Assembly: GCF_035083965.1 (NCBI RefSeq)
Contig: NC_089740.1
Location: 9,794,596-9,858,595, forward strand
Direction of reading: 5' to 3'
From: Branchiostoma lanceolatum
Lineage: Eukaryota > Chordata > Leptocardii > Amphioxiformes > Branchiostomatidae
DNA: 64,000 nt
A program made the translations under genes and the position numbers. Positions 1-64,000 of this stretch are shown here, piece by piece. The notes beneath the pieces were generated by a model that worked only from the letters and a program-made list of their open reading frames with translations, was not told the DNA's origin and did not search any database. The stretch's first letter is position 1. The number at the start of each line of letters is the position of its first letter.

Positions 1-1065
1 CGGTTTCTTCATCACCACGAAGCGATCGTCGTGAAGCGGAATCACCCGAAGGTACTCCGCCAACAGTCCGAGGTACACGTCTTCAAACGGAAATGACGTC
101 ATATGTTCGAAAGCGCGAAATGATTTAACTATTCTAATGACGACGTCCAATGAGAACATGTATGCGGGACCTTGTGCGAAGTTGGGAAAGTCGTCTCTTG
201 GATATATCGCTTCTGAGATGTACCTGGGCTCTGATTGGTCCCTGCTCGGCCGTCCGCCGCGAAGCACGTGACCCATGAAGAGATTCTGCGAGATCTCGTG
301 AGCGTCTCGTGCCCAGGGCGCCAAAACTTTCATGTTGACAAGAACATTGTCGTCCGTTTTGAGAACAAAGCTTGGCACACAACTCCCGTTAGAAAAAGTG
401 CTGTTAACCCACTTAAAACCCAAAGTTACCTTTTGCGCATCTTCCTCTCTGTGATCTTCAAACTTTCCTTGAAGAATGTCGTTATACTGCAGAGATTCGT
501 CCACGAGTCGTTCATCCGTCATGGCGTCCGACGCTGAACCCATGACGAACACAACCTGCCATTTCAAGTTCTCTTCTTCGCTTTTGCCTGCGGTGTTTTG
601 TCCCCAGGACCTCCTGATGACCGCACGCTGTTGGAAGCGGTGCGGTGACGTTTCTACCAGCACGAGTAGAACGAAATCCTGACCTTTACACAGCTCCGTA
701 CGTGGAGAAAGAGACCAAGGTGTCAAGCTGCCTTGCCCATCGGAGTATCGGTGCGCAACATTCACTCCAACTTCCAGATCATGTCCGTCGTCTTTCATGT
801 GCAAGGCTCGCGCTAAGACAGGGTGAATCTTCGAGTCTTCGCCGTGTTCTTGACCCAAACCTTCGCCGCCATTACTCTTAAACGGGTGCAAGTCCTCGAG
901 TCTGAAACTTCCCCTCGACACGTAGGAGTTGTACAGCAGCCACACGCCAAGGAAAAGCCACAGCAAGACGAACACCAGAACGATCGTCTTGGCTTTCTTG
1001 GAGTTTTGCAGAAGGGTACAAACAACGGAAGGAGAAATTTTCTTCTCTTTGTAGAGTGGCAGCAT
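1..1065 (-). CDS. Beta-1,3-galactosyltransferase-like GT31 enzyme, C-terminus off the window
   Basis: Type II Golgi glycosyltransferase expected to transfer galactose or GlcNAc in beta-1,3 linkage. The minus strand is open for 355 codons from the ATG at 1065 to position 1, so the C-terminus is missing. A short cytoplasmic N-terminus precedes a membrane anchor at residues 27-45, followed by a stem to about residue 125. GT31 landmarks follow: FVLLVLVETS at 131-140, IRRSWG at 150-155, FVLKTDDNVLVN at 233-244, an FAQGPAYMFS acceptor-side motif at 297-306 and EDVYLG at 328-333. The metal-binding motif is usually DDD and here reads DDN (238-240). No intron interrupts the open part, which is common in this family. 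The exact donor and acceptor cannot be told. The start is the first ATG before the anchor. Confidence 0.9.
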   Translation of the reverse strand, partial: MLPLYKEKKISPSVVCTLLQNSKKAKTIVLVFVLLWLFLGVWLLYNSYVSRGSFRLEDLHPFKSNGGEGLGQEHGEDSKIHPVLARALHMKDDGHDLEVGVNVAHRYSDGQGSLTPWSLSPRTELCKGQDFVLLVLVETSPHRFQQRAVIRRSWGQNTAGKSEEENLKWQVVFVMGSASDAMTDERLVDESLQYNDILQGKFEDHREEDAQKVTLGFKWVNSTFSNGSCVPSFVLKTDDNVLVNMKVLAPWARDAHEISQNLFMGHVLRGGRPSRDQSEPRYISEAIYPRDDFPNFAQGPAYMFSLDVVIRIVKSFRAFEHMTSFPFEDVYLGLLAEYLRVIPLHDDRFVVMKKP

Positions 1066-4000
1066 GGTTCGTCACTTTCAAATCAACTCCCGAAAAATGA
1101 TTTTAGGTATAAAGAAATTTCAAAACACACCTGTGCGTTTTCAGTATTTAAAAAAAAATGACTCCACACGATGTCTATACCGGTAGTTTTGTGACGGCAG
1201 TCTTGCTGGCGTTTGTTCTTTAGATTTGTGAGCTTACATCACTCAAATCACGTAGTCTACCCGGTCTAACAGACGTGGGACTCTTCTATTGGAGCTCATT
1301 CAAACTTAAGTACAACATTGGTACTTAGTATCCGGGACCACCCACTGATTACCATACAGGGTTATCCTCTATTAGAAAATTACTCTTTGTCAATTTATGA
1401 ATATGTAACATACAATAAATGAAACATGCAACCTGAAATAAAGCTATATTCTACACTACAGAATGAATACTACGAGAGGATTTGCACGTTTTTTCATCAG
1501 TTGAAACGACAATGAAACTTCCCGAGGAATTTTAGTTCCGGCTTTTGGACAAACAAGAGGCCGGGTCTCCTTACAAACTGTGTATACAAACTCTTCACAC
1601 GCTGCTCGGTTTAGCTGTACTTAAATCTGTAAGTTTGGCTTTGTCAACGGCCGGAGAGTGTAGTGCCACGTTTCAAACTAACGCCTTTGGGAACAAGCCA
1701 AATTTGGTGGCCTCTGCCAGGATCCAGGCGTGGTAGCGTTGATGCCAGACCCCCCAGTCTCTAAACTATAACCCCACACGAGATATATTTGAGAGATTGG
1801 GGGTTTGGCATCCAGGCTACAGACGTGGCAAACTGTATCTATCGGCTGGCCAACTCGTCTGGTATGTCTATCATATCTGTGCATTTGGCTGATTTCTATG
1901 CTTTCCAGCCGCGTCTGGAGCCTGATCGAGGCTAAATTTCGGGGCTATTCCATGTCAGGAAAGCTATGGGGTTGTCAAGACGGTGACGTAAAGCCGGGTG
2001 CCCCGTGTATTGTGGAACCTCTGTACGCAAAAGAACCCAACACACTTATCGAGAAGAGAAGGGGAACTGGTGTGCTTGGCTGAAAACTAGCCATAGTGAA
2101 TGCCACAATGCAGTAGTGGCGACCGAAAAATCTTTGTCCTTCGCCTCAGTCTGAGGTCGGCTGCTTTCCCGTACGTACAAACAAACAAATAATGTGATTC
2201 AGAATGCCCCTAACGCCTCTAACGGCTTTTACCGCCAAAATACGTAACCTTAACCTTAGACAGACCTGGAATTTCAGAATACTCCAAGTCCAACACCGCA
2301 AATATGATCTAAATTTCAAGGGTCAAACAGGCCAAATCGCACGTGGTTCACCCTTAACAGTGGACTCATCTTCTTTACACACACTTTCTGGTAGAACTAC
2401 ATTTTCAGAATGACCAACTCTCTATATTCATAACTCCCTCGCAAACTTGGGAGTCGACAAACTGGGTCAGGGAATGTTTGTACTTTTCCGGTCGAAATAT
2501 TTGACGTTAGCCTTAAACACATTGACACACCGAATTTTGATATCCAATATCCAACACTCTAAAAGTGAGTTACAACTTGCCTCCAACTAGATAGGTCAGG
2601 GTCACTCTACCTTAACCGCTCAGTGTTAACCTTTAACATACCGGTAGACATATATGTAAGTTTCCAGAATGCCACCCATGCTGTAAAAGAAAATAACAAC
2701 TTCGCAGCCTAACGTTTGACTAAACGGGCTTAAGTATCGACTAGGTTTCACAAAATATTTCCTTGGGTCGTTGTGATTAGCCTCTTTATTCCGTTTCTTG
2801 CCCCCCCCCCCCCCTATTGACTCACCAATTTTCAAGTAGATGCTGGTGTAAAAAAACGTGTCTAACCTGCAGAACAGTACTCTATATCTGTTGCAAAACT
2901 CTATTTCCTATTTTTAGATTGCAAATACGAGAACAGGGAAGCTTAGCACCACTTAATCCGAGTAGAGTAGCGCAACAACAGCAGATCCGAAAACGTTACG
3001 ATCTTTATCCCAACATCTACTTGGAGACAAGACCCTAGCTCAATATGCACAAAAACAAACACAGCTGTTTCTAAACGGATCTTTGTGTAAAACGACCCCT
3101 CTGTTCCAGTTGCAAAGTTAGTTTAGGAAAAAGGATATTTCGGTAAGACTAGTAACCAGAGAACGAAAAGTGGTTTATTTTTATCTTACAGACCCGGATG
3201 TGACCGAGTTTAAACCAATCACTGGGAAGCTGAGTAAACGAGTCTTTTTTCTCGTTCCCATGACAACTGAGATATGCCACGCCCCTTTCTGTCAGTTCGG
3301 TGTTTTTTGCACGGTATCTACAAAGCGTGTGGGGTGTTTTTAAGAGTTCTTCAACTAGTTGAAGTTTGCCCATAGAATGTGAGAACTAAAAAATCACAAT
3401 GTAAATTATCTCTTTAAGGAAACGACTGACAAATCTATCTCGAAAAAGTTTTAAAAATATATAAGTAAAAGAACTAGCTTCAAAACAATACTCTGAAAAC
3501 GGACATTTGTATCTCAATATGCTTCATCTTTATAGTCACATGTAACATTGAGTTTCGACTTTTTTGGTCCAGGTCTACCATTTACAATCGCAGATTAATC
3601 CAAGGTACATTCTAATATGACAAAACTATAAACATCTATCAGTCACAGTCAAAAGATAGCAGATTCTGTCTGAAGCGTCTGATCGTTTAAAAAACTTATC
3701 CAGTTGCTTGAAAAACTCTTGTACTGTGCATCTTATTACCTTAATTTCTAATCTTCATTGACGTACAAATAGCAATCATCTACTACTACTAATTCTAAAT
3801 TCCCTGCTACAACTATGACATAACGTTCCAAAAATTGTACATGTCCCACAGTTTTTTGGAGCATGGGCCGTGATTTCTTACATGTGTATTGCCATACAAA
3901 AAGGAGCGCCCCACAACAAAGACGTGGGAAAGTAATGCCCACAACAAAGACGTGGGAAAGTGATGTACGTCCGTCAATCATACAACAGTGGGCGTGGACG

Positions 4001-4434
4001 TATGAGGGATATGTCAATCAAACGGTAGTAGGCGTGGCCTCATACAAAATGTGTCCATCATTAAACCCCTTGTTATATGGAGCATAAAAACGTAGAACAA
4101 CCTAACAACATTAATCACTAAACACAAAATGTTAGAAGATGGAAAATGGGAACGGACAAAAACACACCAACACGATAACTCTCATTGATTCATGGTGGCA
4201 AACTAGCAGGTGGTGTTGCAAAGTTGTAATATTCAAATTTACCTGACAACTCTTTGACATTCTTACCTTACCACAACCATGTGCATAGCCCCATGCAACA
4301 TGTAGTAAGCATGGCTTAGTTATGTTGAATTGAAATATTGTTGTTAAGTTTTATCTTACTTGGAGAGGACTCTGGCTAATGGTTTCTTCATAAAGAAACA
4401 AACAACAAAGAAATAAACGAATGTACAAACTAAT
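1066..4434. other. Intergenic stretch, no gene seen
   Basis: I see no convincing exon on either strand between the GT31 gene and CKS. It holds a small hairpin at 1742-1813, a C14 run near 2801-2814 and a 27-bp tandem duplication (CAACAAAGACGTGGGAAAGT core) at about 3915-3963. The remaining open frames are short and of low complexity. Confidence 0.6.
1742..1813. repeat. Short imperfect hairpin
   Basis: GATGCCAGACCCCCCAGTCTCT at 1742-1763 is nearly complementary to the sequence ending in TTTGGCATC at 1813, giving arms of about 21 bp around a 30-bp loop. It may be a fold-back transposon remnant; no target-site duplication was found. Confidence 0.5.
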
Positions 4435-4596
4435 TACTCTCCAAGCAGAGGAGTGGGTCCGGTTGGTTTTTGACGTGTTTTCAGGCATTTTGTCGGACTT
4501 TCTATTTTGTCTCGTTTTCTTCATGTCGCCAACCCTGACAAAACACCTAAAAACAGGTCGAAACCCAGCCGTACCCACTCCTCTGCTTTGAGAGTA
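4435..4596. mobile_element. Fold-back MITE copy 1 (TACTCTCC family)
   Basis: A 162-bp element whose two halves are complementary along most of their length. Termini are TACTCTCCAAGCAGAGG on the left and the complement of it on the right (CTCTGCTTTGAGAGTA). It is flanked by the 9-bp direct repeats CAAACTAAT (4426-4434) and CAAACTAAC (4597-4605), one mismatch. The same element occurs at 42170-42366 and, decayed, at 48858-48967. A 9-bp duplication suggests a Mutator-like transposase. It sits just downstream of the CKS stop codon. Confidence 0.85.
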
Positions 4597-4641
4597 CAAA
4601 CTAACAGCCAAGGGTGTGGCTCTATGTGCGAAAAGTGTCCA

Positions 4642-5403
4642 TCAAACAGCTGTGGTTTCGCGCGATCGTCTGAAGAGAAGGATGTGCGGTTCGGGACAGT
4701 GGATCATGTAGTGGATCCAGTACGGAGACTGCTGCACCCCCAGGTTCCGCCATTCCGTCTCCGTCATGAGATGGTTCTTCGGAACCTACAACGGAGAGAG
4801 GAGAACGTGAAAGTCAAGGTGAGATGAGAAAGTAGACGTCAGAAAGAGGAGAAAGCAGACCTATAATTTGTACATAACACAATTTGAATTCCTTGCTATG
4901 AGAAAGTAAAAGTCAGATGCGGAGAGAGGAGAAAGTAGACGTCAGAAAGAGGAAAATGTCATAGTAAGATGAGAAAGTGAAAGTGATCTCAAATCAGTTT
5001 AGCTCACTGAAGATCTAAGACCTTCCACTGGTCGTGAAAGGGAAGACAGATTTTCTTACAGAAAATAAACAACTAAATGAAAAGAACTCACAGTAAAACT
5101 CAAGAGTAAAGAAACACAAATAGCAAAGATTTCGGAGTTAAAATCACGCTAAAATTGTAAGTTCTATCCTCAACGCCAATCAATTTATATCTGTGGAATA
5201 AAAAAAAGGTTTGTCTCCATATCTACTGAGTCTTTCGCGATAGCATTAAGAAAAAGTACATACTGTACATGTTATTTATGTAAGAAGTGTGGTCATACCT
5301 GGTGGATAAGTTCCGTCGGAAGAATGACGTGGCGATACTCGAACATTTCGTCCTTGTATTTGTCCGAGTATTGGATCATTTTCTGCACTTCGCCCGTCGA
5401 CAT
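4642..5403 (-). CDS. CKS1: Cyclin-dependent kinase regulatory subunit (CKS1/CKS2 family)
   Basis: Small adaptor that binds cyclin-dependent kinases and phosphorylated substrates to promote multisite phosphorylation. Exons on the minus strand are 5403-5299 and 4785-4642, joined in phase 0 at CAG|GTATGA and TGTAG|GTT. Product is 82 aa against 79 in human CKS1. Visible family signature: [20 protein letters not shown] (10-29), the loop [20 protein letters not shown] (36-55) and the beta-hinge HCPEPH (64-69) followed by ILLFRR. The hinge is normally HEPEPH and the preceding residues normally QSQGWVHY; here they read QSPYWIHY. The start is the ATG matching the family's N-terminus; the frame stays open upstream, probably as 5'UTR. 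CKS1 and CKS2 cannot be told apart here, so the symbol is for the family. Confidence 0.93.
4861..4994. repeat. Degenerate GAGAAAGT(A)-rich repeat in the CKS intron
   Basis: The string GAGAAAGTAGACGTCAGAAA occurs twice about 100 bp apart (near 4828 and 4930), with further partial copies to 4983. Between them a segment beginning ATAATTTGTACATAAC (from about 4863) recurs at about 5903, outside the gene. It looks like local duplication in the single CKS intron. Confidence 0.5.
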
Positions 5404-6958
5404 AGTCAAAGCGCCGCCTTGTAACTTTGACCGGTATTGCAAGTCACAGAAGAATAACTTGTTGAGTGTGTGTGTTGGATATGGCTGGGGGTCGGGTGAA
5501 GTGGTAACTTTTGTCCTGTGGTGAATGCAAGACGTTTGCGCTAGCTTGAGAATGTATACAATGCTATACATTTATCTGTAAACTTTTTTTGGGATGTGAC
5601 CTGTATAATTGTTTTATTTGAATTCATCACAATGTGAAAGGGAAGGCAAAACATGTGTATATAACATTTACACGCTGCCCTCCCATGGCCACAAACAATA
5701 GGTATTCATTTCTTCATTGTTTAGTCATCAGGACTGACTATTTGTAAAAGATTTCAGGTCGTTGGGTAGTCCTGGTTGTATGTATTCATGATCATTTATA
5801 TATCTCTGAACAAATAATCAAATCAACATTTGATGTGTTTTTTTCAAAGAGTAATACCATGTACGTTCTTGTGATGTCTGCATTTCAATGGTCGCAGGCC
5901 ATATAATTTGTACATAACGCAATCTGAATTCCCTGATATGATCATGAGACAATAGTAACGTAATGTGGTAATACAGAACTTCACTACATGTAGTTGTACT
6001 GTACACCACGAAGTACTAGTACACTGTATCTCCATGCGACCACTCACTAGAGCAATCTAGCGGAATGTCAACAAACTGCAGTATAGCATCGATCGAGTTC
6101 TAACATACGTACGTACGCGCGTACTTGCCCCTCGCGCAAATGTGTAAAATGTACTAAATGCATGGACTGAGCACAATGACTATATCTATGACAAGTATCA
6201 TCAACCAGTTAATAGTAACAAATAACAGAATAAGGTATCAACAGTGCCGCGAGTATTTGTTTTACTGCGAAGCCCCCCCCCCCCCCCCCTCCCACGTTCA
6301 CACTTTCAAATCTTGCTCTCTGGCAAAAGAATAGAAGTTTCGAGTGCCCCACTCAGCTATACATCGACTTACCTCTATCTTCTCTTTGTGTGACCTGGAA
6401 AATAATAAACAGCGACGTCTGGTTACAGAATCTCGCCAAAAGGGTGTCAACAGCCGGGCTAGCTTGCTTCCTGGCTTTGTTCTTTTCAGTTTCCCGCCAA
6501 AACCCTCACGTAGGTCATACGAATAGTTCATATACTTATAAGGGGTGTCAAATATGTCTTAACAAAGCGGACTTTTTGAATTTCTGATATTTCATACATT
6601 AAAGGCTATTAATATAACAAAATATTTTGTAAAATATCAGTTTTTTTTATAATTTGAGTAAAATAACATGTTTAATGAAAAATATTTTCCACCTTTTAAA
6701 CCAAGTGGTCTCAGCGAAAGGTTAAATTCCACGCGACCATGGAAGGGTATGATGTAGGTTGTGGAAGTTATTCTTTTTGCTATTAGAGCATCATTTGACT
6801 CCAAACAATATTCATACTGGACTGTACATTTATGAATAAAATTCCTTATAATTGATATCTAAATTATATGATACTCTGTTAAAGTTTTGCATGTGAAACA
6901 ACCGTTTCACGATACAGAAAACCTTTAAAAGAGCCACAACGCACATTGTCAATCCAAG
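5404..6958. promoter_or_regulatory. Divergent CKS / HYPK intergenic region
   Basis: CKS runs left and HYPK runs right from this 1.55-kb gap. TTTCCCGCC at 6490-6498 matches an E2F site. On the minus strand TAGAG|GTAAGT, with the exon edge at 6373, is a perfect splice donor; a pyrimidine-rich acceptor, ACCCCCAG, lies about 80 bp upstream of the CKS start. Together they suggest a noncoding first CKS exon around 6373-6490. A run of about 18 C lies near 6272-6290. Transcription starts are inferred, not seen. Confidence 0.4.
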
Positions 6959-6964
6959 ATGGCG
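6955..6964 (+). promoter_or_regulatory. YY1-like CAAGATGGCG overlapping the HYPK start codon
   Basis: The HYPK ATG is embedded in CAAGATGGCG, the YY1 consensus often found at the 5' end of housekeeping transcripts. If functional it would place the transcription start a few tens of bases upstream. Confidence 0.4.
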
Positions 6965-7886
6965 ACGTCGAAGCCGACACAAAACGAGCACGATCACGAA
7001 TTGGACGGAGAGGAGGAAAATGTCCAGCCGGACAAGAAGGAGAAGAAGAAGAAACAGGATTCAGAAGCCGCCGCTGATCTAGAGAAGGTTACTGACTACG
7101 CAGAGGAGAAGGAAATTTCCACAGAGAGCATCCAAAATGTAAGACGTGCCATGTGTTTGCCCCCCTCCCCATGCATGTTTCATGATCACGTAATTTTTTA
7201 TAGATCTAGAAGCATACATATAATATACTACAAAGCCATTCCGGCGCAACGCTTTGAACGTAACTTAGTTGTACCAAAGTTAAGAAATATTATCCAGACT
7301 TTCTGTACAAATTGAATACCGTTCTAAAAATAAGATATCGAATGACTCTCCTTTTTTACAGGCTATGAGTTTAGTGAACCAGAAAACGTCAGAAGAAAGA
7401 AGCAAAAAAGCAAGCAGGTGGGAATGATTTAATATTTAAACTGTAAATCTTGAAAAATATTTGCCGTAGTTTTATTTTAGCAGTGGTCTCTTCACCAACA
7501 TTCATGACATAGCAAATATGCATCTCCAATGTCTTACTACTGTACTACAGAATTTTTTAACCATGAACAAAAAACACTGGGAAAAAACCGTTTCGCTTTC
7601 TACGACATAGTTAAAATCCTACAGAAATGGATGAATTCATGTTGCAGTTGGTAACTTAGAAGGTAACCTGCGGGATGTGTCCATATTTGGGTCTTGATTG
7701 GTCCTCGGGAATTCCCTTATATAGACTTATCAATTTAAGTAATTTTCTTCTTCTTTCCCACAGAGAAAGAGAACTAGCCAAGGTTGTGATCCGAAAAGAG
7801 GATGTTGAATTGATTGTGAGTAAAACCTTATTCTGGTACATCTGTAAAAAAAACAAGCAAGTGTGTGTGTGTGTGTGAGCATGTGT

Positions 7887-7946
<60 letters not shown>

Positions 7947-8628
7947 TGACCAACATTTCTAACATTTGTGTATGTGTGTGTCAATATGTGTGCCTGTGTA
8001 TTAATATTATCATCACCCCATCTCAGTTCACACTGAGGCCAGTCATCATTGTTCCCTACATTATCTTAGAATCTGAAGGTTCTGGGTTCAAATCCCAAGC
8101 TGGCCCCAATGTTTTGCCCTTTGGAAAGGCTCTTAACACATATTTCTTTAGACTCAGGTGAAAATGAGCACCTAGCTTTGGTTAGGGCCGTCTTCCTGCA
8201 TGGGGCGTTAAGCCAATCAAGCATGGCAAAAATCTCACAACACTTATAGAAAAGAGTAGGACTCCATCACACTGTGACTGGGATCAAACCCTACTGCCTG
8301 GTCTTACATAGCTTGTACGCCTAAAGTAAAGGCATTGTACGTATCGAAACAGACAAACTAAGGCTAAAAAGTCCTAAACGGGAACTATGCGGTCCTGGCT
8401 GTCTCTCTGACAGATGAATGTGATGCAAAAGATCAGTAGAGGATTGTTCTGATTTCAAAATATACATGTATCTAAAACAATGACAGTTGTTCAGTATGCT
8501 AACTTTATTGTCTGATTTGATTTGATTGACAGATGACAGAGTTGGAGGTGACAAAGCTGGTTGCAGAGCGTACGTTAAGAGAACACCAGGGAGACATCGT
8601 TAAGGCTCTCATCTCTCTCACCAACTAA
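6959..8628 (+). CDS. HYPK: Huntingtin-interacting protein K (HYPK)
   Basis: Ribosome-associated partner and regulator of the NatA N-terminal acetyltransferase complex (NAA15/NAA10), also described as an anti-aggregation chaperone. Exons: 6959-7138, 7362-7417, 7764-7815, 8533-8628; junctions are GT-AG and phases fit, giving 127 aa (human about 121-129). The N-terminus is acidic and lysine-rich (KKEKKKK at 27-33). The conserved core LEKVTDYAEEKEI lies at 41-53, then AMSLVNQKTSEERSK. ERELAKVVIRKEDVELI from exon 3 continues into MTELEV. The C-terminal UBA-like helices end REHQGDIVKALISLTN, as in vertebrate HYPK. Intron 3 carries a (TG)n microsatellite. A candidate polyadenylation signal AATAAA is at 9350. 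Confidence 0.96.
7480..7610. repeat. Dispersed repeat fragment in HYPK intron 2
   Basis: The segment containing ACTACTGTACTACAGAATT and AAAACACTGG is shared, diverged, with about 40180-40240 in HDHD2 intron 5. This marks it as a dispersed non-coding repeat of the same family. Confidence 0.45.
7859..7946. repeat. (TG)n microsatellite in HYPK intron 3
   Basis: A nearly pure TG dinucleotide run, interrupted once by GAGCATGTGTTGTA, lies 45 bp after exon 3. It creates spurious Cys/Val and His/Thr open frames. Confidence 0.95.
8020..8215. mobile_element. tRNA-derived SINE-like fragment
   Basis: A B-box-like GGGTTCAAATCCC is followed by a body containing CCCTTTGGAAAGGCTCTTAA and CAGGTGAAAATGAGCACCTA. 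This resembles the conserved body of tRNA-derived SINEs seen in many deuterostomes and molluscs. No clear A box or target-site duplication was identified. Confidence 0.5.
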
Positions 8629-10469
8629 GAACAACACTGTCTTGTCTACATACAGTGATATCTAGGCCAGGGCTGTCTCCAGCTTGACATTTTCCGTCCA
8701 ACTCACTGTTTGGGAGCCGATGTTTTGTATTTTTCGTTGTTAAATTCATAATTTTAAGCTTAAAAGGATACATTTTCATCGTTCAGATTTCAGGACGGAC
8801 AGGGTGAAATTTGTTTCGTCCTATCAAGCAAATTTCGGTCCCAGGATGGAGAAACGGGTTTTGGAGACAACCCTGATCTAGTCTCTACTAGACTGACTAC
8901 ACCGGCCAATAGGGAGAATAATTTGCCTGGAGAGTTTCGCTATCAAAGCGGTTGACCGGCCATGCCTCTCTGGAGGAGGGAATGTTACCTTAACATGGAC
9001 TGACTCTCCTGGCCAATTATTCCCTTTTTTGCCGAATTTTAAGATCTGTACCCTGCTAGGGGCTAAGTGATATCACACACCAGACATTCATGTATTGTAC
9101 CAGCAATGTTGTTAAAAGCATTTTCACTCAATTTTCATTTTCACCAGTTATGATACAAGTTTTGTGACATAGTTGACAATAAGTCGATGAAGGTTAGACA
9201 TCCAGGTGATAACTGGTACCTTGAGTTAACGCCAAGCATTATGGGAACCCTAACAGAGGGACTTACCTACTTTTGTCAAGGGGGTGGGCATGTTTGTACC
9301 TCGATATACATGTACGAGTACATTAGGTCTTATCACTTGGTCTGTAACAAATAAAAATATCCAGATTCCCATATTCTATTATGTGGTCTAATCCAAAGTC
9401 CTATTTAGAATTCATCAGAAACTTGAGTCAAATGTTGCATGACATACATGCATGGAAACAACAACAGCAGTGTCAAAGATAATACATGTATGGTTATTAG
9501 AATATAAGGAAGTGAGGACAAAGGAACACATAAGTAAAATTCAACGTCCAATAGTGTATGATTTTTCTAGACCTTTCGATGAAAATCAAGGCTCAATATT
9601 ATTTTGTGTATTCAGAATATGTCATATGTTTGAAATGTCTGCACATCAACACATGAATATCTTTCACCCTGGGCTGTATTTTGATATCTTGATTTAACCG
9701 CAATAAAAGCATTGGAACAGTAAGACTAGATTCTTGTATCTGACAAGGTTTTGTTTTACACTTCAAGATTAATTCATGTTTTAAATGCCAGTCAAACAAA
9801 TCCAATGCGCCAACCCCAATCATTTGCTATCAATTGAAATCTGGAGTCTAAAATAGTTGAGAAAGGTTGTAAAAAAATGTGTTTCATTGCGCCTTTCTAC
9901 TTGTCTCTCCTTTATCAGTTAATGTTGATATTAATATTATTGGTTTGTGTTATCATTGAAAGGAGAGATAGTTGTTACTACTGATGTATTTAAAAAAATA
10001 ATTGTTCCGTCTGCAAAAGTGGAGATGAAAAGATTTGAGGTACACATCCGGGCACCTACAGCAGTTAGTAATGGAACTCTCATCTTTGTTTTCTTTTTCT
10101 CCTCTTGAAATCAAATTCTTTGATCACACGTGGAGATGTTAATCAAGAATGAGGATATCAAAGAATCTACAGCCTCAATCTGTAGTCAACCATTTTCGCA
10201 TCTAGGCTCCTGGTGGAGGATGATATCATTATTTGGTCAACTACAGCAGAAAAAAACATTGTACATGTGTACACATTATTCACATCAAAATTACTACTTG
10301 AAAATTTAAGACGAAGAATATATTTTCAGTTTTTGTTTTTCCCCCTTTGAATGAGTAATTGATATGCAGGTGTGTTACGCCTAAGGGCGATGATAATAAA
10401 AGATTTGGGTCATCGCAAACCTTAATTGCTGATTAAGCGACAGTACAGTTTCTCTTTATTTATCTAAAT
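8629..10469. other. Intergenic stretch with a diverged copy of the LRR upstream unit
   Basis: No gene is seen. From about 9990 to 10340 the sequence (CTACAGCAGTTAGTAATGG, CACACGTGGAGATGTTAATC, AATCTACAGCCTCA) resembles the starts of the two LRR units at about 13760 and 17205. It is probably a third, decayed copy without its gene. Confidence 0.5.
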
Positions 10470-10917
10470 CACCCCGACCAATCGAATCACGTAAATCGCA
10501 TTGAAACTCAGATTCGTATCAGCCATTTCCCCACAAATCACTTTCTAACCTGCGTTAACGACTACATCTGACCAAACAAACTCGCCAGTGAGATGGTGGA
10601 AGTTGTCAGCTTCCAAAAGACGTTTTCAGATTGACAATTTTGGCACTTTGGAAGTAATTGAATCCGCCCGCGATTTAACGTTTAGAGAAAAGTAGTAGAA
10701 ACTAGAAGTTAAATCGCGGGTGGACTCAATCACTTCCAAAGTGCCAAAATTGTCAATCTGAAAACGTCTTTTGGAAGCTGACACCTTCCACCATCTCACT
10801 GGCGAGTTTGTTTGGTCAGATGTAATCGTTAACGCAAGTTAGAAAGCGATTTGTCGGGAAATGGCTAATACGAATCTGAGTTTCAATGCGATTCACGTGA
10901 TTCGATTGTTCGGGGTG
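10470..10917. mobile_element. 448-bp fold-back element
   Basis: Two arms of about 210 bp (10470-10679 and 10708-10917) are near-perfect inverted copies around a 28-bp spacer. The outer ends are CACCCCGACCAATCGAATC and its complement; inner ends are CCCGCGATTTAAC and GTTAAATCGCGGG. The few arm mismatches suggest recent insertion or arm homogenisation. No coding capacity and no obvious target-site duplication. Confidence 0.85.
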
Positions 10918-11139
10918 TAAATGGAAAAACCGGTACATCCACATTTTTAGATTGTGTGAGTGTGGGGCGTGTGTAGGGGTATTCTGTCCACAGATTGAGA
11001 TTTACAGGTTGACCCATTGACAGCTCCTCTACAGGTATGATTTTCACATAACTTTTATTTCTTATTCGACTAACCTCCCAGATAAGTAGGTCCACATACT
11101 ATGTTATGTACTAGACAATCCCTAGAACACTGAATCGTC

Positions 11140-11382
11140 TGTTTTAGCTCCCTTGTCCGTATTTGTTAACTACTATTTGTCCATGTTGCTGGAGAAACTA
11201 TGAAAGTACACATAGTGTTCAGTATCATACCCTCCCTTTTGAGTAATTTCTGATTGAATTGTTTGTTTTAGCTCTCATTTGTTTGCCGTGAGTGATACAT
11301 CCATAGTGCTAATGAAACAACCGCCTACGACTAGTTCAGTGATTAGTGCCTCCCCAATCAATATAAACGTCTGAAATGTCTG
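11140..11382 (+). repeat. Two 121-bp diverged tandem units upstream of the peptide gene
   Basis: GTTTTAGCTC occurs near 11142 and 11264, each followed by TCCAT(G/A)(T/G)TGCT and later GTTCAGT..CCTCCC. The peptide gene's own CATTTCAGCTCAACACC start region falls one period later. The segment looks like repeated duplication of the 5' end of the gene. Confidence 0.45.
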
Positions 11383-11394
11383 CATTTCAGCTCA
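11359..11394 (+). promoter_or_regulatory. Candidate TATA / initiator of the peptide gene, or an acceptor
   Basis: AATATAAAC at 11360-11368 lies about 30 bp before TTTCAGCTC at 11386-11394, giving a TATA-Inr arrangement with a leader of about 10 nt. The same TTTCAG could be a splice acceptor of an untranslated first exon. CTGAAATG and CATTTCAG (11371-11390) form a perfect 8-bp hairpin across it. Confidence 0.35.
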
Positions 11395-11399
11395 ACACC

Positions 11400-12038
11400 A
11401 TGATGAAAAAGACGCTGGTGTTGCTTCTTGTTGTTTTGGTCATTTCTTCTGAGATGATGACTGTCGACAGCTTCTTCAAAGTCGGCCGAAACCTCGGTGA
11501 GGAAAAAAATACTTTTTATCCCCTCAGGAAACATGTAGAAAATGGATGAGTAAACTGATATTCTTTAGAATTAAGGGCGGAGGGGTCGCTCGATCTCCTG
11601 TAATAAGTAGTACATGTACTTTTCTTACTTGGCTGGTAAACGCAATCTGGTTACAGAGACTCTAAGTTATACAAGAAACGATAAGCCATCGGCAACTTGA
11701 CCTTGTCTTCACGAGACCCCTGAAAAACCATCAGTAGAAATTGGCCTTAATAGAGAAAGTATCTTATCAGGACACTTGGTCGGTAATATGAGTGCCGACC
11801 TGTTCCCCCTATTTTGGCGCATTTCTTACTGGTCTTCATTTGGTGAACAGGTCAGATAGAATCGAAACTAACATTTCGGTTGAAATCTTACCAACATTGT
11901 TTGACGTCAGTCCGTAGTGCAGGGTCCACCGACCGTGACGTGGCGCCCCTCAAGGCGCTGCTGGCTCGCCGCCAAGCCGAGGCCGGACGTCGTAAGAGGG
12001 CTGCGGATGGGGACAATGGACCGGAACGAGAGAAATGA
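11400..12038 (+). CDS. Secreted cationic peptide precursor, candidate host-defence or regulatory peptide
   Basis: I do not recognise a family. Exons are 11400-11496 and 11911-12038; donor CTCG|GTGAGG and acceptor GACGTCAG|TCC join in phase 1 to give 74 aa. Residues 1-24 form a clear signal peptide (MMKKTLVLLLVVLVIS, likely cut after TVDS). The released chain starts FFKVGRNLVRSAG and is strongly basic, about +8 for residues 25-62. It ends at a furin-type RRKR (59-62), after which an acidic tail begins AADGDNG. Signal, basic peptide, acidic pro-part is the order of precursors such as styelins, clavanins and piscidins. A neuropeptide is the alternative. There is no C-terminal amidation glycine and no cysteine. 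AATAAA follows at 12344. Splice choice rests on phase and signals only. Confidence 0.65.
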
Positions 12039-13272
12039 AAGATGGAATTTTTTGACCAGCCTTTGTTACCCCAGCTTCTCCTATTGGGTCAGGTAGCCCT
12101 CACTCTTAGTGAGCAGTTGAGCTAGTCTCATTATGTTTCTGACCTAGGGACCACTGTTAAAGTTATATATGTATGTCGTAACCTCGGAGTGGCCTTCGCG
12201 TCACAGCTTGAAGTGACCTTCGGGTCTTGTTACGTGGTGATCATTTAATAATAATAAAATTTAAAGGAAAAAATTAAGTACATACATGTATTTTCATAAT
12301 GGCGTGAAACTTCCCGTTGTTGCTGATGTCTTTTTTTAAACTAAATAAAGCTTGACAACATAATCATTGTAAGGGAACGCTGAAATGTATATGCAGTGCA
12401 CACGGAAACCAGCCCCATTAAAAAAGTGTTCCATAGGTTTAATTGTGCTTTCTATCGCAGTGTGCGAGGTAACTAAATCTGACCCCGTAAAACTATCCCG
12501 GGTGCACTAATTGACCTGGGCGGATGTTGAACACGCAAGGTACCGAGGAAATCCCTTGAGGTTCACGATGTAATGGTTACCAAGTTACGTGTGCGTTTGA
12601 TACATTACTTTCATTCTAACATTAAACCTCTGCGATTGAGGTAGGACCAAAATATGTCACTTTCAAAATACATGTTTATGAATCGTCGGGGCAATAATGC
12701 ACTGTTGATGCTGTTTTCGTTATATCTGTCTTTACAGGCTAGGCTGCGATGATCATGACATCACTACACGTCTCCCTACGTGACGTTATTAATTGACGGC
12801 TGTCAAGCTTCGCTTTTGTAGAAGCCATATATACATATAGAGGCTTACAACACTTTGTCGTTCTTTTAACAGACAACATTATACTTACTTAATAGCTTCT
12901 TTTTTTCTTTTTGGTCTTAGATGATATGATTCAGCAAAGCTGATCACTAAGGTTAGGACTACCAAACTAATCATAGGGAAACAGCTGTGGATTTTCAAAA
13001 CTTGAACGAATCTGATATTACCATTAGGTTTGCAGAAGTTGATGTGCACTCAAAACGACAAAGAACAATAACAGGGCTTCTGGTTTGGATTCTATTCAAT
13101 TAGAAACTATGCAAGCAGGTGGTGCAAACATGGCAAAGCAAATTTCATAAATTTTGCATGGAACAGTTGATGACTTTCTCCAAAAATGGAAGAATTTTCA
13201 CCAGTTGCATAATCTGTACTGTACAATGGCTAAAATGGCAAAAACAGCTATCGTGTGGCTTCCCTCACGATC
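12039..13272. other. Intergenic, no gene seen
   Basis: The 3'UTR of the peptide gene probably ends near the AATAAA at 12344-12349. Beyond that I see no exon or recognisable repeat until the reverse-transcriptase remnant. Confidence 0.5.
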
Positions 13273-13390
13273 ATGAGTCACATTGGCAAAATGTACGAAC
13301 GCAGTCTAGAACGAAGACTACGATCTCTCGTGGAGCTTTCCGAAGACCAATATGGCTTCCAATCTGCCCGGGGAACAACAGAGCAAATGT
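13273..13390 (+). pseudogene. Non-LTR retrotransposon reverse transcriptase remnant
   Basis: The frame from 13273 reads MSHIGKMYERSLERRLR, then EDQYGFQSARGTTEQ, before a stop at about 13391. GK.YERxLERRLR...QYGF..GR.TT is the conserved early palm region of LINE reverse transcriptases (CR1/Jockey type). Only about 40 codons survive; no endonuclease or later RT motif is seen nearby. Confidence 0.75.
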
Positions 13391-14347
13391 CATGACGTCA
13401 GCCCTCAAGGCGTACGTTTCATCACGAAGTGCAACTAGCAATATAATCGTCTGTCTGTTCTGGCAAACATTGCTCACTGGTCTTCACATGTAACATACTA
13501 ATCCCAACTACACAATGCTTTGGGCGTAGCATTGCATTAGCATGGGATATTGAACCCTTTGGCGCTGTATCTAATAAAAAGTTTTCTGTCGCTTCATGAC
13601 TCTAGGTTTTGTTTTTTCCTTCCTGGTGTTCAATTCACAAGAAAACTTCGTTACTTATATCCTCAAGTATACGCTGGCATGATTTTACAACGGTGTTTCG
13701 ATTAAATTGATGACTCTGCTTTGAACCCAAGTAGTCGTATTTAAGTTGAAGCAAATAATTTTTTCTCACTAACTAAAAGTTCCGTTTGCAAAAGTGTCAG
13801 TAAAAAGTTTTCGAGTGTACATCCGGGCCCTTTAAGCCCACGTAGATCTGCTAACCAATGAGAGAAAATTTTCTGTGATGCCGACACGTACAGCAGTTAG
13901 TAATTTCATCTTCTGTCCATTCTAAGAATAATTATTTTTTGTCCTTTTCAAATTGAATTCTTTTTTTCACACGTGGAGATGTCAGTCAAGATATAATAGA
14001 ATCTACAGCCTCAGGGTATCCAACCCGAAGTCGGCGCAGAAATGATTCATTGTTTTTGTCAAATTCAGTCCTGTTGTGTACTCTATCGATTTATTAGCAT
14101 CAAGATTACAGCTTAAAACAATCTGTTCCATGTAATTGTACACCTATAGCTTTTTCGATTGCGGTTCTTGCCGAAAGGATGACATTCAAAACTACTCGTG
14201 CACATTGATGGGGCACGGCACTTTCCTACCCATAGAATTTTCAATACATCGGCTCTAAATACCACCACGAACTGCAATCAGCAATGCAATTTTCTGTTTT
14301 CTCTGGCAGATATTGTTTACTCGTCTTCAAATCACACATTGCCTTAA

Positions 14348-14893
14348 AGGTGCCCTAAGCGATTTCAGGGGGTAAAACTTGAAATATTCTGGAGAAGGCA
14401 ATTCTGTTTGGTGAGGTTGCAATTTACATTTACTTGCCTATATTAGCACATCTGCATCATTATTTCATACTTTGGGCGTTTAAAAATAGCTCAGAAGCAA
14501 GCCACAAAAGGAGTATTTTATTTATTGGGTCCCCCCAAAAATCAGCCCAGAATCCAGCCGTAACCGTTTTTTGTCAACAATTTTCGGTAACTTCCGGCCG
14601 CGTGACGTCACAATGCCCAAGCACATTGAGCCATGACCACGCGATTATTTCTTTGGAAGCGTTCGGGACTTGTCGGTCAGAATCGTGCATGTTCGGAAGA
14701 TTTGAAATGATGGCTGGCCTCCAAGTGCTCAGATTTTCAATGAGTTCCCACTACACAACGACATCACATTTTTGCTTCATGATGGTCGATATGCGATGGG
14801 ATAGTGTTATCTAAACTTACTATGGATAGAAATCAGAAAAAAATTGATTTTGAATATATGACTTTCAGCGCCCTAATATTGCTTAGGTTGCCT
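14348..14893. mobile_element. 546-bp TTAA-flanked MITE
   Basis: TIRs AGGTGCCCTAAGC and its imperfect complement GCTTAGGTTGCCT are flanked on both sides by TTAA (14344-14347 and 14894-14897). Unit 2 at about 17793 has the undisturbed site ATTGCCTTAAGCGTC with one TTAA, so it acts as an empty-site control. TTAA targets point to piggyBac or Kolobok transposases. The internal 126-codon open frame looks fortuitous. Confidence 0.9.
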
Positions 14894-15744
14894 TTAAGCG
14901 TCAACACTGGATACTGAATCAGTCTGCCGCTATGGACTATAGTGAAGTCTACAACAGCTTCATGACTAGTCCTTGCAAGTTTCCCTTTTCTCTGTTTCCG
15001 TCCTGTGTTCAAGAAGGTTCCGTTACTAGTTCGGCAACGATCATTGAAACAAAAAGATTAACAGAGCATGGTACAGAATTCTTTTCTTGTCCGCATCATC
15101 AAGAAATTCAAGTGGTAAAATTAGTTCATTTCATCTTTGGGGGGTAAAGTGCTACTTTGATTAAAATCACACTCAACTTGACAGCGTTTTCACCTTGTTA
15201 TTGTCCGTTCCTTTGTATGTGTTTTATAACAGAAACAAACAAAAAGATATCGCGCTCCTAGAGACCCAGCCAACTAACCACGGCTGATCATCAGCCTCTC
15301 ACAATGAAAGATTGTGAAACACACTCTAGTGCATTCATAAAGTGCATATTCTCCCTTAAGTTGACACGAAAAGTTTGTCTTTACGTCTACTTTGAGTAGC
15401 AATTTTTGTCGGATCTTACGCAACTTCCTCTTTGTTCATATTTTGGCTTATATAACCTTCGAGATTCGTAGAAAAAACTATTGAATATTCTGATAAGGCA
15501 CGTTATCTACCAGACTTATTTGGGAAGTGTTTCATTCTGCGGTGCCGGTGGAGACGGGAACTTCGAGACTGACATTCACACCGCCCGCTGACAACATTGC
15601 ATTGTCCTGTTTTTCTTGGGGAAAGCATCGAAGGTGAACTTTTTTGTCGTCTTTAGCTGTAGTTTGCAGACAAGAAAGTAGTCAGTGTTTCTTCTCCTTC
15701 TAAAGTCTTGCAGTCAAGTACGCATTTGTTAAAAAAAATTGAAA

Positions 15745-16713
15745 ATGAAGACCATTATGTTGTCTTTATATGAAGGACTGCAGTCACAAAAACGAAACAA
15801 AAACAGTTGGCTGTGGTTCACTATTCTTTGTTTTGGGATTGCCTTTATGGGAGGCTTCGCTTACCCACAAGGCTGCAAAACCGCAAGCTATGGTATGTCG
15901 ATTCCACGGGTGAGGCTGAGTTGTCCGAGATTAAAGTTGACAACATTCCCTAAAAGCGTACCGGCTGATGTAACCGACCTAGATGCCTCCTACAACGACA
16001 TCAACAGCCTGACAGACGTCCCAGTACTGAAACATCTTTCTTCACTCCGTTTGAACTTTAACCACATCGAGACCGTTGACTGGATATCCCTCCGCAACTT
16101 TCCAAATCTAGAATCGCTCTCTTTGATAAAAAATCAAATCACGCGCGTCAGTTTGGATGCTGCTGTGAAGCATTTGCCCAAACTGTCGCACGTGCGTCTG
16201 TCGATTAACAAGCTTACATCTTTCTCCTTACACGAGTTGGGATATCCGTTCGTAAATGTCACAACGCTTCACAACAACCCCTTTCACTGTGACTGTACAA
16301 TGCAATGGTTGATGCTCAAACTCAAATGTCTGCTAGAACCGGGTGAATCATCTGGTAGAGCCCGTTGTAAAGCGTGCAAGGCCTGCTTTCTGTCCCACTA
16401 TCCGGAAGTAGCCATAGTCTCCGGTACTTTCAAATGCGCCAGTCCTAACCACCTAAACGGAATGTCCTTGTCAAGAGCCTCACAACATATGACGGGGTGT
16501 GGTATTGAAAAACTGACATCGAGTACACCAACAGGGTCTTCAACAGATGTCCACCGTATGACGACGCCATTCCAGAGCACCAACAGTACGAGCGTGGCAG
16601 CCTCAGTAGCTCCTTCGCCACCTACCGACCTGCTTCTGTATTCCCGATGCAAGCACGGCGCGGATGCGAGTGTTTTCCGATATTCGTTTGTCTCAAGCGG
16701 TCCCATCGATTAA
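15745..16713 (+). CDS. Secreted leucine-rich-repeat protein, paralogue 1
   Basis: Intronless CDS of 322 aa. A basic N-terminus precedes a hydrophobic signal segment at about 22-38 (WLWFTILCFGIAFMGG), then an LRRNT-like region with C44 and C60. Roughly four LRRs follow (LSSLRLNFNHIETV, LESLSLIKNQITRV, LSHVRLSINKLTSF). The LRRCT starts NPFHCDCTMQWL at 178-189 and ends near CGIEKL. A Ser/Thr/Pro stalk (258-296) leads to a conserved C-terminal block with RCKHGADASVFRY. No transmembrane segment or obvious GPI signal, so probably secreted. The layout resembles lamprey VLRs and lancelet VLR-like proteins, but I see no cassettes or recombination signals. An internal ATG at 15757 (MLSLYEG) matches the start of paralogue 2 and may be the real start. 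Confidence 0.85.
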   Translation: MKTIMLSLYEGLQSQKRNKNSWLWFTILCFGIAFMGGFAYPQGCKTASYGMSIPRVRLSCPRLKLTTFPKSVPADVTDLDASYNDINSLTDVPVLKHLSSLRLNFNHIETVDWISLRNFPNLESLSLIKNQITRVSLDAAVKHLPKLSHVRLSINKLTSFSLHELGYPFVNVTTLHNNPFHCDCTMQWLMLKLKCLLEPGESSGRARCKACKACFLSHYPEVAIVSGTFKCASPNHLNGMSLSRASQHMTGCGIEKLTSSTPTGSSTDVHRMTTPFQSTNSTSVAASVAPSPPTDLLLYSRCKHGADASVFRYSFVSSGPID

Positions 16714-18544
16714 AACGACGACTGTAGTCAAAACACTGCGTACTAATAAGAGGCATGATGCATATCCCACGTGGTAAACGTTGAATTGAAAATTCACCAG
16801 TATCTTTTACTCCCAGGTGATCCAAACGATTGAAAACATTGCCTTTTGCGTGCCTCCTGATGCAAGAACTATCTAAATAACACAACATAACTTTGGCTCC
16901 AATAATCTCAGATATCTAGATCTAAAACATGAGTACCACAGAAAGAGTATTGGCAGAAACGACACAAATATTCTACTGAAATTTGCCGAGTACGTGTTCC
17001 CTCATACTTGTCGAACCTTGTCTACAATTGGGCGTAACGTCCCGCAAGGAGAATACACTCTCAATCGGACTGTCTGTAATGACTTGAAGCATAACCAGCG
17101 GATCAATAGCAAAAAAACATCCTCCATTACCCTTAAATTGAGTTTTTTTCATGCCATGTGGCTTTTGGCGGGCAGTACAGCAGTCATAAAAGAATAGGGG
17201 AATGGTGTCTGCTCACTCGCTAAAAGTTCCCCATGCAAAGTGCCAGTGAAAAGTTTTGAAGTAAACATCCGGGCACTTTGCGCCAATGTCTCTGCTAACC
17301 AATAAGAGATACCGACACGTACAGCAGTTAGCAATGCAATCTTCTGTCTCTCAGAATCATTGTTTTTCTTTTCTCCTTCACAAATCGAATCCCTTTTTTT
17401 GCAAACTTGGAGTTGTCAGACAACATATCATAGAAAGTACAGCCTCAGGGTATCGAGCCCAAAGTCTGTGCAGAAAGATCTTATTATTTTTGTCAAGTTC
17501 AGCCCTATGGTGTACTCTATCGATGTATTAGCATCAAAATCACAGCTTAGAATTTAAGACAAGCTTAAGCTGCTTACAAGTAATTCTACATCTGACTTTT
17601 TCAATCGCTGTTCTTGTCAAAAGGATGGCATTCAAGACTACTAGTGCATATTAAGAGGGACATGGCGTACGCGTACGGCACTTCCCTGCTCGTACACTGT
17701 CTGCAAATATCACCACGAACTGCAATCAGCAATGTAATCTTCTTCTTTTTTTCGGACAGATATTGTTTACTTGTCTTCAAATCACACATTGCCTTAAGCG
17801 TCAACACTGGATATTGAATCAGTCTACGGCTATAGACTATAGAGAAGACTACCACAGCTTCATGATTAGTCCTCGCAAGTTTCCTATTACTCTGTTTCTG
17901 CCCAATGTGCAAGAAGGTTTCGTTACTAGTTTGGCAATGATCATTGTAACAAAAATATTAATATAGCTTGGTGCACAGACAATACTTTTCTTGTCATCAT
18001 CATCAACAAGATATCCAATTCTCGATAGTTATGGTGTTATAGGGAAAGCAATAAGTGCATAGCTATGGTGCAGAAGGACGTCCTTCCGTCCTCTGAAGGA
18101 ACTTCATTCACCATAGCTATGGATATATGGGGAACGCATTTATTGGCTACCTCTGCGCACAGGCTGATGGGAAGGCCTTTCGTGAGCACTTCAAAATGGC
18201 GGCTCTGCAGACTACTACTGCTTGCTGTGCACACGCATTCGTGTCGAAATTGTTAAAGATGCTGTACTTTTTGGAGTGCTGACGATCTACGAATTTACCG
18301 AAGTACTTATTGCCTGTCATGCCAACCTTATGATGGTCCTGGCAAGCTGCATTTACATTAATGACCAGCTTTGAGAGAACATTTTTTTTCTTTTTTTACA
18401 TTTGGTGGAAAAGCGGAGTAAGTTATTTGTGGTCAGTCGTATGGCCCGTATGCTACATATCATCATATTATATATTTCCACATGAACTACTGCTATTTGC
18501 TTGTAAGCCTTGTGAGTACTGTTTCACCATCAGTTTGCATCAGG

Positions 18545-19914
18545 ATTTTACCGTGCGGAGTACCGCAAAGAATCTAGTGTGCGCGGCCTAGCGGTAACTT
18601 ATGTGCGACCGAGAAAAAAACATGTTCACGATTGAGATGAAAGAATCGTTTTATTTACAGAAAAACTGAAGTCGCTTTCATGTACCCTATATCGTAGGCT
18701 ATCCCGGGTTGGAAAAGTTAACCTGCGTTGATTTAGATATGATTTATGAGCTCTAAACGCTTCAGGATACTGCCGTACGGTGTACCTCAAAATATTTAGT
18801 GCGCGCGACCTTGCGGTAACTTATTTGCGACTGAGAAAAAAACAGGTTCGCGATCGAGAATGAAAGAATCGTTTTATTTACAGAAAAACTGAAGTCACTT
18901 TTATGTACCCAATATCGTAGGCTATCCCGGTTTGAAATATGTTTTACCTGCGTTGATTTAGATATGACTTATGAGCTCTAAACGCTTCAGGATACTGCCG
19001 TACGGAGTACCTCAAAATATTTAGTGCGCGCGACCTTGCGGTAACTTATTTGCGACTGAGAAAAAACAGGTTCGCGATCGAGAATGAAAGAATCGTTTTA
19101 TTTACAGAAAAACTGAAGTAGCTTTCAAGTACCTAATATCGTAGGCAATCCCGGTCTGAAATATGTTTAACCTGCGTTGATTTAGATATGATTTATGAGC
19201 TCTAAACGCTTCAGGATACTGCCGTACGGAGTACCGCAAAATATTTAGTGCGCGCGGCCTTGCGGTAACTTATTTGCGACTGAGAAAAAAACAGGTTCGC
19301 GATCGACAGTGAAAGAATCGTTTTATTTACAGAAAAACTGAATTCGCTTTCATGTACCCAATATCGTAGGCAATCCCGGTCTGAAATATGTTTAACCTGC
19401 GTTGATTTAGATATGATTTATGAGCTCTAAACGCTTCAGGATACTGCCGTACGGAGTACCGCAAAATATTTAGTGCGCGCGGCCTTGCGGTAACTTATTT
19501 GCGACTGAGAAAAAAAACAGGTTCGCGATCGAGAATGAAAGAATCGTTTTATTTACAGAAAAACTGAAGTAGCTTTCAAGTACCTAATATCGTAGGCAAT
19601 CCCGGTCTGAAATATGTTTTACCTGCGTATATTTAGATATGATTTATGAGCTCTAAACGCTTCAGGATACTGCCGTAAGGAGAACCACAAAATGTTTAGT
19701 GCGCGTGGCCTTGGCCCTTGCGGTAACTTATTTGCGACTGAGAAAAAAACAGGTTCGCGATCGACAGTGAAAGAATCGTTTTATTTACAGAAAAACTGAA
19801 TTCGCTTTCATGTACCCAATATCGTAGGCTATCCCTGTTTTAAATATTTTTTACCTGCGTATATTTAGATATGATTTATGAGCTCTAAACGCTTCAGGAT
19901 ACTGCCGTACGGAG
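18545..19914. repeat. 225-bp satellite array, about six units
   Basis: The landmark CTCTAAACGCTTCAGGATAC occurs at 18751, 18976, 19200, 19425, 19651 and 19883, a period of 224-232 bp. Units share TGCGCGCGGCCTTGCGGTAA and ATCGTTTTATTTACAG. Later units alternate between two subtypes. A last partial unit resumes at 20935 beyond the nested element. Confidence 0.95.
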
Positions 19915-20934
19915 GGTAACAGGTCAACTCGCCCCAAGTCCAACTCGCCCCAACTATTTACGACCAACTCGCCCCAATTTTATATATTAATCAGGGCTTA
20001 TTAAACTTGGTTTTATATGCATATATCCTACTTCTAAATATTACTTTACATGATAACAAAGCTTCGTGACTCTAATATTTACATTCTCTTCTCTGTTCGG
20101 CATTTAACATCGATGAATCCCGGGGGCGTCGGCGGGCCAATGTGGCGAGCGGCCCGCCGCCGGGTTCACCGGGACCCGCGCCCGCTCGCTGTAATCTCAA
20201 GCATGGCTCACTGCTGACTAAAATTATAATTCAAGTAACGTTACATGCTCCAAGATAGTTTCCTAACACATAAGGTAAGCCAACAGTCTTTCGGATCGCC
20301 ATGGTTGAGACTTAGCTCTGAGCGGCCGTGCACGGTGACACGGCGGGCCAACATGCCGACCGGGTCCGCCAGCGAATCCCGAGTTCGTTGCTACAAAATA
20401 CGTACCCAGCAAAAAATATGTTAAATTAGAGTCACACGGTTTGTTAACATGTAAAGTAATATTTAGAAGTAGGAGTCAAGCATATAAAACCAGTATAAAA
20501 CCAAGTTTGATAAGCACTAATTTGGGGCGAGTAATCTCAAGCATGGCTGATGACTGCTGACTCAAATTATTCTTCAAGTACATGCTCCAAGATGCTCACT
20601 TAAAGTTTCCTAGCACATAAGGTAAGCATCAGTATTTCTGATTGTCATGCTTGAGACTAGAGCTAGCGGCCGTACACGGTGACACGGCGGGCCGACGTGC
20701 CGACCGGGCCCGCCAGCGAATCCCGATCGAGTTCGTTGCTAAATACGTGCCCAGCAAAAAAAAAACAAATGTTAAATTAGAGTCACAAGGTTTATTAACA
20801 TGTAAAGTGATATTAAGAAGTAGGATTTATGGATGTAAAACCGGTATAAAACCAGGTTTAATAAGCCATAATTTGGGGCGAGTTGGTAGTAAATAGTTGG
20901 GACGAGTTGGACTTGGGGCGAGCTGTCTAGGATT
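19915..20934. mobile_element. 1.0-kb TIR element nested in the satellite
   Basis: Flanked by the 9-bp direct repeat CGTACGGAG (19906-19914 and 20935-20943), which is satellite sequence, so the element landed inside a unit. Inverted ends contain CTCGCCCCAAGTCCAACTCG and extend over 150 bp, through AACTATTTAC and CTACTTCTAAATATTAC. A second internal inverted copy lies at about 20405-20535. The core is GC-rich. The 9-bp duplication suggests a Mutator-like origin. No transposase frame. Confidence 0.85.
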
Positions 20935-22016
20935 CGTACGGAGTACCGCAAAATATTGGTGTAGTGCGTGCGGCCTTGCGGTGGGTGTAGCTTGCCAGAG
21001 CCATCATAAGGTTGGCATGACAGGCAATAAGTACTTCGGTGAATTCGTAGATCGTCAGCACTCCAAAAAGTACAGCATCTTTAACAATTTCGACACGAAT
21101 GCGTGTGCACAGCAAGCAGTAGTGGTCTGCAGAGCCGCCATTTTGAAGTGCTCACGAAAGGCCTTCCCATCAGCCTGTGCGCAGAGGTAGCCAATAAATG
21201 CGTTCCCCATAGCTATGGTGAATGAAGTTCCTTCAGAGGACGGAAGGACGTCCTTCTGCACCATAGCTATGCACTTATTGCTTCCCCTATAACACCATTA
21301 CTATCGAGAATTGGAAATGTATCGGGTGGTGCAAAAATTATTTCATTTCAACTTTGGATGGTTAAGTGTTACCTTGACTAAAATCACACTCAACTTGACA
21401 GCGTTGTTACAATGTTCTTGTCTGTTCCTTTGTATGTGTTTTATAACAGAAAAAAGGGCAACATCGCGCTCCTAGAGGCTCAGTCAACTATCCACGGGTG
21501 ATCATCAGCCTCTCACACAACGAAAGATTGTGTAAGCCAGTCTAGTGCATTCATAAAGTGCATGTCCTCCATGAAAATGGTACACAAACTTGTCTTTCTA
21601 AAGACAAATATTATTACTTCTACTATGAAAAGTAATTTTCGTCGGATCTTATTCCTACTTATTAATATGTTTGGCTTATGATCTTTCGAGATTCGTAGAA
21701 AAACCTATGAATATTCTGATAACGCGCGTTATCTACCAGACTTATTTGGGAAGTGTTTCATTTTGCGGAGCCGGTGGAGACAGGAGCTTCGAGACTGACA
21801 TTCACACCGCCCGCTGACAACATCGTCCGGTTTTTCTTGGGGACAGCATCGAAGGTGAACTTTTCCTGTCGTCTTTAGCTTACAGACAAGAAAGTACTCA
21901 GTGGTTCTTCGCCTTAAAGTCCTTGCAGTCAGGTCAGCACACAAGGCAATCTTTAACTACGTTGATTTTCCAGTAAGTATTTGGTTCTAAAGATTTAAAA
22001 CGAAAGGAAGACTGTC

Positions 22017-23012
22017 ATGTTGTCAGTATATGAAGGACTGCAGTCACTAAAACGAAGCAAAAGTACTCGGCTGTGGTTCACTATTGTCCTTTGTTTGGGC
22101 GTTGCCTCTTCTGGAGGATTCCCTTACCCACAAGGCTGCATAGTTTCAAACAAAACGAGCATATTGTTTCCATCGGTGAAGTTGAGTTGTCTAAGATTGA
22201 AGTTGACAACATTCCCCGAAAACGTACCGGCTGATGTGACCCGTGTGGAGGCTTCCTCCAACAGCATCAAGAACTTGACAGACGTTCCAAAACTAAAACA
22301 TCTCTCTTCACTGGACTTGAACTTTAATCAAATAGAGACCATTAACTGGGGGTCCCTCTGCAATTTTCCAAATCTAGAATTCCTCCATTTGATGAACAAC
22401 CGAATCACGCGCGTCAGATTAGATGCTGTCGTGAAACATTTGCCCAAACTGTCGCTCGTAGATCTGTCAAATAACAGACTGGAGACTGTCTCCTTACACG
22501 TGTTGGGATATCCGTCTCTGCATGCCACAACTCTACACAGGAACCCTTTTAACTGTGACTGTACAATGCTGTGGTTGATGGTCAAACTCAAATGTCTGCA
22601 AGGGGAATTGGAGCTACATGTACGTCCTGCTAGTACATCCCGTTGTGGCTTAAGTAAAGCCCATTGTATATTTGATATAGCCCGTTGTGAATTCTATGAG
22701 GCTTGCTTTTTGTCTTACGTTCCTTCCTTAAACAAGGATGCTTTTAAATGCGCCAGTCCTGACCACCTAAAAGGAATGTCCTTGTCGGAAGTCTCACAAA
22801 ATCTGACGGGATGTGGAATTGAAAAACTGGCTTCGACAACAACAACAAAGACCTATGGTCTGCAGCCAAAACAGGATCGAGGAGATGGAAGCGAAGCAGC
22901 CTTGGCTGTTTTTTCGTCACCTAGCGACCCGCCACTGAAGTACCAGTGCACTCACGGCGCGGATGCGAGTGTTTACCGATACGCTTTTCTCTCAAGCGGC
23001 CCCAACCATTGA
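22017..23012 (+). CDS. Secreted leucine-rich-repeat protein, paralogue 2
   Basis: Intronless CDS of 331 aa, paralogue of the gene at 15745. Same order: basic N-terminus, signal segment (LWFTIVLCLGVASSGG, 19-34), LRRNT with C41 and C58, about four LRRs (LSSLDLNFNQIETI, LEFLHLMNNRITRV, LSLVDLSNNRLETV), LRRCT from NPFNCDCTMLWL (176-187) to CGIEKL, Ser/Thr stalk, and the conserved tail with QCTHGADASVYRY. The LRRCT is longer than in paralogue 1 because of an extra Cys-bearing module, RCGLSKAHC then RCEFYEAC (209-230). The start is the ATG at 22017; the upstream ATG used in paralogue 1 is mutated to AGG here. No transmembrane segment, so likely secreted. Confidence 0.87.
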   Translation: MLSVYEGLQSLKRSKSTRLWFTIVLCLGVASSGGFPYPQGCIVSNKTSILFPSVKLSCLRLKLTTFPENVPADVTRVEASSNSIKNLTDVPKLKHLSSLDLNFNQIETINWGSLCNFPNLEFLHLMNNRITRVRLDAVVKHLPKLSLVDLSNNRLETVSLHVLGYPSLHATTLHRNPFNCDCTMLWLMVKLKCLQGELELHVRPASTSRCGLSKAHCIFDIARCEFYEACFLSYVPSLNKDAFKCASPDHLKGMSLSEVSQNLTGCGIEKLASTTTTKTYGLQPKQDRGDGSEAALAVFSSPSDPPLKYQCTHGADASVYRYAFLSSGPNH

Positions 23013-23565
23013 AACGATGAATTTTACAAAACACATGATGAAAGCTCGATGCCAATATTTTTGTGTGTCTCAAACAACCCTATGACAACGCCTACCAATG
23101 AGGCACATGATGCATATCCTTCATATTTTGTAAATGATAGATTCAACTAGTATCCGTTACTCCCAAGCGATCCAGCCGATTTAGATTTAAAAAAAAACAC
23201 TTACTTTTGAGAGCCTCCTGATGCAAGGACTTTCCAAATGATACAACACTCTGGCGCTCTAATGACTTCATCTATCTAGATCTAAACATGAATACTGCAA
23301 AACCTGTATTCGGCAAAGACGACACGAACTAAGTACTCTTCCAAAATATGCCTAGTGTTTTGTAATATTCGCAACATTGCCTACCAATGAAAAGGAATTC
23401 TTGCAAGGAAATATAAACATACGGGGGGTTCTTTCTAATGGTTCCATGCAAGACCAGTGGATCGAGAGCAAAAAAAAAAACCTTCCATGTCGATTACACT
23501 GTCGTTTTCTCATGCCAAAGTGCTTAAAACGGACAGTACACCAGGCATTAAAGGATTAGAGATGT

Positions 23566-24829
23566 CCCAAAACCTGCACATTGACATGGACTCAACTGCA
23601 CATTGACTCACCCAGCCTGTGATCAAAGGTGATTCATCAATATTAAATCGCCAGATTCAAAGGAGGACAGCAAAAAAAAGTATTTATTTTGTCTTTGTAC
23701 ATATTGGTCAAAATGTGTCACAGAAATGCACCCAATTCATCACCATAGAACAAATATAAGGCACATTGTAGTAAAAGCAAAAAGAAGTAGTAAGTGAAGA
23801 AGTCTATAATAGATGTATACTGATGGTTTTTTTTTAATCCCAAATCTTTAGAACATTTGAGAAAAGGAAATCTTTACATGAAGAGGAAAGTGAGACAAGA
23901 GAAAGTTCAGATGAGTGAGTCGTTAGTCACTTGCAAGTGATAACATGAAGTGATATGGAAAGGTACATGTACTATGGTTCAGTAAAAATAAGTGCTATCA
24001 ATACTAAGGTGATGTGTGATGTTATTGGGCTTGAATTGACCGAGTTTTAGCATCATTGCTTAGTCGATATTGGCAGGACATTGTTATTGCTCTATTTAAA
24101 AAAATGATGTAAAACATTTGCACTAATCATAAACAGATACGTAGTAAGATCTTCATTATAATAGTTCAAAATATGTTAGACGATCTTATAGCTGCAGCTT
24201 ATATCTCTGTATTAAATTAAGGTCTAGAAGATTAAGAAAAGTACACGTATATTCAAGAAATGTTTACTGGATAATTGAAACCAGCATAGACACGATATGA
24301 AACATTATAGTAGAAATATACATTAAAGTTTGTTTAGAACAAGGGACTAGTACAAAGGATAAATTTGAATGATGTATGTATATTATCATTTAAGTAGAAT
24401 ACTTTTGAGTGTGAATAAGAGAAGAGAGGTTAGTGTGCATTTCGATAAGGTTATGGGATCTGACTTGTCCCAACACTGAGCCTGACAAGTGTACAGTGTG
24501 TCCTACTGTATTTAGTGATGAGGAATAAAACTGAAATGTAACCTTTATACATTTGTGCGGTACTTTATTTCTATTGGAATACCTACGGATCCTTCCCAAA
24601 GCGAGAAATTCTTCTTGTATATACACGCAAGGGAATCATAAAATTTCTAATCTGTTCGGCAATGTTGTTCTAACATGCCTGATTGCACTTTACAATGTTC
24701 ATCTCTAACTAAACAAGCTGCCAGGGGGTCAAAAATTACACCACATCTTCCTTACATCAAAAGCTATCTGCCACATAAAAATCAAGACCATAGTGTGTCC
24801 ATGACAAAAGGTAAGAAAAATGAGTATTG
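23566..24829. repeat. Intergenic; contains a diverged copy of the LRR receptor 3' flank
   Basis: No gene seen. About 23690-24330 aligns with 31735-32420 downstream of the LRR receptor: GTGTCACAGAAATGCACCC, AATGTTATTGCTCTAT-like and TTTACTGGATAATTGAAAC occur in both, in the same order. The two segments flank the receptor as direct repeats. Confidence 0.7.
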
Positions 24830-25774
24830 TCCAGTATCAGGGTGAAGTGGCAGAAGTTAGGGTGGCAGAAGTTGGCAGAAGTTGGCAGAAGTTACGATGA
24901 TTACCGAGTGGTTTTGAAGCTTCCGTGAGTCAGATGTGACGTCATCTTAACTTCTGCCACTAGCCTGGGTAGGGTGGCAGATGGCAGAAATTGGCAGAAG
25001 TTAGGAAACGTCACCCACTGTTCAAAACTGTAGAACAGTTATATGTTGTAAACTTTGCTAACTTTATTAGAAAAATGACAGGATAGTTTCCTTTTCCATG
25101 CTTTTCCAAAGACGGAAACTCTTTTCATGACCCACCTTCTCTCTTTAGTGATTACCAATATCAAAGTTATATATGTAGTTAAAGATATTCAAGACATATA
25201 TTTTTAAAAGATTATCTAAAATATCCCCTTGTAAAAGTTAGGATGACTTCATCCTAACTTCTGCCAACTTCTGTCACCCCTGGCCACTGGCAGAAGTTAG
25301 GATGACGTCACTCCTGTATTCAGGCAACATTGCATTTCTAACTTCTGCCAACTTCTGCCACCCTGGCCACTGGCAGCAGTTAGGATGACGTCACTCCTAC
25401 ATTCAGACAACATCGCATTTCTAACTTCTGCCAACTTCTGCCACCCCTGGCCACTGGCAGAAGTTAGGATGACGTCACTCCTACGTTCAGACAACATCGC
25501 ATTTCTAACTTCTGCCAACTTCTGCCAACTTCTGCCACCCCCGGCCGCTGGCAGAAGTTAGGATGACGTCACTCCTAACTTCATACAACATCGGATTTCT
25601 AACTTCTGCCAATTTCTGCCACCCCCGGCCGCTGACAGAAGTTAGGATGACGTCACTCCTAACTTCGGACAACATCGGATTTCTTCCGATGGCTGACGGA
25701 AAATCCCGAAGTTATATATGACGTAACCCGATTTCAACTTCTGCCAACTTCTGCCACTTCACCCTGATACTGGA
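24830..25774. mobile_element. 945-bp TIR element carrying a minisatellite
   Basis: TCCAGTATCAGGGTGAAGTG at the left end is repeated inverted at the right end (CACTTCACCCTGATACTGGA). The subterminal motif GGCAGAAGTT is multiplied on both sides. The middle holds an 84-bp tandem array. No coding capacity and no clear target-site duplication. Confidence 0.8.
25281..25705. repeat. 84-bp minisatellite with a CRE palindrome in each unit
   Basis: Units start GGCC(A/G)CTGGCAGAAGTTAGG at about 25282, 25365, 25449, 25543 and 25627 (period 83-94). Each contains GATGACGTCACTCC, so the array holds five TGACGTCA palindromes. Another TGACGTCA lies near 24937. Confidence 0.9.
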
Positions 25775-27010
25775 CATGCATGAGAAAAAGAGGCTCCGCT
25801 GCAGTACCAAGGTCATACACCAGGGGGGCAAAAATAGGCATTGACCTTCGTCTTTGCAAGACCTACCCACATTTCAAATATCATCACAAGCAAATATCAT
25901 CACTTAAGTTATGCTGCCTACACAGATCCGGAAGCACAAAGAGACATAGACACACCTAGAACAATACCCCCATTTTTTCATGGAGATAATTATATTTCAA
26001 CTGCTATGAAATTTTTATTGGTCAACACATAGGGATTATTGGACGTCTTTATTCATCAAGCAACTCCTTTTTGATTATCTATTTTACAAAATGTAAGTAA
26101 CTAACTACAGACAAAGACAAAATAACGTTACTGAATGCACAACTTAATCGCTGGTGGGGTAGACCTTTCAATAAAATCACAGCTTAATGACCCGCATCTA
26201 CCTATAAACTGACTTACATGCGCCACACAGAGACTTTTGGAAGTACTGCATATGATACGAAGCAAGGTAACGAAATGCGAGGGACAGAGGATTATGAAGG
26301 TAGGTCGTCCTAGATCCTATTAGTGTTCATCAATAAGTTGCCATTTGTTCAGTGATGAAATAAATAGAGGAATCAAATGAGAGACGGAACCATTATGTGC
26401 ATGAGGGATGCATAAGTCTATTTCGAATATTGGAGTGATCTTGCAAGCTTGGTTTAATTTTTCACTGTCAGTCCAAGGGATTTATAACATCACTCGGGTG
26501 GTTTATCAATAGCTTAAAGTCTGCTGCGGAAGGAGAAATTTGACTTAATAGGAATGACGAGCTGGTTTTCACTACATCGCTTCGCCTTTCTCCCCCGTGT
26601 TGCCAGGTCTGTGTTGTACTCGGTACTGCTAAGCTAAGGAGTGAAGGACAGCGGCCTTGTCCATGAACAATCTCTCATCAAACCCTCAGACTACAGGTAA
26701 AACTGTTGGTCTCAGCTCGATACTAGACACAGGGAAAGATGACTAATCCCCGGGTGTGCCGTTACCGTTATGCAGCGCAGGGGTGTTAGGGAAGGGGATT
26801 GACGGCTTCACCTTGGAATGTTCCATTAATCACATAGACAGGGGAGTCAGTCGTCTCTGTCAGCATGGTATTACTAACCAATTCTAACCAACAAGTACAA
26901 AAGAAGCATGCCAGTTCCAGAGGAATACAAAATTCCAAGGAATGTTATGCTTATGATTATCCACGACATTTGTCCCTTCACCAGATTGGAGTCACAAAAA
27001 CTTAGCAAAA
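25775..27010. other. Intergenic, no gene seen
   Basis: Apart from short random open frames I see nothing to name in this stretch. Confidence 0.5.
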
Positions 27011-28560
27011 GGAATAAGTAACCTTAATATCAATATTAATGTGCAATCAGCTAGCTTCAGACAATCAACACTACCATGTGAAATCAGACCAATCTTTGGT
27101 TGTTTGTCACACGGCATTACGGATCAGCTACCGAAGGACACGCCCTACAAGGGCAACAGAAATCGGCGCCCAAGGCAGTGTACACGAGCCCAGAAAGTGC
27201 CGACTGAAGCTTTTCTGACCGATTTGAAAGGTATGGCTCTGCTAGTGGATAAACACCATAGGTACATCCATTGTGTTGACAGCATGCTACACCTTAGTCG
27301 GAGTTTAATTTCCTAAAAAGATATTTGAATGGGAGATTGTGACGTTTTTTAATGTTGACAAGGGTAGATTCTGCTGTCAGAGAAGTTCGGCCTTCAGGAA
27401 ATGTTGAAAAATATTTGTCAGCAACATTTATTTGGAGAATAGGTTCGTTCTGAAGACGGGAACAGGGGTGCTGCGCCCCGATGCATTTATTGCGTGACGT
27501 CATACCCAAAGGGCAGATTCGGTCAGGACCAGAAAATTCAGATTGACCATACCAGCTTGCTAGGTCACAATCTGTTTGAAATCTTTTTGGCCTATTGTAA
27601 CTATACGTTTCTCTCGCAAGGGTACAAACAATGAAGTTATAGCAATGATACAGCTTATTTGTTTACACTCAACAGAAGTAAAGTTGCATTATTCAGACTG
27701 GAGAGACTACGAAACACCGTCCTATAATGATTGTTTGTGATGAGATGTCGATGACCCTTTTTTAAGAGAGGTGTTAAATTTTCTACCATTCTATTCATTT
27801 TTTCTTATAAAGTGCAAACAGAATCATAAAACGTCAGCAAAAAGAGTAAACAACCTTAATATAAATAACCAAACAACCGGTTTCAGACAATCAACCCCAC
27901 AATGAAAGTAAGATTAATCGTGGGTTGTTTGTCATGACGTCACACTGCGATATTCATCAGCTATCTGAGGCAACTTGTGCCTGAGGCATTCTACAGAGTT
28001 CCCGCCCAGAAAGTGACAACTGAAGCTATTCTAAATGGACTATACTTCTACCAGTTAAATCTGTAGTGTAGACGGTTTGCAATTCTCCAATCAAATGTTG
28101 GGGTGGGATATTGTGACGATTAACAATCTTCCATTGCAACATCTGCTTGAAGATCAGGAACAGGGGTGCTATTATGATGCCATACCTCTGGTAGAACCAG
28201 AAAGTGATGTTTGGCCTGTTGTGACTATAATTTTCCGTCTCACATGGCTTCGGGCAACATGCGTTTTGCACAACTGCATTGTTTGGAAACACAATCCTAT
28301 AAATGCTGTTTCTGATGATATTCAAGAAACAGGTAGACGTACCTTTTCAAAGAAGTGTTAGTGTTTTTTCCCTCCTTCTGCTGGTTTTATCTGCAGAGTT
28401 TATTTGAATAAGCAACCTTAACACTAATATTCAAACAGCCAGCTCCAGACAATCAACACACTCATATCAGTAGCTATAGGACCGAATAGTAATTCAAATT
28501 TGTTTGCTCTGCACTATAAAGGAATAACTACTGAAGCACGTATCTTACACGAACAGAAGC
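27011..28560 (+). repeat. Three diverged direct repeats upstream of the LRR receptor
   Basis: Segments starting at about 27014, 27848 and 28404 share AACCTTAATAT/AC...CAATCAACAC and CCAGAAAGTG.C.ACTGAAGC-like text. The first two also share GGGA(G/T)ATTGTGACG and GGAACAGGGGTGCT further on. They look like repeated copies of one upstream region; no coding frame is conserved among them. Confidence 0.6.
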
Positions 28561-28952
28561 TGACAAGCAAGGCGGAAAAGCACCTTCTGGACAGTCAAAC
28601 AGAATTTTGGGCGATTTTCTAAAATATCTAATTTCTAGCCCAAATCTATTCACTTTATTGGCTCTCTAAAATTTCAAGCCATAATTGAAGCAAGAGATCA
28701 AAATAAAGACACTGTGCTATGAGGAAAAATTCGACTCTGACTTCATTTCCCATCCTGTGTGAACCAAGCGGTCGAGCCTTAGAAGGAGGACAAAGCATGA
28801 CACTTTTTCGTATACCAATATACAGACCCCCCGACTCTGTTTTCATGTTGTTTTCCAGTTAAGATTTCTTTGGGGAGAGGATTTCGAGATTCGAGACATT
28901 AAGTTGTGGATTTACAGATGAGTTTCCTGTTCTATTTAGGTAGCAGGACATC

Positions 28953-31250
28953 ATGGGAAGAAAGCTGCGGCACATGCTGATTTTCCTTCTCATCGTCGTG
29001 AAGGCGCCTAACATGCCAGACGCCAAGGATCCCAAAAGCTTAAGTTGCAAGAGAGCTAGCCGGTGTAGACCATCCGGCAACTACAATCAGGACCTCACCA
29101 GTGTCCCTCGGAACCTGTCAACATCAATCACTGAGTTGCATTTGGGATGTCATCTTATAACAGCTGTGAATAGGTCTGTACTGCTAAGGTATAGGAACTT
29201 GATTCAGCTGAAGTTAGAGAGAAATTGCATTAGTATTGTTGATTGTTTCCCAGGTCTACCCCGGCTACAAAGGCTGCACCTCTCCTTCAACCACATAACA
29301 ATGATTCAGCCTGGTACATTTGCAAATCTACACCGGCTAAAACAGCTGGACCTGTCCTATAACAAGATAACAGAGATCCATGCAGGTACACTTGCAAATC
29401 TACCCCGGCTGGAAATGTTGTGCCTGAATTCCAACCTGCTAACAATGATTCAGCCTGGTACATTTGCCAACCTACCCCGGCTACATAGGTTACTCCTGTC
29501 CTCCAACCAGATAATTATGATTCAGCCTGGTTCATTTGGAAATCTACCCAGTCTCAAAACGTTGGCCCTGAGTCCAAACAAAATAACAAAGGTTCCATCA
29601 GGTACATTTGCAAGTCTATCCCAGCTCAAATCATTGGTCCTGAGGTACAACCTGATAACAATGATTCAACCTGGTTTATTCACAGACCTAATCTCTCTCA
29701 AATCCTTGTACATTTCCTATAACCGGATAACAATGATTCAGCCTGGTACACTTGCAAATCTACCCCGACTACAAGAGTTGGACCTGTCCACCAACCAGAT
29801 AAGAATGATTCAGCCTCGTACATTTGAAAAATTACCCGGGCTAGAACTAAAAGCACTGTATCTGGCCTACAACCAGATAACAAAGATTGAGCCTGGTACA
29901 TTTGCAAATATGCCCAAACTCCAATATTTGGATATTCGGGCAAACAGGATTTCTGCCATTCCCCCTTCAACTTATGGCTTGTTTACATCTCTCCCTACTA
30001 TAAAACTTATCGGGAACCCCTGGCTGTGTGACTGTAGGATGAGTCCATTCAGGCTGAATATGACCAAGTTGCCTTCATTGAAAGTCCAGATAATATGTGC
30101 CAAACCAACCAAATTACAGGGACAGAACCTAAGAAATGTCAATCCTGAAGCAATGATATGTGAAGAACCAACAATATCAACACTGGCTGTTGATATCCAA
30201 ACATCATTCACTTCATTGGCAGTGTCAAAATCTTCTTCATTTTGCAACACAGAAAGCAATTCTATCCCAAAATATCCTGTAGGCTCCACTTCATCGACTA
30301 CACTTCCCCATGTCGGCCCTTTTGAAAGTGCTAACAACTGCTGCAATGACTTTATCACCTCTCGCTATCATTGGTACTTCAAAACCAACGCTGGCTATAC
30401 CGCACGCTCTGCAAGCAAAACAAGAGCAACATCCACTCCACTCCTTGAAATAACTTCAGACAAACCAGAAAGCAGCAGTTCCCATGAATCTTCTCCCAAT
30501 CTCTCCCTACCCAGTCTCATTGGCTCTATCTGCATTTCATTATTTGGCGTTGTCTTGATTGCCACCAGCACTTTTACAATATGGTATAAGACGAGGAATA
30601 ATTACAGGCATCCTCCTTTAGGGCTAAATCCCAATGCTGTTGGTAACAACACAGACCCAGCGGTTTCTGTGATAAACGGTGGACATGATCACCAGTATGA
30701 AGATATTGATAGCCATCATGATCAGACAGGACAGGGCCTGTACCAAATGCAAGCTGGCATTCAATCTCTAAAAGCTGGAAATCTATCACGTAACAAAGTG
30801 CTAGCCGCATTGAAGCCAAATCCTTTGTACGCTGGAGTGGGCACACCATTAACGGCCCCAACATCTACCACTGGTCATGACCAGGCAGGGCCAGGCCAGT
30901 CTCAGGTCATCACTGAGTCTTACACAAACATCACAACTGCTGTTGTAACTAGTGGCCATGATCGTCAGTGTGAAGATATTCACAATCAACATGAGCAAAC
31001 AGGGCAGGGCAACACTGAATCCTGCACTAGCACAACACCAGCTACAACAGTCAGTGGTCATGATCAGATAGAGTATCAGGCCGTCACCGAATCCCCGGAC
31101 AAGAAAAATCCATTATATAAAACAGACCAGTCTGCCTCAAACCTGAATTCTCTGTACAAAGTTGTGGGAAAGTATGAGGACATCAACAGATCCAACACAA
31201 ACACCACAGCTGCTGCCAGTGATAATGATCAGGCAGGGCAGGGGCAATAA
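28953..31250 (+). CDS. Single-pass leucine-rich-repeat receptor with repetitive cytoplasmic tail
   Basis: Intronless CDS of 765 aa. Signal peptide 1-24 (MLIFLLIVV core), Cys-bearing LRRNT-like region 32-52, about 12 LRRs of 24 residues at 61-347 (consensus xxLxLSxNxITMIQPGTFANLPRL), LRRCT 355-403 (NPWLCDC start), Ser/Thr-rich juxtamembrane region to 520, transmembrane helix 522-544 and a 220-residue tail. Several LRRs are nearly identical in DNA, a sign of recent internal duplication. The tail repeats GHD..(Y/C)EDI..(H/E)QTGQG and carries YEDI (582, 741) and NPLY (623, 719). NPxY motifs bind PTB domains or adaptors for endocytosis; tyrosines may be phosphorylated. Likely a cell-surface recognition receptor; the ligand is unknown. 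The ATG follows TTTAG, so a 5'UTR intron is possible. Confidence 0.88.
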   Translation: MGRKLRHMLIFLLIVVKAPNMPDAKDPKSLSCKRASRCRPSGNYNQDLTSVPRNLSTSITELHLGCHLITAVNRSVLLRYRNLIQLKLERNCISIVDCFPGLPRLQRLHLSFNHITMIQPGTFANLHRLKQLDLSYNKITEIHAGTLANLPRLEMLCLNSNLLTMIQPGTFANLPRLHRLLLSSNQIIMIQPGSFGNLPSLKTLALSPNKITKVPSGTFASLSQLKSLVLRYNLITMIQPGLFTDLISLKSLYISYNRITMIQPGTLANLPRLQELDLSTNQIRMIQPRTFEKLPGLELKALYLAYNQITKIEPGTFANMPKLQYLDIRANRISAIPPSTYGLFTSLPTIKLIGNPWLCDCRMSPFRLNMTKLPSLKVQIICAKPTKLQGQNLRNVNPEAMICEEPTISTLAVDIQTSFTSLAVSKSSSFCNTESNSIPKYPVGSTSSTTLPHVGPFESANNCCNDFITSRYHWYFKTNAGYTARSASKTRATSTPLLEITSDKPESSSSHESSPNLSLPSLIGSICISLFGVVLIATSTFTIWYKTRNNYRHPPLGLNPNAVGNNTDPAVSVINGGHDHQYEDIDSHHDQTGQGLYQMQAGIQSLKAGNLSRNKVLAALKPNPLYAGVGTPLTAPTSTTGHDQAGPGQSQVITESYTNITTAVVTSGHDRQCEDIHNQHEQTGQGNTESCTSTTPATTVSGHDQIEYQAVTESPDKKNPLYKTDQSASNLNSLYKVVGKYEDINRSNTNTTAAASDNDQAGQGQ

Positions 31251-33021
31251 GGGCAGTCTTAGGCTACAACTCAACCCAAAACAAACACCACAGCTACTGT
31301 AATGATCAGTGGTCATGATTTGACCGGTACGGGGGGGGGGGTGTCGAGTCTCAAGCTAATACACATATAACTAACATATAACTAAATAATACAAGCTGCG
31401 TTAGAGATGCTTAACAGATGGCGATATTCTCAAAGTTTTATGTGGGGTGAAGACAAAAAATAATACAGTCAAGGTTAAACTTTTTAATTCTGAACAACAA
31501 CGTCTTAATATTCATGTGTTACCTTACCAGAAGTCCGCCCTCCTTTGGTTGAACGTCTCTATATAGCTAATCAATTATGCAAATGAGGTCACGATTTGCA
31601 TGAAATATATCAGTTGATCAGCTTCTCCATCAAAATATCAGAAGTCGTCCAAAGTATGAAAAACTTGTCTTGACAAAGAAGGCTATATTATAACATGTCC
31701 TAAATACGGATCAACTACCGGAGCGTACTGATAAGGAGGATTTACTTTGAAAAGTATCGGTGAAAAGGTGTCACAGAAATGCACCCTATTCATACCTTTG
31801 GCGGAAATATGTGGCAAATTGTAGTAAAAGGCAAAAGTAAGTAGCCAGTATAGATGTATATTGTATACTGACAGTTTTTTTTTAAATATTCTAATTCTTT
31901 TGTACATTTGAAGAAATCAAACTTTATATCTGTTGTGCTAACTTGCATCTGTGTATCTTTACATGAAGAGGAAAGTAGAAATAGCGAAGTTTAGATGGAT
32001 TATAGCATTGACATGCTCGAGGGTTACCTGCCAGTAATAACATGAAGTGATATGGAGAGGTACCTGTATTATGGTCTGTAGAAACAAGACATCCTGATCA
32101 TGACTAATGTGAAGTGGGAAATCTTGAGTTTTTAATTGTACCAGCTTTGGAAGTATTGCTAAGTTAATCTTTGTAAGACAATGTTATTGCTCTATATGGC
32201 AAATGTGCAAAGCATTTGCACTACTCATTAACATATACATATCAAATTTTTCAATATGATAATACATATGTAAGATAATCTTGTAGCTGTAGCTTGTAAC
32301 TTTGTATGTAGTAGAATATAAGCAAACTTTAAGCAAAGAATATTTACTGGATAATTGAAACTAAATGAAAAAAATTATAAGGAACATAGAAAGGTGCATG
32401 CAGGTCCGTTATAGCAAAGAACAGGTCAAATTTTTTAAGTGAGGAATGTAGACCATGATTTTAGTAAGAGAATATTGAGTTTCTGTGTGTAAATGCGTAA
32501 AAAATGATTGGTCAGTGTACTTTTGTGTATTCAAATATTCAGTAAATAGCTTAGAAAGCTCAAAAGCTACTATTCCTAATACTGCGCTTGTACACCATGT
32601 ATTATGCTGTATTTGTCCAACGTTTTTCAACAGTTCTATTTCCAGACGTTTATTTCTGTCTACGATTGCTTTAACGAAGCAATTCGTAAGGCCTTCAATC
32701 AATGTCGTCATACTATGTCCTTTCAACTTGATCTTCTCTTCCACTTCGTGAATGGCAAGTTTGATACAAACTTATCTTTTACTTGCAAAGCCAGTACAGA
32801 AATGTTATACATAGTCTTTTAGATGATCAAATGTTTATTATCACTAACTGTACAGTTGTAGCCAGAAATGGACGGAAAGGTTTATCATGTCAACTCTATG
32901 TAGATCTAGTAAGGGCAGTGTGTAATCATAACACTTGTATATTATCAATTGTGTTGTGTTCTTTGATTATGTTTTGATTTAACTTTAATTTCTATATTCA
33001 TCATACTATACAAGTATATAT
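31251..33021. other. Receptor 3' flank and intergenic region
   Basis: 31251-31350 still reads like tail repeat beyond the stop (see findings) and ends in a G10 run near 31331. 31735-32420 is the partner of the repeat at 23690-24330. The rest is AT-rich with no gene. Confidence 0.55.
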
Positions 33022-34348
33022 TCATAGTCCTTTATTAACATCCAGGAACTCTCCTGACCAGTACTGGTCACTAAGGAAATTTTGAATAGATCTGGTTTTA
33101 ACCAGTCTCTTTGAACATAGTGCTTTTGAATTAGAATTATCTTTTCCGCATTTTGGTGACATTGACATTCTGTTTTGTGAAGGAGTTGTAGAAGTTGTAG
33201 TTTTCTGACTCTGAGTGTTTTTTCTTGGAGAAGAAGATGATGAGTCTGACATGTCAGATGGTTGTCTCCTCTTCAGTTCCTCCTCCCACCTGTACATTGG
33301 GATAAGAGAAAAAAGTTATTTGTCACATCTTTTGTTTCATTGAGAAATAAAACTATTATTCCTGTTAGAAAGAGGGCCATTAAGTATATTAACTTAGTCA
33401 ACTGAGGGCTCTTTTGCCCAAAGTTGTTATAACAATGCATTTTTCATTTGCTTGGTCCTATCAAATCCCAGCTTAGCAGCTTGGCTGTGTGTGTGTGTGT
33501 GTGTGTGTGTATGTTTGTGTGTGTCATTGAATGTGCTTGTGTGTATGTGCGTGTGTGTATGTACTTTGTGTATGTGTGAGTATGTGTGTGTGCACATGTG
33601 TGTACATGATTGATGTATACTTGCCATATCAATTTTCTTGAATAAAGTTAACAGAAAGAGAACCAAAAATAACTACTAACCTGTGTTGTACCAGTTTATA
33701 CAAGTCCATGGTGGCCCTGGCATCCTCTACTGACGAATGCCCCCTTTGCTGAATGGTACGACCCAGAAGACTCCTTGAAAGTCTCTTCAAGGAGACAGGA
33801 CTTCTCGCTGGAAACCCTCCGTGAAGATTTAGAGCGGGATACCTGGACGTGTCCCGAGTCATCTCGCGTGGGTGACTGAATCCCAACGCTTTGAAATCGT
33901 TGTAGACGGCATGTCCGATCACAATTTTGTTCTGTAAAATTTTCCTCACTTCTTCCTGGGCTTGTGTAAAGGGGATAGCTTGAGCCATGTGCTGAGGACG
34001 TATACCACTGTACGGGGTCCGATAGTCGGTTATCGGCTGCTGTGGCTTAATGTATTCGTCGTACACAATCTGGCCGCTGTGACTGATGATACTGCAGCGA
34101 GCGAGAGCGCTGATGGAACCTCGAGGACCGCAACCAACCATCTCGCAGTCCATTGCAAGGTAATGGTCATTGTTGTTGCTTTTCTTTTGGCGTTCAGTAG
34201 GGGGCCTCACTGCTTGGTTGGTACCTGAGCCATGGCCAGTTATGCCATTTAGGAGTTTCAGTTGCTTTTGGGGAGTTTGTTCATGACCAAACGGGCACTG
34301 CCGTTTCTTTGGTGTGAAGGACACTGACTGAGCGGCTTTAGAAGGCAT
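33022..34348 (-). CDS. AEN: AEN/ISG20-like DEDDh 3'-5' exonuclease
   Basis: Nuclease of the ISG20 group; vertebrate AEN is a nuclear or nucleolar enzyme of the p53 apoptosis response that acts on DNA and RNA. Minus-strand exons 34348-33681 and 33289-33022 join at CACAG|GTTAGT and TACAG|GTGG in phase 2, giving 311 aa (human AEN 325). Exo I YLAMDCEMVG is at 63-72 (D67, E69), Exo II GHAVYNDFKAL at 145-155 (D151), Exo III GHSSVEDARATMDLY at 203-217 (H204, D209). PITDYRTPYSGI (105-116) is typical of the group. The low-complexity C-terminus keeps DQYW (297-300), present as DQYWPDD in vertebrate AEN; this favours AEN over ISG20 or ISG20L2. The basic N-terminus may localise it to the nucleus. Confidence 0.93.
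33484..33602. repeat. (TG)n microsatellite in the AEN intron
   Basis: Interrupted TG/TATG dinucleotide run inside the 391-bp intron, less than 100 bp from the 5' splice site. Spurious His/Thr frames arise from it. Confidence 0.95.
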
Positions 34349-36060
34349 TTCTGATAGTGGTACTATTCAGACTGAAAAAAGAAATACATTTTGTTACAAA
34401 GATTAGAATACAATGCAAATGCATTGCATAACTGTTAGATACATGTATGGTGATTTTGCTTCATCTTTGCCATTTAATATTCATGAAAAAAAAAAAAACA
34501 CTCAACACAATAAAAATGGAATTTTTGGAATACTATCATTAACCGACTCAATATTTTACAGAACATGTCTACCCTTAGTTAGTACCTTAGTACTTCAAGT
34601 AAAACTCACATACAGTAGATACACTTGGATATAACACTTGGATACACCAAGGAGGTTTATAATATATAGACAATACACCACCAAATACTTTCAAAATCTA
34701 ACATTTCTTGTAATTCTCACAATCTGTGCAGCTTGTAACTTCCCAGTATTTTTCGCTATACGTATGGTTTAAAAGTCAAAGAGTCACAAATCTCGTAAAG
34801 CTCTATTTGTGACACAAGATTGCGCAACACCTGACACCATGAGAACAGTGGGGAGGGGGGCGGATTCTGCTGAGTACACTTAGTTCAAGTTATGGAGGAC
34901 GGGGTAAAATTAGCCTGATATGGTGGTGGGTATCAAAAGAAGAGAAAGAGAGATCTGGCATAGTTTGTGGACAGCTAAAATCAACTGAAACACGTGGCAA
35001 AATCTATACGGAAAAATTCGGGACATGCAAGTAGAGAAATTTTCCGACATGCCAAGCTACAAAATGTAGTCACAGTTACTCACCTAAAACTGCCTAAAAA
35101 ACTATTCTAATACCTTAAAATAGAGATATCAGTAGCCCACGTATCAACATACCTTGCTTGTAACTTCAAGCAATGTGGATTCTTCAATAAGTGAAAGATT
35201 AGCCCCAAAAGCCGGTAAAATTCCTCTGTTCGATACCGGCACTTGTACACACTTGTGTCTCCAAGGCCCCCTACCGGAGAAATAGCGTAATGGTGACCTA
35301 CGCTATATTTCACAAAATGCCTAAATATATGACGAACAACGAGGCACTATTTTGGATAAACTGTTACAATAATTCCGTAAAATCATACAATTACTTTTCT
35401 TAGAAATAGCAAATACATATCCTTTTAATTTCAGAAAATATTTCTGGCAGTCTTTCTGCCAGAACAGCAATAAATAAACAGGCAGAATTTACTTTCTACA
35501 AAGATAGCTAACAAAAGAAGTGAGGAGGGAAGAGGGAGACAGAACACAGTGAAATGATATTTCAAAGGAAACAAAATATTTTATCGTCAGTACTTAGTTC
35601 ATTGTCATTTCTAAAATATTTATTTTGCTTTTTTTTGACAATTCCGTATCCCTAACTTCAAACTTTGGATCGTTTTCAAAAGATAATAACATAGCTTTCT
35701 TGTTCAGCTGCCCTCTTTAAACTTTGACCTAAAATGACCTCTTGTATTTTCGCGCGACATTTGGGAAGGAGGCAGATCGCTGTCAAGTTGTTTAGACTCG
35801 TACCTCTACTTAACTGAGTAGAAACTGTTCATGTTAAGCAAAGCGTTACGTTTTATGTTTGCATCATGGCCATCCAATTCTCCATGGCACATAATTTCTA
35901 GCAAGGAGGTTGGGATAATGACATGTTTTCAAAAGTTGCATGAAGATCCACTGTCGTATAAAATCAGTCCAACGTTATAACAACTGTCATTTTATTCTAT
36001 GCTTCGTGTGGGGATTTGATAACATATATATGTATTAGAAATCATATAATCATGTAAGTC
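34349..36060. promoter_or_regulatory. Divergent AEN / HDHD2 intergenic region
   Basis: AEN and HDHD2 point away from each other across about 2.07 kb. I see no further exon with confidence and no clear TATA box. The first HDHD2 coding exon is preceded by TGTGTCCCAG, so its promoter and 5'UTR may lie here. Confidence 0.4.
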
Positions 36061-36074
36061 ATCATATCAAGTCA

Positions 36075-36362
36075 AAAAGTGAGTGAGTGTGAGGTCAGGA
36101 GTAAGTGGGTGAGTGTGAGTATGAGTGAGTGTGAGTTCTAGTAAGTGAGAGTGAGAGAGTGTATGAGTGAGTGCGAATTCTAGTAAGTGAGAGTGAGTGA
36201 GTGAGTGAGTGTGATTATGAGCGAGTGTGGGTTCTAGTAAGTGAGTGAGTGAGTGTGAGTATTCATGAGTGAGTGTGAGTTGTAGTAAGTGAGAGTGAGT
36301 GAGAGTGTATGAGTGAGGGCGAATTCTAGTAAGTGAGAGCGAGTGAGTGAGTGAGTGAGTGG
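36075..36362. repeat. GAGT/GTGA-type simple-repeat tract
   Basis: Interrupted (GTGA)n repeats with a recurring longer unit (GAATTCTAGTAAGTGAGAG and variants) about 60 bp apart, ending 60 bp before the first HDHD2 coding exon. It is dense in GTGAGT and GTAAGT strings that resemble splice donors. Confidence 0.9.
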
Positions 36363-36421
36363 GTAAAGTATTTGATGCTAGTTACCCTGTGGTTGTCCCC
36401 TGTGTCCCAGCCAGGTGCCTG

Positions 36422-39400
36422 ATGACCAGTGGTAGGAAGCTGTGTGCTGTGCTGGTGGATCTGAGTGGGACTCTACATGTGGAAGACACGGTCATACCTG
36501 GGGCTGTGGAGGCACTTAGCAGGTAAAGTTATAGAGGCTTTTCATTGCCATCATGCTAATAAGCCCATTCGCAGTTCCAACTACACATGTGCGGTGTCAA
36601 AGGTAAAGGCCCCTGAGACGTAAACAAAACCTGTCTGGGCATTGTTATTCAAATCTCGACAATGTCGAGACCAGAACTGTTTACAAGCCAGGGGCCTTCA
36701 CCTTTGACACTGCACATGTGTAGTTGGAACTCCGAATGGGCTTATTACAATTTGATTCCCCTGACGACAAGCGGTCTAAACTGGAAGTACATCCTACCTG
36801 ACCGAAGACTTTACTCTACTCTACATGCTGTTGGCTATTGGATTACAGCAGCAGCATGTTGCTATGTTTAACAGACATGTTCACTGTATGATCCGAGTGC
36901 CTGGCAACAGCTGATCCACAGTGGCATTTCAGCATTTGAGACTGAGAGAGTAGCTGTATCTGTAGCTGTTGCCGAGGCAAAGAGAAGGGCCAGGAAAGCT
37001 CGCCAACAAAAAAACTGACTGCACTAGTACTAGTAGTAGACTCCCCCTGCTCTATGTGTAAGTGGCTGTCAGCACAATGTAATCCAAATCATGTTACATG
37101 AAAAGCCTGTATAGATTCTGAAACATCTGAAAATAAGAGGGCAAGCTAGGGTGCCGAAATGATGATGTATACTATATAGATTGCAGAGATTGATGATATA
37201 ATAATGATATTTATTCAGTCCTTTACAGTCCATATCAGCTTTATAACCTTGTTGATAGATGATAGATGAAGTTTGCTCTTTAAGTTTGCTCTCATAATAG
37301 CTAGAATGAAAATGTACCTTCACTTTGTAATCATGCCCTGATATTCAAAGACGTTCGGCTTACGAGTTACATGTATATCATGCTTACCTGTATACTTATT
37401 GTTCCTACCATAGACTAAGAGAATGTCCTCTGAAGGTCAAGTTTGTGACCAACACAACAAAGGAGTCCAAACAGATGCTAGTGGACAGGTGTGTATCGCA
37501 ACAGGTGTGCTTATTGTTACGCTTTACATCTATACAAGCTTACATGTTTTTAGATTGCCACATTCACAAGTTACAATTCTACCACCTTGAAACTGTTCTC
37601 TACCTTATCCAATCATTTTTTTCTTAGCTTCTTGATAATCTACTTTAAATGTCATTTAACACCTACTAAGTTGCTACTAGTAGGTACCTGAAGGCTGCCT
37701 CATTGAAAAAGCCTTCTCAAGAATGTCTTGAACATGTGGATATCTGAAGTGTGCATACCTTGGGGATAACCGATGCTGTGTAATTGTTAGTAGATCTCTT
37801 TGAATTCATCATTTTTGTTGACATTAACTTGTTCAATCAGTAGAAAAACCTGTAATTGACTTACAGGTTACGCAAGCTGGGGTTCGACATCCAACCAGAG
37901 GAGGTCTTTACCTCTTTAACTGCAGCCAGAAACTTAGTAGAAGAACTTAAGGTGCGCCCCATGTTGTTTCTTCAAGATTCAGCACTGCAAGACTTTGAAG
38001 GTTAGAAACCTACGATGTAGTTGTTAGATAAACTCAGTGTCAAGAATATGCGGATGGGGGGTCACTGTGAAAACCATGAGAATGAAAACAAAGAAAGATG
38101 TCAGTAAAATGTCTGTGTTAGAGAAATACACATAGAGAGCCAGCTTTGTAACTTTTCATGATCTCATTTCAATTTTATTATGTGTGTAGGTTAATTGACG
38201 ATATGACTCTAACTACTTTTTGCTCTACAGAATGTTTGATTGTTGCAACTGTTTTTACCAGGTATCGACACTACCAACCCCAATGCTGTAGTGATTGGTT
38301 TGGCACCTGACATGTTTAACTACAGGCCTCTAAATGATGCTTTCAGGTATGGAGGTTTTATTTTTTTGATTTTCTGTACCAAAGACGGAACTAGTCTATA
38401 GTCTCATTTCTATTACTCTTTGTGTAAATTGTTTAAATAAAGTCTCTATCACATACACGTATGAATGGTTCACTAATAGTAGTTTTTTAAAATTACATTT
38501 TAACCTCACAAAATGTCAGTTTGCCGTGCTGTACATAAAATATCTCCCCAACAAATTGTTGGTAGAGAATGCACTACTCTAGTCAAAGGAATGTGGTCTA
38601 CTTAATTTCATTCAATGAGACCCCCAACCAACACTGACAGGTTACCTTGCAATATCTCAGACTCCTGCTAGGGAGAGCCCCACTGATAGCCATCCACAAG
38701 GCCAGGTATTACAAGAAGAGTGATGGGCTGTCCATGGGACCCGGGCCGTTCGTTACCGGACTGGAGTATGCTACTGATGTCAAAGCGACAGTCGTGGGGA
38801 AACCAGAGACAACGTTTTTCCGAGAGGCTCTGAAAACTTTGGGCTGTTCTCCAGAGGAAGCTCTAATGATAGGTGATGTGAGTATGCTGACTTAATCAGG
38901 GTATAGTGAACTCTGCTTCTGAAATTAAAAAATTTAATGCAACCACATCCCTATATAGGGACCTTGAGTATAATCTCGGGATATTCGTGCAGCATAACGG
39001 CGGCCTCGCCACGGCACACATTTTCAACCAAGCACACAGGGTCATCACACCCTACTCTACTTGATAAGTGTGTTGGGTTCTTTTATGTGCAGAGGTTTGA
39101 TGCTTGAGGCTAACTCTTAAAAGCTCCCGCACACATGGGGCCACCGGCTTTACTTCACCATCCGAAACGACAAATGCAATCCCTTACAACATGTCCGAGC
39201 TGGGGCTGACCTTAAGATTAAAGACGGACCCACGGAATTTGATCCACATGCATATGTGGCTAAGCACTGGAGTTGCTTTACCGCTTGCGCCACAGAGACA
39301 TGTTCCTGCTTGGAAGTAATTACAGTGTAATCAAACAAGATCGTGGTCCCGAAAGTATTACACAACAAGATCCACCACACCACTGGAATCTGCAATACAC

Positions 39401-42400
39401 ACATGTATTCCCACCTCGTGCCTCACCAGCTAGTACGTGCTTCAAGTTGATTAGCTCAAGCTCACAGCCAATCAATACATGTCTTGTAATGATTAAGCTT
39501 GACCTTCATTTTGCCGACACCTACCCAGGTAGCAAATGTCATGAAAATTAGTTCATTCTCAAGTTTCGCTGTGCACAAATAAAGGTAGAGGGGGAAAGGA
39601 GGTTTTTGAGATGCTTTGATTTTGTGGTTGAAACAGTTCTGTAGTGCAGTATTGAATTTACACTGGAAACACATATTCTCAGTGTCATGAATTTGGAGAG
39701 GTCACCAAGAAAATAAAACTTCCAACATTACTAGCCTCCATAGCAGGCCTTATAATACACTATTTGCTGATGACTTCTTTTTGTACTGGGTCATTAATCA
39801 GGGCTGGCTGCACAAATGACCCTGTGTAAAAAGAAGCCATCAGCAAAACGTGTATTATAAGGCCCATAGAGCCTGCCTTGGAGGCTACAACATTATGGCA
39901 TTTATGGTATGTGCCCTGAGTTGATTAACTCATGGATGCGTATCCAATCATTCCTCGTAACTTGTGACCTTTTATGTGGAAGACGTCTTCAAACCCATTT
40001 CCTGGCCTAACGGCCTTCCTAACAACCGGTCCTCTAAGCAAGTCTGTTCTTACCTTGATCAGCAAAAGTTTGTGTCACACAGACTTATGTAAGTCTTGCA
40101 ATGTTTTTAGTGGTTTTATTTCAGTAATTTGGTACTAGTTTCCACAAACTCATGACACTACGAATATGAATTTTCCATCAATTACTACTGTACTACAGAA
40201 TTGTTCAAACCGCAAACTCAAAACACTGCAAAAGCCAACTTTTTCCTTTCTGATCAAGTCCCCCCCAAATAAATGTATTTACAGTACCTGTTACCAGTGG
40301 GTTACTGTAATTCACTTGATCTTCATGGTAGCAAAATTTCATGATGTAAGAAAAATGGACATTTTCACTGAACTTAAACTTCACCGTGGTGGCAGGTGAT
40401 TTACAGGACGGATGTGTGAAGGAATCATAAATAATTACAACAGGTTTTTTTCATGATGATGATAAGTTCACGGTACCGACTGAGGTGACTGTGAAAACAG
40501 TGAACATAAAGTTACAGTCAGTTGAAGAAACAAGAATTACAGTACTTGAAAAGCTAATACTAGTAATATGTTACTGGCAAGTTCTGATTAAATTTGCTGG
40601 AACAATAATGCATCCCCCAAAGACCTCATACCTCCGTGAAATATTTAGTGTTTTTCAAATTTCTTAATGCCATAGACCCAGCCTTATCATACATTATAAC
40701 AGTTGATGCTCAACAAGTCACAAGCTACCCAAGTGTCCCAAATTGAGGTCATTGACCTCACCTATGGACTATACCACACTACTCTCAGGAAGGGGGTGTT
40801 GACCTGTAGTGCTGCAGTACCTAAAAATACTGCCAGTGGTCCAAAATTGCTATGTCTTCAGGACCTCTACCCACATACCAAAATTTCATTCAACTCCTTC
40901 TAATAAATCTGAAGAATCTTAAGTTATCAGTGTAAAGTGTTTAACACACAAACACGGTTTTAAAAAACAATACCTCCATCAAAGTGGAACCTCCTTCCCG
41001 GGGGTAACAAGAGTCCTAAATAGATCAAATTTCTAGCATTGTGTTCTACATTCCCCTTGTTAAAATCTCTCCTGGCCCCTGGAGTTAGACAGTAAGCGGT
41101 GCATAAATGTTTAATGTGATTTGACATAGCAATGTCTGTATGACTTGAGCCAAGGTAATGTGATAGAATCAATTTATCATGTAAAGAAATCTATTTTAGA
41201 GGACAATATACAAGATTTCCAATTATATGACACGTTGTTATTATCATTAAAAACTGTAGAAGGGACATTTCGGCGCTTTTCTTTCGCGACCTACTCACAT
41301 AAGCAGCCCTGGTGCTCAATTCTTGATCATAACAAACAGAATATCATGGTAAAGGGCAATAAATACATTGTATTTGATAAAGTATTCACTGAGATGTGAT
41401 CGACCGAAAGTTTCTGGACTTTCTGTGTTAAGTTTAGTGTTAGAACAAATCATGTAAAACAAGCCATGTTTTTCCAGGAAGGCATCCCTTTACACAACAT
41501 GAAAAATAGACGTTGCTTCCTCCAAGTAATTGAAATGCTTATCCTGCCCCCCACTTAACGGGGCCTGTAAAGTAAAACCCTCCCTTCAAAATCCTCTTAA
41601 ACCTCGGGATTTGAAAGCCGAATTCTTTGAAAGCCCTCTAAGTCCCCATTCCCTGCAGTTTCATCAGACTTGAAGTTATGGTACCTTCCCTCTTCAATCA
41701 GACTCAGCCGCGGTATGTATTGGCTGCATCATGCTATTAACTTTCCCGTCCTTCAGGAGGCAGATGAGTTAGTGTTAATCTGGGAATCTTTATTCGGGGA
41801 CAGAAATACATCTTCTACCACCTGCATATGCAGGTTAGTGCTGGTAAAATTGGAATTTCCAGGAATTTCTGATGTCTACTTGTACCTACAATGTAAAGGA
41901 ATGTTCCTCTAGCTTATCTGGTAGCAGCTTCATGGTTGAGCCCCTTCTTTCAATTACTAGGAGATACCCCGGTTCAAATCTTGGGAAGGGCATCTCGGTT
42001 GGGGCTGCACCCTCCTTTTGGAAGGAACGTAAAATGAGGTTCAAGGAGGTACTATTAGCACATTAAAGGGGAAGGGCTAGCAAACCCTCCCTGTAAATAT
42101 ATTCCTTGCTATGAAACAGCAAGGAAACTTGCTGCCCTATGGGCCACTAGGCACTACAAGGTGAATAACTACTCTCCAAGCAGAGGAGGGGTTCTGGCTG
42201 GTTTTTGACGGGTTTTTAGGCATTTTTGTCGAGCTTTCTACTTTGTCTTTTTTTGGGGGGTGGGGGTTGAAGCAACCAAAAAAAAATGACAAAAGTAGAA
42301 ACCCCGACAAAAGCGCCTAAAAACACGTCAAAAAACGGCCGGAACCCCTCCTCTGCTTGGAGAGTAGTGAATAACAACCTGTGCCTAAAGCCCATGTCAC

Positions 42401-45400
42401 ACTTACAGGACCTTCCCACAACTTTGCTCCCGACCACTCCCCTACCAAGGTTGGCGCTGGGTTGGGACTAACCAGGAATCCATCCTATTCTAGCTCTAGT
42501 TCACTCCTCTGGTCACATCTGAGCAGGATATGACTTTTCCGACTTTGATCTTTTAAAATTCATTGGCTGGCCTATAGACGAGTTTTTGCGTCTGCACCGT
42601 GTAATTCAGGGAAAATGATTACGCTGAAAACTATCAAATCTCAAACCATCTCTCAGAGGTGGTCTGCGATGTAATCCTTTTGGCAAAAACGATTTAGAGC
42701 GTTCACATCGATAAGACTGAAACATCCTGAAAAAATTTGTTAACTTATCTTGTTGAAGTTTTTTGACTGAGAGTAAACAACCTCGCCAAACAACTCCCAA
42801 CCACAGATGGCCTTCTGGAAAAATTTGAAGTGTTATTTCCAACACAGAAATTGAAATGACCCAAATTTTTGACTGTCATGGTCAAAGAATGAGCAAATTT
42901 GGGTTATAAAAGTCCAATTTTTGTCAAATTGAAAATTACAGTTCAAATTGTTCCACAATGACTTCTGCCAACACAGATGAACTGTCAAGCACAGATAACC
43001 TTGGCCAGGGCAAGAAGATAACCTCCTTGCTCATGACTAACTCCCAACCATGATCTGGAGAACATCAGGAGGCTATGGTTGACTATGTGTGACATGAGGG
43101 CTTTACATGCATGGTCCATGATAAAATCAGCCTATAACACAAGGATGATACATCCCCCAAATGCCTAATGCGTTCTCCGTAAAATGATCCCCAACATGCC
43201 ACAGCTTCAGTGTGGTACTGTAAATGCAGAAATGTTCGCGGTGGTTTTTTCGTGGCAACCCTTTCACCACGAACTTAAAACCACTGCGACCATTTTGTCC
43301 AACGCTGTAGCAGTATGTGACCATAGCGCTGCAGTAAATTTAAAACCTCTGCGAACGCTCCATCTTTGCCTTAGCATGAATTATAACCAATGCAAACTTA
43401 AATGCATTTACAGTACCCTCTTTAGGTACACATCCCTATTTCCATTTTTTCATTTCAATCCCCGTGTTATTGCTGTGAAGTTGGTAGTGGACTGTTCGCG
43501 TCCTGAGGTGACCTCCACATACAGTTTGTATCATGAATGTATTTATTGAACGTTCCACCTTACCACATCTGGAAAATTGAAAATACGCTAAATGATAGTC
43601 CTGGTGAAATTCCCTCCTGACGGATGACCAATGCAACTGTGAAATTGAACAGAGGCACAGAGGTATCCGGCTGACTTCTCGTTCCAACCCGGGTGTGATT
43701 GTCGGGGGGATTTGAGTAGTCTCTGTTGAACATGGAACATCAATGTCTGCGTCGATAACATCCTCTGCTTCCTTCCGTGTTGAGACTAGGTACATCTTCT
43801 TGCCTCATACAAAACCAGTCTGGAGGCCTTTGTATATTGTGTGGTTCAGCTCAGTTCAGTTCTGTATAGGAAACTGCCCCAAGTTATAAATGTTTTGTTG
43901 GACAAATACAATGTATCTGTACAAGTATGCAGTAAATCTTCCCGGCACCAACAATAGTATCTAGAAGTTCATTCCAAATTCCTTAAGTGCAAAGTGCAAA
44001 TTGAATGTGAGGATAGATATGTGACATCGTGGCCACTCAAATATCAAATCAATATATTGCTCTAAATCTTAACTTCTTTTAAGGTTTACCTTTTTTCAGG
44101 TAATGGACGACGAATGATGAGATTCAACAATCAAAGTGTTTTTACAATGCGGGTGGCCTTCAGCACCAGAATAGGTGTGTTTTACTGAGTGGATGGTATT
44201 CAGCACCAAGGACGGGTGTGTTTGCCTTTGTGTGGATTGTGTAGAGATTGTGATGAGGCAGAATCTGGAGTCTCTGTTGACTGATCAGGATACCAGGGAT
44301 GTGTTAGGGGGGTCTCCCATTTATACATGTAAGTCCTTACATTAGTTTCAAGTCAATCCATTGTGACATATACTTAAGGTGTAAAGTTCTGACTGTCTTT
44401 TAAGTGAACATTTGAATTTACAGACTCCGATCGGGATCTCTAAAATTCTGCCAGATTGCAATCTCTACATTGACATATACAACAGACTGAGGCCTAGTTG
44501 AAATATCACGACCATTGTCAAGGACTGCCTGCTATGGATATAAATGACATCATTTTATTACCAATAGAACATTTCCGCTCTATTGTTGGAAACCATGGCC
44601 AACAACTGGAAGAAAGGCTTGCTATAAAGGCAAGCTAAAAGTGAATTGCAGTAGACTTTACAATAAACTCAACTTGAATAGGACCTTACATTCTTCAATA
44701 GTTTGTCCCAAGGTGAACAGCAACTCTGCAACCCATGTGTCGGCCACAGCAAGTAAATTTTATGGATGACATCCCCTCCAGACTTCAAATCCAATGCGAG
44801 AGCAACAAAAAAAAGCAAGATTGTAAAAAAAATAAGATTACTAATTTTTCAAAATAGAGATTTGAAATAGCAACAAGATTGAAGCGACAAATCATGAACA
44901 AGTCTTTAGTTGCTGTACTCAAGAAGTGCAGAAAATGACACTAGTGTGGTAGCCTAAGTACCGGTATCACTACAACTACTCTCATGGCTACAACACCTGT
45001 GTCACTTCTACAACTACACTCAAGATTACCACATGACAGATCTTGCCATATCTTTTCGTTTTTTTCTTATAATGTGGACCATTGCTAAAGGGGAAGAAAG
45101 TTTTATGTCTTTTTTTTTTTAAATCAGGCAAAAATCAATGCCCACACAGATGCCATCCATATAATTTCCTTGCTGAGGCCTTAATATAGACAAAACGCTG
45201 ACATTTTATTGCACCTAAATAATAGCAATCAATCAGACACCATCTGCATTCTTATTGATTTTATATCTTATTACTAGTCTGATTGGCAAGGTTATGTCAA
45301 GGGTCAATGATTAATGAAAGGATGTCATAAATAATGTTGCAATTAGTCGAATAGATATGCCAGACTTACTCCATTTTAGACGTTATATTCAATCTATATG

Positions 45401-46657
45401 GATATATTGTAAATGACATTCATTTACTCAACGCTACAATTGTCGAATTAGGGACGGTCAATTAGCCTTAGGGGTGAATGAATGGGTGGGGAAATCATGC
45501 TCTACTGTATGACTGTCATACATAAAACTTTCATCAATCTTTTTGTTGGGTGACCTTTATACATAATTTCTCAAAAATCTGCATTAAAAAACTTGAATAT
45601 TTCATGTGTACAGCTACAACTGGATCTAGAGTTTGGGAGTTTGAACCCCGGCTGTTGTCGCTCATCCAACATGCATGCTACCGGAAAGCATTGCATGCGG
45701 TCCTTAGGATAGGACCACTGTTCATTATGCTTGTTGCATGAATAGCGCAAGGGGAGTTTCCCAGGTACAATGAACCTGTATATACATAACATCTGTCTTC
45801 TCTGTCATAACTAATGGAAGATTAGCTCTTCAGTCAGCTAGACTGCATCCAGATCAGTTTCATCTTTTAACATGCCACACCGCATGCCAAGAAATTTACA
45901 TATAAATCAGTCACCTGCATGGTTTTAGACATGTAGCATTTTAACCCTCCTCCTGTTGAGGTAGCCTTTTTGGTACCACATTTGTATTGAATATGGAGTA
46001 AGGCAGCAGGGAGAAGGTTATTAAGCCCCTGCATGTTTGAAGTGAGCGAGCCAGAGAGAATTGTAATGTACCGTGCCTAAGGTCATTTAGCAGATTAAGG
46101 TTAATCACGGTTACATTGTATGTTAACTGGTCTTTGGAAATTTGAAATGGGGAGGGGGGCAGGGGTGATACTTTGTGTCAGCAGCTAAGTGTTATGGGTT
46201 AATAGATGATGAAGATACGGAATGGGTACTGAGTAAAGACTAGGGGAATTGGGAGGGGGCGTTGGCACACTCTTGCACAATTTCTACTAACAACACTGTG
46301 TTAGTGCTGTTATATTTTATTTTTGTTTGAGGTTATCATTGGTATGTATTACATGTAGGTCATGTTAGATTAGACACAAGTTGCAATAATAACATGAGTG
46401 CAGTACCACTTTGTCTTTCAAATCAGAAACTAAGATATCTTACTAGTTGTGCTATGATTGATAGTAATGATGATATGATTTGTCATATTTTCACTATTTA
46501 CCTTTGTTGTCAGGATGTTCGGGATGACGTTGGAGGTGCCCAGGTGGCTGGTATGGCTGGGATCCTCGTCAAAACTGGTAAGTACTGGTCAGAACTGGTA
46601 GGTACTGGTCAGAACTGGTAGGTACTGGACAGAGCTGGTTAAGTTCTTTTAAGAACT

Positions 46658-46703
<46 letters not shown>

Positions 46704-49700
46704 TAGATAGATAGATATTGGTCAGAACCAGTATGCACTGGTCAGAACCAGTATGCACTGGTCAGAACCAGTATGCACTGGTCAGAACCAGTATGCAAGT
46801 TGGTCAGAACCAGTATGCACTGGTCAGAACTGGTGCATGTAGGTACTGGTCAAACTGGTTAAGTTCCTTTTATGAACCAGTAGGTACTGGTCAGAACTGG
46901 TAGGTACTGTTCAGAGCCGGTTATTGATAAGCTCTTTTTATATAGAACTTGTATTATATATATATATATATACTGATCAGAACTAGTAGAATTATTACTG
47001 TTGAACAGTTCACACATATTGTTTTTAGCCATTTAATTTTGAAAAGTTTGCAGTATACTTTTCATTAAATCTTTCAAGAGAATGTGGCATGTTTCAGTTG
47101 AATAGTTTTTTCTTGGTTGTTCATATTTGCACTGTCTTAGAGAAGAGACTTACCTGTAAATGATGATAAGGACTTTATAAAAATTTGCATTTTTGTAAGT
47201 TACAGTAGTGCATACAATAGGACACCTATATGGAAATCATGAGCATATTTCTGTTCATAAATGCCAGATAGAATTGATACATGGATCACAAAGCCATCAG
47301 ATATACATGATAACATTCTAATATGTGCAAAACCTCCACGTAATTAAGTCATTTCTACATCAAATTAAAAGGCCTGACAGCATAATTCTTTGCTCTAGGC
47401 AAAGACAATTTTTCATGACTTGGTAATGATTTCATGGCATCCACCCCAAGCAAAGTAAAAGAAATGATCAAATACATAACATTCAATATTGACGAGCTTA
47501 TTACTGTAGGCTATTGATTCTATGTGATATACGCTGCTAGCTTTATGTCTTAAGGGCTTAAAATGATGGAAAGTAGTCATCGGAAACTGATATATGTATG
47601 TAAAGTATGAGAATAGTATGGGGTTTATGTTTTTGCACTGTAACTTGTTCAGAAATCTATGGACATTTCTCCATCGAGTTAACTTTGCTATTGTATAGAA
47701 ATGTTGTTAAATTACGATATCAATGAGATGAACTCTTTTAGTTTTTTGTCTTCCATAGGACCATGAACTTTTGGTTTAATGTCAGAATTTGCATATTTTT
47801 GTCTGACAAAAATTACTGTCACATTTGACGAAAGCAGAAAGAGAACGTGACAATGGATATTGTAAATGCATTTAAGTTGGTTTTAATGTTTTTTTCGTGG
47901 TAGGGCGAAAATGGGGCGGTTTTAAGTTCGTGTTTGAGACAACATAATTATAGTAGACAAGGGGGTCTATAGGAGGGCAAAAAATAGCACAAACATAAAA
48001 CCACTGCAAACATTTCTGCATTTACAATATTGACCAACTGGGTGAAAATAAAACCAATGCAATTCATTTGAAGATTATCAGTACATTATTTCTAACCAGT
48101 GTTCAGGGACCTCCAAGAACTTTCCAAACTCAGCAGTGTCCTTCAACTCAACCTTGCACAGTTTCCCAATATCTTATGTATTCATAGATTTTCTACATGG
48201 TGTAAATTCACTTAAGGTTGCTGAGAAGGACAGAATAAAGGTCATATAATTGCTTTACATCATAATACACCTATCAGGTCAAGATTATAGCACTCAAGGC
48301 TCCCTGCTAATATTTTCTTCTAATGCACAATTTATAGTGAACTCTCAACTATTGGGTTTCCAATTTTTATGTATAATAGCTTTCTTTTCATCTGTTTAGC
48401 AGACTAAAGCATGCAGGCATCTTTCCTATTTGCCTAAAAGCTTTTACTGTGTAGTTTAAAGCCTGAGAATATTTCAGAGCTTGAAGGTGGTAGTTAGGCA
48501 TTCAATTCGCATTTCAATAACACTCCAATTTGTGTGTTAGGTAATGCTAGAAGTGTGTTTCGTTCGTCCACTTTAGGTTAGAGCCGTGACAGGGCCAGGA
48601 ATTGAAAAGATCATTCTGTTGGAAAATGAAAGGGCAAGAATACATCAGTGTCTTCAATACACCGTGTCACCTTCGCCGAGTTCTAATCTCTCGTACTTTC
48701 TGTACGCCGCGGTTTGCTGAAAGGCTTATTTTCTCCCGGCCTTGATGGATGATGAACTCGAAAAACATGACATTCTAAAAGTTTGTCTGCCCGACTGTAA
48801 GTCGGTAACTTTCTGCATGAGTGCTGTAACGGTTTCTGAGTCGTAAGTCAAAAACATCACTCTCCAAGCAGAGGTTGGGTTTCGGCTTGTTTTTGATGTC
48901 TCTTCATAGGCGTTTTTGTCAGACTTTTTATTTTGTCTTGGTTTCTTACAACCTCTGCTTGGAGAGAAGGTGTTGGCGGCGGAAAGAGAGTTTGAGTTTT
49001 GCGAGTCATTTTGATCCACTTATAAACCCTGTTTTGACTGGACAGCGATCGCTGAATGATCGTTGAACGACTAAGATTAGATTTGTGTGCCCTTTGATTT
49101 TATAATTGAAATATGATGCTTGATGTAAAGGTATGATTTAAAAAAAAAAACACCACAAAATGTACGGAATAGGGTCAAGCAGGTTACACATACCTTAACA
49201 GAGAAAGGGCACTAGCAATCTGTTGTAATGATTATATACTGATCTTCTTGCAAGTGAATGTACTGCTAATATGCCCTATTGACCCACACATACTGGGGCA
49301 AATCATATCTACTCTGAACACAATAGACCACAAATTGGGATGAAAATTGGTAGTGTTTTCTCAGGGAATTGGGATTACGAACAATCATCGTACCATGACG
49401 TATCTCCAAACGGAATTTTCCAGAGGGACTTGCGTTGATGAAATTTTCCGTGACGGGTCCAAAATCCACCTGCGAATGTAAATGCCACGAAATCATCGCA
49501 ACTGGCGTTCAATATTCCTCCGGATTGAGGTGACATTTCGTGCGCTGATCACTTCTGACCTCACCTTTATGTCAGAAAGTCCGATCTATATGCTGTGATG
49601 AGTTAACTTATGTCCTGTAAATGTCGACGGTAAGAAGACATTTTCCGCGGGAATAAAGTGCTTTGTGTTTATGATCCAAGATAATTGCTTTCTATACTTG

Positions 49701-51705
49701 CCGCTGGACAGATCTCCAATGAAGTACAAACTTCAAGGATAAAGATTAGATTTACAGGCACACTGCGAAGTGGGAATTTAATGATATAGAGTAAGAAGGT
49801 GATAATGTTTGTGATTGTTGTATGTTATATGTTTGATTTATATTGAGTTTTAAGTGTGCACTTGCATTCTCTCTGTACACCATTTACATACTATGTGAAG
49901 TTGGATATAATTTACCATGAGGTGGGGATAATGCTTATTGTCATATATGTTACTATATTTGCTCTATATGAGTTATAAATGTGCAATGAATTCTCTATAT
50001 ACATGATTTATGTGTACATGTAGCTGAACATGACATATTATGAGATAGTGATAACGTTTATTGTCATATATTATAGTTGATTTACATTGAGTTGTAGTTG
50101 TGCATCTATATCATCTATGTATATCATGTACATGTAATAGTATATTTGATCAGTGTACATTAAGTTGGGATAGTAATGTTGTCATATGTTACATTTGATT
50201 TACATGAATGAAGGTGAACATGTGTATTTTCTCTATATATGATAAACCTTACAGACCAGACTAATACAGCTTAGCTTCTACCTATTATAAAAAAAGTGTG
50301 TGTTTTGCCTAAAGGTGGTTTGCAGATTATGCAAGATAAACAAAATGATTGGATATATTGTATGAGTGTATTCTTGTAACATAATAGAGGCAAGTGTCCA
50401 ACGACGGTCATGCAGCATAATCTTTCATCCTGCCATCCCTTACAACGCAGGGAACAGGAAGTAATTTTTTTCCCGTTTTAACTTCACAGACCGATTCCCC
50501 TGTCAGCCATCATCATTAGAGAATGCAGTTACACTCATGATAGGGTAATTACCGTTCGTTTCCAAGGGCTCCTCCGCAGATTAGAAAACATGCCGTTGGA
50601 CGGTCTCCAAGGTAACCCTGCTCTCCTCTGGAATCCTGATTGTGTCTTTCCTCCATCACTGCTCTCATTTGCATAATTGATTGCACAGAGGCAGCCCAGT
50701 TCCGAGTGCTGAATTTGTGAAAAGTTGCAGTCGTTCAACCGTTTCATTCAAGCATCTGTCAGAACTGCATCGTTCAGGGTTATGATGCATATTCGTACTT
50801 GAACAAGATGATCCTAAAGGGTTTGGGTAAAAATAGATTTTTATTACATTGCAATGTTTTTGGTTTTAAAGGTTGTACAGTACACGTTCTTGTCATCTGT
50901 AAGGTGCTTTGTGATATTTGTATTAATGTACGTGTGGCACACTGTACCAGGAATTGATGACAGAGCTCCACTTCTATTGTATGGTGGAAATCCTATTCAA
51001 ATCCAATTATTTTGAATTGCCAGGTTTAATCTTGCAATAGACACATGTACATTGTATGCGGACAATACTGTTTCTATATATGAACAATGTACATGTGTTA
51101 TTATTTCTCTTAGTCTCTAACAGACTACTTGGGTAACTAGGCAAAATAATATACATTGGCTAAATAGGCTGGGTGATTGACTTGCCAAGGGCATCAGCCT
51201 GGAATTTGTACAGGTACCTCTATGGTCATCAATCTCCTATAATAGCAGATCATTAAGCCAATTTGGCCAATTTCTACTATTTTTGCAGGAACCCAGAGAG
51301 TCTGGTCTGAAACTTAATTTGTAGCCTTTGCCCTCTGAAATTGCTTGATCATGCATGCATATGTTAGGGTAGAAATTTATTGATTGATTTGAAATTTGGT
51401 ATTTAGAAATGAGAGACCATCCTAATAAATTCCTAGCATTCTGGTTGGAGTTGCTGTCTACAGATACTCAGGATCTCTGATCATCATGGTAGAATCAACG
51501 ATTTTGCCAAATCACAATCTTTTCTCTGACATATACATATATATGATCAAGCAATTGACACTGTACTCTAATTCTGTGTCTGTTGTTTCTTCCAGGTAAA
51601 TACAGACCAGGGGATGAGGGAAAAATTAACCCCCCTCCAACTGCAGTGTGTGACAGTTTCCCTGAGGCAGTAGACTACATTTGCAACAAAATACTGAAAA
51701 ATTGA
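36422..51705 (+). CDS. HDHD2: Haloacid dehalogenase-like hydrolase domain-containing protein 2
   Basis: HAD-superfamily phosphatase of the NagD/PHOSPHO-like branch; physiological substrate uncertain. Seven exons: 36422-36522, 37414-37488, 37867-38000, 38262-38346, 38661-38877, 46514-46577, 51596-51705. All borders are GT-AG, phases agree, and the product is 261 aa (human 259). Motif I is [10 protein letters not shown] (nucleophile D13; Ser replaces the second Asp, as in vertebrate HDHD2). Then [10 protein letters not shown] (motif II), [31 protein letters not shown] and [16 protein letters not shown] supplies the motif III Lys, and [14 protein letters not shown] (exons 5-6) is motif IV. The C-terminus is [12 protein letters not shown] then [18 protein letters not shown]. 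Introns 5 (7.6 kb) and 6 (5.0 kb) hold most repeats. The exon 6 donor lies inside a minisatellite. Confidence 0.96.
36557..36747. mobile_element. Fold-back MITE in HDHD2 intron 1
   Basis: Arms TAATAAGCCCATTCGCAGTT... and ...CCGAATGGGCTTATTA are inverted over about 58 bp, including CAACTACACATGTG and CACATGTGTAGTTG. Terminal TA on each side would fit a mariner/Tc1-type TA target. Confidence 0.8.
36872..37017 (+). pseudogene. Fragment of an unidentified coding sequence in HDHD2 intron 1
   Basis: One frame reads [13 protein letters not shown] then a helical basic end with [17 protein letters not shown] and a stop. The composition is protein-like and it is not part of HDHD2, so it may be the tail of a transposon ORF. 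I cannot name the family. Confidence 0.3.
38950..39320. repeat. Dispersed-repeat-like block in HDHD2 intron 5
   Basis: GGTTCTTTTATGTGCAGAGG, GGGGCCACCGGCTTTA and CATCCGAAACGACAAATGC resemble a conserved non-coding repeat body found in many marine invertebrates. No internal promoter or target-site duplication was identified. Confidence 0.4.
39732..39887. mobile_element. Fold-back MITE in HDHD2 intron 5
   Basis: TAGCCTCCATAGCAGGCCTT at the left pairs with AAGGCCCATAGAGCCTGCC..GGAGGCTA at the right, with further pairing of AAGTCATCAGC-like strands to a short loop. Total 156 bp. Terminal TA on both sides is compatible with a TA target. Confidence 0.75.
41912..42169. mobile_element. tRNA-derived SINE in HDHD2 intron 5
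   Basis: An A-box-like TAGCTTATCTGGTAGCAG is followed about 45 bp later by a B-box-like CCGGTTCAAATC. The body contains GGCATCTCGGTTGGGGCTG, and the tail has GGGCCACTAGGCACTACAAG. The MITE copy at 42170 is inserted immediately downstream of it. Confidence 0.55.
42170..42366. mobile_element. Fold-back MITE copy 2 (TACTCTCC family)
   Basis: A 197-bp element with termini TACTCTCCAAGCAGAGG and CCTCTGCTTGGAGAGTA and exact 9-bp flanking repeats GTGAATAAC (42161-42169, 42367-42375). Its arms contain GGTTTTTGACGGG...GCATTTTTGTCG and their complements, so it folds end to end. It is the best-preserved copy of the three. Confidence 0.92.
43214..43417. mobile_element. TACTGTAAATGCA-type MITE, copy 1
   Basis: GGTACTGTAAATGCA at the left and TGCATTTACAGTACC at the right are perfect inverted ends of a 204-bp element. 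Subterminal CGCGGTGGTTTT and AAAACC(A/T)CTGCG motifs alternate inside. A related copy lies at 47857-48030. Confidence 0.8.
45600..45790. mobile_element. SINE-like fragment in HDHD2 intron 5
   Basis: B-box-like GAGTTTGAACCCCGG is followed by CCTTAGGATAGGACCACTG and CCCAGGTACAATGAACCTGT. This order resembles the body and tail of tRNA-derived SINEs. The 5' part is not clear. Confidence 0.45.
46571..46970. repeat. 20-bp minisatellite and AT tract spanning the exon 6 donor
   Basis: AAAACTGGTAAGTACTGGTC (the exon 6/intron 6 junction) is followed by two tandem copies AGAACTGGTAGGTACTGG(T/A)C. Then come an AT/GATA microsatellite (46660-46715), five units of GGTCAGAACCAGTATGCACT-type repeat (46717-46825) and further degenerate copies. 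Confidence 0.92.
47857..48030. mobile_element. TACTGTAAATGCA-type MITE, copy 2
   Basis: ATATTGTAAATGCA and TGCATTTACAATAT form inverted ends of a 174-bp element related to 43214-43417. Subterminal TTTTCGTGG and AAAACCACTGC motifs are shared. Confidence 0.75.
48858..48967. mobile_element. Fold-back MITE copy 3 (TACTCTCC family), decayed
   Basis: CTCTCCAAGCAGAGG at 48860-48874 and CCTCTGCTTGGAGAG at its right end define a 110-bp, internally shortened copy. The outermost bases and the 9-bp target duplication are not preserved, so it is probably the oldest of the three. Confidence 0.8.
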
Positions 51706-54289
51706 AAAGATATTATAGTCTAAAATCACCAACAATTTTAACCTTCTTCTTGCCACCTAACCCAATACAAATTCGGTGCTAAATGATTGCATCAGCTAGC
51801 AGGGAGAAGGTTAAATGCTTTCCCATGTTGCATGTGTCACTTTCCTAAATGTACATGTATAGTGAAATTACCAGAAAGTCTATGAAACTTTATTCCTACC
51901 TTCTCTCTGCTAAAGTAACCTTTGTGTGACACTAAATTTGTATTGGCAGGGAAAAGATTAAGAATCAACCAAGGCTTCACTTTATATATAATATGACAAG
52001 ATATTCTTTTAGTCTTTTGATAATTAAAGATGTTGAAGCTTGGATGCTAACAAAAGTAGGTGGTGCCCAGGCTTATTCTAGAAAATGCTGAAGTAGTGTT
52101 TGTCCAAATGTAAGTCATTGTTTGTCGTAATGAAATAGAAAAGGGAGATTTCTAAATATAGATTTATTGCCCAAGCAAACAATAAGAGAGAAATGCAGAA
52201 TGATTTAATTTCACTACCAATGATGATAGGGGAAAACCAGTGCAGACATTCGTGGACAGAAAACATTAGCACAAATCTCCTGCAAATCAAGACTATTTCT
52301 TCCACAGTTAACTAGTTTTTCAAATTCGAAATAGAATAGCAATTGAGGTACCATAAATCGTAAAGAATGGTGACATTTCATCGAGTTTGATAAATATGTT
52401 TTTGTGTATATTTGTGTGTGTGTGTGTGTGTGTGTGAGTGAGAGAGAGAGATAGAGAGAGAGTAAAAGAATGACCTAATAATATAATAATTATGTTTCAA
52501 GATATTGTATTTTCCTGCTGACAAAAGCATTGAAGCTTAAATCACAATCGTTCTATTTTAGTGGCATCAAGAAATGCCATAAACAGTAGTTACATAACCT
52601 CTTAATTGAATAGAAAATATTGCTTCCCTTATATAATGCGACAATCTTATTATATTAGTCTAGATGATTAAAACTATTGAAGCATGAATGACAACTTTGC
52701 TGCCTTTTTTTCTAATTGGCATCAAGTCGTGTTTCGGAACAAATCCAAGTTATGCCTCGGGGGCGTGTCATCCGTTGAAGATATTAACATGATAATCAAC
52801 GATACCAGACACCCGCATAACCAAAAGGATTTTGAAAAATGGAAGTAAAAGTTTGCATGAGATTATATCTAGATGAAAATATTGTGCCAAGGAAACTTGG
52901 TTTGAAATTGAAGACGAAACATTTCCTCTGCACGATTAACCTAAAAGTAATATCACACATGCACATGCTCATACGTATACATATACATACACATGCACAG
53001 ACATACACAGACATACATCCATCCATCCATACACACGCTCAAACACATTCACACAGGCACACATACACAATGACACAGTCACACATTCATATAAACCTGT
53101 TGTCACATACGCACACTAAGACATGACGCACACACACTATATATATACATACCCACTAATGCACAGATACGCAAATACGCAGACATACAAACACCCAATA
53201 AGATAGTATGTCTTTGCAATATGCATCATATCCCATTATATACATATCCTCACGATACAGAAACTTTAACATTTTGTAATCAGCGGAAATCTTATTTTGC
53301 AGTAATTATAATCTTATCAAATCTGATTCACGGTTCAGAAAATTAGAAGTGACGGCCATAACCCATCTTATCCGGCAAGGTGACATCTAATCATTTCCAA
53401 GTGATGTCTGGGGCCCGGAAAAATTACATTGCAATAATTAAATGTCAGACGGAATACCCAGGTTGTTGAAGTTATCAAGTACGATGTAGTGATGTGTTGG
53501 CGTTTAAGATATTCCATTAAAGACGGAGTATAAGTCATTTCAGGAAAATGCCCCTACAATTCTTTCCACTGTTACTCCTTGTAAATTTTTAAGTTGTTTG
53601 TTCTTCATCTTTATTGTTCCTTCAATGAAGTGAGTACGGTTTAAAAATAGTGACTAAGTGCAGTTTAAACTTTATTTACACAGTCTACTATGAATATGAA
53701 TTTTCCACAATATTTTGCTTTTTAGTTTATTAGTGAGCATACTATGGATGTTTAACAGCGTCACTATGTTGATACGATTCGCTCCATGTTTATACTTACA
53801 AATTGTGTGTGTACCCAGCAATCTCAGATATTAATGAAAGTGTGTATCCATATTCAATAAGAAAGTATTTTTCGACCATAGTGGTTTAAGAGCTGTCCAC
53901 TCAGAAAAGAAATTTTTCGGTGTATTCATTCAATAGAAACTCGTCACTTGAATTTTTACCGACATATCGTTGATGATTGCTGTTTAGTCATATTAGACTC
54001 AATCAATGCTTATGATACACATCCATGTGTCGATAATATAACGTCGTTGATGCAAGTCGTGTTCGTGGCTTATGTTTCGTCGCGACCTCAGAATCCTCTC
54101 CCATGCCACTGATGCACTCTTGATACCTACATTTCGGCGGCAATCTGCGCAAGCGAACCGGCAAAATGGAGCTAGATGCGTGAAAAAGATAGAAACGGGA
54201 AAAACGTCTAAGTCCCTTCCAATATGTGACCGCAGTACATAGGTTTATAGGAGCTAGGATAGAATCAAATTGAAAAAGTGAAAAATGTC
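51706..54289. other. Intergenic, AT-rich, no confident gene
   Basis: HDHD2 3'UTR followed by AT-rich sequence. It contains a (GT)n(GA)n tract at 52412-52462 and CA-rich low-complexity sequence at about 52960-53200. I see no reliable exon. Confidence 0.5.
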
Positions 54290-54735
54290 GGGCTTTCATC
54301 TATTCAAGGCATTTCCTCACTCTTTGTCATAAAAGACTCAATGTCAAATGTTCAAATGTTCGAAAATATGAAGGGGTAATATATTTGTTACTGCTATGTG
54401 AAGGCTGAGATAGATGTCATACTTTAAAAATGACACTTGGAAAACTTGAGGGTATTGACCGAGCTTTCATTTATGCCATTCCTAAATCATTGTTACGACT
54501 ACAGTGATGTAGAGTGTCCATAAATGATAAAAGGTAGACTATTTGTTACTGCTATGTGAAGAAAACGATAGACGCAATACGTTACAAGAATGAAACAGGG
54601 AAAACATGGGAGCATTGACCGCATTACCATTTATTCTGAGCCTTTCTCAACTCAGTCACCACAAAAACAGGAGTCTAAAGTAGACAAATATCCATACATG
54701 ATAAAATGTGAGCTATTTGTCACAGCTAGCCGCAA
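54290..54735. repeat. Tandem array, about 160-bp units (three)
   Basis: CTATTTGT(T/C)AC(T/A)GCTA recurs near 54385, 54540 and 54712, each preceded by CAT..ATGATAAAA and followed by GG(A)AAA AC.TG.G and ATTGACCG. Units are diverged. Confidence 0.65.
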
Positions 54736-54759
54736 TAACACATTGTGCAGCTAAGCTTC

Positions 54760-55700
54760 TCACAAACTATAAAACAGTAGTATTTCTTTACTGTCTTCTC
54801 ATTGTCTTCTTTATCCCTGCTCTGGGTAATCCGTACATATTTGACAGTACTTATCAGAACAGCCATTCTTTAAGCACCATGGCGAGAACAGAATACACAA
54901 ATCAAGAAAACAATATCATTTGTTTATTAGCTCTTTCTACCGTCTTCCCATTCTATTTACTCTTCTTCTGTGTAATCCAATATATATATGTCTACGTCAC
55001 AGTTTTTCAGAACAACCGTACTATCAGCACCAAGGGGAGCAGACCATTCAAAAAGTAAGGTAAACAATATCCTTTGTTTGTTAGCTATAATTTTACCATC
55101 TTTCCAGTCTTTTTACTCTTATTCTAAGTAATCCAATATATATGCCTGCGTCACCGTTTTATTTCAGTACAACCGTACTACCAACACCAAGGAGAGGGAA
55201 AACAATATGCCTTGTTAATTAGCTGGATCTTTCGGTCCATCCATGGTCGTGCTTTACGTCTGTTCTCAGAAATCCACACATATGTACATGTTAGATCAGC
55301 ACCAGTTCAAGTAGAGGAAACAAAGCCAAGAAAACAATAGCCTTTGTTTATTAGCTGGGGTTTTGCAGTCCACCCATGGCTAGACTTTTGTCCCTGTTCC
55401 AACTAATCCACACATATGTACTTGTCAGAATAATGGTACTATTAGCACCGCTGCAAATAGAATGAAAACAAAGCTAGGAAAACAAGAGCCTTTAAGTTTG
55501 ATTATTGGCTGTATTTTTACGGTCTATCCATGGGCTTGCTTTGCCCCTGTTCTACGTAACCCACACATATGTAAGTGACAGAACGGCACCAGTGCAAGTA
55601 GGGAGGAAACAAGGCCAGGAAAACAGTAGCCTTTGTTTAGTATTAGCTGTCCATCCATGGTCTAGCTTTTGCTCCCATTCTAAGTAATGCACACATATGG
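54760..55700. repeat. Tandem array, about 140-bp units (six)
   Basis: AAACA(A/G)TA.C.TTTGTTTATTAGCT recurs near 54908, 55061, 55200, 55332, 55479 and 55619 (spacing 132-153 bp). Each unit also has CCATCCATGG and CCACACATATGTA motifs. Open frames across it are by-products of the repeat. Confidence 0.8.
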
Positions 55701-58700
55701 ACGTTATAGTTTCAGAGCCAAGGCAGTGCAACTATTCTCACACTGTCGTCTCTATTTCATGTCTAGGGCGTTGCTAAAACTTTACTCTCTCGATCTCCCA
55801 TTCGTTTACTTATAGTGTATGATTTGAGTGTGTAACTGATAATAATCTCAATTTTCAAACTCATACCGAAGACTAATTGCAAGGGGACACACAGACACGA
55901 TAACGTAAAAAGGTAAATAGAGTCGATAGATATATATGATGCTTCCACAGAGTATCACTGGCGGATTCGACTCCTTTTGAGGTAGCGGCTAATGAACAGT
56001 CTCACGTTTGTACTAATACGTGTGTTTTGTGATTTTAGTAGAAATGTACTTTTTCAGTGTTTTCTAAATGGTGTTATGATAATGCAGTGGTATTACAATA
56101 GACGGGAAAACGGAATAGGTATAACAGCAGATAGCCATGATTAGTCGTAATGAACGTAAACATTGAAGGAATATAATATAAGAAAAGATTTTAAGTTCTT
56201 GTTTTTCATAGTTTGAAACGGTCCCCTTTGTGATATCTCGTCGCCCATCCGTTTGCAACAATCCCCCAAACACAATGCATTAAGCTTCATGCCGCCCTCT
56301 CCTTTTTGGCACAAGGATTGTAGATCAAACATTGAGATTGCTTACAAATTGCATAATTTTTCACCCTGGATGAATGTCTTCTCGCGGAGGCTCTCCTTTT
56401 TCTCCGCCCTTTTAAACCCGAACTGAAGAGAGCCGATACATTCAACCCACGTTCCCCCAACTCACTCAGACACCGCCAGCTTTTGATATCTTCAATTATT
56501 GAGTTCAGATCCGCTCTGATGGACAAAAGCAGTTCTTTCATGCGGGGGTCCGTGGCTGGTAAATGATACTCCCCAAGTTTGCCCAAGTCATTTGAAGGTG
56601 TCTCTCTGACACCGGTGCATTTGTACACGCCGTAAAATGTTATCGATCAGCACTTTGTAGATTTTATTTCCCTCAATGATCTCTTAACTTCGACGGGAAT
56701 TTCGCATTCCACTCAGCGCTGCAGTATGTTGATATGGCTATCAGTTTTTATGGCATAGAAAGCCAGCTATCTACTGTACTGCACATGAACTGCTATCTTA
56801 TACTTGTTTCGATTCTTGCAATATCATCTTCACCTTCAAATGGAGATCACAGCAGATATTATCCATTTTACTGGTTGACAAGTACAGATGGTGCTGATAG
56901 TTGTTATTTGAGCGGTGACAAGGTACCCTGTTTGTTATGCAGTCTGTCTTACTCTCAAAATCAATCAGTCGTAAATAGTCACTGCAATTTGATGGAAAAA
57001 AATCATCACTTGCTGCTTGCAAAAAAGTAACCTTCACCTCTGCTTGTTCTGTCATCCAGTAAGTTTCCATATGCGTTAAAATGTGCCATTTGGAGAGTTT
57101 CCAAGTCTGGACTACATTACCTCAATAACGTTGCTCTACTTTCCATTGCATAGAAATATCACGTTGTTACGCCTCTTTAGTATCAGTATAAATTGACTCT
57201 GCTCAGTTATTTAATTTATATAGCTTATGTAGTATATAGAGGCAGGTGATGCAACTGTTGCAAACTTCAAATGGAGAGCCTTAACTTAAGAAACAAGCTA
57301 AGCTTTAATTTCCTGTCTTAAAAATATATTAAGTATAGATGCGACAAGTGAATTATTATCTTTTGTTTTGCTGAATCTACCGCGGAGAAAGATATAATAG
57401 CTAATGATGTTGCAGCGATTTATTCTTTTTTATCCTACCACGGAAATCATATAATATAAAAGCTGAAGTCGCCGAGTAGGCTGACATTGAGTGATGTGAA
57501 ATCTGTGCACAGTTTATGAATTCTGGCAAACTGACCCTTAAGAGCAAAGGCTACTGTCGTCCAAGCACGTTTTAGGCTGTTTCAAATTTTGCCTACCCAG
57601 CGTTCGGTCATGATTTACGATGCATAGCTCTTTTATTCGACTTACCACGTTTATGCTTAAAATATGTACGTTTTACTATTATTTTCTGTCGAAAATGAAG
57701 TGTATGTTGTTTTAGACTGTTCACTTTTTACATGTGCACAGAAACCTCTTTTAAGTGTCCTTCAACTAGACCAGAAATATGCACACGTAGCAAAAACTAG
57801 CTTTAAGGTATAATATTATGTCATCTAGAAAAACTCTGTAAATCTGTCTACACAGTCATGTTTTAAGAAGTTTTAAGAGACTTGGCAGCCATAGATTGAA
57901 TATAGTATAATTTGTCTTTTCTTTTCTTTTATCCAACCTTATGCACTTGACTCATGTTGGGCATGCATATGCGATAAAATCAATTGTAGTTGTGATTACA
58001 AGATAGTCGGTTTTCGAACGTGCGTGAAAACGAGAACAATTTTGCAAATAGGTATTGTATTCAACGGTTCTTGCCTCTACACATTCGGTGCGGTTTCAGT
58101 TTATTCATTTTACCATGCCAAAATATACATCTCGTCTCCTGGTGATTTTCAATGAATCCTTGGGGGAGAACCCCGACATAAATATCATAACCTTGCACCA
58201 AAAGGTCAAAGTCGACTAAAATTAATAAACCTTAACAGATAAGTAAAAATCGTAACTAAATAAAATTGGGAATAAATCAATATGATATAGAATAGAATTT
58301 ACATATGTTCGTCAGGACATCAAATCATAATAACAGGAAATGAGACAGTGGATCAATTTCAAAGTAAAATAACTATATTGCTTCAACAACTAGGATTATA
58401 TAACACTAAGGTGATGTTCAAGATACCATGATATTTCACAGTCCTTATCTGTCACTTTTTGTTTGTGAGACAGACTATAACATGTAAGCGGTAGAAAAGA
58501 CAGCATTTGAAAGAGCTTTTGCCGACAAAAATAGCCTGTACCACATCATACGATCCCTTGCCCCATATCCTGTCTTCTGTCAACAGCATACAGTTTTAAT
58601 ATATAAGTTTTACAGATAGGAAGACCTTTTATATTTCTACTCTTATATTTGAATCTCTTTTCATAGACCATGAACATGAATACATCGAGTTGGAAACATG

Positions 58701-59963
58701 CAATGACGAATTAATAGTGGAGCCAGTGCTAGTAAAGTCCTGACATTGCTAGACTTAAGTATCTAAAGGATTCATACACAATCTGATTTAATGGTTTTGC
58801 AATTTTTGCTCTTCGAGTGCAATTAGACACTTTTGCCGTTACGCAAACATAAACTTGTTTTCTTTGATAGATAACACTCTAACAATATGATTTTCTGAAA
58901 TTTCAAGACTGAGTTTAAATTCCTCTTACAAATGAAAATCAGGTTGAATTAACAATTTGAATTTTTAAACAATTTTCAATAAAATGTAAGTATCTACATT
59001 GCTAGTTTTAGACTCTTCAGAGCAATCTTTTCAGTCGTTAGATAGAAAACATAGCGTGATTCACGTCATATAAGTCAGCAAAATACAGCGTTACAACATA
59101 AACACTATTATACACGCTTTATCGCCACTGGCTATGACATCTAAACGACAACATGAATATAGTATATGTCTATATACATACACATTTGCAGTGACATTAC
59201 AAGTATGTATATTTATATACCTCTGCATGATCTTAATACGTATATTCCTTTAGTGTCGACACGTGTAGCTTACTTTTGTTTTATAGCGTTTGTTGTAAAC
59301 TATCTCGTGCAGTTACTCAAGTTGGTTCTCTAAATTTCCCTATACTACGCTCGATGGCAATGTAAGGGTTATTGCATAGGGCAGTGCGGTGCTATTTTCA
59401 ACCATCAACCTGTGAGCTGATGTCTTGCTGTTTTAAGCGGCAGTTAAAATCTCATCTTGCTTGCCTGATAGGGTAGGAAATAGTTTACGAAGTCGGGATG
59501 TTCCCTTTGCAAGGACAGCTCGTATAACTGGCAGGGAATTAATAGAAAGGGCATTTCCTTTAGCTCGTAAGCGTATAAATGCGGAGGGATAAGACCACCT
59601 AACAACATTGGTTATGGCACCAGGTGGACCATCACTTGGTCTAGCCATAAACTGGGAAACATATGTACCTCTGAACACTTTGGCCTCTACGTAACCCCCA
59701 CTAACGTAACTGGGGAATGACAACAATTCCAGTCCTCTCCTAGTTATTATTGCTGGGCTACTCCTTCTAGGGCTATTGCAGCCGCAAATTGCCGTATCCA
59801 CGATTTCCCGCAAGTCTTAGTATTGCGTCCAACCAAAGATTGGAACTAATCTAATGTGCACGGCTTCTCCAATGTTTTTAAAGAAATGTGGCAATTGTCT
59901 GTCTCGCTTCAGCGGTCCCGGTGGTCACCTCTGGACAGTCTGAGAGATTCGGACACGTGTCCT
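55701..59963. other. Intergenic, AT-rich, one possible minus-strand exon
   Basis: The only coding-like stretch is a minus-strand frame at 56287-56628 with a polybasic GRRKRR site (see findings). 57.0-59.4 kb is strongly AT-rich with nothing I can name. The 59433-59813 minus-strand open frame may be 3'UTR of the downstream gene. Confidence 0.45.
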
Positions 59964-61351
59964 TCATGCCTGTACAATTTCATTATACGCCGGGGGTGGG
60001 GCTGATGACTCGGAAGTCGTCCCTTCTAGTTCTGACGGCAGGGGCATGTCTTCGCTCTCGGGGCTCGTCGTAATAGTCGAGGGGGACGGCTTCAAAAGGG
60101 CCCGTGACTGTTCGGCGCGTGCCTGCCGGTCTTTGTTGCCGAGTCTATTCGCAGACAACGTTTCGTACGTCCGCTTGGCTTTAACAGGGTTGGGAGACCT
60201 GGAAGGGAAAGGGAGACGGAGGGAAGTTATCAATGTCATTTTTACGCCTGGAGCCTTTTTTTAAGCAGACCAAGATTACAGCCTGACCTCCTGCTGAGGA
60301 TATTCGCAGGGCGCTATCTGCAGTTTGCGAAACTAATTATACCGGAAATCATTCTGCAATGCCGCGTCGGATGGACGGAGTGGCTGGAATACTAAGCGAT
60401 GTACTTCATTCCATCTTAACGACCAGGAGACCACAGCAGTTGATTTGGTTTAACGATCGGTTCTAGCCCCACGGCCAGAGACATTGGTGATTGCCAAATA
60501 ACGCTTCCTTGAACGCCTTGTTCCACAACGAAATTTGAATGATTTCTGCGTGGGTTGAATTAAAAGCTGGCTCGCAAATTATCGGCGACAATTAGCTGTC
60601 CCTGAATTGGCTGGCTCCCGTCGAGCGCTTGGGTCCGCATGGACCGATCCCGTTGTTGCGCAATAATGTGTTTAACACAACGGATGCGTAGCGAGTTGTT
60701 CCTCTTGTCTTAACATGGTTCTCATCGTAAGGATTCCTCTAGACCTGACCACTATCTACCTTTGTTTCTGGTCTATTAAACACCTTCATTGGTATTCTAC
60801 AGACAGCAGTTCCCGGAAATGAAATCTACAGAGCTTTTCTAAGCCGCACTTCTAGTATTTACTGAACGCTGAGCTGGCTTATGTTACTTTCAATTCCCTA
60901 AAGGATGATAAAAAACTCTTTCTTACCTTCCCTCTTTTTCTTCTTCTTCTTTTCTCTTCCTGTTTCTTCTGGCCACGATGTACACTTTGAGAAGCCACAC
61001 CCCTATCATGACCAGCACGAAAAGTCCGAAGGAGAACAGAACTGCGCCCAGAGCCCTGTCCTCCAGCTTAAGCCCGCGTCCTAAACCCAGGATGATACAA
61101 ATCACCCCAACTGCCGTGAACACCATAAGGTGGACCTTCTTCTCGTAAGGGAACCACCAAGATTTGTTTTCGGGCTGTTGTGCTCTGGCAGACCGCTCGC
61201 GTAAAGTGTCCCGCCTGCGCTTCTCCTTCTCGGCGTCAGACTTGGGGTCCTTCTTGTCCTTCCCCTTCCCATCCTTGTCTCTGCCCGACCGCGGGGACCC
61301 TCCCTGGCGCGTGGTCTGGGGGATCTTGATGTGGTAGTAGTACCCCGGCAT
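59964..61351 (-). CDS. Two-transmembrane protein with basic cytosolic arm and PPxY tail
   Basis: I do not recognise the family. Minus-strand exons 61351-60927 and 60198-59964 join at GGAAG|GTAAG and TTCCAG|GTC in phase 2, giving 219 aa. Residues 1-72 are hydrophilic, rich in Lys, Arg and Asp. Two hydrophobic segments lie at 73-91 (HLMVFTAVGVICIILGL) and 100-126 (ALGAVLFSFGLFVLVMIGVW), with a short loop between them, so both ends should be cytosolic. A very charged stretch (ARRNRKRKEEEEKEG) follows at 127-141. The C-terminal tail is Ser/Pro-rich and ends with PPPAYNEIV (209-217), a PPxY site for WW-domain ligases such as NEDD4. Several small TMEM proteins share this layout (TMEM51 ends PPPQYDEV), but homology is not shown. 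The CpG-rich 5' region is consistent with a promoter. Confidence 0.8.
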
Positions 61352-64000
61352 GGTGAGGGAAGGATTGCGGCATCCAAGATGCCGGGAAGACGCTTCCTCT
61401 CTGTGAGTTGTTGCACGTCTGCTGGAATATCCTGCCTATTTACCTGGCGGCCAACTATGACCTGCCAGAGGCGGGGTAGGGATTTCTGTCTCTGCCGCCG
61501 GCGCCCAACCTCAACTGGCAACAGTCATCAAGTCGGAAGTTCGCTCAGAGGGGGGAGCCAGCTAGATCACGTCTATTGGGTCTACCAGTATTAAATAAAC
61601 GGGATGATCCTAAACGACGACCCGACGTAATAACGACTTTACACGAGGATGCCCGAAACGAATAACTGGAGGAGGAGGAGGCAAGTGCTGCGGTCGACCT
61701 TCGCCAAGGTTGGTTGTCGGGTCAGGAAATTTCGCCATCTTTCTGGCATCAAGTTCGGCGTTTACGCTCTATCATCCGAGGTAATGGCGACGGGGGGACC
61801 GTCCCGTAATGTTTCACGGTCGGCCCGGAAATGTTCTCCCCTGGTCCTAAAAGCGGCCATCTTTTAAAGATGGCTGCCAAAGCGTGGTCTGCCGTCGTTT
61901 ATCTTGTCTGCGCCCTTGCTACTAATCAGAACATAATCCACCGAGCAGATTCTCTCATTAAAACCGATCATACGTCATGCCATAGGTAATGAGGCGGAGC
62001 CAAAGCGTTTGATTGAATTTAGAGTACCAACTGCATACATCAATCCACTCAATTATGGAACTTTATTTCTCCTCTTTTCAAACACTTTCGAAATTTTAAA
62101 TTTGATGACCGTTACGACCGTTACATGCATGTCGTGTTTGAATCGGTATTAAAGGAGAGGTAGGCCCCCAATCGGGGTGCTGTTGGTGAGGATTAAAGTG
62201 CCGGCGGGTAGGCATCATCTACTGCTTTAAAGTTGCATCTTGAGGTCGCGGCACGTCTACCGCGCGTTGCCCGCAGCATTTGTAATAATGTCATCACAAA
62301 TACGCCGTCAGCTATCAATTACACGGTATTATTTCTCGATTAGAATGTCGGTTTTTGAAATAATCAGAGCTGTCGTCAGGGCTTAAGTGCGACGAGACGG
62401 TGTTAGGTGCGCTGCAGAGAAGGGGGACGGGAAAATCAGCTACTCCGAACGCGTGTCAGAGGAAAAAAGTGACCTCATCATTTGTGCCAGGAAAGGTCAG
62501 CTGCTGCTCTGGAAAACTCTATTGGAGAATCCGATCCCGATTGGTTGCGCAATGGCCGGGCATTTAAGTTGTAAAACACGCAGTATGCAAGGCACAGTCA
62601 TGGAATACATCACGCACAAGATGTATACATCCAAAGAATCCGTCTCAAATCCCAACACCTTTCCCTAGCGATACGAATTCTTTGTCTTTTTTGTTCATTT
62701 TCGAAAAACTATGCAGACGAGGATTACTGCATTACGCCCACCTAGCGTCATTTTAAACCACAACGCTTAACATCAAAGTATTTCAATAAAGCTATCTGAT
62801 CCTATCGTTGAGAGATTGGCATTTTGTCAAGCTCATCTCCCTGTCGTTCGTATTCTTTTTACGTATTCTACTTAAGTACGGCAGTATATACCCTCTATAA
62901 AGTACTGATGGCCTATAGTGAATGGGTCGATTCCTCCTCTTGTATTACTTGTAAGGGCGTGTGGCACCGACCCATGCATGAAGCCAATGATTTTCATCGG
63001 GTTAATATTTAATCGGCTTGTCAGGGCTTTACGCAGGTAAAAGACCTAGTACCAGACAACCATTTGGTGCCCTAAAAGTCAAATGGGCCCCTCTGGATAT
63101 GGAGGAGCTTGGCTCTCTTTTCGGTCAATAAAGCGGACGCCTTACTAGCCGACGGGACGTGACTCTATTTCAAGTTTTTGCTCCTCGTTTGGTGCCCCTT
63201 CCTGCCCTCCCCTCGCCTCAAATAAAACAACAGATAATGAATGGCTTCATAGGAGACAACAGAAAAGTAGAAACCAGGGACAGAAATCATTGTTAAGTTC
63301 AAATGACCTTTACCAATGCTGAAAGATTAGTACCTTAGAGTAATTAGATGGATAATTTCGTTTGGTGCCTCCCCTTTATCTGTTGTCTTCATATGAGACA
63401 ACAGATAAAGTAAAAGCCAGGGTTAGAAATAATTGCTAAGGTTTGTTCCAATGGCCTCTACTAATGGTGAAGAATTACGGTAAAGTAGTTTAATCAACCA
63501 TTTATCAATATTCAAACCAGAAATGTTTAAGATATCGGCATGGCAAGACATAAATGTCTTATTTAGACCTTTTGAGAGTTTCTTATATCAGGTGTGCGAA
63601 GAATTCTTAAAAGACTGAGAAAGGAAGACTTAAGTTATATAAGTTATTTAACGCCAAAGCAGATTCAAGTCAAGTCAGCAAAGTGAATAAACAGTCACTC
63701 TCTAAAATGATATATATGGCTATAATGACGTTTGTATTTTAAACACACATAAAAAGTTATATTCAATACATAGGCAAATGTGACATCCTAGCATTGTCAC
63801 AGTGCTTTCTCTGGTCATTGGATATCGTTGCAGCGTATAACATTGGGCCAAGAAATCGAGTATTCAAGCTGAATGTATCGAATACTATCCTATTCCAACT
63901 GCCAACTGTGATACAGATGTCACTATTGGGTGGTCGATGCACTCGATGGACAACGGTTCTTCCAATGTTTTTCCCCGCTACATGGTACTCGTAGGATGGC
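61352..64000. other. Upstream region of the two-TM gene and intergenic DNA
   Basis: 61352-61900 is relatively GC- and CpG-rich, fitting the promoter and 5'UTR of the minus-strand gene. Beyond it no gene is seen. A diverged tandem duplication of about 173 bp lies at 63185-63490 (TCGTTTGGTGCC at 63185 and 63358, AGACAACAGA in both). Confidence 0.5.

Follow-up and report, generated by a model that had tools for sequence, protein, structure and literature searches.

A candidate orphan secreted peptide precursor with a predicted Gly-RRKR processing site in the lancelet Branchiostoma lanceolatum

Precursors of starfish neuropeptides have been recognised by a signal peptide, monobasic or dibasic cleavage sites and, in some cases, a C-terminal glycine, as set out in the portion of PMC4772807 drawn on here. 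Linear cationic helical antimicrobial peptides have been sought with a screen for products of 50-100 residues that carry a signal peptide, have no cysteine in the remainder, and contain an 18-residue segment with hydrophobicity of 0-0.6, a moment of at least 0.1, and a charge of 3-10 (PMC7387483, in the sections used here). In the same sections of PMC7387483, the Ciona candidates are described as having no basic processing motifs, with possible cuts before acidic residues, and most possess an anionic helical pro-region, with a charge of -3 to -10 in 17 of 22, making this region usual and not universal. Here we describe a locus in a 64,000-nucleotide stretch of B. lanceolatum DNA (the window) that appears to encode a short secreted precursor. 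Our overall reading, to which we attach a probability of roughly 0.4, is that the product is an orphan amidated secreted signalling peptide.

The two-exon gene is very probably real, and its features are collected in Table 1. Two short in-phase exons had been proposed in an earlier sequence-only reading, and this is borne out, with translation from the ATG at 11400 through the 11496/11911 join yielding a precursor of 74 residues that runs in phase through both exons and ends in a stop. The donor of exon 1 (TCG/GTGAGG) has a score of 8.22, which ranks among the best 0.9% of the window's GT sites, and the 11911 acceptor, with 5.03, falls in the top 12%; a branch-point-like CTAAC lies at 11868, its A 39 nt upstream of the final base of the AG. 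The spliced gene for HYPK (huntingtin-interacting protein K), which lies upstream at 6929-8628 on the plus strand, provides an in-window standard for splice sites; composed of the ORF 6929-7315 and small exons up to 8628, it matches HYPK of PDB entry 6c95 with 116.5 bits, and has acceptors scoring 11.0, 9.1, and 4.1, with two of its three donors scoring 6.1 and 9.4. Since these scores are comparable, the donor and acceptor of the peptide gene are ordinary for real sites in this DNA.

The ATG at 11400 is followed by five acceptors at or above the threshold (11771, 11851, 11911, 11923, and 12148), with 11771 and 12148 leading to unrelated ends, and 11851 (5.46), 11911 (5.03), and 11923 (5.11) all entering the frame of exon 2. 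The frame of the junction first proposed is thus retained, and the uniqueness of its acceptor is not. The form spliced to 11851 would gain 20 residues from AT-rich DNA (37% GC), including one Cys, and the form spliced to 11923 is without VRSA. As the rise in GC starts at 11911-11923, the two shorter forms are favoured over that from 11851. For the leader, two readings are equally possible. The TATAAA box, a motif expected in an 11-nt slot with a frequency of ~0.005 on the plus strand of the window, would put the transcription start near 11390 and give a very short leader; the candidate 5' UTR intron would use a donor scoring 8.39 (top 0.8% of GT sites) and an acceptor scoring 6.79 (top 3.6% of AG sites). 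The TATA box and the two AATAAA signals fit a short gene.

Table 1. Features of the candidate peptide gene and its predicted precursor (positions within the window)
Feature	Position	Strand	Remarks
Alternative leader reading: 5' UTR intron	11035-11390	+	donor CAG/GTATGA, acceptor ATTTCAG/C
TATAAA box	11362-11367	+	38 nt 5' of ATG
Coding exon 1	11400-11496	+	encodes MMKKTLVLLLVVLVISSEMMTVDSFFKVGRNL and first base of codon 33; ATG context ACCATGA
Predicted signal peptide	11400-11450 if cut after S17; to 11471 if cut after S24	+	matrix favours S17
Candidate mature chain F25-G58	11472-11987, interrupted by intron; from 11451 if starting at E18	+	
Intron	11497-11910	+	414 nt
Coding exon 2	11911-12038	+	stop TGA at 12036-12038
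G58, would-be amide donor	11985-11987	+	directly before RRKR
RRKR, furin/prohormone-convertase type site	11988-11999 (residues 59-62)	+	
C-terminal tail AADGDNGPEREK	12000-12035	+	12 residues, net -2
AATAAA poly(A) signals	12253-12258 and 12344-12349	+	

Signal cleavage was scored with a von Heijne-type weight matrix, together with the hydrophobic core. The signal peptide claimed earlier is borne out as a signal-like start, MMKKTLVLLLVVLVISS, which has a matrix score of 7.49 and a hydrophobic core. The accompanying claim that the chain starts at F25 is disfavoured by the matrix, with S24/F25 scoring -0.89 compared with 7.49 for S17/E18 (S16 scores 5.68); S17 lies shortly behind the hydrophobic core, and both cuts, after S17 and after S24, are therefore retained. 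The net charge of the chain is +4 for F25-G58 and +2 for E18-G58, or +3 and +1 respectively with the acceptor at 11923, and the charge of about +8 once given for the chain is reached only if RRKR, a furin/prohormone-convertase cleavage motif, is counted. RRKR and the length of the tail behind it are as first described, with the acidity of the tail overstated (four acidic and two basic residues).

Glycine directly ahead of such a site, a feature absent from the earlier reading, is the usual amidation signal, and here predicts a C-terminal amide. As a prediction, a gene for a secreted peptide is well supported. We propose that the two-exon gene (three exons with the possible 5' leader exon) would give rise to the 74-residue precursor, which the signal peptide would direct into the secretory pathway before its removal after S17 or S24. 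A cut after RRKR by furin or a prohormone convertase, followed by trimming of the basic residues, would expose G58, and peptidylglycine amidation would then produce one peptide of 33-40 residues ending in ...LKALLARRQAEA-NH2, with the 12-residue tail discarded. The product would be a secreted signalling peptide acting on a receptor, an orphan outside known families; no receptor-binding motif was recognised in the chain. The precursor holds one copy of the peptide and no Cys, and cleavage at an inner dibasic RR (residues 52-53) could make the product shorter still. Secretion and cleavage at RRKR are probable from the motifs, amidation is slightly favoured, and a role in signalling rather than defence is put forward tentatively.

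Each feature named for starfish neuropeptide precursors in the portion of PMC4772807 used here has a counterpart at this locus, with the signal peptide given by the weight matrix and hydrophobic core, the basic site by RRKR at the C-terminal side of the peptide (the signal cut bounding the N-terminal side), and the C-terminal glycine by G58. When the residues of exon 2 are permuted, a comparison made with the locus already in view, a furin-type site with a preceding Gly arises in 2.5% of permutations, such that the Gly ahead of RRKR carries modest weight, and a furin-type site with a tail of -2 or lower arises in 2.7%.

The peptide may instead serve in host defence, a reading we rank closely behind signalling, with a cationic amphipathic part around FFKVGRNLVRSAG entering microbial membranes and the tail silencing the precursor until RRKR is cut. 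The antimicrobial screen was applied with its thresholds for size, signal and Cys, hydrophobicity, moment, charge, and the anionic region, using a formula that, for three test peptides, reproduces hydrophobicity, moment, and charge as published. The 74-residue precursor, with its signal peptide and lack of Cys, falls within the size, signal, and Cys limits (the form from 11851 would have a Cys), and FFKVGRNLVRSAG, around the F25 start, is amphipathic, with a charge of +3 and a moment of 0.569 that 2.1% of its own shuffles reach, whereas DVAPLKALLARRQAEA is not, its moment being reached by 61% of its own shuffles. The 18-residue segments that pass start at residues 24, 43, and 44. The first of these, S24-R41, is available only with a signal cut at S17 or S16, and has a charge of +3 and a moment of 0.445 that is reached by 708 of 20,000 shuffles of E18-G58, rising to 1,699 of 20,000 when RRKR is counted into the E18 chain. 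The segments from 43 and 44 extend into RRKR, and their moments are low (0.211 and 0.111). In F25-G58 without RRKR no 18-residue segment passes, compared with 17,485 of 20,000 shuffles in which one does; with RRKR, two low-moment segments pass, as they do in ~97% of shuffles.

The outcome of the screen consequently hinges on the signal cut, with the cut after S17 giving an amphipathic passing segment but a net charge of only +2. C-terminal amides are also found in antimicrobial peptides, so that the predicted amide is compatible with host defence as well. The charge of at best +4 falls within the range of +1 to +5 given for piscidins in the part of PMC10215159 drawn on here, and the order of parts is that of ascidian precursors (PMC7387483) and nematode cecropins (PMC6780910), as far as the sections used of these sources describe them. 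However, the tail, at -2, is short of the -3 or lower of an anionic pro-region, and sibling copies are absent from the window, the best tblastn match beyond the gene's own two exons having an E value of 4.0. The alternative of an antimicrobial or a signalling peptide, as put forward at the outset, thus stands as the prediction of a secreted peptide, with its antimicrobial side weakened because the charge is lower (+4 or +2), the tail is weak (-2), and the N-terminus is doubtful. We place signalling slightly ahead of defence, as the processing features (Gly-RRKR, a single peptide, a weak tail) are a closer fit to peptide hormones than the charge and helix data are to membrane-active peptides.

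It is improbable that the gene model is itself wrong, with the exons belonging to different transcripts or exon 2 lying on the opposite strand. Both strands were scanned for an ATG, a hydrophobic signal, a donor, an acceptor, and a stop, with introns limited to 60-999 nt and product lengths to 50-100 residues, scoring donor, acceptor, signal matrix, and hydrophobic core from weight tables; for comparison, the window was shuffled 100 times block-wise in 2-kb blocks with dinucleotides kept. At the scores observed, this is the sole qualifying locus on either strand of the window (with three ATGs, at 11376, 11400, and 11403), and models at these scores occur in 0 of 100 shuffled windows. At loose thresholds, 13 start codons have a model in the real window against a mean of 2.48 in the shuffles, 87 of 100 of which hold at least one model; here the full order of signal, cationic part, furin site, and negative tail is confined to this locus, and 1 of 100 shuffles shows it. 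Both comparisons are post hoc, chosen with the locus already in view, and concern one window.

The coding likeness of exon 2 leaves its strand less clear. Exon 2 has a GC content of 66%, compared with ~40% in the intron and after the stop, and a CpG observed/expected ratio of 1.08 versus 0.69 window-wide, with 128-nt stretches of at least 66% GC found in three places in the 64 kb, exon 2 being one. Of 11,928 open frames of 42 codons in the rest of the window, 17, which form two clusters, reach its coding score of 12.8 over 41 codons, the comparison setting aside the five reference genes and exon 2's own region and resting on a small reference of 2,033 codons, drawn from five ORFs of which three are LRR. 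As two minus-strand frames of exon 2 score as well (12.7 and 10.2, with the plus frame at 9.8 if the stop is penalised or 12.8 if it is omitted), this score mostly reflects GC and leaves the strand unsettled. Furthermore, fair sites bound three candidate exons on the minus strand that end at 11892, and the competition among the plus-strand acceptors, two of them leading elsewhere, also speaks for a wrong model. Against this, exon 1 scores best in its own plus frame, albeit by a small margin (2.95 versus at most 2.4), and along the plus strand the stop is followed first by the drop in GC and then by the AATAAA signals.

Least probable of the readings weighed here is a small secreted protein acting intact or following different cleavages, with RRKR an accident of an Arg-rich exon, for although a furin-type motif appears in 22.6% of exon-2 residue permutations, 0.28% combine such a site with a Gly ahead of it and a tail charge of at most -2.

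Searches for relatives identified none, a result counted against the preferred reading of an amidated signalling peptide. Two forms of the precursor matched no Pfam family at E values up to 10, a search in which HMMER filters may conceal weak matches, and there were no matches among PDB sequences at E up to 10. The KVGRN string of the peptide resembles insect cecropins, and the cecropin and piscidin/pleurocidin families, which we take to be included in Pfam, gave no match at E up to 10. NCBIfam returned one match far below its cut-off, to the signal only (E 0.18, 11.5 bits versus 94 required). Pattern searches found 62 stretches in viral contigs and 593 in prokaryote genomes, of which none were confirmed in either set, and Rfam gave no matches over the entire window. 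All of these negatives carry little weight where an animal peptide is concerned. Strings of the peptide found no match in the literature text searched (figures and supplements lying outside the search), and such a peptide is not named in the lancelet, antimicrobial, or neuropeptide literature among the matches listed. A likeness of '...LLARRQ...' to CRF/DH44 was dropped, with no Pfam match and with the peptide presumably ending too early for that comparison. A short stretch at 9628-9653 that repeats the leader (81% over 26 nt) was considered as a duplicate and rejected, having behind it only a 14-codon ORF with, by eye, no signal.

Several repeats surround the gene. A foldback element approximately 480 nt upstream, with 216-nt arms at 10470-10685 and 10702-10917 that are 94% complementary and 16 nt apart, looks like a miniature inverted-repeat transposon. 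Diverged direct repeats lie on both sides of the gene, ~3.8 kb apart, at 9996-10062 and 13771-13837 (72% identity) and at 10089-10148 and 13932-13991 (70% identity), and are perhaps an old interspersed repeat. At 13234-13395 on the plus strand lies a reverse transcriptase-like remnant (Pfam RVT_1, E 0.006, below the cut-off). Further downstream, the adjoining block of secreted LRR genes reported earlier is present as three leucine-rich-repeat ORFs on the plus strand (15733-16713, 21999-23012, and 28944-31250), and is in doubt as to secretion for the last, which may be membrane-bound because a hydrophobic stretch is seen by eye about two thirds along it. The ORFs 15733-16713 and 21999-23012 are, by eye, close relatives, and the top structure matches of 28944-31250 are Toll-like receptor 9 and LRRC15 (among the best 60 of 410). 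On the minus strand, an ORF at 33629-34366 contains an RNase_T exonuclease domain (E 4.5e-15) and is presumably similar in kind to vertebrate AEN/ISG20-like nucleases, and a 170-residue ORF at 60923-61435, whose N-terminal part is basic and which has hydrophobic stretches, overlaps a GC-rich island and matches no Pfam family above its cut-off.

Provided that it is expressed and its product processed as proposed, the locus would add one more orphan secreted peptide to those of animal genomes and, in a lancelet, a candidate for a signalling or defence peptide of chordates that escapes searches by homology. The gene is of an ordinary, common kind, and its peptide sequence has no relatives in the libraries searched. 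We give the finding modest weight, since genes of this kind are common and the function is undecided between signalling and defence. Our placement of the product, as an orphan, lineage-restricted amidated lancelet peptide, hormone-like or host-defence, without a counterpart in known families, is correspondingly tentative.

Among the known systems compared, BjAMP1 of Branchiostoma japonicum also comes from a lancelet and is a short, secreted precursor carrying a dibasic site, but at 97 residues and with its anionic region first and its cationic peptide C-terminal it shows the reverse order (PMC4683396, in the part consulted). The ascidian peptides Ci-MAM, Ci-PAP, styelins, and clavanins resemble the precursor in their succession of signal, cationic segment, and C-terminal region, their lack of Cys, and their length of 50-100 residues, whereas the precursor described here has RRKR and a Gly- and Pro-containing tail of just -2; the tunicate parallel drawn previously accordingly extends to the order of the parts and not to RRKR, ascidian precursors being described without basic processing motifs in the sections of PMC7387483 used. 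Teleost piscidins share a mature peptide that can adjoin the signal, a similarly low positive charge and, if the leader intron is used, a separate 5' leader exon, but have four exons with the mature peptide spread across exons 2-4, according to the part of PMC10215159 drawn on, and match nothing here in Pfam. Nematode cecropins, as described in the section used of PMC6780910, show the same order of signal, mature peptide, and acidic pro-region, with the differences that the lancelet precursor has no Pfam match even at E 10 and that DVAPLKALLARRQAEA is not amphipathic. Compared with amidated single-copy neuropeptide and hormone precursors, the locus lacks a family motif and any match to Pfam or PDB sequences, and its peptide, which contains a dibasic RR, immediately adjoins the signal; the locus nevertheless resembles them in having a signal peptide, one peptide, a Gly with a basic site, and a tail that would be discarded.
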